Assembly (NCBI GenBank): GCA_037447655.1
Contig: JBBHKE010001722.1
Span: forward strand, 1-64,000
DNA: 64,000 bases
Source of the DNA: Zygnema cylindricum
Taxonomy: Eukaryota > Streptophyta > Zygnematophyceae > Zygnematales > Zygnemataceae
Direction of reading: 5' to 3'
Part shown: in pieces, positions 1 to 64,000 of the stretch
Layout: each line of letters begins with the position of its first letter
Position numbering within the stretch: position 1 is the stretch's first letter
Program-made: the position numbers and the translations under genes
Notes under the pieces: generated by a model
Told to the model about the DNA's origin: nothing
The model's database searches: none
What the model saw: the letters and a program-made list of their open reading frames with translations, nothing else

Positions 1-113
1 TTTGTCTGCCAAGGTGGCAGTTTTTATTGCTGAAACACAAAGGGGTCAGAGTTATCCTAGAGGCTTCTTCAAAGCTTTCCATTCTGAGGACTTATGGAGG
101 TCTCAGAGTTTAA
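1..113 (+). repeat. 3' end of an A-family copia LTR, cut by the window edge
   Basis: The sequence matches the end of the LTRs at 33841-33959 and 39241-39353, including the stretch ending in ggtctcagagttt. Only the last part of the LTR is in the window, so a solo LTR and a full element to the left cannot be told apart. The short ORF here is an accident of LTR sequence. Confidence 0.85.
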
Positions 114-737
114 GTAACTTTAGCACATGCAAAAATACCCTAAGCCGGTTTAAATCTTACATTCATAATTTCATATTGCACGCGTGAAAACCTTTAAACA
201 AACGCTTTTACAAATATGCCCCTATATTTGGCCTATCGATTAACAATATATTGGTAATGTATATCGGTATCAGTATTATCGCGATAAAAATCCAATATTA
301 TAGGATTTTTACCGCGTAACACCGTTTCGATAACCATCGGAGATAAATCCGTACTTTTGTACAGAATGGAATGAAAAAAAAATTCATCCTTATTCATTTC
401 GTTCATTATTTACGTAACGTAATGTTCGTACTATTTCTATGGATATATTGGCAACTTAACATTGGATAACGAATAACAATGGGTATCGGTTTTTTCGCGA
501 TAAGTTTTTATCTGATACATAACACTATGATATATTTGAATGAAAGATTACATGGTAGCAAATAAGACACGTATGGGAGATAAATTTTACTGGCATGACC
601 TGATGGTAAGTTGGCCTATAAATTATACTTCGCGTAGGTACTTCATCTTTTCATATTACACGTAAGTCTTCGGGAGTCCGGGTTGGTGTTTTGTAATATT
701 GGTCTACAAAGTACACCATAAATTGCTATTATTTATA
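114..737. other. AT-rich intergenic DNA, no gene seen
   Basis: No coding region, tRNA or known repeat is recognisable. A small hairpin near 283-318 pairs gcgataaaaatcc with ggatttttaccgc. This is the left flank of element D. Confidence 0.5.
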
Positions 738-742
738 ATAAC

Positions 743-1720
743 TGTAATAGTAATAGCGGATTGAATTTGTTCGTAAAAGGGTATTTAAGTGTTACGAATA
801 TAGAGTTTTAAATTTGATAGACTTCCGCGAAAAAATCGCACGATTTGGAGTTGTATTTTTAAAGATATTGTGATTAGTGTATTTAGGCGACAACGCGAGG
901 TCAAAATAACGAATGGGTGTTTATTGTTACGAGTTAAAAGTCAAACTAGCCGCGGAATTTAAGGCGTACGTTTATAAAGTACCAAACGAAATCAATATTT
1001 TGTTTGGTACGCACGATGGTTTGTTTCGTACAAATTTTAGTACGAAACGTCATTTTCACTTTTTTGGAATTTCGTAGGAAGTTGCGCGTGCGAAATTTGC
1101 GACGCACAATCGTGCCAAGTCTCGTTTCGTTTGGCGCGCACTTTTGAACGTAAATGTTACGTAGTGAAACGTAACGTTTGATTGGTTAGAAATGCTACGT
1201 ATTTAGTAAGAGATTTAACATGTTTTTCCATTGGTCAGTGTGAGTCCTTGCTGATCACTCATTGGCCCAGGTAAAACCTATTCAACAGAGCGTTGACTCG
1301 GGCCTAGAAAGTCCAGGGCAATGATGGATAAATAGTGAAGTCTAAGAGGAGAGTAAACATCTTTTCTTTTGGAAAAGTTGGTGGAAATTCTAACTGATCT
1401 TGGTCTTGAGCGATGAAAACCAAAATGGAGCAATGGTATTTTTGCACTGAAATCTCTTACAAACTAAGTAGTGTTTTAGGAGTTACGAGATAGAATTATT
1501 AAAAGTGGAGAGTAGTGGAAAACACTTTAAAAAAGAAGGGTTGAGCTAGGAGGGCAAGAGACCAAACTAATGTCAAGTGGACAGAAGCTTCTTCTAATTT
1601 AAAGTTTATCCTTATGTGAGTGCTTTCCAATATGGATGTGTATTTTTCCAATGTGTGGAATGCGTGGTTGAAATTGGTTGTAGTAATGGGATTTTCTGAG
1701 AGGTAAGAGATTTTATTACA
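743..1720 (+). repeat. 5' LTR of element D
   Basis: It starts tgtaatagtaatagcgg and ends ttttattaca, and matches 6972-7870 over most of its length. The promoter and polyadenylation signals of the element would lie here, but I cannot place them with confidence. Confidence 0.93.
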
Positions 1721-1722
1721 TA

Positions 1723-1734
1723 TGGTATCAAAGC
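1723..1734 (+). other. Primer binding site (initiator Met tRNA type) of element D
   Basis: tggtatcaaagc lies two bases after the LTR end. It differs at one position from tggtatcagagc, the common plant retrotransposon site complementary to the 3' end of initiator tRNA-Met. Confidence 0.85.
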
Positions 1735-2492
1735 TTTGGTTAGAAACCAAAAAAAAGTTTGCTCACTCGAATATCGACTGCCGTGAGCAGTGAGGGTGCT
1801 CTAACCTGTGTTGGTAGAACCACAATGTGAAGTGGTAGGGGATTGGAGGGAAACTAAGTGATCACATTGCCAGCGGCCGCTGGTTAGATATGGGACGTGC
1901 TCAGGTCCTAAGGACTAAGGTGAGGTGGGCAGTGTAGCCACCGCTGAAACTCACTCCAATTACCTAGAGGCCAAACAAACTTGCCTTCTCTTAACAATGA
2001 TTCATGTTTAGAGGGAAGGCTAGAAGCCATGAAAGGTGAGGATGTGAGGATTAGAGAACAAAAGATCTTGATGTAGTGGGAAATGGGAAATTTGCTAATG
2101 GTGGAGAAAAAAAGTGGAGCACTTAACTTCTTCAAGAGCAAAGGAGTCTAGAAATGACTTAAAACTTTTCAAACCCTAAATTGTTACCTTTGATTGCTTT
2201 CAATTTTGCAGTTGCAAAATTTGTGGTTGAATTTTACCTTTGAGAGCTTTGAATTTTGCTGCTGCAAAGTTTGTGGGGAAAATTTTTACCTTTCTATTTC
2301 AATGTTTGGGAAAATTGAATTTTCACTAACTTACTTTCAATGTTTATTTAATTTTCAGATTTTTATATATTTCAAAAGATTTGTTAAGGAAAGGAAGGAT
2401 AGGATTGGAGAAATTTGAGGACTTCAAATCTACTGCAAACTCTTTTGGATAATTATACTCTACCTTTTATTGCTTGATTTCATTGTGTGATA
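1735..2492 (+). other. Untranslated leader of element D
   Basis: No ORF of interest. A partial duplication (about 2198-2290) repeats a segment rich in caattttgc and gcaaa. The small ORFs on either strand have no recognisable domain. Confidence 0.6.
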
Positions 2493-3778
2493 ATGGCAAA
2501 TTCTGCATGGAAACGTGAAATGGAAAATGCCTTGAATGTGTTGAAAAAGCGTAGTGTGAAATTGGTCAAAAGATTTCATAATCATGCCGCTGTTGTGGAT
2601 GAAACAATTTAGAGTTGAAATGTGAATTGAAGGATGTAAAGGAAAATGGAAATGTTTCAAATCAGAAATTGGATGAGCTAATTAATTTGATTCACACCAG
2701 AATTGATGTTGATGACCAAAAGGGTGAGAGTAGTAAGAGAAATGCCAGTTTTAGGGAAGATAATCAGGATTAACTTAAGAAGATAAGGGATCTGAAATTG
2801 TGTATCAGTGAAGCACCATCATTTGATGGTAGGAAGATTGATGAGTTAGATGCTTGGATTTTTCATATGAAGTATTATTTGGAATCTAAAAACTGTGATC
2901 GTGATAATCACACTTCTTTTGCTGTTAGCTTTTTGAAAGGTGATGCTCAGATTTGGTATTACACTCAACGAAGGTCTAATTTTATTCCTGATAATGCTGA
3001 TTGAGAAGCTTTTAAGATCGCGATCAAATCGCGTTTCTTGTCTATCACTTATAAATCCAGAATGGAAGAAAAGTGACTTAACTGATCCAGAATGGAAGAA
3101 AAGTGGCATAACTGTAAGCAGACTGGATTTGTGAAAGATTATATTGTGGAATTTGACTCATCTAGCATTCATGTCATAGGTTTGACTGATGAAATGGCTA
3201 GGTAGCATTTATTGAATTATCTGAATTCCACTACTAAAATCAAAACTGAAACATCAAAAATTTATTAATTTGAAGGAATTACAAGATAAGGAATTGGAAT
3301 TTGAGGATCACTTGGTGTATAATCGTGAAACTCGACCTCTCAAAGGAAATTTCAATGAAGTATCAGAGTGGGGTGAGGAGGAGTTTGAGGAAGAGGGTCT
3401 GAATGCAGGTCTGGTGAATAGGTAAAAAATCTTCAGAGGAAATCAAAGAGGTGGACAGAGTGTTAATGCAGAAAACAAATTTCACAATAGAGGGGATACA
3501 TTAAGAGTCATAAACCAAATATAAATGCTCAAAAACCCAATCTAACCATTCCCACATGCACTATTTGTCAGAGAAGAGGTCATAGGGCATGTGAGTGTGC
3601 ACAACTGAAGAAAATTAACTGTTATAACTGTGGAGAGAAGGTACATTTCAGCAGAGAATGCACAAAACCGAAAAAGAAAGTCACTTGTTTTAAATGCGGA
3701 TGTCCAGATTATTACGCTAAGGACTATACACATAAAGGATCTCTTAAAACAATTGATGTCAATGAAGGTTTTCAATAA
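2493..3778 (+). pseudogene. gag: gag of element D, broken
   Basis: Gag forms the cytoplasmic particle that packages element RNA. An ATG at 2493 opens a Lys-rich N-terminus, soon stopped. The capsid-like core follows at 2798-3004 with the gypsy gag pattern APSFDGRKIDELDAWI and GDAQIWYY. Zinc knuckles of the form CX2CX4HX4C follow at about 3559-3740: CTICQRRGHRACEC, then CYNCGEKVHFSREC, then a third one that has lost residues. In-frame stops and frame changes interrupt the core and the linker (around 3001-3540). Gag runs into the protease, as in single-polyprotein chromoviruses. Confidence 0.85.
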
Positions 3779-3884
3779 GATATTCCATTATACTTAGCTG
3801 AGAAGGAAGCCCAAGAGGTGGGAAACGGAAAGGACTAGCTGAAATTCCTCAGTAAAGTGGATCAGATCCAAAGGTTAAAGAGTT

Positions 3885-4383
3885 AACTCTAGAGGGCAAG
3901 CTAATAAATGGAAAGGCTAGGTTAGTTGAAATTATTATGATGCTAACTACACTCCATAGTTCGAACAATCCTTCTGATGGAACTCTTAACAACAGACACA
4001 TGTTAGGACAGTTAAGTAACGATGACACCAACCACAGTTTGATCATATTCAAGTCTTTAGTGGAAGGAAAACCATTGAGAGTTATGGTAGATTCAAGTGC
4101 TACACATAATTTTATTTCACATAAGTTTATTGAGGAAAATAAAATTCCTACAGTCATACGGGAAAAATCTTTACATGTTCAAGTGGCAAATGGTAATAAG
4201 TCCACATTAGACTTACAAATAGACACAATAGAAGTTGATATCCAAGGTCATAAAATAGAAGTTGTGTGTGAAATAATGAATTTAAGAGGTGAGGAGCTAA
4301 TACTGGGAAAGCATTGGTTAACTGAGCATAACCCTCAAATTAATTTGGAAAACACCTTGAGATTGAAGTCTGAAAACGGTTAG
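3885..4383 (+). pseudogene. pro: Retropepsin-type protease region of element D
   Basis: The aspartic protease cleaves the Gag-Pol polyprotein. The active-site loop reads VDSSATHNFIS, where functional relatives have D-S/T-G-A; Ser replaces the usual Gly, which would probably impair it. Downstream, ILGKHWLTEHNP is the conserved C-terminal hydrophobic-Gly block of gypsy proteases. The longest uninterrupted frame is 3937-4383. A stop at 4381 separates it from the next part of pol. Confidence 0.82.
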
Positions 4384-4668
4384 AAGATTTTGCAAGTATT
4401 AAATTCGAAGAAGTTGCATAGGAATCATATTAATAACACAACCAAATCGGGAGTGGAAGGTTTGATTACTGCCAAACAATTTAAAAAGCATTTAAAAGAT
4501 AAAACAAATCATGCTTTCTTGTTATTAGTAACTAAGGCAGTTACTGATGAAGTGGGGGGAGAAAACACTAACATTGATGTTATTCCTAAATCAGACACCA
4601 CTAAAAATCTGGAAAAACAAAAAAATGATTTTGTAACTAACATTAATAAATCTGATGTTGCTGTTAAA

Positions 4669-6015
4669 GATTTGATTTTTGAATTGAGAGTTGTTTTCCC
4701 AAGTGACTTACCCTCACAGAGGCCACCTTCCCGAGATGTGGAACATGTTATTAACCTAGAACCTGGATGTAATCCTTTTGTCACAGGAATTATAAGCACA
4801 GTTTTTTTTAGCATGAGGAGTTAAAGAAACAAATGAAGGAGCTTCTCGAGAAATGACATATTCGCCCAGCAAATCACCGTAAGGACATATTCAACCAAGC
4901 AAATCACCGTACGGAGCACCAATTCTCTTTGTCAAAAAGAAGGACGGAGCGTTGAGAATGTGTGTCAACTATCGTAGTCTGAACAAGATTACGGTGAATG
5001 ATAAGTATCTGTTCCCTTTAATTTCTAATTTGATGGATCATTTGAAAGGTGTTAAACTATTATTTTTGATTGATCTGCGTAATGGCTTTAATTAGTTGCC
5101 AATTACAACAGAAGATGTTGACAAAACTGCTTTTAGAACTAGAGTCGGTCATTTTTAATGAATAATGTTGCCATTTGGTTTGACGAATGTACCGCCTACT
5201 TATCAAAGATTAATGAACCAAACCTTTTCAGATTATATAGATGAGTTTGTACAAGTGTTTATAGATGATATTCTAATTTACAACTAATCTAAAGAACAAC
5301 ATGTAATTCATTTAAGGAAAGTGTCAGAAAGGTTAAGAGAAATAAAACTATATGGAAAATTGTCAAAATCGAGTTTTCATAAAAGTTAACTATTATTTCT
5401 AGGACATATAGTTAGTGGGAAAGGTGTTAAAACAGATCTATCCAAAAATATTGCAATCTAAAATTGGAAACAACCCACTAATGTCACAGAAGTTAGATCA
5501 TTTTAAGGATTGACCACTTATTACAGGAAATTTATCAGAAACTTACGTAGGTTCGCCGCACCTTTGACGTATTTACTTCGGGAGCAAGAGACGTTTGTGT
5601 GGGGAGCCGATCAAGAGAGAGCTTTTGAAGAGCTAAAAGGGAAGTTGACCTCTACCCCTACATAGGTGTATCCTAATCTTACTGTGGAATTTGAAGTTCT
5701 GATCACTACTGATGCATCTGATAAAGGTCTATGTGCACTTACAGGTCAAAAAAGTCAACAAACATTGACATCCTATTGCTTTTGAGTCCAAGAAATTGAA
5801 TGATGCTGAAAAAAAAAACTATTTAGCACAAGAAAAACAATTACTTGCAATTGTTCATGTATTGGTGAAATGGCATTGTTATTTGCATTATAAATAATTT
5901 ATAGTTCACTGTGATAATAAGGCACTCTCCTATCTACAAAGATTAAGTGATGCACAAATTATGATTGGCAAACAAGTTAGGTGGATGCAAAAATTGGCAT
6001 ATTTCAAATTTCATG
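4669..6015 (+). pseudogene. pol: Reverse transcriptase and RNase H of element D, broken
   Basis: RT copies element RNA to DNA and RNase H removes the RNA strand. Conserved blocks are scattered over frames: FPSDLPSQRPPSRDVEH near 4693, [17 protein letters not shown] near 4955, the fingers/palm block with LIDLRNGFN near 5065, LPFGLTNVPPTYQRLMN near 5170, and the catalytic FIDDILIY near 5260. RNase H begins at TTDASDKGLCAL (about 5705) and continues through an HPIAFESKKLN-like block and HCDNKALSYLQ (about 5910). Several TAA/TAG stops are present. A 29-bp tandem duplication at 4855-4912 shifts the frame just before the RT fingers. Confidence 0.88.
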
Positions 6016-6770
6016 TCAAACATCATGGAGTCCCCTTGTGTATAGTCAGTGATAGGGATTCTAAATTTACATCTGCATTTTGGAAAGAATTGCAGCAAAA
6101 TTTAGGCATTCAATTAAAAATGAGTACCTCTTATCATCCCCAAACAGATGGACAGACAGAAAAGATGAAGAGTACACTGGGAGAAATGCTTAAGACTATT
6201 TGTAGAAGAGTTCAGAACACATGGGAATCTAAACTGCCATTAATGGAATTTGCATATAATTCATGTAAACATGCTAGTACAGGATTCACAGCGTTTGAAG
6301 TGGCATACGGATACCAACCGAGAGAAGCATTAGACCTAAGAACAAGGGTCACTCAAAAGAATAAGGGTTATGGAACGGAGTTTCGGGAATACATTCAAAC
6401 AGTTTGGAAAACAGTCTGAGATGCATTAGTGGAGGCATAAAGAAGGCAAGAATTAAATGCTAACCACAAACGCGGTGATATGGTGGTAAGCACAGGTGAC
6501 AATGTTTGGCTTTCAACAACTCATTACAAGCGTAAGATTGAAGGAGAATCGGATACTACGGGAAAATTTGCTCCTAAGTACATCGAACCATTTACTATAA
6601 TCGAGATGATATCGTCAGTTGCTTCCGAATTCAATTTTCCACCCTCAACAAAAATTCATCCGGTGATACACATCAGTCAGTTGAAACTAGCAAATCTTCA
6701 ACCAACTGAAGGAGAATTAGAATTGGATCCCTTAATAATTATAGAACTTGAGGTCCACAGATGAGTAATA
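6016..6770 (+). pseudogene. pol: Integrase of element D, N-terminal half deleted
   Basis: Integrase inserts the cDNA. The frame passes from the end of RNase H (YFKFHVKH) straight into the middle of the integrase core (HGVPLCIVSDRDSKF). The HHCC zinc domain and the first catalytic Asp are missing, while the second Asp (SDRDSKF) and the Glu region (YHPQTDGQTEKM) remain; in active members the Glu lies in QTERVN-like sequence and here reads QTEKMK. After a stop at 6418 the C-terminal part resumes at 6480 with GDNVWLST, KFAPKYIEPFTI and HPVIHISQLK, standard gypsy integrase tail blocks. The deletion is in frame, which suggests loss between short similar sequences. Confidence 0.86.
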
Positions 6771-6908
6771 GATTGGGTTTGTCAACGGTTTAAAGTCGGC
6801 AATACTATATTATGGCACGTGCATTATCTAGGAAAGCTAGAAGTTGAGTTAACTTTAGAAGATAAAAATTTGAGTTTTTACAAAGGTATTGGAGGGATAA
6901 TAATATAA
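6735..6908 (+). pseudogene. Chromodomain-like tail of element D integrase
   Basis: After the HPVIHISQLK block the frame continues as IIELEVHR, a stop, VIDWVCQRFKVG, ILWHVHYLG, then LTLEDKNL. Spacing and hydrophobic positions fit a chromodomain (EILDRRVRR, YLVKWKGY, WEPEENL in family members). This module reads histone marks and steers integration in chromoviruses. The aromatic cage is eroded and the first part has a TGA stop, so it is a relic. Confidence 0.65.
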
Positions 6909-6960
6909 AAGTCTCGTCTTGAGAATAAAATGTGTTTTAACTAAAGTCAGTTAAATATAA

Positions 6961-6971
6961 AGAGGGGATGA
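6961..6971 (+). other. Polypurine tract of element D
   Basis: agaggggatga lies directly before the 3' LTR. This is where plus-strand DNA synthesis would be primed. Confidence 0.8.
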
Positions 6972-7870
6972 TGTAACAGTAATAGCGGATTGAAGCTGTT
7001 CGTAAATGGGTATTTAAGTGTTAAGAATATAGAGTTTTAAATTTGATACATGTCCGCGAAAGAATCGCACGATTTGGAGTTGTATTTTTAAAGATATAGT
7101 GATTGGTGTATTTAGGCGGCAACGCGAGGTTAAAATAACGAATGGGTGTTTATTGTTACAATTTAAAGGGCAAACTAGCCGCGGAATTTAAGGCGTACGT
7201 TTATAAAGTACCAAACGAAATCAATATTTTGTTTGGTACGCTCGATGGTTCGTTTCGTACAAATTTTAGTACGAAACGTCACTTTCACTTTATGGAATTT
7301 TGTAGGAAGTTTCGCGTGCGAAATTTGCGACGCACGTTTGTGCGAAGCCTCGTTTTGTTTGGCGCGCACTTTTGAACGTAAATGTTACGCAGTGAAAAGT
7401 AGCGCTTGATTGGTTAGAAATGCTACGTATTTAGTAAGAGATTTCACACGTTTTTTCATTGGTTAGTCTGAGTCTTTGTTAATCAATGATTGGCCCAGGT
7501 AAAACCTGTTCAACGGAGCGTTTACTCGGGCCCGGCTAGTCCAAGGCGATAATGGATAAATAGTGAAGTCTTGGTCTTGAGCGATTAAAACCAAATTGGA
7601 GCAATGGCTTTTTTGCAATGAAAGCTTTTACAAACTAAGTAGTGTTTTAGGAGTTAAGAGATATAATTATTAAGAGTGGAGAGTAGTGGAAAACACTTTA
7701 AAAAAGAAGGGTTGAGCCACGAGGGCAAGAGACCACGCTAATGTTAGGTGGACAAAAGATTCTTCTAATTTAAAGTTTATCCTTATGTGAGTGCTTTCCA
7801 ATGTGTGGAATGTGTGGTTGAAATTGGTTGTAGTAATGGGATTTCTTGAGAGGTAGGAGATCCTATTACA
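6972..7870 (+). repeat. 3' LTR of element D
   Basis: It starts tgtaacagtaatagcgg and ends tcctattaca, directly followed by the target duplication ataac. It is diverged from the 5' LTR by substitutions and deletions, so the insertion is not recent. Confidence 0.93.
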
Positions 7871-7875
7871 ATAAC

Positions 7876-10600
7876 ACTATATTGATGACCTTAAATTATA
7901 ATCTATAAACCTAAAATAATTTATTTTTTCTTTACGCTAATATAGGTATGATTTAATTAGGGTTCATGACTCTAATTGAGGAGGATTTTACATAGAGTGA
8001 CTTATAAAATTCCTAATAATAAAGATGGTGGGAAATAGCGCGAGCGAGTTTTCACATGTCAAGCGTCGACTATGTGAACACAGACTACAACGACTATATT
8101 GTGGGAATGTGTATCCATGTTAGTCATAAATGTGTAAACTAGCGTGAATGTTTTGTTGGCGTTAGGCCCTTGAACCCAAAATTAATTTTATTACAGTATT
8201 AGTTTCATTACCCTAATAATTTCTTAACACTAAGCGATTCACGGTGTACTGACCGGATTGTGATAAGTGATGTAACATCCTTTATACGATGTATGATCCT
8301 AAGGTATATAAATACTATATGTATAAAGAAATATAAAGTATCACTAAGCGATATGTCTAGGCTGTTCAATAATATCGATTTTGGGGATTATTGAGATGAA
8401 TCTTACAATACATATAAATACAATAAAAACTGGCTCATTTCACGGTCGATTTGAGTAGTAGGATGACCTAGAAAAATAGACTCCGAAACTCTCAATGCTT
8501 GAAATAGTTGCGAGAAATCAAGTTGGCCTATTTTTCTTACCTTTGAAGCATACGGGTAAACCATAAAATAGGAAAAACAAAATCCACTCGTGAAAACAGT
8601 GAAAGAGTCAAAGAAAGGATATCTATTTGTCCAATTAGGAGTTGATCCCAAACACAAAATTGAGAAAGTGAAAACAAAGGCAGAAGAACGTTCCTTCAAA
8701 ATGCTTTTGTTTTTCCCGCCTTTCTCTTTCATTTTGTTTGTACAAGCCACGCGGCTTATAATGATTGGCTAAAAACTATGACCCATTCATAGGCGCACAA
8801 CGATGTCCTCGCGCAATTTGACAAAACAATTGTAAAATCTTGTACTTTCGTATTTTATGATCCCACACAAAATTTCTCCGTACACTTTCGTACCGTAATG
8901 AGTTTTCGGCTACGAGTAGAAACTAGAAAGTATTGCCAAGTCCTTATAGGTCCATGATCGACGTCGCTATAACATCGTCAAGGACTTATCAGGGTTCGTA
9001 CTTTTCGCGTCTCATAAATAACCCATACTTTTTTTAAACCTTTGTCCTTTCTACGGGACTACTTTTTTGTCGTCTTAGGGTGAGGTTCCATTAGGGAAAA
9101 AATGTTGTTGTTTAATGAAAGTTGTACTGTTTTGTACAGTGTCGTACCAAATAAAAAAAATTGTCAGAAAAACAAGCCTACCGAATGAGGGATTTCATTC
9201 GCCACGTTTATGGGCGTAAACATAGACCGTTGGATGCCTGATCTGATACGCCATCGTCTGCCATATCGTCTAATACGCCATCGTTTGACACAATGTGTGA
9301 CACTTTCAGCTCTCAACAAATGACTCGGAGTAGGTCAATTCCCAGCGCTTGAACGAATAACATCGTGCCTTGTGGAAAAGTGGACCAATTTCCACGACGA
9401 ACGCGCGACTTGGTGGGTACACGTCGCATATTATGCCTTTTGCAGGGAGGATGCGATTTCACACCGACATCATCCTCCTGTGACGCTCCCCCCTTCAAAA
9501 ATGTTGTGTTTGAATTTTTTTAAGGGTTTCGCTGTTTGGTGCGCTGCCATTCTCATTTAAAATGAAATTTCTACCAATTTCCCAAATTGCCGCATTACCC
9601 TCTCGTTTATAATCAAGTTCAAATTACTTCTGTACTTTGCGCGCTTTTTTGCTAACCTGTTTTTATATTTTTTTAAAGTTCACAATTTTGCCGCTCCATT
9701 TTTACAATTTGCTCCATTTTTACAATTTGTTTTTGAAAATTTACCCACTGGTTCAAATTTGAACCAAAATTTTAGAGCATGTTTTAGGGTTTGAACAGCA
9801 GAGGGTAGCAATTCCCACCAATTTATTAGTTTTTTTAAATAGGTTTTTTGCCTAAGGAGGTGAATATGGAATCCATAATTCAACCAAACCACATATGTAT
9901 TTTCATTGTAGATTTAAGAAATTTACCGTTTTGTACCTTGTGTCATCGTTTTCGCAAATTTTTTTTGCACATTTTCACAGCAGCACTAGCAAGATGTCTT
10001 TCTCTATACTTATTTCTTCATCTGAGCATTTATTTTTTGATTTAATGTGTTGAATTTCCTCCTTGTTGTCATCTTTTCTTCCACAATTGAGCTTTTCATT
10101 CAGGCTTGCGGATTTTTCGTAGGAAACGTGGAACAAACACATGACTTATCCGATTAGTGAGGGAAAATGGTGAAATACTCGGCATTACTTTCACCTTTTT
10201 TCCCATGTGTTCCTCATCGACAACCCTTTCCAATTTCAGTGAATGGATTTTTCTGAATTGCAATTTAGCGTAGAATTAGCGCGGTAATCGGGGATAGTGA
10301 TGATTGTTTTGTTTTTTATTTTTGGGTTTCTTCATTTTGATCTCTTTATATGCTTAGCTGAGAAAGAAGGAAAGGGGAAAATTACTGTGGAAAGTAGAGA
10401 AGGGTGGCTGAATTTAGTGAATTTTATATTTTTTGTGTTTATACATTATCCTTTGTATTTCAAATTTCGAGTGTGAAATGTCCGAATTTTTCACTAAACA
10501 AGGCTTGCGACCCTTTTACGCAATGTGTTATTGGAAACTTTGTTGTACACTTCTGATATGACATAATTTGATCCTGTTCATGCTGCTCTGGTTATTATTA
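7876..10600. other. Intergenic DNA, no gene supported
   Basis: Moderately AT-rich. Short ORFs occur on both strands (for example minus 8403-8750, 115 codons), but none shows a known motif, splice context or biased composition. There are runs of A and T and no tRNA-like fold that I recognise. Confidence 0.45.
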
Positions 10601-10619
10601 TGTTATTGTTCATCTTGTT

Positions 10620-10890
10620 TGTTATGTTGATGTTCTTCTTGCTGCGCAGCAGGTGTTGCTGTTGTTTACTGCTACTTCGCTGGGCAGACCTTCGCTGGGC
10701 AGACAGCTGCTGTTCAGACAGCTGCTGCAACTATTTAGACAGCTGCTGCAACTGTTTAGACAGCTGCTGCCGCTGCAACTGTTTAGACAGCTGCTCCTGC
10801 TGGGCAGCTGCTGCAGCTGCTTCAGCTGGTGCTACTGGTGCAGTTGCAAGACAGTGCAGTTGCAAGACAGCTGCTGGTGTTGCCACTGGT
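10620..10890 (+). repeat. CTG/CAG-rich minisatellite
   Basis: Degenerate units of about 24 bases built around cagctgctgcaactgtttaga repeat across 10690-10800, flanked by further tgctg runs. Two forward frames stay open only because of the repeat; they would read as Cys/Leu-rich low-complexity peptide, and I do not call a gene. Confidence 0.75.
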
Positions 10891-12135
10891 GTTGAGGTCT
10901 TTGGACAGAAAATAAAAATATAATAAATGTTTAAAAAAAAAATGACGTTATGAATTTTGATTTATGAAAAGATGTCCAATTTAGATTATGAACTCTGAAA
11001 CTTTGACTTCAAACATTATAAATAAGAAATTAGATGATGATGCAAATATTTGCACTCGAAAAGTAAACATTGACATTGGAAATTAACCCAGATATTTTTT
11101 TATTTAACCCAGAAAATTCAATTCAGGACATTAGAAGAGAGAAAATGAGAGCGTGAGAGAGGGTTCGGATTTTTTGCATAATTTGATTATCTTGATTTTG
11201 TTTCAAACTCGCAGTGCGAGTAAATGTATACAAAAAGGAAAACCCTACGTTGATAGTGTTGGAAAAAAAATAAAAATCTTACTTCCTATGTATTCTTTAA
11301 ACATTTAGTGTCAGCCCGGAAAGCATTGCTAACATTGGAACAAATATATCCCTAAGCTAAATAATCACAAACTACTTTATCCTTGAAAATATTATTGATT
11401 CAAGAAATGCATGTAAAACTGCTTGTTCCATATCATGTTGAACACTACAAATATAACCCAAAGCAACAAGAGAAAAACCTAATCCTAACACAAGTCACGC
11501 CTACATATTAAGCCCATATCAAAGCGCTTCACAAAAGTGAAACTTCACCGATTATCAGACCACCCATACACCCATACAGTAATACCTGGAGGGATATCCT
11601 CGTCACTGTAAGGACAGAAAATACAGAGAAATAAACAGAAATGAATCATGGAAAACGTGGACAGAATTCCCCTTTGGAAGTAAAACATTGTACGGCTCAA
11701 AGTTCAACAGAACATGAAAACTATAAAAAACCACGGTATTTCAGTCACAATTTAATTCTACTGAAAAGGGAACAGTCTATTGAAAAATGAACAAACATAA
11801 CAACATACATTAATATAGCATTGATATAATACTATATAATATTCATTTTTTATAATACTAGATTATTACGTTGTGTTATATTATTAAGTATTAATGCATT
11901 ATATAACAAAATTAAACAATATTATAAAATATACATTATACTACACTAGGTTATTGTGACACATCTTTATATTGTATTGCATTATGTCACAAAACATCAA
12001 ATGATATATATTATATATACTATAACGTTAGAATGTTATATTGTATTACAATATATAATACAATGACATTAGAATGTTTTGTATATTACATAGTATTATA
12101 TTGTACATATTACATATTGTAATATTTTGTATAAC
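10891..12135. other. AT-rich intergenic DNA
   Basis: No gene seen. From about 11800 to 12135 the sequence becomes strongly AT-rich, with many short ata/tat inverted repeats, leading into the purine tract. Confidence 0.5.
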
Positions 12136-12660
12136 ATATAAAGATAGACAGAGTAAGACAAAGAGACACATGGGGCGACAGACACAGAGGGAGACATAGG
12201 GGGAGACACAATGGGGGAGACACAGGGGAAGACAGACATAGAGGGAAACAAAGGGGAAGACAGACATAGAGGGAAACAAACAGAGCTAAAGAAAGCCACA
12301 AGGAAAAAGAGGGAGACACAAAGATGGAGAGAGACAAAGGGAAAAAGAGGGAGACACAAATACGGAGAGAGAAAGAGCAACACAAAGGGAGTCAGAGAGT
12401 CAGAGGGAGTTTGGAGGGAGACAGAGGGAGGAGTTTAGAGGGAGACAGAGGGAGACAAAGAGAGACAGATAGGAGGGAGACAAAGGGAGGGAGACAAAGG
12501 GAGACGGTAGGAGACAGAGTAGGAAAGAGGAAAACAGAGGGGACAGAGGGAGACACGGGAGACAGGGGAGACAGAAGGAGACACGTAGACCGAGAGGGAC
12601 AGAGCGCAACAGAGTAAGACAAAGGAAGTCATACAAAAGGAGACGTAGGAAGTTAGAGGG
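12136..12660 (+). repeat. Purine-rich (GGGAGACA-type) tract
   Basis: About 500 bases are almost all A and G with regular C, in degenerate units such as gggagacacaggg and gagacaaaggga. All overlapping ORFs here are products of the repeat. Such a strand-asymmetric tract could form triplex structures. Confidence 0.85.
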
Positions 12661-12712
12661 AAAGTTGTTACCAAAAAAAAAACAGCTTCGATTCCCTATC
12701 ATCTTTAAAAAA

Positions 12713-12715
<3 letters not shown>

Positions 12716-12761
<46 letters not shown>
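12716..12761. repeat. (TA)n microsatellite
   Basis: About 22 uninterrupted ta dinucleotides follow a short A run. Confidence 0.95.
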
Positions 12762-12765
<4 letters not shown>

Positions 12766-12862
12766 TTATAGGTCCAAATAAATAAATCAATTTAGCTTTT
12801 TGACAGCATAGACTTTCCACAAACAAATTACAATTACGGATTGGTCACCTTCATGTTCATTA

Positions 12863-13254
12863 AGGAGGATAAGTATGGCGAGTAACAGTTCCATTTTGAA
12901 AAAATCAAAGGAGAATGAAGATTATCACTGCTGCTGCAGAGGTTTTAGGTCAAAGACAAGCGTTTAGGAGAGAGCCATGGGAATATTTTAGAGAAGGTTG
13001 TGTTCCCTGTTACATAACCGTACATTTCGTACATCATCGTGTATTACGTACTACGTCCTTTTTACACCTAGTACTACAGATTTTGCGTTATCAACTTGCT
13101 GCTAAAGATTTTATATGGATTAGCACGATTCAAATAGCTTCTTATGTAGAGCTAACCAACATGCGCCACGCAAAAAAAATGTCGGTTACTGACCCGACAC
13201 AATGGAACAGGCGCTTCACTAACGATTTTTTGATGTTTACTGAGACCGCCTAAT
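12863..13254. mobile_element. Possible short terminal-inverted-repeat element, relative of the foldback element
   Basis: The right end (13236-13254) reads tttactgagaccgcctaat, the same terminus as the right end of the foldback element at 14716. Inside, the segment with cattgtgtcgg and gcgcca on the minus strand resembles the subterminal part of that element. A candidate left end, attaaggaggataagta at 12863, matches only loosely, so the left boundary is uncertain. Confidence 0.35.
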
Positions 13255-13281
13255 AGAACAACGCTCTAAGGGTAGAATTCT

Positions 13282-14716
13282 ATTAGGCGGTCCTAGTAAA
13301 TGTACAGACTAGTCTACTAGCAGCATTTACTAGAAGTCCGCTCCATTGTATGTCCGCTTCATTGTGTCAAGCTAGTGGCAAACCTACCTCAATTATGATT
13401 AGCGCCACATAGCTTAGAGTCTACATTCAAAAAATCTTAAAAAAATATACAAACACAAAGTCAGAAAGAAATATATGTATGACTAAAGGTGGTTAATGCT
13501 TCTTAGGTGAAGTTTGCGGCCAGATTTTGATATTAAAATGGAAATCAAAATTTTGAAACAGAATGGCAAAACAACATGATAAACATTAAAGGTCGGTGGA
13601 TGTCACATGGAGCATGCAAGGATATTTTTAGCTCATTTGCATCCAACGTGGCAGGAGGCACATGGCTTGTACGTCGTAAGCACATATCATGTACGACGTA
13701 TAGGCATGTGACCGCTTGTTCAAAGTGGATATTTTCTTGCTTTTTCACGTGTACCAATGGTACACGTCCATTATCGTGCAACTCTCCTCGCGAAGAGAGT
13801 ATCTTCACACTAGAGGATGTGCGCTATTGCTTCGGGGATCTCAAAAATTGAAATATCCAACGGCTAGGAATTATGCTTGCATCATTAGAGCATCCCGACA
13901 GCTTTCCAATAACGATGTTTCATCTGACAAAAAAAAAAAGGTACGGCTTTTTACGGCGTTGTAAATAAACCTATAGCGTCCAGTTATAAACCCTAATTTT
14001 TGTCTAATGGAATTCATCCCTAAGGGTGAACTTCCACTAAAGGAAAAATGGGGTTATTTACTAGACGCCGTACGATTTTGTATAGATTCGTACCACTTTT
14101 TTTTTTCAAACCAAACATGACAAAACATGTTAACTGGATGGCTCGCTCTAATGTTATAGGCGTAAGTATCAAGTGTTGGATGTTTCACTTTTTTAGATTC
14201 GTGAAGCAATTGCGCACATCGTCCAGTGTGAAGAGACTCTCCTCCGCGAGGAGAGTTTCTTCACACTGGTCGCGTAACATTGGTACACGTAAAAATTTAA
14301 TAAAATATCCACCACGAACAAGCGATGAGAAACGAACACGTCGTATATGCCATGTGCCTTCCGCCACGATTTATACAAGTTGACCAAAATATTCTCGCAC
14401 GCTCTTTCAAACATCTGCTAACCTTCAAAGTTTGCGGCGCCTTTTGCCATTTTGTTTTGAAATTTTGATCTTCAATTTCAAAATTAAAATTTGGCCGCAA
14501 AATTTTCCTAGGAATCATTTACAACCTTCGCTCATACAAGTACTATGCACAGATTTTCAATTTGAAGAATATTTTTAGATTTTTAGAATTTGATAACTAA
14601 CCTGCGTGGCGCCAATTATAATTGAAAAACGATATTCACTTGCACGACATATTGGAGCGCCTTGCTACTAATCAATTGAAATAGACGTCTCCGCATGTTT
14701 ACTAAGACCGCCTAAT
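13282..14716. mobile_element. Foldback-type DNA element, nearly all inverted repeat
   Basis: The termini are attaggcggtcctagtaaa at the left and the complement of attaggcggtcttagtaaa at the right. The arms pair inward for about 650-700 bases each (roughly 13282-13975 and 14050-14716), sharing blocks such as gtttgcggcc, gtggatattt, cacgtgtacca, actctcctcgcg and cttcacact. Only a small central loop is unpaired. No transposase is encoded, so mobility would need an enzyme in trans (Mutator-like and foldback families have such long arms). I see no clear target duplication. Confidence 0.72.
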
Positions 14717-14959
14717 GTTGAACATTCCTAATTCTGATGTCACACAACAAATTCGGCCAGTTGCGGAGGGAGAGGGAGCCGATCTAAAACAAACACTATA
14801 TCTTATTTTCAAAAAAAGCCTCCCAACATCCTCACCTTGCATCGGAGCTCGAGACAGAGCGATTCCTTCCCCGCATTCAAAAATAAAAACATGAGCAATC
14901 GCTCCGAAAACAAAATTGGCTGCAAATCACCAACTTTCCGAAAAGGCTTAACTTATAAC
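14717..14959. other. Intergenic spacer
   Basis: No gene or repeat recognised. Confidence 0.4.
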
Positions 14960-15200
14960 GAGCACATGCGGAAGAGTTAAAAAAAAAAAGACAAAGAGGA
15001 AGGGACAAGAAAAAATATAAGGAGAAGGAAGGAATGGAAAAGAGAAAGGAAACGACAAATGATCGACATAAAAAGAAAGTTGAAAGGAAAAGAAAGGTAA
15101 AACGAAAGGACAGGAAAGGTAAGGCAACACAAAAGAAGGAAAAAGGAAGGTGATGATTGGAAATGAAATGAAAGAAAGGAAAAAAATGGAAAAGATGAGT
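14960..15200 (+). repeat. Purine-rich tract, left half
   Basis: Mostly gaaagg and ggaaaa units. It resembles the tract at 16378-16500, and the solo LTR lies exactly between the two. The long minus-strand frames here encode only Phe/Leu/Ser-rich low-complexity peptide. Confidence 0.75.
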
Positions 15201-15204
15201 AGAA

Positions 15205-16374
15205 TGTCGTGCATGTGTCGAATAACATGAAGGTGCATGCAATATCATCAGCTGCGCTCAACTTAAACTCAAATAATAGCGAGATATCGTAAATAAAATA
15301 AAACACAAAAGTAAAAATGGATAAATACAACAACAGGCAAGGTGGAAGGAAAAGAAAGGTCAACGACTTAGCTGGTTATGGTTAGGTCGGTTTATCACTA
15401 AGCCGATGGATGACCACTAGGCCCCACGGTCTATTTATATTCCTTGCAGGAGTTATCTTATCAAGGATAATCTGAATTTATACTTAAATATAATAAATCA
15501 AAGCATAAACAACCGAGAAAGATAAATAAAAACCGAAAATGACAATATGCCCGACACTTATGAGGTTTGAGATAACCAAACTCAAAAGATGCGCAAAAGC
15601 CAAATAGAAATAAATACACAATCACAATAAATAAAAACAACACAACCCTTCCTATCTACATGTGAATGCGTGAACCTCCAAATGGTTCACGACTTAAAAT
15701 AGTCCAATAGCGTAGCTTCGTCAGAACTGACAGTATCTTTGTCTGTCACACGCGTCAACGGTCAAGATGAGATATTACGAGAATCGTATACTTTGCGTCG
15801 ACGGTCGAGATGCTACTCCGCGCGAAATGATTAAAATTTGATGTCGGCCGGGATTCAAGGAAATGAAAGCTTGTACGGCAGGATCGCAGATACGGTCCAC
15901 TTTGTCGTCGCGCGAATTCCGGATAATATAAGTCGTACGGTCGACGTCAGATGATCAAAGCTACCGTCGGCGAGAATCGCGCAAAATATATATAATACGG
16001 TAAGTTTATTTGTCTCGACGCGATTCGAAAATGTGTCGTCGGCGAGAAATCCGGAAAAAATAAATAAGTACGGCAAGACCGCGAGTACGGTCCAATTTGT
16101 GGCCGCGGGAATTCCGGTCGACGTAAGTCGTACGGTCGACGAGAAATAATCAAATCCGCCGTCGGCGGAAATCGCGGAAAAGATACGTCGTACGGTAGGA
16201 CCGCGGGTACGATCCAAATTGCCATACCGGAAATCACGAAAATGTAGGTCGTACGGTACACGTCGTACGGTCCTGCGAAACCCAAATAATACCCAAATAC
16301 AAATTAGTGTAGCGGCTGCCCTTCCTAACACCTAAATATAAACAACTAAATGGTCGACGAGATGCGGCATGACA
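15205..16374 (-). repeat. Solo LTR of the C family, minus strand
   Basis: Read on the minus strand it starts tgtcatgcc and ends cgaca, flanked by the 4-bp duplication agaa (15201-15204 and 16375-16378). It contains in order the A segment shared with 17092-18305 and 46027-48327 and the B segment shared with 45833-46024 and 48328-48506. It is the only intact A-B unit in the window and so defines the LTR of element C. It has no internal region; solo LTRs arise by recombination between the two LTRs of one element. Confidence 0.82.
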
Positions 16375-16377
16375 AGA

Positions 16378-16500
16378 AACGAGAGAAATGGGAAGGAAAC
16401 GAATGGAAAAGAGAAAGAAAAGTACAAGGAAAGATAAAAGAAAGGAAATGAATGTGAGGGCGGAGAGATGGAGAGAGAGAGGAAGAGAGAATTGGAAAAG
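16378..16500 (+). repeat. Purine-rich tract, right half
   Basis: gaaaag and ggaaac units continue the composition seen at 14960-15200 on the other side of the solo LTR. Confidence 0.7.
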
Positions 16501-16680
16501 AGATAGCAGCGGTAACCACAATACAGGACCCCTACTATGCACTTTCATCCTCTCGCAAGGCCCACCCTGCATATCTCTATAGTCACTCATCCTTCCTTTA
16601 CCTTACCACGACTTTGAACTGTTAGAAATCGACGATATTTATTTTATCACAAGGGCGCCAAAGTCTTGACTTTGGAAAAT

Positions 16681-16751
16681 GGCCAAGCCGAGGATCGAAC
16701 ACGGGACCTGTGCAAACCGTACACTACCTCTACCAACAGAGCTATGCGGCC
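16681..16751 (-). tRNA. tRNA-like sequence (pseudogene or SINE head)
   Basis: On the minus strand, an A-box-like tagctctgttggtagagg and a B-box-like gtgttcgatcc lie at tRNA spacing inside 71 nt. The ends (ggccgca and cttggcc) can pair for about five bases, and the T arm pairs four of five. The D stem is weak, and the anticodon loop lacks the expected T before the anticodon, so I do not assign an amino acid and doubt it is functional. No A-rich tail is obvious. Confidence 0.45.
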
Positions 16752-17091
16752 GATGTGCACGCAAGCGCCTAATACTGAATTTATATGCCGATTAGCGACG
16801 CACAGGCAAACCAACTTACAGCGCTATACACACATGTGGAGTCCAAAGTGGATAGTTCTCCAACATGAACCCTAAAAAATCCTTCTTATTGTAGCTCCTT
16901 CTTCACCTCACAATCCTTAGAACTTTAAAAACTTTATTTCTTCAACTTCGATAGCATATAACCTACAAGTCGAATACCATAGTTTGTTCGTTCATATAAA
17001 CAGTGAATCTCAAAACAAAAAACGAATCTACATCCGGTAAGGACAAGACGCAGCTTTGTGAGGTGGAGTTAAATATACACAGTCGCCAGTT

Positions 17092-18305
17092 TGTCATGCC
17101 GTATCTTGTCGGACATTTTTCTTGTTATATTTGGGTATTACGATGGGCGGCCACCACACTAATTTGTGTTTGTGTGTTATTTGGGTTTTGCAAGACCGTA
17201 CATACTTACAATTCGTGTTCACGTCGACTGTACATACTTACATCGCCGTACACGTCGACCGAACATATTTTTTTTTCCTTTAATTTCAACCTACGACGAA
17301 ATATACCGTTCGCGTCCGTACCTACGATTTTACTGTACCTACAATTTTACCGTACTTGCATCTCCAAAATGTATAGCAACTACAAATTTAATTGTTTCGC
17401 GTAAGTGAGCATCTCTGTCGTCAACGCGGAATATACTTAGATTGAAACATGACATCCGGCTTGTCAACGCAACGTACAGACGAGCCGACTGTCATATCTA
17501 ACAATGTCAAGCGATTGGACAAAGTTAAATTGTAAACCATTTGGAGGTTCACGCATTCACATGTAGATAGGAAGGGTTTTTATACGTAGGTTATAGATTG
17601 TGTAACGTAGGGCATGAGATTCCGACAACCTTTTGGCTGAATCTGAACCAGACGCAATATTTATATAGCACGCTGTAATCCAATTTGTTTGTTTTCGCTA
17701 GACTTAGACGTTGGTACTTAGAAGATTTTAGATCATTTCCTGCACACAATTTTCAAAATGCATGAATTTCCAGTATTAAAGATTTTGTGCGACCATTCTT
17801 TTGTTTTTAAAATTGTTCGGACAGCTTAGAGGCAATTTTTTGCATTTGCATGAAGCGTCTGGTTTTATATTACATTATCAATCTCTTATAAAGCCTTATA
17901 TATTAATATATACAGCTTTGGCCAAGACCTGCACAGTTTCCCTTCAACTCTTTTCGTCCGTTTGAGTGGATTTCGATTGCGTCTTGATAACACAAACTTC
18001 TTTTCCCAACTATGACTGAACTTTAATTAGTGTGGAAGCTGCATGTTGGGAATATCATTTGTTAATTTTATATCTTGTGATTGTGTATTTATTTCTATTT
18101 GGCGTATACGCATCTTTTGATTTTGGTTATCTCAAACCTCGTAAGTGTTTTGCATATTATCATTTTCAGTTTTTGTTTTCCGTCTCGGTTGTTTCTATTT
18201 TGATTTATTCTCTTTAAGTCTAAATTCAAATTGTCTTCAATAGGATAACTCCTGTAGGGAATATAAATAGACCGTGGGGCTTAGTGGCCATCCATCGGCT
18301 TAGTA
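17092..18305 (+). repeat. 5' terminal repeat (A segment) of element C
   Basis: It begins tgtcatgccgtatcttgtcgg and matches the A part of 46027-48327 and of the minus-strand solo LTR through ccatcggcttagt. The B segment that follows A in the solo LTR is absent here; sequence after 18305 is unrelated. No primer binding site is recognisable at this junction. Confidence 0.8.
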
Positions 18306-19756
18306 TTCCTACACTTTGAAAATTGTCTCTTCTCCTCTCTCTTGTTTTTGTTTAAAAAGAAAACAAATATATATATATATATATATATAATAATCACATT
18401 CTCTCGACATTCGTCAACATTGTCGCACATTTGGTGCAATTGATGCAATTTTTGAACATATCTTCGCATTTTCATCCTTAGTTACTAACATTGTCTACTT
18501 TTGATCATACATTGCTAGACATTTGGTCATATTTGCAGACATTGAAGGACATTGGAAAATTTCAGCACATTTTTTGCAATTTTTGCACATTTTGGCACAT
18601 TTCTCCAAAATTTCTACACATTTCCAGCAGATTGCTACACATTGCTTCCAATTTGTGCAAATTAAGTTCAAATTGTAACACATGTCTTCCTATTTCCAAA
18701 AACTTCTTTCAATTACACACTTGTCCAATCAATTTTCAACATTGCTTAAGATTGTTGCGAAATTTTTGGATATTTAGTTGTTTTGGTGTACTAATTTTCA
18801 CCCTAATTTGTCTCGTGTTGGTGTACGTTGCATTTCTCGCCCGTACCCGACTTTATATACGAGGTGAGCGGTCGACTTCTATATTTCACGGGGAGCGAAA
18901 AAAAGGGAATCAAATTCGATTAGGATTTTTGCAAAACTTTAGCCGTAGCGATCAGCTGCAGTTCACTTTAGACAATCACCAAATTGTTAAAAGTGTTATG
19001 TAAGTATCACAATACTTTCCGGTTGCAGGAGCGTGTTAGGATAGTAGGCTGATCGTTAGAGGAAACGAGATTGGATTGGATTTGCTCAAATCCACTCATA
19101 TTGAGCATTGCATTTTTCCAAAATTTTATGCTTGCTATTTTGCCCCGAGTGGCCTTGGCAGAGTCGGCATTGCTTGGTGTTGGATTTATTCTTTAGATCT
19201 TGCCATTTGTGGCATTGGTTAGTTTTTTTTGTGGATTGTTTCGTTGTAGATCTGCACTTGTGAGTGCTTGGATAGTAAGTTATTTTTTGCCTTTCTAGAT
19301 CTGATCCTTTGGCCTTGCCTCTTTATTTGCAGGGTAGCAGGTTTTGGTAATTTGGCTTCCTGATAGATTTGGCCATCGAGGCCCTGATAGAGATTGATTG
19401 GCTGATTAGACAATGAGTGGTGTTGCTTGGCATTTGAAACATCTCGTATAGATCGATTTTTCTATTTGGTCGTCATTTGGTTTTTTCATTTTTTATGCCC
19501 ACCGATTAGGATAATCTTGATTATATTTTCGGGACTAACCGATCGTTGGCCTCTTTTAGGCCCACAGATTATCAAGACCTTCAAACTTACATATTTTTTT
19601 GGACCATCCTTCCCAAGATATCTCGGGTCAAATTTCCCCTTCATTCAGATCGTCTCTCACCTAAATATCTTCTTTATCACCATTTTCTTCCTCACTTTTC
19701 GAGAAAGAATCTGACCACAATTCCCTTGACGGGTCAGATTTTTATTCATTATCTTT
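18306..19756 (+). other. Leader of element C
   Basis: Contains an (AT)n run at about 18367-18390, then a region (about 18400-18740) of loosely repeated cacatttn and acattg motifs, then a mixed-composition stretch. Reading frames are short. The frame at 19427-19714 is hydrophobic and without a known motif. I see no complete tRNA-complementary site. Confidence 0.45.
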
Positions 19757-21063
19757 TTGGTTTCCGCAACTTACAAATTCATTATTAGCCCCACTCATTC
19801 CATTAGTTTAAAAGGCTTCCACATCCAAGGGAGGGGGTCAGCTTCATTTCTATTTTTCAACAATGAAGGACAAAATGATCCTATCTTATTTCCCTATGTA
19901 ATTCGATACCGAAATGTTGATCTTGCATTCCGGTACCAAGATCGGTTTGACCTATGGGTTGCTTTCTCTCTTTTAGGCTGTTACCTTCGCGGTTCGGCCC
20001 TTACTCTATATTCCCGCAAGTATGATTCAATATTTGTGATGACGGAGTTTTCTCCACCTTTCGCTGAGAGTCCTGCTATTATAAGACAACCGGAGATTCC
20101 TTATCAATCGGCTATCGCGGAAGTCCTTCAGCTCAACGTCGATGTTATTATAGCAGCAGTTGCGGAAATACCGCAATAGTTTGCTATAGCCGCACGTGCT
20201 GGAATCACGGTACGACCATAGATGACGATTCCAATACTAGATCCGCTCTAAGTCATATTTGAAATGGTAGAAGCGGAATACCATATGCAAAACCCTGAAC
20301 TAGCTCGCGAGTTGACGAACTTTGAACGAAAATCATGAACTTTGAACGAAAATCAGAGAGAGTGCCTTTGCTATGCGTGCTTGTATGGAAGCTATTCGTG
20401 AAACATTGCTAGACTAAATGTCGGATGCTGAAGCTGTCTTAAAATTTCTAGGACAGTTTCCAATTCAATTTAAGAAATTTATCTAGAGTCACCAACCTCA
20501 AACCCACGGCTTGAAGTTCACTTTTGAACAAGCCGCCTAGCATGCTATGGAATATGAAATGCAAAATTGTTAGTGGGAAGCCCATGACCGTTCTAAAGAG
20601 GTTCCAAAAGAACGGATTGTTCCACCATGGAACAATCCTCGTCCTAACAATTAGCCTCCTAAGGTCCTGGCCATGGGAACCCCACATGTTGCTCTCGGAA
20701 ATAGATTATATTTTCGATGTGGGAAAATGGGGCATGATGCCTGAATGTGTCTAGACAAAACTGCTACTTGTACACATTGAAAGCAAACAGGACATTATGT
20801 CCAACATTGTCATACAAAGAACCCAGAATTTACTTATCAAAACCAAATTAAAAGTGGTGGCATTCCCGCTTGATCCATAAGACCTGTTCAACTCGTTAAA
20901 CAACTTGAAAAAGACACCACTCCACCTAAGGTATCTCTAAGAGATAGAGAACTTTTGGAAATGCAAGAGCAAATGGCGATCATAATGAAGGAGCAGTTCG
21001 CAACCTTCATGGCTCAAATGAAGCCAAAATTTAAAGATGTTGTTCTACAACCACTTGTGCAAG
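19757..21063 (+). pseudogene. gag: gag of element C, left part, broken
   Basis: Gag-like frame 19757-20179 has the capsid-type blocks YQDRFDLWVAFSLLGCY and LYSRKYDSI. It resumes around 20420 with stops. At about 20700-20815 two zinc knuckles are visible in one frame: FRCGKMGH, where the first Cys has become Tyr, and CTH, a stop in place of Cys, then KQTGHYVQHC. A Met/Lys/Glu-rich coiled-coil-like stretch (MQEQMAIIMKEQFATFMAQM) leads up to 21063, where element B interrupts the gene. It continues at 40082. Confidence 0.75.
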
Positions 21064-21385
21064 TGGAAGAGCAGCAGTAGTAGTAGAAGTAGACATGATA
21101 CACTCTTAGAAACTATCAAAAAACCTACCAAACAGTTGTTTTCAAGTGCTCACCAAATCTTATACAGGCATCCAAACCTCACAAACTCTATGTGAATATA
21201 AAGTAGCATAAACACTGAAAACTCCCAAATTTTCACCACAATTGACATGATTACACTCAAGATATTATACTCAAAAGTTTCCCAAAAACTATCTGTAGTT
21301 TTACTACTTGAAAGTCTCGATACATAATATGCTCTAAGTCCTAAGTCTTATACTCTAGGTGTTCTACCGCCGATACAAGTGTACT

Positions 21386-22431
21386 TGAGACTTTGAGACC
21401 TCTATAAGTCCTCAGAGTGGACAGCTTCCAAGAAGCCTCTAGGATAACCCTAACCCCTTTGTGTCTCAGCAAAATAACTGCCAGACAAAAAATCTAACCA
21501 ACTTCACCCATGTGAAGATAAGACTCCCGTGAGTCGATAACAAAAAGAATCTCTGAATTTTCTCCCCTGAGCAGTAGGTTATGAAGGGTCAAAGTTGAAC
21601 TTTTGTAGAGAAGCTCTTTGGGAGAGAGGGTCCTATCTTCGAATTTTTCTAAGTCCTATCTCTCTCACAGACTCTATCTTCTGATGTATGGAGCCAATCA
21701 GATTTCAGTTTTGTACACAAAAGTACAGCTGCTGGTGTACTTTCTGTACGGCCATTGTACGACATGGCCTAAATGTTGACACGTGGTATGTCTGGATTCT
21801 CTCCCTTAATCTTCGGAGATGGCGCGATCTAATGTCATTCCGCCACGTGTCATCTGATGTGGCGATGACCTCAAACCGCCGAAATTCTCTTTCGCTATCT
21901 CGGCGTTTATTCCGGCCGTCTGATTAAATTCACATTTAATCGTAGCCGTAATAAATACATGTGCAGTTTTCGTTTCACTAAAGGATTAAATGCGCGGTAT
22001 TGGTTTCGTATTCGTACTGGAATCCGTACTTTTACATTACTGGATGTATGTCTCTCGTAATCAGTTACAATTAAATGAACTATCCTACGTTTAAATATTT
22101 ATATAAATATCAAACCCTATAATCCGTAACACTACTTCTAGAACTAACGGCTAAGGCTAACGGCTGCCGCCTGTCTGCCAGCCAGTAGGTACCAGGATCA
22201 AATCCTATGGCCGGCACATATCTTTTAGTAAATTAAACCCCTAAGTAGAATATATTTTCTCGTAAACCTCTGGATAGCCTTGGTAGCCATGGCTCTAGCT
22301 CCCTCTCCAACTTCTCAGTGAATGCGACAAGTTTGAGAGTTGGAGAGAGAAGTTAGAGGTAGACTGCCTCGGCTTCTTTCTTATTTCTATTCAGACCTAG
22401 AAAATATTTTAAAAGACCATTAATTTCTACA
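21386..22431 (-). repeat. 3' LTR of element A'
   Basis: It matches 26780-27835 and both LTRs of element A. The inner end is taatttctaca, followed by ctccttttattttctag, the complement of the polypurine tract seen in A at 38301-38311. Confidence 0.93.
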
Positions 22432-22489
22432 CTCCTTTTATTTTCTAGTCTATCTTTAATTTCAGACCACACTTTTCCCTGCAAAAAAT

Positions 22490-24340
22490 TAGCTTAGGGG
22501 AAGGCACAGGTTTGGTCATCATATATGCTACCATCTCACTATTTGGTCGGTACTCTAAACTGATTATTTTGTTTTCTACTTTCTCTCTAACAAAGCTGAG
22601 TCTAATGTCCATGTGTTTAGCTTTAAAATGATGTTTAGGATTGGCAGAAATAGTGATTGCTGCCTGATTGTCACAAAAATTTTATGCACACCACTCTTAA
22701 GGTGACCAAGCTCACCAAGCAAAGAATTCACCCACATCATTTCTTCTACAGTAGAGCAAGAGGCCATATACTCAGCCTCCATAGTAGACTGAGCAATAAC
22801 TTTTTGCTGTTTGCTACTCCAACAACAAGCCCTATCACCCACATATAATACATATCCAGAAGTGCATCTCCTCATCGGAGCATCACCATAAGTGGCATCA
22901 CTCCAAGTAGTGATGTCAGTATTCTCCCCACCCAAATGCAACCATAGATCCTTAGTTCCTATCAAATATCTAATGACTCTCTTAGCATCCTCGGTATCCC
23001 TCTTAGTGGGAGCATTTAGACTTCTACTCAGCACTCCTACAGCTGCAGCTAAATCCGGCCAGCTACAATTCATAAAATAGATTAGACATCCCACTACTTG
23101 CCTGTAAGGAAAAGTTTGCATGAACTTATGTTCTTCAGGAGATAAATCCTCATAAATGACTATGACTCCTTCTTCCTCACTCCCCTCACTTCCCTTCTTC
23201 AACTCCATTGGAGTTGTACAACTATTAGCTTTATCCATTTGAAATTTTTCAAGCATGTTCCCTATTGCTTCTTTCTAAGTTAATCTTATAATTTTTCGTT
23301 ATCGGTCTCTCTCTACTGGAATTCCCAAAATATATTTTGCTTCCCCCATATACTTTATTTCAAATCTCCCCTTAAGATCGGTTTTCACTTTATTTATTTT
23401 TTCCATTGATTTACTTAAGACAAGCAAATCATCAACATAAATTGCAATAAATATAAAAACTTCCTCATCTTCGAAAACATAGATTGAGTGATCTGAGCTG
23501 ATCCAGATATATCCCAGACTGGTAAGAAACTCATCAAGCTTCTTATTCCATGTCGAGGCGCCTGTTTCAAACCATAAAGAGATTTAATCAGCCGACATAC
23601 CTTACTCTCCTCTCCTCCTCCACAAACCCTTTGGGTTGTCGCATGAAGATCTCCTCTTCCAATTCCCCATGCAACAAGGCTGTCTTGATGTCCATCAGGT
23701 GCACTTCCATGTCTTCCGCTGCTGCGAGGGTAAGAAGTATGCGGACGGAGGGAAATCTGACCAGTGGGGCAAAGGTTTCCTCGTAGTCAATTCCCTCCTT
23801 TTGTGTAAATCCCTTTGCCACTAGTCGGGCCTTGTAGCGCTTGATTGTGTTATCTGGGTTTAGTTCTATTTTGAAAACCCACTTACAACTGATTGATTTT
23901 CGGCAAGGTGGACAATCCACCAGCTCCCAAGTATCGACTGCCATAATTGAGGCTATCTCCTCATTGATGGATGTCTTCCACCGGTTTCTTTTTGGACAAG
24001 TCATTGCCTCTCCATAAGTTTGAGGTTCATCTTGATGAGATAGTTTAGTTACCTTGTTATTAACTTGTTTTTCTTGTAGTCTTTTGCTACTTCTCCTTCC
24101 CCCCTCAAAATCTGAGGCCGGAATAGATGGTTCTCGTGGATTCTTTCGAACAAACTCGACTTCTCCCCTATTTCTTGATTCCGAATCAATTTCCACCACG
24201 TCTTCCGCTTCGGGTAGAGTTGTCACTTGAGTTTCCACAGCTGAGTCCTTTTTGGTGTGATTTGTATCTGCAAGAATGTCATCTTCTCTAAAACCTGGAT
24301 AGTTAGAGAGCTCAAAGTCATTGGAATTTTTCTGAATCAA
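22490..24340 (-). pseudogene. pol: RT and RNase H part of pol, element A'
   Basis: Frame 24340-23588 (250 codons) opens with an acidic linker and gives the copia RT N-terminus: WELVDCPP, CKWVFKIE, YKARLVAKGF, GIDYEETFAP, VRILLTLAA and MDIKTALLHGEL. After a frameshift near 23588 the palm with FIAIYVDDLL lies at about 23430-23470. Frame 23256-22576 then holds the linker and RNase H with GCLIYFMNC, WSDATYGDAP, TSGYVLYVGD and STMEAEYMA. The RNase H end is garbled relative to element A (frame change after GVHKI). Less damaged in the RT N-terminus than the copy in A. Confidence 0.88.
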
Positions 24341-25789
24341 ATCTGATTTTTACTGACTTTGTATATTTTAAGGGATCCACAGAGTTTCCTTCATCCATAA
24401 CTACTAGATGCTTTACTAAGATTATATCTTCCCTTTTTAGATCATAAACTTTATATCTTTTAACATCCTCATCATATCTTAATAACTATCCCGGTTTTCC
24501 TTTAGGATCTAGCTTCTAATTAGACCGATCTGTATCTAGACTGAATACTTGACTGCCGAAAACCCTTAAGTGAGATATGTCTGGTTTCCGGCCTTTCCAT
24601 CTCTCATAAGGTGTTTCATCTTTTAAAGCTCAAGTAAGAACTCTATTTTTGAGGTAATTATCACAATTCATTGCTTCTGCCCAAAATCTTTTTCCTATCT
24701 TCTTATCTGACAACATACTTCTAGCACTATCACTTAGTGTTCTATTTAACCTTTCAGCTACCCCATTCTGTTCCGGGTTTTTGGAACTGTATTTTGGTGT
24801 TGGACCCCATCTTCCTTCAGAAAATCCTCAAACTGGTTAGAAGTATACTCTCCACCATTGTCACTTCTTATTCTCTTCATTGGAGTTTCATGGAGTTTTT
24901 CGCTCCATGCTCTATATTGTCTAAAACAATCCTGAGCTTCGGACTTGTTTTTCAAAAAATACACTCGCGAATACCTAGACCAATCATTAGTGATGGTCAT
25001 CATAAATCTCTTCCCCCCCGGTGAGGGCACTTTAGCTGGTCCCCAAATATCTGTGTGTACTAGATCTATAATTTTTTCTCCCTTATAGGTGGCTGTTTTA
25101 GGAAAGGGTAATCTTTTTGTTTTACCTTGAGCACATCCACTACAATCACTTATATTATCATTCTCACTGAACTTAATCCCTTCCACCACTCCCATCGTTT
25201 TCATCTCTCTTCACTTGTCTAGATTCACATGCCCAAGCCTCTTATGCCACATCATAATATCATGAACACCAGCATAATAAAGTTTCTTCTTTTCATTACT
25301 TAAAACCAGCCTAAACATCCTATGGCTACCTTTCTCAGCAATGAAATAGACATCCTCCTCAAAACTAGCAGTAAAGACTCCTTCCCTAGTGCTAATAAAA
25401 AAACCCTTATCATCTAATACGGATGTAAAGATGAGGTTTTTGTTCAGCTCCGGAATAAACAATACATCGGAGAATGTTACTATGGATGTCTTTCCTTCTA
25501 CTAACACTTTTAAATCTACCGATCCTACAAGAGTAGTGGTGACTATTCTCCCATCCCCGTACTGTATCTCTACGGTGGGATTATTTCTTATCTTAGGGAA
25601 CAGGTGCCTATCCTTACACATGTGCATGGAGGCACCTGAATCTACAATCCAGCCTGCTTCAACTTTCAATCCACCGTAAGCACATTTCTGCCTTCGTGGA
25701 ATTTCGACCTCGTTTTTCGCCTCCAACTCATTATCTAAAAGGAGCTTATCGTCCTCGTCCTCGGATTCCGCCTCATGTACATGTGTCAC
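24341..25789 (-). pseudogene. pol: Protease and integrase part of pol, element A'
   Basis: Frame 25789-25211 starts with an acidic stretch and carries the protease motif WIVDSGASMHMC; at its end it reaches the pre-integrase block MWHKRLGHVN. Frame 25204-24758 continues with CSGCAQGKTKRLPFP (zinc-binding half), HTDIWGPAKVPS (first catalytic Asp) and RSDNGGEYTS (second Asp), then ends at a frameshift before the catalytic Glu. That same frameshift occurs in element A. Downstream to 24341 the rest of integrase is present in another frame with several stops. Confidence 0.88.
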
Positions 25790-25829
25790 AAGGGCCTTTT
25801 TCTTTCATCTCGGGGTACCACTAGTCTGC

Positions 25830-26775
25830 CCCTCCTTTAATCAAAGCTCGGTTAGCTTAGTGCACTCTGCCATATAGTGCCTAGGTTTCTTACAAAAATG
25901 ACATAAACCTTTGGGAGCCCTTGGTCCAAACTCGTCGGTCTGGTTTTTCTGCTCCCTCCCCCCATAGTTTCCGACCGATTTCCAGGAATCCTTCTTCCTC
26001 CAATCGGTTGCAGTTGCCAAGGCTTGGCCACTCTTTCCTCCCTTTTGGATCTCAATCGTATTCTCGCGAACGGGAATCATCCCTACCACTGAGTTCCATA
26101 TCCACCTTGAGTCCGGCAAGTCCTACACACGGTTGACTATGTTTTCGAACTCATCAGGTAACTTCATCAGTAAACAATTAACCTTTTCTTTTTCACTAAA
26201 AACTTTTCCCGCACTCTCTAGCTCCATGAAGAGTGTAGCAAGCTCATTGCAAAAATCCAACATCTTCCCCCCTTTGTATACATACTCCTTAACTTTCTGA
26301 TCAGCCAACTGTTGTTGCTAAATCGTACCACTTCGGTACATCTCTATGAGAGCCATCCAAAGATCGAATGCCCTTTATACCTGCAAATGAGGGCATGCAA
26401 GTCCTTGAGTGAGATGGCGTAGGATGAAGTGCTTTGCCGCCATATTGTTGAAGTCCCAAGTTTCAGTATCATTCCTCTCATTCCTCGGAATAGGTGACAT
26501 GAATGTCGAACCAGTTGCTATAAGTATGGTCGCCTCCTTCTCCTTTCTTTTGTCCACCACCTCTCCTTTTTTTGTTTCCTTCGTTGAAGGTGGATCCTCT
26601 TTCTTGGTGAATCTGCTTCCTCTAAACCATGGAGGAATGAAAGACTTGATGGACACCCCAACTGTCCACTCACTATCCCCCAAAACCTTTTTTCGCTTAG
26701 AGCTCCTATCATCATACTTTCCCTCTATATGAAGCCAGTTCCATTAAAGATTTGTACCCTAGAGGGTGGGCCCAT
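25830..26775 (-). pseudogene. gag: gag of element A', with stops shared with element A
   Basis: One frame in pieces. 26683-26375 is the N-terminal part. 26308-26123 contains QKVKEYVYKGGKMLDFCNEL, the alpha-helical copia gag core. 26119-25841 ends with the zinc knuckle CHFCKKPRHYMAEC. In-frame stops at 26375-26377, 26318-26320, 26123-26125 and 25841-25843 occupy the same positions as in element A. Confidence 0.86.
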
Positions 26776-26779
26776 AACC

Positions 26780-27835
26780 TAAGACTCTGAGACCTCCATA
26801 AGTCCTCAGAGTGGACAGCTTTCCTTGAAGCCTCTAGGATAACCCTGACCCCTTTGTGTCTTAGCAAAAAAAACTGCCACCCTGGCAAACAAAAACTCTT
26901 ACCAACTTCACCCCTGTGAAGAAAAGACTCCCGTGAGTCAATAGCAAAAAGAATCTCTGAATTTGCTCCCCTGAGCAGTAAGTTATGGAAGGTCAAAGTT
27001 GACCTTTTGTACAAAAGCTCTTTGGGAGAGAGGGTCCTATCTTCTAATTTTTCTAAGTCCTATCTCTCTCACAGACTCTATCTACTGATGTATGGAGCCA
27101 ATCATATTTCAGTTTCGTACACAAAAGTACAGCTGCTGGTTTACTTTTCGTACGGCCATTGTACGACATGGCCTAAATGTCGACACGTGGTATGTCTGGA
27201 TTCGCTCCCTTAATCTTCAGAGATGCCGCGATCCATGTCATTCCGCCACGTGTCATCCGATGTGGCGATGACCACAAATTGCCGAAATCCTTTTCCGCGA
27301 TCTCGGCGTTAATTCCGGCCGTCTGATTAAATTGACATTTAATCGTAGCCGTAATAAATACATGCGCGGTATTCGTTTCACTAAAAGAATAAATGCGCGG
27401 TATTGGTTTCGTATTCGTATCAGAATCCGTACTTTTACATTTACTGGATGTATGTCTCCCGTAATCATTTACAATTAAATGAACTATCCTACGTTTAAAT
27501 ATTTAAATAAATATCAAACCCTATAATATGTATCACTACTTCTAAAACTAACGGCTAAGGCCAACGGCTACCGGCTGTGTGCCGGCCGGTAGGTACCATA
27601 ATCAAATCCTCTGGCCGACACATATCTTTTAGTAAATTAAACCCCTAACTAAAATTTATTTTCCTGTAAACCTCTGGATAGCCTAGGTAGCCATGGCTCT
27701 AGCTCCCTCTCCAATTTCCCAGTGACTGCGAAAAGTTTGAGAGTTGGAGAGAGAAGCTAGAGGTAGACTGCCTCGGCTTCTTTCTTATTTATCTTCAAAC
27801 CTAGAAAATATTTTAAAAGACCATTAATTTCTACA
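26780..27835 (-). repeat. 5' LTR of element A'
   Basis: About 1056 bp, aligned end to end with the other A-family LTRs. The outer end ttaatttctaca is followed by the B LTR sequence. Confidence 0.93.
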
Positions 27836-28599
27836 GAGAGGTACGTCCAATATAAACCCACCTATTGAGATCTACATGTTCATAATATTGCCAACCAAAA
27901 CTATCATCGTATAGTCAACATTACTCAAATTCTATATTAAGTGATCTACAAATACTTGTCAGCTAAGTAACTTGTGATACTCTTATGAATCTCGACCATT
28001 GACTTAATTCATATCAATCGCAGTTGGGTTGTCGCGTACCAAATCACATTCATATCACTCACGGCTGTGGTGTCCTGTACCGAATCATATCCAAGATAAC
28101 AACAGCCGCGTTGTCTGTACGGATCATATCCAAAGGAATCGCAGCTGTGTTGTCTTGTCTGCGTTGTCTTGTTTGTGTCGGAGCTTTGCTACCCCGCTTC
28201 TGTTTGTGCATAGCACCTGCGTTGTTGCGCTGCTCTGTCTGCATAACAATTGCGTTATTCTATCTGCGTCGCAGTTGCGTTGTCCAATACTACAGTCAAG
28301 TGATGACGCATGTCCTTGTGAAACTTACGCTACAAATTACTACTTTTTTGTCATCATACTAATTTACTAAGACTTAAAGTTTTCCAAAATCAACACTCCC
28401 GTAAAGCTTTAGACTCAGTGTATCAGCGCAGTTGCGATGTCAAAGCCGCGCAGCTGCGATCTCACACTTAGCCCAGCAAGGCAGCATAGCAGTGCGGCAT
28501 GGCATTATAGCAACACCAAAAATAAACTAGTCACCTTGTCCCACAACACCTTGTTTGTGGACTAGTGCCGCATGGCATTATCGTAGTGCACCAACTCAA

Positions 28600-30110
28600 C
28601 TATTCACCCAATCCTACTACATCCCTACAATACTTCAGCTTGGGAGTAGGAAGAGCTTTAGTAAGCATATGAGCAATCATTCTTGCGTCTACCACATAGT
28701 ATAATTTAATCACCCTAGAGAACACCTTTTCTCTTACAAAGTGTAATCTTACATCCATGTGTTTACTGTTGAAGTGATGACTTGGGTTAGAGGCAATGGC
28801 AATGGCAACTTGGTCATCACACCAGATCACTTGTGGACCAACGTGCATGTATCCTAGGTTTTCTAACATGGATTTTACCCATAAGAGTTTTTTGACAGCC
28901 GATCTTACAGCCATATATTCTGAATCCATTGTTGATTGTGCTGTAACATTTTGAAGTTTGCTGTTGTAGCAACAAGTCCCGTTCCCAATTTGTAGAACGA
29001 ATCTCGTGGTGGATTTCCGGCTTGGCATGTCGCCATAGCTTGCATCACTCCACGTTTGCAGTTTACTTCTCCTCCACCTAGTGTGAGTTTGAGGTCTTTG
29101 GTTCCTGCCAAAAATATTAAGACTCTCCTTGCTGCATCAAAATCAGATTTTCTCAAATTCTCTAGACTTCTGCTTAGTACCCCAATTGCTACAGCAATTT
29201 CAGGACGGGTACAGTTCATGAAATATATTAAGCTTCCCACTATCTGTGTATAAGGTATTAGTGTCATAGGATCATTCTTCCCTGACTCTAAATACTTGCT
29301 AATAATGACACCCGGTTATGTCTCTTCTCTCCTCTAACTTATGCTGAAACTCCATTGGAGTTAGACATCCTTTTGCCCCCCGCATTCCGTACTCATCTAA
29401 CATGTTTCCTATAGTCTGTTTTTGAGTCAACTTTATTAGTTTCTTATTTCTGTTCCCCTATACTTAGATACCCAAAATATATTTTGCCTCACCGAGGTCT
29501 TTCATCTTGATCCGTGAATTTAGAGCAATTTTGATTTCATTAATTTCAGCCATTAATTTCTTAATTAATAGTAAATCATCTACATACACCGCTATATATA
29601 CTATCCCATCCTCACCTTTTAGAACATAGACAGAGTGATCGGAACGTATCCTTTGAAATCCTAGGCTAGTTAAGAATTCATCAAGCTTCAGATTCCATTG
29701 CCTAAAGGTCTGTTTTAGGCCGTATAGAGATTTTAACAATTTGCATACTAAGTGCTCTTTTCCTAGTTCTACATACATTTCAGGGTGCTGCATGTAAATG
29801 GTATACTTTGTTCTCCATGCAGAAAGGCTATTTTCGCATCCATCTGATGTATTTCCATATCTTCTATAGCAGCTAAGGACAGCAAAATTCTAACTGTCGG
29901 AAATCTTACAACCGCAGAAATTGTTTCTTCAAAATCAATTCCCTCCTTTTGATTATACCCCTTTGCCACAAGTTTGGCCTTATATAGTTTAATGTTAATA
30001 TTAGAATTTAACTTCACCTTGAATACCCATTGGCTGCCTATCTCTTTTTGGTCCGGAGGAAGGTTCACAAGCTCCCATGTTTGAGCTCTCATGATCGACT
30101 TCATTTCATC
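28600..30110 (-). pseudogene. pol: RT and RNase H of element B
   Basis: Frame 30104-29769 has WELVNLPPDQKEIGSQWVFK, YKAKLVAKGYNQKEGIDFEE and MDAKIAFLHGE. Frame 29793-29464 has LLKSLYGLKQ and the polymerase active site YIAVYVDDLLL, then MKDLGEAKYILGI. Frame 29267-28905 has GSLIYFMNCTRPEIA and the RNase H start. Frame 29028-28600 completes it with SEYMAVRSAVKKLLWV, CDDQVAIAIA and KHMDVRLHFVREKV. Frameshifts separate these parts; the catalytic YVDD is intact. Confidence 0.9.
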
Positions 30111-31505
30111 GTTTGCTGCCTTGATCTAGTGGTTCCGCTCTGTTGATGAGAAGGCCTTGAATGGTTAGAGGCTCCCTTGAGGCTGCCGAGTAGGCGACGT
30201 GAGGCTACCGAGTAGGCAAAGTGAGAGCTTGCTTGCAGGCGGCTACTGGATCTTCTTCCCACCAAAAAATTTGAGGCTGAAATTGTCTGATCCCTTGCAT
30301 TGTGCTTGTTGCGCTAATTGCGATCACCTAAGATTGACCGCAGTAGGTCTGGTTGGAACTAAACTTGTGAAATAACATGGATAATTTTTGACTCCTGTGT
30401 TCCCACCGGTGAAGTTCGTATCTGTGGGACAATTTCATGAATGCAATCTAGAATAACATATTCTTGTACTTTTTGCTGCTTTTCCAGCTGTGTCATTTCA
30501 AATAAATCTATCGAGTCTAGCTCATCCTTAACAATGATGTTTCTCGCTATAACTATTTTTCTGCCTTTCAAACACAAAAACTCTATAACCCTTTGAGTGA
30601 TCAACATATCCTAACAGAATACCTGGTAATCCTTTCGTTTCCATCTTTCATCTATCATTAGATGTATCCAAGATAAAGCATGTACTACCAAATACTTTGA
30701 AATGACTAACATCTGGTTTTCTACCTGTCTAGATCTTGTTAGGAGTAGTCTCTACCGATCTTGATCCTATCTTATTCTTAATATAAACCGCACAATTTAG
30801 AGCCTCAGCCCAAAATTTCGGATCCACATTTTTATATGCAAGCATCGACCTACAGCTCTATGTGAGGGTTCTATTTAATCTCTCGAAAACCCCATTTTGT
30901 TCCGGTGAATATTGAACAGTCAAAAGATGACTTATAACTTCATCAAGTAAAAAGGTTTCAAATTCCTTCGAAGTATATTCCACACCATTGTCCGATCTGA
31001 ACTCCAAAATTGGTAAGTTATTGAGTTTTTCAACCCATGCTTTATAGTGTTTGAAGTGACGAAACACTTCGCTCTTTTCTTTCATGAAGTAAACTTTTGT
31101 AAACCTGGAAAAATCATCTGTGAAGGTGACCATATATTTCATCCCTCCGGCAGATGGTACCCTTGCAGGACTAAAAACATCCAAATGAATTTGTTGTAAA
31201 AGTTTTGTTGACCAAAATGGCAATCTGTAGATTTTGCCTAAAGCGCAGCCATCACATGTTGTGACCGGCTGATCCGTGATGGATACAACCTCTATTTTTC
31301 CAGCAAGTACCATTTTTCTCAAACTATCATAGTTTACATGGCCTAATCTTTTATAACACAACTCATCTGAGTGCAAAGCACTAGAGTACAAAACATCATT
31401 ATCCTTGGTATTAGCCATATCCATGTGGTACATCTTGCTATTATCTCTAATACCTGTAAACGCAACTTTTCTATTTTTGCTAACATCTTGCCGACCATTT
31501 TTCAA
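30111..31505 (-). pseudogene. pol: Integrase of element B and linker to RT
   Basis: Frame 31505-30858 carries the pre-integrase block with RLGHVNYDSLRKM (the preceding WH is replaced by CY), the CDGCALGKIYRLPF zinc half, LDVFSPARVPS (first Asp), FRSDNGVEYTS (second Asp) and SPEQNGVFERLNRTL (Glu). All three catalytic acids are present. From 30850 to 30111 the C-terminal domain and the linker are broken into short frames; 30607-30359 is a Glu/Ile-rich remnant. Confidence 0.87.
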
Positions 31506-32600
31506 TTAACCTCAAAGCCTTTTCTCTCTACCAAAGATGTAGAAACATATTTTTCTTTTAGTCAGGCACAAATAAGACATTTTGAAAAGTCCTTTCAATT
31601 GCTTTTCCGTCTATATCAACTAGCAAGGACACATCGCCCAGAGCACAAATTTGAACACTCATTCCACAAACATAATAAATATTTTTCTCCAGCGTAGTTT
31701 TCAGATTTTTGAAAATGGCCTTATTGGAACACATGTGAGCTGACGCTCTCGTATCCATTATTCATCCAGGGTCGTTCGCGCCTTCCATTGCTGCCGCCAT
31801 AGCGAATAGATCCGTTACGTCCTCCTCAAAAAATGTTAGAGTCTTGTCTTGGAGTGATGAAGAAGCTGAAAACAATGCATTTCAACGAGGTGTAGGTATT
31901 ATGAAGCCTTTGCAAAACTGACTTTGTTGCCATCCCGGCCTGTATAAACCTTTTTCGTTAGCCTTTTTTAGCTTAGGATAGAACTTATATCCATGACCTC
32001 TCTCAATAGAATAGAAACATGCATTGTTGGATTGTCTATTTCCACCTTGATTAAACTGTCTGAACTGATTAAATTGATTTTGTTGCAGATTAAACTGTCA
32101 TTTCCACTCAAAGTCTGAATTAAAAGCCTCTACTTGCTTAACATTGAGAATATTAGATTTGGCTTCCACCTCTAGTAAAATATTGATAACTAATATCGAT
32201 AACCATCTAGCTTTATCTTTATGTTTCAGCATATCAGATGCTTCTTTCATACTACGAGGGAGACCCCTCATGAGCAATGTTGCCTGTTGAAATTGAGGAA
32301 ACACCCCACTTCCATAATTACGTGCATCTACAAGGATGCCAAATTTGTTAGAATATTCAGCCATTGTACCCCCTGTAAACTTATAGTCCCAAATATATCT
32401 AGCCTATAGAAGCTCTTCTTGGACATTAGCCATTTCATAATCATTTTTAAGAGACTTCGAGATATCAATTGTTTTTTTCATATATATCCTATACATAGCT
32501 AAGTCCTCAAATATACATAATTTTTGAATAGAACGAGCCTGCATATTTTCTTGGACCATAACGGATCAGATTCATCGAGCGAACCATCTTATATATCCAA
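31506..32600 (-). pseudogene. gag: gag and protease of element B
   Basis: Frame 32364-32098 is the copia gag core (MAEYSNKFGILVDARNYG, LLMRGLPRSMKEASDM). Upstream to about 32600 an N-terminal part reads in the same frame with a stop. An Asn/Gln-rich stretch and a damaged zinc knuckle (CFYSIERGH, with Ser and Tyr in place of Cys) follow near 32010. The protease motif at 31758 reads MDTRASAHMC, where functional copies have D-S/T-G-A-S; Arg replaces Gly. Confidence 0.82.
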
Positions 32601-32916
32601 AAGATAGATATTCTCAAAATGTGTCTCCACCATATTCGCCCAGTAAACATACTTTTCTTTGGAAAAGATTGGAATTTTTGATAACATGCCCATAACCTAT
32701 TAATCTATAACCACCGGTGCACGTATGGGAGCAACAGTAGTAGAAGTAAACATGATACACTCTAAAATATTATCAATAATCCTACCAAACAGCTATTTTC
32801 AAGTGCTCACCAAATCTTATACAAGCAACTAAACCTCATAGAACTCTATCAAAATATAGAGTAGCATTAACACTGAAAACTCCCAAAGTTTCAACACAAT
32901 TGACTTGACAACACTT

Positions 32917-33959
32917 TGTAGAAATTAATGCTCTGTTTTAAGTATTTTCTAGGTCTAAATAGAAGTACAGAAAGAAGCCGAGGCAGTCTACCTCTAACTT
33001 CTCTCCAACTCTCAAACTTGTCGCAGTCACTGAGAAATTGGAGAGGGAGCTAAAGCCATGGCTACCAAGGCTATCCAGAGGTTTACGGGAAATATATATT
33101 AGTTAGGGGTTTTATTTACTTAAAGGTATTTGCCAGCCATAGGATTTGATCCTAGTACCTACCGGCCGGCAAACAGCCGATAGCCGGTAGCCTTAGCCGT
33201 TAAGCCTAGACCTAGTGTTACGTTCTATATGGTTAGATATTTATTTAAACATTTCCATGTAGGATAATTCATTTAACTGTAATTGTTTATGGGATACATA
33301 GATTTGGTAATGTAAAAGTACGGATAAGAAATCAATAGCGCGAATTTATTTCGTTAGAGAAACGAATACCGCGCATGTATTTATTACGGCTGCGATTAAA
33401 TGTGAATTTAATCGGACGGCCAGAATTAGCGCCGAGATCGCAGAAGAAGATTTTGGCGGTTTGTGGTCATTGCCACGTCGGATGACACGTGGCGAAATTA
33501 CATTAGATCGTGGTATCTCCAGAGATTACGGCACCGGATCCGGATATGACATGTGTCGACATTTAGGCCATGTCGTACAATGTCCGTACATAAAGTACAC
33601 CGACAGTTGTACTTTTGTGTACGGAACTGTGATCTAATTGGCTCCGTACATCATTAAATAGACTTTGTGAGAGAGATAGGACTTAGAAAAATTAGAAGAT
33701 AGGACCCTCTCTCCCAAAGAGCTTCTGTACAAAAGGTCAACTTTGACCCTCCATAACTTACTGCTCAGGGGAGCAAATTCAGAGATTCTTTTTGCTATCG
33801 ACTCACATGAGTCTTCCCTTCACAGGGAAAGATGTTGGTTAGAGTTTTTGTCTGCCAAGGTGACAATTATTTTTGTTGAAACACAAAGGGGTCAGGGTTA
33901 TCCTAGAGGCTTCTAGAAAGCTGTCTATTCTAAAGACTTATAGAGGTCTCAGAGTCTTA
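32917..33959 (+). repeat. 5' LTR of element A
   Basis: It begins tgtagaaattaatgctctg. It ends agagtctta where the 3' LTR ends agagtttca; the 5' LTR of A' shows the same tctta ending. The following ggttatgggcccaccctc does not match the usual Met tRNA site, so the primer is unknown. Confidence 0.94.
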
Positions 33960-33963
33960 GGTT

Positions 33964-34899
33964 ATGGGCCCACCCTCTAGGGTACCAATCTTTAATGGAA
34001 CAGGCTTCATATACTGGGAAAGTATGATGATAGGAGCTCTATGCGAAAAAAGGTTTTGGGGGACAGTGAGTGGACTGTTGGTGCGTCCACCAAGTCTTGG
34101 CATTCCTCCAAGGTTTGGAGGAAGCACATTCACTACGAAAGAGGATCCACCTTCAGCGGAGGAAACAAAAGAAGGAGAGGTGGTGGACAAAGGAAAGGAG
34201 AAAGAGGCGACCACACGAATAGCAACTGGTTCGCCATTCATGTCACCTATTCCGAGAAACGAGGAGAATGATACTAAAATGTGGGACTTCAACAATATGG
34301 CGGCAAAGCACTTCATCCTACGCCATCTCACTCAAGGACTTGCATGCCCTCATTTGCAGGTATAAAGGGCATTTGATCTTTGGATGGCTCTCATAGAGAT
34401 GTACCGAAGTGGTACGATTTAGCAACAACAGTTGGCTGAACAGAAAGTTAAGGAGTATGTATACAAAGGGGGGAAGATGTTGGATTTTTGCAATGAGCTT
34501 GCTACACTCTTCATGGAGCTAGAGAGTGCGGGAAAAGTTTTTAGTGAAAAAGAAAAGGTAAACTGTTTACTGATGAAGTTACCTGATGAGTTCGAAAACA
34601 TAGTCAACCGTGTGTAGGACTTGCCGGACTCAAGGTGGATATGGAACTCAGTGGTAGGGATGATTTCCGTTCGGGAGAATACGATTGAGATCCAAAAGGG
34701 AGGAAAGAGTGGCCAAGCCTTGGCAACTGCAACCGATTGGATGAAGAAGGATTCCTGGAAATCGGTCAGAAACTATGGGGGTAGGGAGCAGAAAAATCAG
34801 ACCGACGAGTTCGGACCAAGAGCTCCCAAAGGTTTATGTTATTTTTGTAAGAAACCTAGGCACTATATGGCAGAGTGCACTAAGCTAACCGAGCTTTGA
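33964..34899 (+). pseudogene. gag: gag of element A, interrupted by four stops
   Basis: A single frame starting at the ATG at 33964 reads through N-terminal VPIFNGTGFIYWESMMIGAL (the start typical of copia gag), the helical core KVKEYVYKGGKMLDFCNELA and the zinc knuckle CYFCKKPRHYMAEC. It is cut by TAA at 34363, TAG at 34420, TAG at 34615 and TGA at 34897 without any loss of frame. All four stops are shared with A'. Gag would form the particle; a translation product would need readthrough or help in trans. Confidence 0.88.
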
Positions 34900-34950
34900 T
34901 TAAAGGAGGGGCAGACTAGTGGTACCCTGAGAGGAAAGAAAAAGGCCCTT

Positions 34951-36482
34951 GTGACACATGTACATGAGGCGGAATCCGAGGACGAGGACGATGAGCTCCT
35001 TTTAGATAATGAGTTGGAGGCGAAAAACGAGGTGGAAATTCCACGAAGGCAGAAATGTGATTACGGTGGATTGAAAGTTGAAGCAGGCTGGATTGTAGAT
35101 TCAGGTGCCTCCATGCACATGTGTAAGGATAGGCACCTGTTCCCTAAGATAAGAAATAATCCCACCGTAGAGATAGAGTACGGGGATAGGAGGATAGTCA
35201 CCACTACTCTTGTAGGATCGGTAGATTTGAAAGTGTTAGTAGAAAGAAAGACATCCATAGTAACATTCTCCGATGTATTGTTTATTCCGGAGCTGAACAA
35301 AAACCTCATCTTTACATCTGTATTAGATGATAAGGGTTTTTTTATTAGCACTAGGGAAGGAGTCTTTACTGCTAGTTTTGAGGAGGATGTCTATTTCATT
35401 GCTGAGAAAGGTAGCCATGGGATGTTTAGGCTGGTTTTAAGTAATGAAAAGAAGAAACTTTATTATGCTGGTGTTCATGATATTATGATGTGGCATAAGA
35501 GGCTTGGGCATGTGAATCTAGACAAGTTAAGAGAGATGAAAAAGATGGGAGTGGTGGAAGGGATTAAGTTCAGTGAGAATGATAATATAAGTGATTGTAG
35601 TGGATGTGCTCAAGGTAAAACAAAAAGATTACCCTTTCCTAAAACAGCCACCTATAAGGGAGAAAAAATTATAGATCTAGTACACACAGATATTTGGGGA
35701 CCAGCTAAAGTGCCCTCACCGGGGGGGAAGAGATTTATGATGACCATCACTAATGATTGGTCTAAGTATTCGCGAGTGTATTTTTTGAAAAACAAGTCCG
35801 AAGCTCAGGATTGTTTTAGACAATATAGAGCATGGAGCGAAAAACTCCATGAAACTCCAATGAAGAGAATAAGAAGTGACAATGGTGGAGAGTATACTTC
35901 TAACCAGTTTGAGAATTTTCTGAAGGAAGATGGGGTCCAACACCAAAAGACAGTTCCAAAAACCCGGAACAGAATGGGGTAGCTGAAAGGTTAAATAGAA
36001 CACTAAGTGATAGTGCTAGAAGTATGTTGTCAGATAAGAAGATAGGAAAAAGATTTTGGGCAGAAGCAATGAATTGTGATAATTACCTCAAAAATAGAGT
36101 TCTTACTTCAGCTTTAAAAGATGAAACACCTTATGAGAGATGGAAAGGCCGGAAACCAGACATATCTCACTTAAAGGTTTTCGGCAGTCAAGTATTCAGT
36201 CTAGATACAGATCGGTCTTATTGGAAGCTAGATCCTAAAGGAAAACCGGGATACTTATTAGGATATGATGAGGATGTTAAAGGATATACAATTTATGATC
36301 TAAAAAGGGAAGATATAATCTTAGTAAAACATCTACTAGTTATGGATGAACGAAAGTCTGTGGATCCCTTAAAATATACAAAGTTTGTAAAAATCAGATT
36401 TGAGTCAGAAAATTCCGATGACTTTGAGCTTCCTAACTATCCAAGTTTAGGAGAAGATGACATTCTTGCAGATACAAATTAG
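34951..36482 (+). pseudogene. pol: Protease and integrase of element A, one frameshift
   Basis: The 343-codon frame 34951-35982 starts with acidic sequence. It has the protease site WIVDSGASMHMC, pre-integrase MWHKRLGHVN, the zinc half CSGCAQGKTKRLPFP, HTDIWGPAKVPS and RSDNGGEYTS. It then loses frame just before the Glu motif and stops at 35982. The other frame continues with PEQNGVAERLNRTLS, FWAEAMNCDNYLKNR and the C-terminal FGSQVF and GKPGYLLGYDED (36024-36482). The three catalytic acids are all present; only the frame is broken. Confidence 0.9.
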
Positions 36483-36500
36483 ACCAAAAAGGACTCGGCT

Positions 36501-38298
36501 GTGGAAACTCCATTGACAACTCTACCTCAAGCGGAAGACGTGGTGGAAATTGATTTGGAATCAAGGGATAGGGAAGAAGCCGAGTTTGTTCGAAAGAATC
36601 CACGAGAACCATCTATTCCGGCCTCAGATTTTGAGGGGGGAAGGAGAAGTAGCAAAAGACTACAAGAAAAACAAGTTAATAACAAGGTAACTAAACTATC
36701 TCATCAGGATGAACCACAAAGTTATGGAGAGGCGATGACTTGTCCAGAAAAGAAATCGGTGGAAGACAGCCATCAATGAGGAGATGGCTTCAATTATGGC
36801 AGCCGATACTTGGGAGCTGGTGGATTGTCCACCTAACCGAAAACCAATCGGTTGTTAGTGGGTTTTCAAATTAGAACTGAACCTAGATAACACAATCGAG
36901 CGCTACAAGGCCCGACTAGTGGCAAAGGGATTTTCACAAAAGGAGGGAATTGACTACGAGGAAACCTTTGCCCCAGTTGTCAGATTTCCCTCCGTCCACA
37001 TACTTCTTACCCTGGCAGCAGCGGAAGACATGGAAGTGCACCTGATGGACATCAAGACAGCCTTGTTGCATGGGGAGTTGGAAGAGGAGATCTTAATGCG
37101 ACAACCCAAAGGGTTTGTGGAGGAAGGAGAGGAGAGTAAGGTATGTCGGCTGATTAAATCTCTTTATGGTTTGAAACAGGCGCCTCGACAATGGAATAAG
37201 AAGCTTGATGAGTTTCTTACCGGTCTGGGATATATCCGGATCAGCTCAGATAACTCAATCTATGTTTTCGAAGATGAGGAAGGTTTTTTATTTATTGCAA
37301 TTTATGTTGATGATTTGCTTGTTTTAAGTAAATCAATGGAAAAAATTAATAAACTGAAACCGATCTTAAGGGGAGATTTGAAATGAAGGATATGGGGGAA
37401 GCAAAATATATTTTGGGAATTCAAGGAGAGAGAGACCGAAAAAAGGAAAATTATAAGATTGAATCAAAATGAAGCAATAGGGAACATGCTTGAAAAATTT
37501 CAAATGGATAAAGCTAATAGTTCTATAACTCCAATAGAGTTGAAAAAGGGAAGTGAGGGGAGTGAGGAAGAAGGAGCCATAGTCTTAAACGAGGAATTAT
37601 CTCCTGAAGAACAGAAGTTCATGCAGACTATTCCTTACAGGCAAGTAGTGGGAAGTCTAATCTATTTTATGAATTGTACCTGACCGGATTTGGCTGCAGC
37701 TATAGGAGTGTTGAGTAGAAGTCTAAATGCTCCCACTAAGAGGGATTGGGAGGCAGCTAAGAGAGTCCTTAGATATTTGATAGGAACTAAGGATCTATGG
37801 TTGCATTTGGGTGGGGAGAATACTGACATCACTACTTGGAGTGATGCCAGTTATGGTGATGCTCCGATGAGGAGATGTACTTCTGGATATGTATTATATG
37901 TGGGTGATGGGGCTTGCTGTTGGAGTAGCAAACAGCAAAAAGTTATTGCTCAGTCCACCATGGAGGCTAAGTATATGGCCTCTTGCTCTGTTGTAAAAGA
38001 ATTGATGTGGGTCAAGTCTTTGCTTGGTGAGCTTGGTCACCTTAAGAGTGGTGTGCAGAAATTTTTTTGTGATAATCAGGGAGCAATCGCTATTTCTGCA
38101 AATCCTAAACAGCATTTTAAAGCCAAATACATGGACATTAGACTCAGCTTTGTTAGAGAGAAAGTAGAAAACAAAATAATCAGTTTAGAGTACCGACGAG
38201 ATAGTGAGATGGTAGTAGATATGATGACCAAACTTGTGCCTTCCCCTAAGCTAATTTTCTGCAGGGAGAAGTGTGGTCTTAAATTAAAGATTGACTAG
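36501..38298 (+). pseudogene. pol: RT and RNase H of element A
   Basis: Acidic linker 36501-36779, then a frameshift and a stop within the RT start. RT frame 36919-37386 has GIDYEETFAPVVRFPS, MDIKTALLHGEL, LIKSLYGLKQAPRQWNKKL and the catalytic IAIYVDDLLVL. A break near 37386 precedes MGEAKYILGI-type sequence. Frame 37459-37683 and, after a TGA at 37681, frame 37690-38298 give RNase H with WSDASYGDAP, TSGYVLYVGDGACCW and STMEAKYMA. The tail KYMDIRLSFVREKV is intact to the stop before the polypurine tract. Confidence 0.9.
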
Positions 38299-38300
38299 AA

Positions 38301-38311
38301 AATAAGGGGAG
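38301..38311 (+). other. Polypurine tract of element A
   Basis: aataaggggag abuts the 3' LTR start at 38312. Confidence 0.85.
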
Positions 38312-39353
38312 TGTAGAAATTAATGCTCTATTTTAAGTATTTTCTAGGTCTAAATAGAAGTACAGAAAGAAGTCGAGGCACTCTACCTCTAACTTCTCTC
38401 CAACTCTCAAACATGTCGCAGTCACTGAGAAATTGGAGAGGGAGCTAGAGCCATGGCTACCAAGGCTATCCAGAGGTTTACGGGAAATATATAGTAGTTA
38501 GGGGTTTTATTTACTAAAAGGTATTTGCCGACCATAGGATTTGATCCTGGTACCTGCCGGCCGGCAAATAGCTGATAGCCGGTAGCCTTAGCCGTTAAGC
38601 CTAGACCTAGTGTTACGTACTATATGTTTTGATATTTATTTAAACATTTCCACGTAGGATAATTCATTTAACTTTAATTGTTAAGGAGATAGATTGATCC
38701 GGTAATGTAAAAGTACGAATTAGAAATCAATACCGCAAATTTATTTCATTAGCGAAACGAATACCGCACATGTATTTATTACGGCTGCGATTAAATGTGA
38801 ATTTAATCGGATGGCTGGAATTAGCGCCGAGATTGCGAAAGAAGATTTCGGCGGTTTGTGGTCATCGCCACGTCGGATGACACGTGGCGAAATTACATTG
38901 GATCGTGGTATCTCCAGAGATTACAACACCGAATCCGGATATGACATGTGTCGACATTTAGGCCATGTCGTACAATGTCAGAGATAAACTACACCGGCAG
39001 TTGTAGTTTTGTGTACGGAACTCTAATTTGATTGGCTTCGTACATCAATAGATAGAGTCTGTGAGAGAGACAGGACTTAGAAAAAATTAGAAGATAGGAC
39101 CCTCTCTCCCAGAGAGCTTCTATACAAAAGGTCAATTTTGACCCTCCATAACTTACTGCTCAAGAGAGCAAATTCAGAGATTATTTTTGCTATTGGCTCA
39201 GAGAAGTCTTGCCTTTACAGGGGTGAAGTTGGTGAGAGTTTTTGTTTGCCAGGGTGGCAGTTATTTTTGCTGAAACACAAAGGGGTCAGGGTTATCCTAG
39301 ACGCTTGTTGGAAGTTGTCCACTTTGAGGACCTATGGAGGTCTCAGAGTTTCA
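38312..39353 (+). repeat. 3' LTR of element A
   Basis: It begins tgtagaaattaatgctct and ends gtctcagagtttca, directly before the cactt duplication. A hairpin-forming block around ggatttgatcctggtacc at about 38539 recurs in every A-family LTR here. Confidence 0.94.
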
Positions 39354-40081
39354 CACTTAAGATATAATACTCAGAAGTTTCCTAAAAACTATTTGCAGAT
39401 TTACTACTTAAAAGTCAGGATACATAAAATGCTCTAAGTCTTAAGCCTTATAATCTTGGTGTTCTACCGCCAATAAAAGTGTACTTGAGATGAGCGTCCA
39501 AAATCAACCCACCTACTGAGATCTACGTGTTCATAATCTTGCCAACCCAAACTATCATCGTACAGTCAACATTACTCAGAATTTATATTAAGTGATAGTA
39601 CAAATACTTGTCGGCTAAGTCACTTGTGATACTTTTATGAATCTTGTCCGTTGACTTGATTCATATCAACCGCAGTTGCGTTGTCCCGTACCGAATCACA
39701 TTTATGTTACCTGCGGTTATGGTGTCCTGTACCAAATCATATCCAAGATAACAGCAACAGCGTTGTTTGTACGGATCATATCAAAAGTAATAGCAACTGC
39801 GTTTTCCTGTCTATTGGCTGTACGGATCATATCCAAAATAACCGCAACTGCGTTGTCTTGTATGTGTCGCTGCTTCGCAGCTACAATGCTCTGTTTGCAT
39901 AGCAACTGCGCTGCTTTGTTTGCATAGCAACTGCGCTATTGCGTTTACGTCGTAGTTGCGTTGTCCTGTATTACACTGAAGTGATGACGCATGTCTTTGT
40001 GAAACTTACGCTACAAATTACTACCTTTCTGCCGTCATACTAGTTTAGTAAGACTTAAAGTTTTCCAAAATCAACAACAAG

Positions 40082-41190
40082 CATGGCTCGCACCGTTGTA
40101 CACATTCCCAAGTTGGTTGGTCGAATCTTACGAGATTCCACCGTCAAACAACGGGAGGATACTTTCAATAAAGGTTCGACTGATCACAGGCGTGACGGTA
40201 AATTTCGTAACACCAGTATTCCGTTGTCATTTACTAAAGAATCTTCTCCTCCGATGCTCGAAACCGTTTCAGCCATTGCCGCTGAAGCTCTCAAGATAGT
40301 GGATCAAACCATACATGAAGCACATCGCATGAAAGAACGCTTGTGCATTCTATCTACTATGATTTTTAACACTTTAAAACTCTCTTCAACCTCTGATACC
40401 TCTGCTGCAACTATCTCTTTATAAGCACTACAGCTGCACAAAAATTTTGCTGCTATTAAACCTACATTTGTAGAGGAGCGAAATTCCCTCGATCTTCCTA
40501 TAAGTTTTTTGGATTACGGGAAGGGTTCATTGTTGATGAATGGTATAGCCCTTTCCCTACACCTCATGGTTACGGGTGCAAAGCCGGTGATATTAGGCTC
40601 TAGCTTTGCACTCAAGCTTCGTCTAACTCTGGACAAGCTTCAGCCCACTGCAACTCGCTTGTAAACATTAGCGAGTACAACCAGGCAAGTCTGAGGAATC
40701 ACTAAGGAACCGCTCGTCTTCCGGTTCCAAAATGGAATAGTCACAGACTTCGCAGAGATCTACGTTCACGCTCTGGTCACTAAATGTAGTGACTATGAAT
40801 GCCTATTGGGATAGGTTATTATATTTCGTGTAGGGGTGGAGTTTACATACTTGATCAGACATTTTCTTATAGGCCCACTAACTTTCCAGAACGCAAAATC
40901 TGCATTTCGCTAATTTCCGCTAGGAAACCCATGCTTATTATGGCGCATTCGGCCACCTTCATACCTGCATTTTCAAGGATTTTTGTGTTGGCCGAAATAC
41001 TTCATTCATTGTCAACAAAATATTTTTTTCTTGACTGTTCTTACTTGCTCGAAATTTTCAGTGACCCTATATTTCTTATAGATACGAGGGAATTTGATCG
41101 CATCTATAACCTCACCTTGTCAATTCCACTTTCGACATTCTCTCTTCGAATCCTAATTCCTATAGACTTGTCTGGGTTTTTACCCATTAA
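40082..41190 (+). pseudogene. End of gag and protease region of element C
   Basis: The sequence resumes element C on the right of B. Frame 40083-40424 is a Lys/Arg/Thr-rich linker, followed by aspartic-protease-like blocks in broken frames: VILGSSFALKLRLTLDKLQP (about 40590-40650; the catalytic Asp-Ser/Thr-Gly itself is eroded to LGSS), then ITKEPLVFRFQNG and YECLLG (about 40699-40808). The frame 40799-41194 ends with DQTFSYRPTNFPERK. Block order and spacing, not an intact active site, support the call. Confidence 0.55.
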
Positions 41191-41198
41191 TTGAAATA

Positions 41199-43091
41199 TG
41201 GTCCAATTAAGACCCTATCCGAATGAATTGGTGATTTTGGACCTCTTCGCTTGAATTGGAACTTCCCTCCTTTCTTGTTTGCGAAATTGATTATTAATTC
41301 GATTTTATTATTTTGTCAAAATTGATCCTTTACCACAAAAAGCAAAAGTACATCATTGTAACTTGTTATATTCTTAATACCCAGATTTGTTACCAAAATT
41401 TGCATATAAGCATATGTATACTGCCCTCCCACAAGACATCTGGATTGTGGGCAACCATTGTTGTTTTGAGACAACTGCTGGCACTGAAGATGAAGAAGAT
41501 GCAGCAGTAGTCATCGTAGAACAAAACAAAAAAGGAAGCTTCTACAAATACCGATGGCTGAACAACAACTTTGACAGACTATAACTTTCAAAACCAATGG
41601 TCGTGAAAATTTACTACAGTGTAGATAACATACAAAAGAACACACACACAAAATTTCAATGAATTCCGCTCACAAATCTGTGAGATATGCAGAAATGAAA
41701 TTACATTAAACTGAGTGTACAGTTTTCATATCATTTGTTCCTAATGAATCAAATTCACTAAGTCCTACTTCTATACACCGAAATTACACTAGGCTGTACG
41801 GAGGCATTCCAGCCATACATATAACATTATAACACAACAAATAGTATGAGTATACCTGTGTACTAAAGGTATGTCATAAACCACATTCTTAACACTAAAC
41901 AACTAATTCACTACAAACAAAATTATATTCTACCAAATATTTACACCGGAGTTCAGACAACGTAAAGTTATACTGATCTAGTCATGCCTTGTCAGCATTT
42001 GTTGGCGGCGGCTGTTAGCCGTCCGACTAGAGGATTTCTCACCGTAGAATTGACTTCACGAAGTCCTGTGGTCCTGCCGAATTTCCGTACGTCCACGGAA
42101 GACATACTCACGCATTTCTCTCAAGTGACGACGCGTGTCCCAAGTGTGAATGAACCGTGAACTCCCAAATTCACTGACACACTAATTTTGGTAACCACTG
42201 AACCGAACTCAACCAAAAATAGCTTAAGTCCTGAATAGCTCACTCTCCCTCACAACTTAGGCATAGAGAGGACTAAAGCTTTCTAAAAACAACAACCATC
42301 ACTTACTGGATATTAGTTGAATCGATCTAGTTATTACCGGATGGGAGTGCTAAGGAATGTCACGGGGCGGGAAAGGTCTCGGTTTAGCCGATCGCCGCAC
42401 CAAATTATTTTTTTGAATTGGTTCGCATCGTGCATTTCTTACAAACTTTAGAACATCGTATGGGATATATATTGGAAAATGTCGTGGCCTATAACGATGC
42501 AAGACCCAAGGTCTTCGTTGATTATCAACGGATCAAACAATTTAATGGTCTACCCCTTATTATTGACGCCGCTCGCCATGGTTCACTAGCACAACGTGTT
42601 TGCTCTAAATGGACAAACCTAATCCATATTGGTCGACTCTGCGAGGCTAACCTGTCAATCCTGTCAATTTATCCTCCTCCTACAGATGTTAGTTCGTCCG
42701 CTTCCTACAAATATTCAAGCTGCCATTCTTCCTTTCCATAAGGTGCAGCCTTGCAGGCAAAAGGATTGTCTCCCTAATTTCAATATCAATGTCTTGGGTC
42801 AACCTCTCAAGGTTCTTTCTACCTTAGTTTTTACCCACATTGGCATGCATTCTCTAATGACGGTCCGGCATGCTCCGAAACATTTATACTGTCGAGCTTG
42901 AAGAGCCTAACTCAGCAAGAACACCTCTTGCATTTCATCACTAGCACTACATCCGCCCCTAGTCTTTAAGCCGCCCATGGCCTTGTAGAACGTCAAAGAT
43001 ACACTTTATTAGGTCGTGTCATGGACTTGCAGTCTTTTTCCTTTGTTTTAGGTTTTGGAATTGCAACTGGTCGCCTCTCTCAGGCACATGC
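41199..43091 (+). pseudogene. Cytosine-5 DNA methyltransferase encoded by element C, broken
   Basis: The enzyme would transfer a methyl group from S-adenosylmethionine to cytosine C5 in DNA. Family motifs appear in order: motif I VILDLFA-stop-IGTSL (about 41230-41268), a LPQDIWIVG block (near 41430), the catalytic motif IV as DLVITGWEC with a stop after the Cys (42324-42350), motif VI GYILENV (42463-42483), motif VIII-like AQRVCSKWTNL (about 42590), and motifs IX-X as FITSTTSAPSL, VERQRYTLLGRVMDLQSF (about 42935-43045). The 836-bp solo LTR (41459-42294) splits it; the frame is the same on both sides when the LTR and one accat copy are discounted. Other lesions are CAA/CAG-to-stop type changes and small frameshifts. 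It lies between protease and RT, so it belonged to the polyprotein or an adjacent ORF. Glu-Cys instead of Pro-Cys in motif IV is unusual for the superfamily. Confidence 0.85.
41459..42294. repeat. Solo LTR (other family) inserted in the methyltransferase
   Basis: 836 bp beginning tgttgttttgag and ending aaaaacaaca, flanked by the perfect 5-bp duplication accat (41454-41458 and 42295-42299). There is no coding capacity; the open frame 41387-41584 runs from element C into the LTR. It is not related to the other LTRs here. Orientation is undetermined. Confidence 0.86.
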
Positions 43092-43100
43092 GTCTTAACC

Positions 43101-43116
43101 AGCTGGGGGGGGGAAT
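43101..43116 (+). other. Internal polypurine-like tract of element C
   Basis: agctgggggggggaat nearly repeats the tract at 45820-45833 (agctggggggggaat). It lies between the methyltransferase and the RT frames. Some retroelements carry a central polypurine tract; alternatively it is where an ORF ends and a translational slip could occur. Function is inferred. Confidence 0.5.
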
Positions 43117-43377
43117 GCATCACTAAATATATCGTTTCGTCCCACTCTTAAAGGGACCACATTTCAAATTTTCCTCTTTCCTTCTTTTATTCCACTTGTT
43201 CCAAAAATCTCTATCTACGATTTCCTCAATCCTATTTATATATCCTGGTCTATCCTTGCATACACGGTTGTCTTGTCTGCAAGTTCTTTGTATAATCCAC
43301 CCACTCCTCAAGGACTGCTGCTTTTCAAACACGCAGCTATAATCATTCAGTTAATTGCCATAAACAAACACCTGTGG

Positions 43378-44012
43378 CTTACGTGTTAGGACAAACAATT
43401 ATCGCAAAAGAGCAGTTGGCCTTTGCACAAGCCATGGAGGCCATGACAACTGAGAATCCCGATGCTACAAAATGGAAATTCGACACCAATTTAACAAAGG
43501 CTAAACAAGAATTGAACGACGTAGTTTTATAGAATGTCGATGCTTTGTTTTTCAATGAACCATCTAGGACATCACCAACTTAAAAGATGTCGATGGACCC
43601 GATATTTTAACCGAAGCATCGTTTGTCAGAAACCGAATGGGAAATGGTAGACAAGCGATGTGCTCATCTAGAGGAAGCTGGCCTAATCTATCAGTCAAAC
43701 TCCACATTTGCGGCTCCCACCGTCATGCCTTGGAAAAAAGATTCTGAGGGTAATTTTATTGAACGTCGAATGTGCGGTGATAATCGTGAACTGAATGCTA
43801 TAACTGTTAAAGATCATCATCTTATGCCTCTCGCCGAGAAAATATTTGATCACGTACGCGGGGCGAAGTATTTTAGTATCCTTAACCTCCGTCAAGGATT
43901 GAATCAAATTGAGATAGAGGAAAAAAACCGGCATAAAACTGCCTTTTGGGTTTGTGACGGTCGATGGGAATCGGGTGTAATGCTGTTTGGACAAAAAAAT
44001 GCTCCAACTCTA
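43378..44012 (+). pseudogene. pol: Reverse transcriptase of element C, truncated
   Basis: After an N-terminal linker with stops (43378-43620), frame 43623-44015 gives the RT fingers and start of the palm: EEAGLIYQSNSTFAAPTVMP, RMCGDNRELNAITVKDHHL, GAKYFSILNLRQGLNQIEIE and HKTAFWVCDGRWE. The first catalytic Asp of the palm is replaced by Asn (LNL). The frame stops at the equivalent of FGLKNAP, so the YxDD box, thumb and RNase H are absent. They are replaced by LTR-like sequence and the integrase. Confidence 0.85.
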
Positions 44013-44029
44013 TGAATGTGTCCAAATCT

Positions 44030-44252
44030 CATATTCTAACTTTGCATTCTGTGGTGGAACTGACCACACATAAAGTCTTATTTCACAGGGGTGAATCTAT
44101 ATTTGGGTTTTGATTGTCAACGGGTCAGTCATTTGGGTTTATATCAAGTTAGGAGTCGGCACTATCTAGATTAGCTTCTTTGGATCTGCTTACTCTGAGG
44201 GCCAATGGAGGTCTTAAAGTTTCAACTGGGCCAATGGAGGTCTCACAGTTTC
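44030..44252 (+). repeat. Remnant of an A-related LTR end at the RT deletion
   Basis: ccaatggaggtcttaaagtttca and ccaatggaggtctcacagtttca, in tandem near 44199-44252, match the end of A-family LTRs. Upstream caggggtgaatctatatttgg weakly resembles the corresponding LTR interior. It marks the site where about 1 kb of RT and RNase H was lost. Confidence 0.55.
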
Positions 44253-44344
44253 AACTTACTGTCTAGCCTCTATTTCGGATCCTTATCCCGCCACAAATCC
44301 TTGGCATGGTGGGCCCCTCATTCTTTTTCTATCCTCACAAACCT

Positions 44345-45262
44345 TCTAGTGCGGCACTACCATTGACGAAAAAGACAGAGTGAAAAAGAGAGCCAAATAT
44401 TACCTCTTGCACGAAGGATCTTTAGTTTGTTTGTTAGCGGATGGAAGCCATAGGTACGTCCCACATCTTATCGAGCGGCTTTCTCTAATTGAGCAGATTC
44501 ACACCGAGCTTGGTCAATACGGTACCAAGCGGACGTTAAGCCTAGTTCAGGCATAGTATTGGCGGTCAAGAATGCAAGCCGATGTTGCTGCCATTCTACA
44601 CAAGTGTACCACCTGCGACCGTCTCCGAACTTCTTTCTCTAATCGACACACTATGCTCCAACCTCTACCTTTTAAGGGTTTATTTAATCGATGGTCGGTC
44701 GATCTGGCCGGATCTTTTCACATCACACGTAGAGGAAAACAATACATCATCATTATGATCAAAAAAATTCAGTATGTGGGTAAAAGTTGTAGCTCTACCT
44801 CACTGGACAGGAAAGTTAACCACCGTAGCCTTTAAGGAACATGTCTTTATGAGATACGGTGCCCCAGCCGAGGTCCTTACACATCAAGATACAGAATTTC
44901 GGGGAGAATTTTAAGAGATGCTTGAAGAGGCTCTCATCGATCATTGTCGTACTAGTCGCGATCACTCGCAGGCCGATGGCCTATCTGAACGAGCTGTCCA
45001 GACATTTAAGCGTGCCTTAGGTAAGCATTGCTTAGAGAAACACATTTCGGTTTGGGACGAGTCCCTCGGCTACATTACCATGGGATATCGCATGTGGGTT
45101 CAAGCTAGCCTTGTCAATTTCAACCGTTATTATGTTTTATTTGGCAGAAAACAGCTTCTCAGTCGCAATATTCAGAAAGCCGCAAGTTTTTCCACTTCCG
45201 CTAATATCAAACACTATCTTTTTAGAAGAACTCACTTGTCGTGCTTTGCTTTTTGCCTGTGA
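44345..45262 (+). pseudogene. pol: Integrase of element C, broken
   Basis: The zinc-binding domain reads YYLLHEGSLVCLLADGS, IHTELGQYGTKRT (second His replaced by Gln), then DVAAILHKCTTCDR. The core has WSVDLAGSF (first Asp, about 44695). After a one-base frame change near 44763 comes WVKVVALPHW, RYGAPAEVLTHQDTEFRGEF (about 44850; the usual second Asp, TDQG, reads THQD), a stop, and DHSQADGLSERAVQTFKRAL (Glu, about 44954). The tail has MGYRMWVQASL. With two catalytic or zinc positions changed the enzyme was dead even before the frameshifts. Confidence 0.86.
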
Positions 45263-45291
45263 AATGCCCATGGCTTTTGATAATCTGCATA

Positions 45292-45381
45292 TTGCCCAGC
45301 ATTGAGACACACTTCTGTTTGCCACCACTCGACGCGTTGCCCAACATTGAGACACACTTCAGTTTGCCACCACTTGAAGCC
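45292..45381 (+). repeat. 45-bp tandem duplication in the integrase tail
   Basis: Two copies of a unit starting ttgccca(g/a)cattgagac. Because 45 is a multiple of three, the duplication keeps the frame (IAQH-stop-DTL..FATT twice). Confidence 0.85.
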
Positions 45382-45410
45382 GCAGTTTAACGCCGCAATA
45401 GAAGCCCTAA

Positions 45411-45836
45411 TAGGTGGGAGACTATGTGTATCTTGGCAAGCAATCTTTTGACACTTTGGACACGGATGTTTCAGCACACATCTTACATATTATTGTGGTG
45501 GATCCGAACGGAATGTTGGGATTAAAAAGAGCGGACGCACGAAATTTTCTAGAACACTCCAAGAATTGTGCTCCATGATATTTACCAGATTTGTTGCAGG
45601 ATATGGATCCCATGCAGATGCTAATTACGGAGGCAACAGCATGTACCTTTTGCCATGGATCCGACTGGGAAACTACCATGTTACTTTGTGATCATTGCAA
45701 TCAGGGGTTTCACATGGAGTGTTTGGTGCCACTATTGTTGACGTTTCTGGATGGTCAATGGTTTTGGCAAGGATGTCGCGAGCTTGCGGTCATGTTGGCC
45801 AGTTCCCTGCCAGCTAATGAGCTGGGGGGGGAATAA
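45411..45836 (+). pseudogene. C-terminal domain and PHD finger of element C
   Basis: The frame starts VGDYVYLGKQ (integrase C-terminal SH3-like fold start), continues ILHIIVVDPNGMLGLKRADA and EHSKNCAP, has a TGA near 45576, then DPMQML and a PHD-type zinc finger: CTFCHGSDWETTMLLCDHC, then NQGFHMECLVP, then GQWFWQGC, to the stop at 45834. Spacing fits Cys4-His-Cys3 with the last Cys pair reduced to one recognisable Cys. PHD fingers commonly bind the histone H3 tail. Its place at the end of pol equals that of the chromodomain in chromoviruses such as element D. I recall similar integrase-PHD tails in green-lineage gypsy elements, but could not check. Confidence 0.77.
45821..45832 (+). other. 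Polypurine tract of element C
   Basis: gctggggggggaa ends the PHD frame and directly precedes the B1 segment. A run of eight G makes it the strongest candidate in C for plus-strand priming. Confidence 0.65.
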
Positions 45837-46024
45837 ACTGACCTAACGATAACCAACTAAGTCGTCAACCTTTCTTTTTCTTCCACCTTGTTTGTTGTTG
45901 TATTTATTCATTTACACTTTTTATGTCTTATTACAGTCACGATGTTTTGTTATTATTTGGGTTTAAGTGGTGCACAGCTGATGATATTGCATGCATCTTC
46001 ATGTTAGTTGACACATGCATGACA
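45833..46024 (+). repeat. B1 segment: extra copy of the LTR end before the 3' repeat of C
   Basis: It matches 48328-48506 and the B half of the solo LTR (15205-15397, minus), from ataaactgacctaac to acacatgcatgaca. It stands between the polypurine tract and the start of A at 46027, so B occurs on both sides of A at this end. Confidence 0.8.
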
Positions 46025-46257
46025 GTTGTCATCCTGTATCTTGTCGGACATTCTTATTGTAATATTTGGGTATTAGGATGGGGGGCCGCCACTCTAATTT
46101 GTGTTAGTGTCTTATTTTGGTTTTGCAAGACCGTACTTACTTACATTTCTCTTTCGCGTCGACCGTACATATTTACAGGGGCGTACGCCTCAACCGTACA
46201 TATTTATTTTTCGCCGTTATTTCCAAAGACGGCGTATTGTCGTGTTCGCGTCAACCG

Positions 46258-47258
46258 TGTTCAAATTAAAACACTTTCTTATGTATTTTCTAGGTTTTTT
46301 AAATAATCTAAGATGAGGAAGGAAAATGCAGAGGCAGCCTAGTTCTAACTTCTTTCTCTAGCCCCCATTCTTGTCGTAGTCATTAGAGGCTAAAAAAAGA
46401 AGCTAGAGCCATGGCTGCCTATGCTTCTCATAGAGTCAAAAGGCAGTCCTTTGTTAAACTTACCAAAAAGATTAACAGACCCATGATTTGATCCTGGTAC
46501 CTACCGTTTGTCCAAATAGCCCAGTATTATTACCACGTAGCCTAGCACTTGTATCGAAGTATATAGGGTACGATAGCTACTTAAAGATGTGCAAATAGGA
46601 AAATTCATTTAACTAACGAACGGACCACAGTCACATAGACACAGTTAGACACAATCACATCGAAAAGTAGTGCTTGTATTTTAACGGCTATAAATTAAGG
46701 CGGATATCAATTAGACGGCGGAGAAAGAAGCCAACATCGCGGAATGAACATTTTGGCGGTTTGCGATCATTGCCACACCGAGTGACACGTGGCAACCTGA
46801 CATTGGATGGCGACATCTCCGGGACATACCATGACGAACTTGGACATCGTAAGCGTCGTCCCCTTGGCCATGTTGTACAATGGCTGTACAGAAAGTACTC
46901 CGGGCTAAGTACCTTTCTGTACTGTACACTTAATTGATTGGCTTTGTACGTTAATAGTAGAGGGTTAAAGGAGGGGATCAAGACTTAGAAAATATAGGTA
47001 ATAGCCTCTCTCTTAGAGCGCTTCTGTATAAAAAGGTTATCTTTGACCATTGATAATTTACTGCTCAGGGGAGCAAATTCAAGGATTCTTTTTATGGCAG
47101 ACTCAAGGGAGTCAGCTCTACCAAAGGGTTTAGTTTGGTTAGTCTATATTCTGTTAAAGTGTCAGCAATACTCATACAAAGATGAAGGAATTGAGGTTAT
47201 CTTAGAGGCTTCTAATAAGCTCCCTACTCTGAGTACTAATGGAGGTCTCGGAGTTGCA
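46258..47258 (+). repeat. A-family solo LTR inside the 3' repeat of C
   Basis: It starts tgttcaaattaaaacac and ends ggaggtctcggagttgca, aligning with A-family LTRs over its length (agtattttctagg, gagccatggctgcc, gatttgatcctggtacctacc, gggagcaaattca). Flanks aaccg and aaaca agree at three of five positions, so the target duplication is eroded. More diverged than the LTRs of A and A', so older. Confidence 0.83.
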
Positions 47259-47313
47259 AAACATACATGTTTATTTTTCCTGTAATTTAAGCCGACGACA
47301 AAATTTACCGTTC

Positions 47314-47499
47314 GCGTCCGTACTTAAGATTTTACCGTAACTACAACTTTACCGTATCTGCATCTCCGAAATTTCTTGCGTCTACGAATTCGATTGTTTT
47401 GCATGAGTAAGGCGTCCGTACCTAAGATTTTACCGTAACTACAACTTTACCGTATCTGCATCTCCGGAATTTCTTGCGTCTACGAATTCGATTGTTTTG
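47314..47499 (+). repeat. 98-bp tandem duplication in A2
   Basis: Two copies starting gcgtccgtac(t/c)taag and ending at cgattgttttg, nearly identical. The 5' repeat of C has only one diverged equivalent. Confidence 0.85.
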
Positions 47500-48510
47500 T
47501 ACAGACGAGTCGACTGTCAGTTCAGACAATGCGACGCGATTAGACAAAGTTAAGTCGTGAACCATTTGGAGGTTCACGCATTCACATGTAGATAGGAAGG
47601 GTTTTTATTCGTAGGTTATAGATTCAGTAACGTAGGGCATGGGATTCTGCCCGCCTATTGGCTGAATCCGAACTAGACACAATATTTACATAGCACGTTG
47701 CAATCCTATTCGTTTGTTTTCGCTAGTCGTAGACGCTGGTACTTAGTAGATTTTAGATTATTTTCGCACACAATTTTCAAATTGCATGAATTTTCAGTAT
47801 TAAAGATTATATGTAGCCATTCTTTTGTTTGTAAAATTGTCCGGACAGCTTATAAGCGATTTTCTTCCTTAGCGTGAAGCGTCAGGATCTATTACAGTAT
47901 CAATCTTTTGTAAAGCCTTACTTATTAATCTATACGGCTTCGGCCAAGACCTGCATGGTTTCGCTTCAACTCTTTTCCTCCGTTTGAGTGGATTTCGATT
48001 GCGGCTTTATAACACGATTTTCTTTTCCCAACTATGGTTGAACTTTAATTGGTGTGGAAGTTGCATGTTGGTTGTATCATTTTGTTGTTTTTATTTCTTG
48101 TGATTGTGTATTTATTTCTATTTAGCGTATGCGCATCTTTTGAGTTTGGTTATCTCAAACCTCATAAGTGTTTTGCATATTATCATTTTCAGTTTTTGTT
48201 TTCCGTCTCGGTTGTTTCTATTTTGATTTATTCTCTTTAAGTCTAAATTCAGATTGTCTTCGATAGGATAACTCCTACAAGGAATAAAATAGACCGTGGG
48301 GCCTAGTGGCCATCCATTGGCTTTGTACCATAACCAGCTAAGTTGTCACCCTTTTTTTTTTCTTCCACCTTGTTTGTTGTTGTATTTATTCATTTACATT
48401 TTTGATGTTATATTTTAGTCACGATGTTTTGTTATTATTTAAGTTTAAGTGGTGCACAACTGATGATATTGTATGCATCTTCACGTTAGTTGACACATGA
48501 ACTACAAGTT

Positions 48511-50640
48511 ACACTCGGTCGCACTTACAATGATGTGTTCCATGGACTCAGTTCAATACTTTCATAGGAGACTCCAAAAACGAGCTCCATGGCCTCAATT
48601 CGTCAAGTTCACACCCAATTTCTGTAGCGTCGCCGCAACTGGCGTTCCATCAAGTCCTAAGGCCGTTCTTGGGCCCTATCACGCTATGGTACGGCTTTCT
48701 ACCGTTGTCGATGTCAAGTCCGTTGTCGCTGTCAAGTTCATTGCAATTATTGCAGTTCCAACCTGGGCGGCATAGAAAACGCGAGCCGCGAAAAGAAACA
48801 ACCGCGAGAAGAAGTCAGCGTTCACATTAAAACTTTTGTCGATCATTTCGTGAACCGATAGAACAAATAACTATTCATCAATTCGCTTGAACAAAAAAAC
48901 GTTTGTGCATCCATCCGCTTAATCTTGACAACTCGTTACAAACGTGTTTCGTTGCTTATCTCAATGTGTGCATACCAACTCTTTAGATTACATGTGCGCA
49001 TTTAGGTGTGCAAAGTTCTACCGGTGTGCCAAAATAAAAAAGTACAAGCAAACACGAACTTAAGTATGTGTTAAATAACTTAACATAAACAAATAGTTAA
49101 TCTTTCTTTTTTTTGAATTCTAAATAAGATGGTTCAACTACAGCTAAATTAAACCGATCGGCATAAGGAGTTGAATAATGGTAAATAACACGAAAATTAA
49201 TTCCCATTTAAAAAAACCTTTCCTCTAATGATGATTATTGGAGTAGGTTTCATAAAACAATCATTCGCAGCATCTTCAATAAGCCTAATTTAATATAATT
49301 TCCTTAAAAGATTATAATACAATAGCAGTCAACTTTGAGAGATAATCTTCAATACTCTTTTTACGCATAAATTGAATTAATGATTTTGTAACGGATAAGT
49401 GGCATGATGTCCACAACAACAGTGAATAATTAGTAGAATCAATGTTTTTTTCGTCGCTGATAACATCCTTTCTTTTTGCACACGTGTCTTTTTATTAACC
49501 CAAAAACTGCGATGAAAAGGTAAGGATATTTCCCTTCGACTGGTAGTGTCCAAACGGGGGTTAAACACTTGTGCACGAAGAAACAAAGATTGACGCATCA
49601 AAAATGCCATTGACACTTATTGATTCACGATATTGTTTTTTTATATTTTTACCCCTTGTCATGATCATTATGCAAATCACGTGGGCAAACAACCAAAAAT
49701 CATGTGAGATTTTTTGGATAAACTTTAGACGTTGCCCCTTTTTTTTCCTTGTGTACTCGAACGGATCACCAACGCGAGGTTTTGATCAGGCTTCTTGTTG
49801 TTATTGATATTACTATTATTAAACATGAAGAAGGGAAACCCAAAGGTTTTGTATCTAACAAATACTACAATAAAACATATACAACTGTTCATCGAACCAA
49901 TAAATTAGCCTCAATGGACAATAAGAACGACAACCACAACAACAACAAAAAACGATACCAAAAATTAAACCAAGAAAACTTTGTATTTGTAAGTGTAGAT
50001 TCCCAAAGTTCTACGGAGTAAATGGTCTTTCTCTCTTAATTTTTTGTTGATTATCGACCAGCTACACATTTGAGTTTCACACAAGAAATTGGTAATTTGT
50101 TATTCAATCCTAAACAAAAAATGCACCAACAACCATTGAAGCAAAATAATCAAAACACAAGAACACAACTTTTCCAACAAACATAAATGCCTGCTGATTT
50201 TCCAAGCCATTTTTAGCATTTAGCGCCCTTCAAAGTTTTGGTAGGTCTCTCTCTTGCTCTCTCACCCCCCTCAGACAGTCTTCCTTCCACTATCTCCACA
50301 CAACCCCCTCCTCTCCCCTCTATCCTGCCCCTCTTCCTCCACCACCTCCTTCTCCTCCACTGTTTTTAGGTAGTCCAAATGACACTAGAGACATCATTTT
50401 TTTAGGTGGTGTTACAACTCTTTCCAAATCGTTTCACCGGAACAAAAAAAATATAAATATTAATTGTAATGCTATTTAGTCTTCAAAGGTGCAAACAAAC
50501 TAGGACCGGATTAGTATTATGAACTCAAATAGCACATTTCCAAAAGGATGGTGGCTAGCCCATCTCGACCAAAAAACCTTCATTTCTTTGATATTAAGTA
50601 ACAACAAACATTACCAAATGATTTTTTTATTCGCAAGTTT
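48511..50640. other. Intergenic DNA, right flank of C, no gene supported
   Basis: The first 280 bases are less AT-rich and contain a short open frame (48497-48775) without known motif. The rest is AT-rich, with a CT-rich stretch near 50240-50360 that may belong to the 3' flank of the minus-strand gene ending at 50653. Confidence 0.45.
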
Positions 50641-50652
50641 TGAGGTGTTCTC

Positions 50653-50867
50653 CTATTGACCGCCGGAATGCTTTCCAACTCCTGGAGGATGTTTTCCGAC
50701 TCCAGGAGTATGTTTTCCAACTCCAGGAGGATGTTTTCCAACTCCAGGAGGATGTTTTCCAACTCCAGGAGGATGTTTTCCAACTCCAGGAGGATGTTTT
50801 CCAGCTCCGGGAGGATGTTTTCCGACACCCGGAGGGTGTTTCCCAACGCCTGGAGGATGTCGCCCTC
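50653..50867 (-). CDS. Terminal exon with seven-residue GVGKHPP repeats
   Basis: A splice acceptor (tttctacag before 50867) opens a frame of about nine repeats, HPPGVGK with variants (PPGAG, TPGVG), ending KHSGGQ and TAG at 50655-50653. The repeat is regular in period (21 nt) and keeps frame. Pro/Gly/His-rich repeats suggest a cell-wall or extracellular tail. It could instead be a non-coding minisatellite. Confidence 0.45.
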
Positions 50868-53549
50868 CTGTAGAAAATTGTGAATAATGTTGAATAAATG
50901 AGTCATTTAAGAAATACAAAGCGTTCAAAAGATGGCATTCAAAAAGATAAAAAATAAAATACTTGGAGAAATAATTACCGCCATCTTTCCAAGGTAAAAT
51001 GACCTGTAAAATGCCTTCTTCTTTACCAAAAAGAATGAATGTACTGAACAAGCTTGTGAATGAAATGCAGTTTCTCGAATGATGATTTGCACCAATTTAT
51101 TTAATCAAAATGCCCAACTAGAAAGGCAAATTGCACAAAGAGAATGTAACCATTTCAAAAAGAATTAATTCTGTAGGATCATACATAATAGACAGACCAA
51201 CGGTATCCCAATAATACACTTTTTGCAAAAAGGATCGTATGTCTTTATTTTAATGAAGAATTGGAACTTGGTCTAAGTGCCTATTAGACATGGCCGTATT
51301 CGTTTTATTGGCAAATACACATTGCGTATAATTGGCACCGTAAAATCGTATTCAGCTTAGATTTGAAACACAACCAAAAACAAACCCACACGATGTATGC
51401 CGAGAAACACGTGGGCCGGAGGAATTGTGTACACTCCCCTCCTGATTAGTATGGATCATCATAAGTATGGACCATGTCTAATTTTAGACATGGATTTTTG
51501 GCACCCAGCTAACAAATTTTACGGATTACCATAATTGTTAACCTAAGGTGGCCAAGAGCACCTAGATCGGCACATAATTTTTGTGCGCAATGTAGCATAG
51601 ACCATATATTGTCATTCACAATACAGGATCATCTAAAATTGTTTAATTACGGTGATAGAACAGTGAACCTAAAAGGGACGTCTTGACACTAGAGTTATAA
51701 GTAAATGATCCGAAAAATCTTTTTCAGTATGAAAATCTGTCCGTGGTGTGCCTTTGAATAGCTTCCTCAAGATTGACAAGAAAAGTCTGAAATCTTGTGG
51801 CATGGTAGAAGACACACAAAAGTATCGATTGCAGACTTTCGAACTGCCTAAACTAATATGTGGACAAAGAATTTGATTGCGTAAAAAAATGATATTTTGG
51901 CAAGTTCAAAATATACGAAATTGTGATCCGACGCAAAATAAAAACAACTGATAATTATTGAGAAATTCAATGGAGCTTCAAAGTCTAAACTAAAAAAACA
52001 AGAACAATTTTGGCATATTTGTAATACTGGATTTGTTTTAGTGTGTGATGAGGTGGAAATCAAGCCCGATTTTTTTTTTCCTCACTTGCAGAAGTGAAAC
52101 GTCATTTTGCGTGAAACATTTAACCTTTTTTTAGTACCGCTTGGGGAACTCATGATAACACTTGAATTTGCAACCGTCAAAGTATATAATTTCGCATGTA
52201 ACGACAAAGATTGTGGCTGTCCTAGACAAAAAGTTGGACAGCTACGAGTTCTTGAGTCAACGTTACGCCACAAATTCTAACTACCAAACCGTAAACGACA
52301 AGTTCTGTATTTTAGAGTGCTGAGTACTGGATTGACGTACGAGAAGTATCATTTTTTGGACTTTAGTGGTACAGAACTTAGAAGTTATTTGAAATGGCGC
52401 GTCGAATATTTTGGCCTTTTCAGTCGGATGGGTCAGTTTCCAACCCTAGGGTTAATAGTGAGAATTCGTTGGCCTACGAACTAGTTTGACATGTAAAATA
52501 TACTTGTTGATTCATCTCCAAACATATTTCTCACCAATGGATGTGGTGGTATTTTTTCTTTTAACATACTGACAAAAACGTCCACAAAAAAATACAAAAA
52601 TAAGACAAAATTATCATTCTTTAAATATTGTACAGAGACGACCTATAATATTTCCAAACCAATTTCCTGAGTAGCTAAAAACTTAGTATATACATATAAA
52701 AATTACATATAAAATATATTCATTATATATGTCGGATATATAAATATACATCTATACACATACGTATATTAAAACATGTACTCAACAATCTGCTAGTCTT
52801 AGAAGATCATGACCTCCAAGGGAGCTTTAAACAAGAAAAAGTAAACACACAACTTATCGTCAAGTTCAACAGAAATCCTGATTTTGGCTGATGATTTTTT
52901 CTTAATCATCAACTGTGCATCTTTAGGGGTTCATCTGAGTGAAAAATTAACATTAACATTTATTTTTCTCTTTACCACTATTTTTGTGTATCATTAAGGT
53001 TTTGTTTTTGAAAGCACTCACTCAATTTCCTGGGCGGTGGGGCTGATACTGAAACCCAAAAACCAAACACATCAAATAATCGATACATAAAGTGAGTTAA
53101 AATGGAAACATCGGAAAGCATCTTGATTCAAATCGAGAGACGTCAAATACAAAATCAAATTTTAAAATAAATTTCATCTCTACCACAACTTATTCTTTAC
53201 TATGGTTTTGAACTAGCAACAAACGATCTTGGAAAAAAAACTGATACTTAGGCGTTCTAACTCTCACATGGGAAACGATAGAAACGAGCAGAAAACAAGT
53301 CAAAATCAAAAGACCAACACGGCTCATTCTGATGACGTTTATTACTAGCTTAGCTACAAAATAAAAAGCCACTCTGTTCCCAACAAAAAACATCTATGAT
53401 TTTACATTAATTAACATAACTCACCTATTTTGTTACTGTTTTTGAATGCTTATCACAAATAACAATAGCAGAGCCCGGAGTTATTCATCAAAATGGGTTT
53501 TCTAACACATACATTTTGTGTCTAAAAACTGTTTCATTGTAGAAAAAAG

Positions 53550-53611
<62 letters not shown>

Positions 53612-56600
53612 CTTTGAAATTATATTTTAAACATTGATTCTTTTTCAAACAACTTAATTTCATTAAAAAATGCTACTTTAAGCTAGAGGTACCATAAGTT
53701 TGTATTTGTGGTAGTTTGTTAAAAATAGGTTTATTGTTAAACTTTCAATTTCATGCAAAGATTATACCCATTGAAAGAACACGCATGTTTAATCAGTTCA
53801 CATGCAATTAACAACAAGAAAATTTATAATCTTTTATTATTTTCTCTATTTTCAGAATTGAGTGATCTACACAAAGTATAGACAGAAGTGCGAGCAAACC
53901 TGGAAGAGGTGTCGGAGAGACCGGAGGAGGACGCACTGGAGGCAAAGGAGGGGGCTGGACCACTGGAATGGAAGGATTTAGCCAAAAGCAAGGAGGAGGA
54001 ATATTTAGGACCAACTCTGAGTTCTTATTTAACATTTTGTTCTTTCCAAAAGTTTAGGTTTAACATTATTTCTCTTCTATGAGTTTTTGTATCAACAAAA
54101 TCTCTAATTCCAAACGATCCGCTTCTTATGCATTCACCAATATTGAAGTTCCAACCAACTCTGAGACATGTCTTTATTATTCTGCTATAAAAACAATTGA
54201 CTTGTACGAATCCACACCTGAATGGCCCAAAAGCAGCCTGTAATTCTAAATTAAAAATTTACAACTGGAGTTCCAAAAACAACATCAAACTATCTTTGTT
54301 TCAGTCCTCATGTTCACTAATAAGTTTTTAAACATATTCAATTTAAATTAGGATCAAATATTTCATTCATATTTTTAAACTTTTACAAGTGTGATTTGCC
54401 ATTTAAGTGGATACACATAACAAATTCAATAAAACAAAATTGTGGCTTATAAATCCTTGTGCAATTATCATAATTAGAACTTTATTGGCCACAAATTACT
54501 GTCGTGCACAATACCACTATGAATATTTTATTGAGCATAAATGGTTACGTAAAAAAAAAAATTCAAAAAAGGGAGATCATTATGGAGAAGACATTTGTTA
54601 TTGGTGCATATCTTGTCAAAAGAGGTCATACATTTGCAAATGAACTTGCTATCCTGATTCGTGTATCCTTCATTGCATGCACATGATGTCCCGTTTGTGC
54701 CATTGGAACAAATACCACCTCCCCCACAAGGGCCTCCTAGTTGGGTTGCGTCGCAAAACGCGTCACACTCGCTTTTACTTCGTTGATCACTTGATGCACA
54801 CCCGGTTGGGAGGTTTGGGCCGAATAGGCAATTGGTGGATAAGCCGTCACATTCTAGGCGCCCGTTGACTCTGGCAACCGGTCCGGTGATGTAGTTGTGA
54901 TCAATGAAACTGCAAATACGGTTTGCCATCGTAAAAGAAAATTACGCGACAAGCCATCAATATCCATTATAACACGTCTAAAAAAATAAACATGTTTAGA
55001 AGGCATCAAGCTTGATTCATGTAAAGAAGACAAACAAAAGGTGCGGACAACAAACCTTTACGTAATTTTATTTTTTGTTTTGCTTATTAAAATATATTTC
55101 TACACATGAATTACTCATTTTTTATTTTTAGCGATCATTACTTTGATTATAATAATTGTTTATTATTATTATGAGTAGTTTTGTCATGAATCATTTTTTA
55201 TTATTTATTTTTATTGTTAGTTGGCATTATAGAGATTATTATTGATTAATTCTAATAATTACTGTTCTTACCTAGTCTATGTATTGAGTATAAAATATTA
55301 TTATTATTTTTAACTCTAAATATATTTCTTAATTGTTGCGTTCAGTGACTATTATTATTATAATAGCAATTATACATATTATTATTTATTCATTTCTATT
55401 TTTACTATTATATATATAGCTATCATTAATTATTATTGAATATAAGCTACAGGTGTCATAAATTAATTTTATTGTTTGTCCGCAGATAAAATTACTATTA
55501 CTATTATTACAGATTATTATTATTGAAATTTACTATTACAGATTATTTTTATTTGTTTGGATTACTAACAAACGTTAGTCGTTATTGTTATAATTTATAT
55601 TTTTTTTAAATAAACATGAGTATTAAATATTATTATTTTACAAGCATTTATTATTAATAAGTATTTATTAATAATTATTATGATCGTTAGCATATATTTT
55701 ATCAAAAAGTACTAATTTTTTTTAGTAATTGCTATTTTTAATGATTAATATATTTTAAATATTTTTAGTAATTGCTATTTTTAGTGATTAATATTTTTTG
55801 TGATCTTCATTCTTAGGTTCTCGTTATTTCTCTGTTAAAATTTTATCAGTAGTGACAAGTTTATCAGTAGTGTCACGTGTCTTACAAGAGTTGCAGGGAT
55901 GTGATTTGACCAATGGACGATGGAATGCTTCCAGTCAACTGGTTGTAAGATAGACTTCTGTGGCGTAGAACATTCACAAACCCCCAACACTCCCAAAAGT
56001 CTCCTATTTAGCCGGGCTAGCTTTTAAGCTCGCATGAGTGATACAAAAAAAACCCTAAAAACCCTTTGAAAAAATCATCATAAAAACTCTTTCCCTTCAC
56101 CTTTTTCCTCTTCCTTCCTCTACCCTGTAGGAGCACGCTATAGCCTTTCATCTCAACCGGCCGGACTGATTCCTATTGTTGTTGAAATTATTTTTTCTTT
56201 TTTTCTTATTGTCGTTATATCATTATATGTTTTTGGAATTGATTTTTGTCATTAATAATATAATTTACATATACGCTAATTATTTTAACAGTTTTTATTA
56301 TTCTTTGTTTGTTTTCTAATTATTGAATTTTTTCATTACTTTTCTTGTTATATATTATGTTTATTATTTTTGATTACCATTATCAACAGTTGTCATTATT
56401 TTTAATCCTATCATGAATTATATTTCAATAAATTTTAATCACTGTTAATTACTACTACAATCATTATTACTGTATATTAGGATCACAATTATTATTATCA
56501 GTTTTATTATTATTATTATTATCATTAACTGTTGTTATCATTGATTTAAACTAACTCCAACTATGATTATTATTCACTAATATATCTATGAACCATAAAA

Positions 56601-59600
56601 CATTATTATCACATTTAACTATTGTTTTTTATTTTAGTAATTTCCATAATCATCAGTTTATAAAGCTATAAGTTAATATGATTATTCATCATTAATCCAA
56701 ACAGTTGTTATAAACAACATTTATTATTATACGTAATTATTTTATTGATCTTTTAAAACACTGGCCAAACAATTATTACTTTAGATTTTTATTAGCATTA
56801 TTAGCTAGAGTTATACTAATAAGTACTAATACCACTAACAATTTATTAGATATATTATTAAATGTAATTATATGATTAAATATATATAATGTTGTTTATT
56901 AATAGTACCAATTACGATGATTTTGTTAATATATATTTCTTTTATTATGTACAATTTATTATTTGTTATTAAATATTTATTACTTCTTTTCATTTTGTTT
57001 TTTTAAACTGTTTTAATTATTTATCAAATATGTCTAAACATTTATTACATATTATTAATTGTTTCGATAAATTATAAATTATTTGCCATATAATATTTTT
57101 TTGTTTTTGTAATACCAATCATTTCTTATACAATAAATTATACATATCATATTCTATCACTTATCTATCACATTATAAGAATTTTTCAATTTGTATTAGG
57201 AATTCTACATTGAATATTATTTATTGTACTTAATTCATTTTTTATTATTTACTATTTAATATATCATGTTTGTTTACTGTTTACTGTCTACTATTTACTG
57301 TTTTCTTCTTACTGTTTACTACTTACTAAAAACTAAATACTATTTACCATTTACTTTTCCAATTTACGATTTACTTTTCCTATTAAACATTTACTTTTCC
57401 TATTTGCTATTTATTGTTTACTGGTTACTATAAACTATTTACAATTTATTATTTTCCTTTTTATTATTCTTTATTTATTAATTATTCAATAATTATGTAT
57501 CATTTAGTAGAATTTATTTTGATTATTTTTTATTGTTTCGAATACTTATTGTTATTGAGTGTTATTACTACATATTTCTTGTTTTTATTCTAACCATCTA
57601 TTCTCAATAACATATAATGATAATATAATATTATTTAATGTTAATTAATATTATGATTACTTTCTGATATATATTGACTATTTATGATTATTATCAATTG
57701 CTATGAATCTATATTAGTATTCATCATTGTTTCTAATAAAAAATAGTTATTATTGTTTTTTTTTTATTACTGATTAAAATTACTTATTACGATTTTTATT
57801 TATATTTTAATGCTTTATTAAATAATAAATACTATTCATAACAAATATTTTTATAATCATCTATATTGATTTATGACTAATTAATGATATTGATAGCTCT
57901 TACTAATAATTGCAATTGTTAAATGTTACAATGAATAAATATTGTTAAATGATACTATATATTGTTATTTTTACTTACTACAATTGAGTGCAAATTTAAC
58001 TTGTTACTATTCATTATTATTATGATATGTTATTATTTAGCTTAATCTCTCCCCTCTCTCCCTCTCTCCCTCTCTCTCCCCCCCTCTCCCTCCCTCTCCT
58101 TTCCTCTCCCTAATTTTTATTTCCCTCCCTCTCCCTCCTTTTTCTCTCTCTCCCTCTCCCTTCTTTCCTCCATCTCCCTTCCCTCCACCTCTTTCCCTTC
58201 CTCCCTCCCTATGTTCCTCCCTTCCCCTCCCCCTCCCCCTCCACCTCGCCCTCGCCCTCGCCCTCGCCCTCGCCCTCGCCCTCGCCCTCGCCCTCGCCCT
58301 CGCCCTCGCCCTCGCCCTCGCCCTCTCCCTCTCCCTCTCCCTCTCCCCCTCCCTCTCCCTCTCCCTCTCCCTCTCCCTCTTTCTCTCTCTCTCCCTCTCA
58401 TCTCCATCTCACACTCCGCCTCCACCTCCCCTCCCTTTCTCCCTCTCTCTCACCCTTCCTTCCCTCTCTCCGACCTCCTCCACCCCTTTCTCCCTCCCCT
58501 ACCCCCTCCTCATCCCCCACTCCCCCTCACCCTCCCCCACGCCCTCGCCTCTCCTTGCCACTCTCACTCCCTCTCTCCCACCCCATTCCCTTTTTCCCTC
58601 ATCTTCCCTTACCCACTCCCCCTCCCACACCCCCTCCCCCTCCCCCTCTCCCTCTCCCTCTCCCTCTCCCTTTCCCTCGTCGTCTCCCTCTCTCTCTGTT
58701 TCTCTATTGGCCTCTCGCCATCCCCCCTCCCTCCCCCTATCCTTCTCTCCCGTAAATAATTATTATTAGCGTTATTATTATTGTTATCAATTAATGTTAC
58801 TGATAAATATTAGTTTTTTTTGTTAAGACTTGTTATTTCATAAGTATAAATATTAAATATAATCGTTAACTTTTCACTTTTTTAATTTACCATTATTACT
58901 TTTCGATCATTATTAGCCTCATTGACATAATTAATTGTTATATAAATATTACAATGTGTAGTTATTATTGGTAATTATTGTTATATATGGTTTAAACAAT
59001 AATATATATATATATTTACGTACATATATGTCTGTAAGTTATTCTTGTGTCAAATAGTAACACATTTTTTTAGTAATTAATGTTTTTAATAATATTATTT
59101 TTTGTAATTTTTTTTTCTTAGTACTCATTACATATTTATTAAAAGTTTATCATCAGTATCACGTGTCTTACAAGTATTGGAGGGATGTGAGTTGACCGAT
59201 GGACGATGGAATGATTCCACTCAACTGGTTGTTAGGTAGATCTCTGTGGCATCGAACATTCACAACCCACCAACACCCACCCCCCCAAACGGTCTTGTAA
59301 TTAGCCAAGCTAGCTTTCAAACACCCAATGGGACCCCTATAATAAACCCTCAAACCACACTTGAAAAAATTACTTTAAGATGGTCCTTCCTCCAAACCCT
59401 CAAACCCCCTTTGAAAAAATTACTTTAAGATGTTCCTTCCTCCACCATTTTCTCCCACCCTCTCTGTATGCTCTAGAAGCACGCTACCTCAGCAAGCCGG
59501 AATGGTTATTTTGGTTACTACAATCATGACCATTATTCTTTTTATTGCCATTACATCAATAGATTTTATTGATGTTTGGTTTTTACAGTACTAATATCAT

Positions 59601-60848
59601 AAAAATATTTTGTTGTTATTTTTGTTATTTTTATATTTGTTTATATTAATTATTTTCATTATTTTTCTTACTATAAGTTATTATTGCTGTTTTTAATTAT
59701 CATAATTATCAACAATAAGTATTGCGTATTATTATTGATAGTAGTATCATAATTAATTTTTTATTATTTATTATTATTTTTTATCGGTATTATACATATT
59801 ATAATTGAATAAAATTGATTCACATTCGCATTCATAATAGCATTTACATTCCAATTCACATTCACCTCCACATTCACAGTCAAATTCACATTCACACTCG
59901 CATTCACATTCGCATTCACAATAGAATTCACAATCACATTCACAATCGCATGCACATTCGCATTCACATTCGCGTTCACATCCATATCCACATTCACACT
60001 CACACTCACATTCAAAGTCACATTCTCAGTCACATTCACACTCGCATTCACAATCGCATTCACATCCACATTCACATCCATACCCGCATTCACATTCACA
60101 TTCACACTCACACTCACATTCACACTCACACTAAAATTCAAAGTCACATTCACATTCACATTCATAATCGCATTCACATTCGCATTCACAATCGCATTCA
60201 CATTCGCATTCACAATCGCATTCACATTCGCATTCACATTTGCATTCACAATCGTAATCACAATCGCAATCAAAATCGCATTCACATCGCATTCACATTC
60301 GCATCCACATCCATATCAACATTCACACTCACACTCACATTCACACTCTCGCACTCAGCCATTTACAGACACATTCACATCCACATTCTAAACCACATTC
60401 ACATCCACATTCACATTCACATTCACATCCACATTCACATTCGCATTCACAATCGCAATCACATTTGCATTCACATTCACATCCACATCCATATTCACAT
60501 TCTTACTCACACTCACACTCACACTCGCACACTCACATTAACAGTAACAATCACACTCGCATTCACAATGGCATTCACAATCGCTTTCACAGTAGCATTC
60601 ACATTCACTCTCACACTCACTCTCCCTCGTCGTCTTCCTCTCTCTCTGTTGGCCTCCCACCGTACATATATATGTACGTAATTTTTGTATCAAATAGTAA
60701 TAAGAAAATTAGTAATATTTTCTTAGTACTCATTATATATTTATTAAAAGTTTATCATCAGTGTCACGTGTCTTACAAGTAAAGGAAGAATGTGGGTTGA
60801 CCGATAGACGATGGAATACTTCCACTCAACTGGTTGTTAACGAGATCT
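50653..60848 (-). CDS. 3' part of an LRR protein gene with giant introns (partial, continues beyond the right edge)
   Basis: Exons on the minus strand, in order: LRR 60848-60777, LRR 59243-59172, LRR 55957-55886, Cys-rich/EGF-like 54909-54632, a Pro-rich candidate (about 54012-53900) and a terminal repeat exon 50867-50653. The LRR exons are exactly 72 nt and phase 2, and the next exon starts in the matching phase. The Pro-rich exon ends with one base and the terminal exon starts with two, again matching. The join between the Cys-rich and Pro-rich exons is unresolved: the obvious splice choice gives a stop. The product would be an extracellular LRR protein with a Cys-rich cap and a Pro/Gly/His-rich tail. 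No kinase domain is seen. Signal peptide and most LRRs would lie outside the window. Confidence 0.6.
50668..50860. repeat. 21-bp minisatellite
   Basis: Units of ctccaggaggatgttttccaa repeat about nine times with few changes, most uniform at 50700-50810. It overlaps the terminal exon. Confidence 0.92.
53268..53327 (-). CDS. Candidate exon: hydrophobic segment (signal peptide or membrane helix)
   Basis: An ATG at 53327 reads MSRVGLLILTCFLLVSIVSH and meets a donor-like gtgagag at 53267. Basic residues followed by about 16 hydrophobic residues fit a signal peptide of a separate small gene, or a transmembrane exon of the LRR gene. No further support. Confidence 0.28.
53552..53607. repeat. (TA)n microsatellite
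   Basis: About 27 ta dinucleotides without interruption, inside probable intron DNA. Confidence 0.95.
53900..54012 (-). CDS. Candidate Pro-rich exon
   Basis: The minus-strand frame reads IPPPCFWLNPSIPVVQPPPL and PPVRPPPVSPTPLPG, then a donor (ccag followed by gtttgctc). The last single base fits the two leading bases of the terminal exon. The plus strand offers an alternative: an acceptor (ttttcag near 53857) and a Gly-rich frame GRGVGETGGGRTGGKGGG. Strand choice rests on agreement with the other minus-strand exons. Confidence 0.38.
54013..54631 (-). other. Probable intron
   Basis: AT-rich, no domain recognised. A 20-nt segment near 54222-54241 (minus: attacag, then ctgcttttgggccattcag, then gtgtgg) has splice-like borders and could be a microexon; not supported otherwise. 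Confidence 0.3.
54632..54909 (-). CDS. Exon: LRR cap, Cys-rich segment and EGF-like motif
   Basis: 278 nt between an acceptor (tatttgcag) and a donor (gtatgacc). The first base completes a codon left by a phase-2 LRR exon. The product starts FIDHNYITGPVARVNG, like a last degenerate LRR. It continues through paired Cys (LECDGLSTNCLF, LPTGCASSDQ, SECDAFC) and an EGF-like run with CGGGGICSN and TSCACNEGY. Eleven or more Cys in about 90 residues point to an extracellular, disulfide-bonded region. An in-frame ATG lies 16-18 nt upstream but falls within the acceptor tract, so I take it as intron. Confidence 0.65.
54910..55885 (-). other. Intron between the Cys-rich exon and LRR exon 1
   Basis: AT-rich with many ttatta runs from about 55080. 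No other feature. Confidence 0.6.
55886..55957 (-). CDS. 72-nt LRR exon (copy 1)
   Basis: Bounded by acceptor ccacag and donor gtaagacacg on the minus strand. It encodes one plant-type LRR, LSYNQLTGSIPSSIG then QITSLQLL, in phase 2 at both ends. The N, L, G and I-P positions of the LxxNxLxGxIP consensus are intact. Confidence 0.85.
55958..58025. other. AT-rich intron DNA of unit 1
   Basis: After the conserved flank, about 1.8 kb is dominated by ttatt, attatta and near-repeats such as tttactgtttac at 57270-57440. No gene. Confidence 0.7.
58026..58755 (+). repeat. Pyrimidine-rich array, CTCCCT units with a (CCCTCG)n core
   Basis: About 730 bases almost without A or G on the plus strand. 58244-58320 is a clean run of about 13 ccctcg hexamers, flanked by ccctct hexamers. 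The long frames on both strands (PR repeats on plus, GR repeats on minus) are artefacts of the hexamer. Confidence 0.93.
58756..59171. other. AT-rich intron DNA before LRR exon 2
   Basis: ttatta runs and ta stretches; includes the 5' part of the conserved unit from about 59135. Confidence 0.6.
59172..59243 (-). CDS. 72-nt LRR exon (copy 2)
   Basis: Acceptor ccacag and donor gtaagacacg as in copy 1. It encodes DLPNNQLSGIIPSSIG then QLTSLQYL, with no stop and phase 2 at both ends. The best match of the three to the plant LRR consensus. Confidence 0.87.
59244..59814. other. Intron DNA of unit 2
   Basis: Conserved unit flank with a local duplication of ccctcaaaccnccttgaaaaaattactttaagatg (59345-59430), then ttatta-rich sequence. 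Confidence 0.6.
59815..60645 (+). repeat. CATTCA/CACATT hexamer array of unit 2
   Basis: Long run of cattca, cattcg, cacatc and cactca hexamers, nearly without G, ending in ctctccctcgtcgtcttcc. The overlapping frames (His/Ile-rich on plus, Asn/Val-rich on minus) come from the hexamer and are not genes. Confidence 0.93.
60777..60848 (-). CDS. 72-nt LRR exon (copy 3)
   Basis: Same borders and phase as the other two. It encodes LVNNQLSGSIPSSIG then QPTFFLYL. The LRR core is intact, but the second half has lost the usual TSLQ pattern, so this copy may be drifting. Confidence 0.8.
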
Positions 60849-62404
60849 CTGTGGCATCGAACATTCACAACCTACCAACACCCACCCCCTCAAACGTTCT
60901 CGTTAGCCAAGTTAGCTTTCAATCACCCAATGAGAACCCTTTTTGAAAAAATCACTTTAAGAAATTCCTTCCTCCACCATTTTCTCCCTCCCTCAATGTA
61001 TGCTCTAGAAGCACCCTCAGCAAGCCGGAATGGTTATTATAGTTACTAAAATCATGACCATTTTTCTTTTTATTGCCGTTATATCAATAAACTTTGTTGG
61101 TATCTGTTTTATTTACTAAGTTGTTATTGCTATATTTAATCATCATTATTATTAATTATGAGTATTGCGTATTATTATTGATAGTAGTATCATCAATAAT
61201 TTTTTTGTTGTTTATTATTATTTTTAATTGGTATTGTATATATTATAATTGAATAAAATTTATTCAAATCATTTTTGTTATTACCTAATCTATGCATTAA
61301 ATAAAAATTATTATTACTATTTTTAGCTGTAAATATTTTTATTTATTATTACGATTAATGATTATTATTATTATTATAAATAGTAATTTTACTTATTCTT
61401 ATTTATTAATATATTTTTTACTTTTATTTATATAGCTATTATGAATTTTAATGATAATCAACTACTGGAGTCACTTACAAATGTTATTATTTGTTGTTAT
61501 CTTAAATTAGTATAACTATAATTACGGATTATAACTATTGAAAATTTACTATTACTAATTATTACTATTAATGTGGAATTCTAATTAAAAGTTCAACGTT
61601 ATTGTCAAAATGATTATTTATATAAAATACTCATGGCTAATAAATAAAATTAATTATTTCTAGAAATTGAACTTATATGGTCGCAATCAATATACACCTA
61701 CACTTATTATCGTTATTATTAATACTAATAATCATGATTTTATCAATTATTTTTATTAATATTTATTATTAATATTATGTATTGTTATTCTTATTATTCT
61801 TATCTACATTATTATCATTTATCACTATCATTGTTTGCTATTATTCATTATTCATTACATTTTTTATCATGAAAGATTATCATTGTTATTCATTAATTTT
61901 AACATTATTATTATATATTAATAATATATTTTATGATACTCTTTATTATTGCAAAAACATTCATTATTGTTACTAATCATTATTATTAATAGAAAATTAC
62001 TTCATTGTTTGTTATCGTTAAAATAATTTTTTTATTATTTTTCAGATGTATAGTTAGTATTATTAGTATATCTATTTACTATTAAAACGGAACCTGTTTA
62101 TTACTTTTAATGTTATTATTATTACACAATGATATTATTATTTACTGCAATCATTATTATGATTATTTTCTATTTATGTTATTCTTCATTAGAAGCCTTA
62201 TTTCTAATTATTTCGATTTGTATTTCTAGGTTATTTGTCTTATTCATAGGATGCTTATTAATGTTAAGGCAACTTTTTATTATTTTTATAATATTTTTTT
62301 ATTAATAAACATTATTATTAGCAAACTGAGTTTTTTTTTAAAATGATGATTTTTTTATTATTAAGATGGATAAGTAGTACATTTAAATTTATATTTATAT
62401 TAAA
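60849..62404. other. AT-rich intron DNA of unit 3
   Basis: Conserved flank to about 61035, then ttatta-rich DNA with frequent runs of attatt; no gene. Confidence 0.65.
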
Positions 62405-63660
62405 CTGTATTTTCACATCCATATTCATATTCATGTTCAAATTCATATTCAAATTCACAATCACATTCACATTGACATTCACATTCACTCTCACATTCAC
62501 ATTCACATTCACACTCACATTCACACTCACATTCACATTCACATTCAACCTCACATTCACAATCACACTCACACTAACACTCACATTCACATTCATATTC
62601 ATGTGCATATCTCTATCCATACTTATATGCATATTCACATTCACACTCACACTCACACTCACACTCACATTCACATTCAAACTCACACTCAAACCCACAA
62701 TCACACTCACATTCAAATTCACATTCACATTCAAATTCACATTCACATTCACATTCACGTTCACATTCAAATTCATGTCCATATTGATATTGATATTGAT
62801 ATTCCAATTGACATTAATATTCATAATCACATTCATATTTCACATTCACATTCATATATATATTCACATATATTTTTGACATTCACATTCATATGCATAT
62901 TTCACATTCACATTCACACTAACATCCTCATTGAAAATGGCACTCTCACTCACACACTCACATTCACAATTCACATTCAATTAAATTCACATTCACGTTC
63001 ACATTCACGTTCACATTCACACTCACGCATTCACACTCACATCACATTCGCATTCGCACTCGCAGTCGCATGCACATTCACATTCACATGCACATTCTCA
63101 TCAATATCCATATAAACCTTATCGCTCACACTCACACACACTCACATCCACAGACATTCAACTTCACGTTCACCTTCACGCTCAACTTCAGGTTCACGTT
63201 CACCTTCACCTTCACGTTCACATTCACTTTCACATTTGCATTCACAATCGCATTCACATTCGATTTCAAAATCGCATTCACAATCGCATTCACATTGGCA
63301 TTCACATTCACATCCACATTCACATGCGCATCCATATCCACATTCACACTCACATTCACATTCACACTCGCATTCACAATCGCATTCACACTCGCATTCA
63401 CACTTAAGGCATTCAGACTCGCATTCAAACTCACATTCACAATCGCATCACATTTGCATTCACACTTGTAATTCGCATTCCCATTTGCATTTGACTTCGC
63501 ATTCCCATTCGCATTCGCATTGGCATTCGCATTCGCATGCACATTCACATGCACACTCACATCCCAATTCACGTTCACCTACACGTTCACCTTCCCATTC
63601 ACATTCGCGTTCCCGTTCGCAATGGCGTTAAAGCGTTAGCGTTCGCAATCGCGTTAACGC
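62405..63660 (+). repeat. CATTCA-type hexamer array of unit 3
   Basis: Hexamers cattca, cacatt, cactca and cattcg with local higher-order variants (ttcaccttcacg near 63170, cattcgcattcc near 63480). All frames on both strands are repeat artefacts. Confidence 0.93.
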
Positions 63661-64000
63661 GTTCACCTTCGCCTTCCATTTCCCCTTCAACTTTCCCTTC
63701 CCCTTCCCGTTCCCTTTCCCCTTCCCTTCCTCTTCCCCTTCCCCTTCCCCTTCCCCTTTCGCATCCACTTCCACTTCTACATACACGTACAGATTCACAT
63801 ACACATTCGCATTCACATACACATTCACATACACATACACGTACACATACACGTACACGTACACCTCCATGTACACGTATACGTCCACGTACACGCACAC
63901 GTCCACATCCACGTCCACATACACATTCACATTCACATTCACATACACATTCACATACACATACACATACACATACACATTCACATTCACATTCACATAG
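63661..64000 (+). repeat. Continuation of the array: CCCTTC then ACACGTAC units
   Basis: 63661-63770 changes to cttcccc/cccttcc units, and 63780-63990 to acacatacacgtac and cattca units, running off the window edge. The change from CATTCA to CCCTTC inside one array mirrors the difference between the arrays of units 1 and 2. Confidence 0.88.

Follow-up and report, generated by a model that had tools for sequence, protein, structure and literature searches.

The window, i.e. the whole stretch of 64,000 nucleotides of Zygnema cylindricum DNA analysed here, carries a decayed Ty3/gypsy-type retroelement with a DNMT3-type C5 DNA methyltransferase (MTase) in Pol, and the family to which this element belongs is abundant in the genome, with its MTase under constraint. 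As the best explanation of the whole, to which we assign a probability of about 55%, we regard it as a dead copy of a family whose working copies would methylate their own newly made DNA. The identity of the enzyme alone, a DNMT3-type C5-MTase encoded between the protease and RT regions of a Ty3/gypsy-type element, is practically beyond doubt.

The original prediction had placed C5-MTase motifs in correct order between the protease and RT of a retroelement. A profile of the MTase domains of ten relatives, constructed with exclusion of the window, gave four collinear matches in the window (best i-E 6.8e-25); 11 controls, one reversed sequence and ten shuffled ones, scored 0.7 bits at most. The following MTase parts were assigned:

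41201-41458, + strand: profile match, model positions 2-87, i-E 1.4e-14; first part of the MTase with motif I (LDLFA-stop-IGTSL)
42300-43083, + strand: second part of the MTase (GWEC, ENV, WTNL, LLGRVMD) in at least two frames, with profile match
42300-42425, + strand: profile match, model positions 88-131, i-E 2.6e-9
42403-43083, + strand: profile match, model positions 124-339, i-E 6.8e-25
42680-42829, + strand: profile match in a different frame, model positions 209-258, i-E 4.1e-6

As judged from profile and controls, the motifs occur in correct order far beyond chance. Using the relatives as tblastn queries, the MTase was located at 40937-43131 with the protease before and RT after it, which bears out the predicted arrangement. 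The segment 41199-43091, in which the original prediction had placed the MTase, is spread over several reading frames with stops; within it, 41459-42294 is a non-coding solo LTR with the TSD ACCAT, and the parts on both sides of it belong to the MTase. A Pfam DNA_methylase search, proposed as a check of the prediction, gave no match on the open pieces of the window MTase and, with stops written as X, a best E of 0.053 (42300-42410), below the curated cut-off. The same model scored over the cut-off in several relatives, so the check failed on the broken window pieces and succeeded on these relatives. A protein search with the window's own MTase returned nothing at E <= 1. When the open piece of the MTase was compared with PDB, chance matches to an unrelated mutase were all that appeared. 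Taken alone, the lack of a significant Pfam match on the window pieces would suit a host DNMT gene fragment or a chance similarity confined to a single copy. This explanation has next to no probability left, as relatives and many copies in the genome carry the MTase beside RT and as the profile matches point the same way.

The anatomy of the element in the window was reconstructed as follows:

17092-48506, + strand: whole decayed element, beginning with TGTCAT, with the 4-bp TSD AGTT at 17088-17091 and 48507-48510
17092-18305, + strand: repeat A1, start TGTCAT
19961-20549, + strand: gag remains (P0005 residues 48-238, tblastn)
21037-40076, unstranded: later nested insertions of about 19 kb, mostly copia, between gag and protease
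21388-27835, - strand: nested copia copy
32917-39349, + strand: nested copia copy
40119-40877, + strand: protease remains (P0005 residues 437-718, tblastn)
41459-42294, unstranded: solo LTR inside the MTase, 836 bp, TG...CA, TSD ACCAT at 41454-41458 and 42295-42299
43101-43113, + strand: purine tract AGCTG9 directly after the MTase, core the same as in the terminal tract
43374-44012, + strand: N-terminal part of RT (tblastn)
44302-45181, + strand: integrase remains with H2C2 and rve, spread over more than one frame (Pfam, tblastn)
45192-45803, + strand: end of the integrase with the PHD finger (tblastn)
45642-45776, + strand: PHD finger PF00628 (Pfam E 4.1e-8), which ends the integrase
45820-45831, + strand: purine tract AGCTG8 directly before B1
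about 45834-46024, + strand: repeat B1
46027-48326, + strand: repeat A2, with a copia-like LTR of about 1 kb inserted at about 46253-47264
48327-48506, + strand: repeat B2
15205-16374, - strand: solo A-B unit of the same kind as the element repeats, with TG...CA ends and TSD TTCT

The decay of this copy was traced by alignment with three copies of the same genome, C2577, C1915 and C829, at about 79-86%, which also assigned the gag remains to the element. In these copies, window position 18930-21036 adjoins 40077-41458, and 42293 follows 41458. Furthermore, 937 bp (about 940 bp) of these copies are missing in the window between 44005 and 44254, comprising the end of RT and RNase H. According to this alignment, the copia nest and the solo LTR were inserted later, and the RT end and RNase H were likewise lost later. 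The solo LTR cuts the MTase at profile position 87/88, and its flanks continue in one frame, with stops. The MTase of the window is a pseudogene with a stop in motif I, another right after the Cys of GWEC, and frame changes. With these stops and frame changes, the solo LTR in the MTase and the loss of RT end and RNase H, the window copy is dead. Scans for Rfam families and tRNAs found nothing in the window, whose GC content is 37%.

Some further observations concern the surroundings of the element. The two copia copies belong to one family (91.6% alike, opposite directions), and each has its own LTRs about 91% alike. They sit in the two long repeats which belong to a third copia-like element of greater age. 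Pieces of the third copia were also found within the nested stretch 21037-40076, and its flanks overlap by 4 bp on related element copies. A separate gypsy-type element without MTase match lies at 3856-6692 on the + strand (RT at 4883-5740, 41% identity to P0004). Long arrays of 6-bp units (ATTCAC/TTCACA, 71-73% matches) and one array of 21-bp units occupy 59818-60620, 62412-63998 and 50647-50877.

The genome (352.8 Mb in 2689 contigs) was searched with the PF00145 profile, which yielded at least 123 scored matches out of 782 candidates, all over the cut-off. Nineteen of 20 fetched matches were MTases of the window element's family, the exception being L007, and RT was present within the 3.2-3.5 kb fetched in 15 of the 20. 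Ten copies were fetched as separate stretches and were picked for long open frames, i.e. they are not a fair sample. Seven of them (C1344, C829, C783, C2577, C1915, C1407 and C449) contain gag, protease, MTase, RT, RNase H, integrase and PHD in this order. C1112 covers gag through integrase, and a second lineage, C1374 and C544, MTase through integrase, with a weak PHD match in C1374. The A repeats are 100% alike in C1344 (931 bp), 99.6% in C829, 99.5% in C1915, 97.8% in C1374 and about 80% in C449; because of this range, some insertions must be recent and some old. Repeat A1 of the window had 53 genome matches including itself, from 40 scored candidates. The family of MTase elements is thus abundant in this genome and partly recent.

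Protein relatives were retrieved with the RT piece of the window, which matched P0001-P0003 (63% identity, PHD listed) and, more weakly, P0004. The MTase part of P0002 led to 12 further proteins at E <= 0.01, among the family members being P0005, a gag-protease-MTase protein 75% identical to P0002 over the common MTase part. PF00145 scored over the curated cut-off in P0005, P0006, P0007, P0009, P0010 and P0012 and below it in P0008 and P0016; P0011, P0013, P0014 and P0015 gave no match, with P0014 and P0015 containing the end of the domain only. MTase and RT are parts of a single protein in P0002, P0009, P0010 and others, and there are relatives whose single protein also comprises RNase H, integrase and PHD. 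Together with the many genome copies with MTase beside RT, this supports the original interpretation that the MTase is the element's own; the enzyme of the window copy itself is dead. A PHD finger follows the integrase in the window, P0009-P0011 and P0013-P0016 (Pfam). The environmental relatives P0008-P0011 and P0013 show a second design, in which the MTase lies between RNase H and integrase; in P0008, a G-patch match was observed after the MTase. Among viral contigs and bacterial and archaeal genomes, a weak search with few patterns gave no confirmed relative.

A profile of the MTase domains of six relatives was compared with solved structures of C5-MTases. DNMT3C ranked first of 59 (1.1e-25), followed by DNMT3A and 3B; further matches were 4onj (5.1e-13), labelled only DNA methyltransferase and presumably a DRM, DRM2 (5e-11), HaeIII (4.5e-10) and HhaI (9.3e-10), and DNMT2 reached only 6.6e-6. 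All six aligned relatives agree at the Cys, EN and RxR positions. Motif IV reads GW(E/P)CQ in most relatives and GWEC-stop in the window; the PCN of DNMT3 was not found.

A tree of the MTases, calculated by a quick method, placed the window together with the copies of the first lineage from the same genome (support 100) and united the five relatives of the second design (99). The RT tree separated 17 rows of MTase elements from the two rows lacking an MTase (100/99) and again united the second design, here with four members (96/98); this tree carried a long-branch warning from the program, and the MTase-free side was small with its two rows. Both trees are compatible with a single old capture followed by one later move within Pol, and two captures could be envisaged as well. 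The dN/dS values were calculated for pairs with 0.02 < dS < 1 from open copies, a choice which biases them downwards. For the MTase, 12 open copies gave a median of 0.229 (range 0.119-0.366; 16 of 66 pairs usable), compared to 0.105 for RT (27 of 105 pairs) and 0.60 for the integrase (1 of 10 pairs). The MTase is under constraint, although less so than RT.

The repeats of the window element follow the order A-coding-B-A-B, which is complete in 5 of 11 copies examined (window, C1344, C449, C829 and C1915) and found with an extra piece in C1374. It was not seen whole in C1407, C2577, C783, C1112 and C544, partly as the fetched stretches end. C2577 (26340-35900) shows A and B each once around the coding part, as recombination between B1 and B2 would leave them. 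Exact 4-bp TSDs were found in five of seven cases tested, namely AGTT for the window element, TTGG for C1344, AAGG for C829, CCCT for C1915 and TTCT for the solo A-B unit of the window; in C449 three of four bases match, and C1374 has no TSD (CCGT versus GAGG). Might the layout be an accident of nested insertions around an ordinary LTR element? The solo A-B unit, with its TG...CA ends and its TSD, does resemble an ordinary LTR, but the recurrence of the complete layout in five copies, four of which have exact TSDs around the whole, makes such an accident very improbable. In addition, the four bases before A2 in the window (CAGT) differ from those after B2 (AGTT).

All four B/A junctions read (window, C1344, C1407 and C1374) consist of GACA, two bases (GT or GC) and TGTC. 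Tracts of AGCT followed by 8-12 G occur at both sites, after the MTase and before B1, in the window and in 7 of 10 copies. C1112 has the tract after the MTase, and the scanned stretch stops before the second site; in C1374 and C544 the AGCT-G tract is absent and other G runs are present instead. From its sequence, the tract after the MTase may be a central PPT. Near the end of A1, a TATAAAT-like box (window 18260-18305; at the end of repeat A also 48280-48327) suggests a candidate transcription start near the A/B boundary. A possible, rather speculative account of these features would be a single old gypsy-type lineage with captured DNMT3, PHD reader and split repeats, which would replicate by a non-standard route. 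Here, the MTase would mark the DNA during synthesis, plus-strand synthesis would begin at the two like purine tracts after the MTase and before B1, and the DDE integrase would insert DNA with an internal B1/A2 junction. Like a circle junction, it would bring the two ends of the element together, separated by a spacer of 2 bp (GACA-GT/GC-TGTC).

In working copies of the family, the MTase would act in or beside Pol and would add CG methylation to element DNA that has just been made, either before integration or in the course of it; the PHD finger would help to choose the chromatin. As a gain, new DNA might pass as host DNA, or new copies might be quietly silenced. Taken separately, the mechanism, i.e. 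methylation of the element's own new DNA by the MTase and guidance of insertion by the PHD finger, is a tentative proposal to which we would give somewhat less than even odds. It is favoured by the retroelement architecture in one protein, by DNMT3 as the nearest structures, by copy number and by the constraint on the MTase. Related DNMT3s of Symbiodinium retroelements, according to PMC5890265, performed de novo CG methylation in yeast. Less favourable are the lower constraint on the MTase compared to RT, the CQ of motif IV in place of the CN of DNMT3, and the enzyme of Klebsormidium nitens, which was inactive in yeast, a result called inconclusive by the authors of that paper.

A footprint of self-methylation was looked for by CpG o/e and by comparing repeats for changes of CpG to TpG or CpA, with GpC as control. 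The coding parts of the window and of first-lineage copies had a CpG o/e of 0.81-0.92, C1374 had 0.61 and A1 of the window 1.31; two non-element stretches gave 0.86 and 0.97, and three copia stretches 0.47-0.52. Changed CpG sites (GpC control in brackets) amounted to 24/64 (13/49) in the window element, 33/106 (21/93) in C449, 1/33 (2/39) in C1374 and 8/16 (7/18) between the solo A-B unit and A2-B2. The corresponding values were 13/47 (5/47), 14/47 (10/47) and 10/31 (13/37) for the first, second and third copia, and 18/96 (14/154) between the first and the second. MTase elements showed no sign of excess CpG decay over their copia neighbours; the CpG o/e of first-lineage copies resembles that of non-element DNA, and copia lies lower. 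This counts against lasting self-methylation, and not against a passing mark on cDNA. The roles envisaged in the original prediction, namely marking of the element's copies, competition with host methylation or protection of cDNA, are thus candidate roles, for which the CpG data give no indication of additional methylation.

The same absence of a CpG footprint, together with the inactivity of the K. nitens relative in yeast (PMC5890265), would agree with an MTase which does not methylate element DNA and is retained for a different purpose, e.g. methylation of RNA, binding of nucleic acids or the structure of Pol. We consider this unlikely, given the invariant Cys, EN and RxR positions in six relatives and the ranking of DNMT3 as best and DNMT2 far behind. 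Of similarly low probability is an MTase acting mainly on the host genome, where it would alter or dilute host silencing or slow transposition to the benefit of the host. Many copies exist, and such roles are discussed by the authors of PMC5890265; yet K. nitens carries such elements and has a plant-like methylome. Self-methylation by working copies remains our preferred reading, and a host with young copies would make it directly testable.

The remark in the original prediction that retrotransposons had captured methyltransferases in a few algal and protist lineages was accurate as to an algal precedent: KnitGypsy-Dnmt3 of K. nitens, with a DNMT3 in a gypsy Pol and DIRS-like repeats, was described in 2018 (De Mendoza et al., PMC5890265). 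That paper described DNMT-carrying gypsy elements from one charophyte alga, to which another genome with many copies is now added. According to PMC6338049, elements of this sort are lacking in land plants such as tracheophytes. Because of this second genome with many copies, some with identical or near-identical repeats, and the second MTase position in environmental relatives, the capture was probably old and lasting. A paper of 2025 (PMC12344493) again cites DNMT3 in retroelements and names the streptophyte ones Copia. The word PHD is absent from the main text of PMC5890265, and none of the papers listed in the literature searches combined PHD, gypsy and DNMT.

The family of the window has those structural features of KnitGypsy-Dnmt3 that could be compared, by description rather than by sequence: a gypsy-type Pol containing a DNMT3-type MTase, absence of introns, A-coding-B-A-B repeats, and RT, RNase H and DDE integrase, RNase H being lost in the window copy. 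It differs in its host and in the PHD finger, the two like purine tracts and the 4-bp TSDs seen here. For the MTase of KnitGypsy-Dnmt3, a Ka/Ks under 0.2 was reported as purifying selection, compared to our median of 0.229, with most pairs not under 0.2. SymbioDIRS-Dnmt3 of Symbiodinium, described in PMC5890265, likewise has a retroelement DNMT3 in Pol and the same repeat order, but uses a tyrosine recombinase, whereas the elements described here have a DDE integrase (rve, H2C2) and 4-bp TSDs. This combination of split repeats, DDE integrase and 4-bp TSDs raises the question how such elements are reverse-transcribed and inserted. With chromoviruses, the family shares an integrase whose C-terminal end carries a chromatin-reader-like fold; here the PHD finger takes the place of the chromodomain, which is listed only for the MTase-free P0004. 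Eukaryotic DNMT3 and plant DRM enzymes are the best profile matches among solved structures, from which the MTase of this family differs by CQ instead of CN in motif IV, by the absence of a DRM-like rearrangement and by its location within a retroelement polyprotein.
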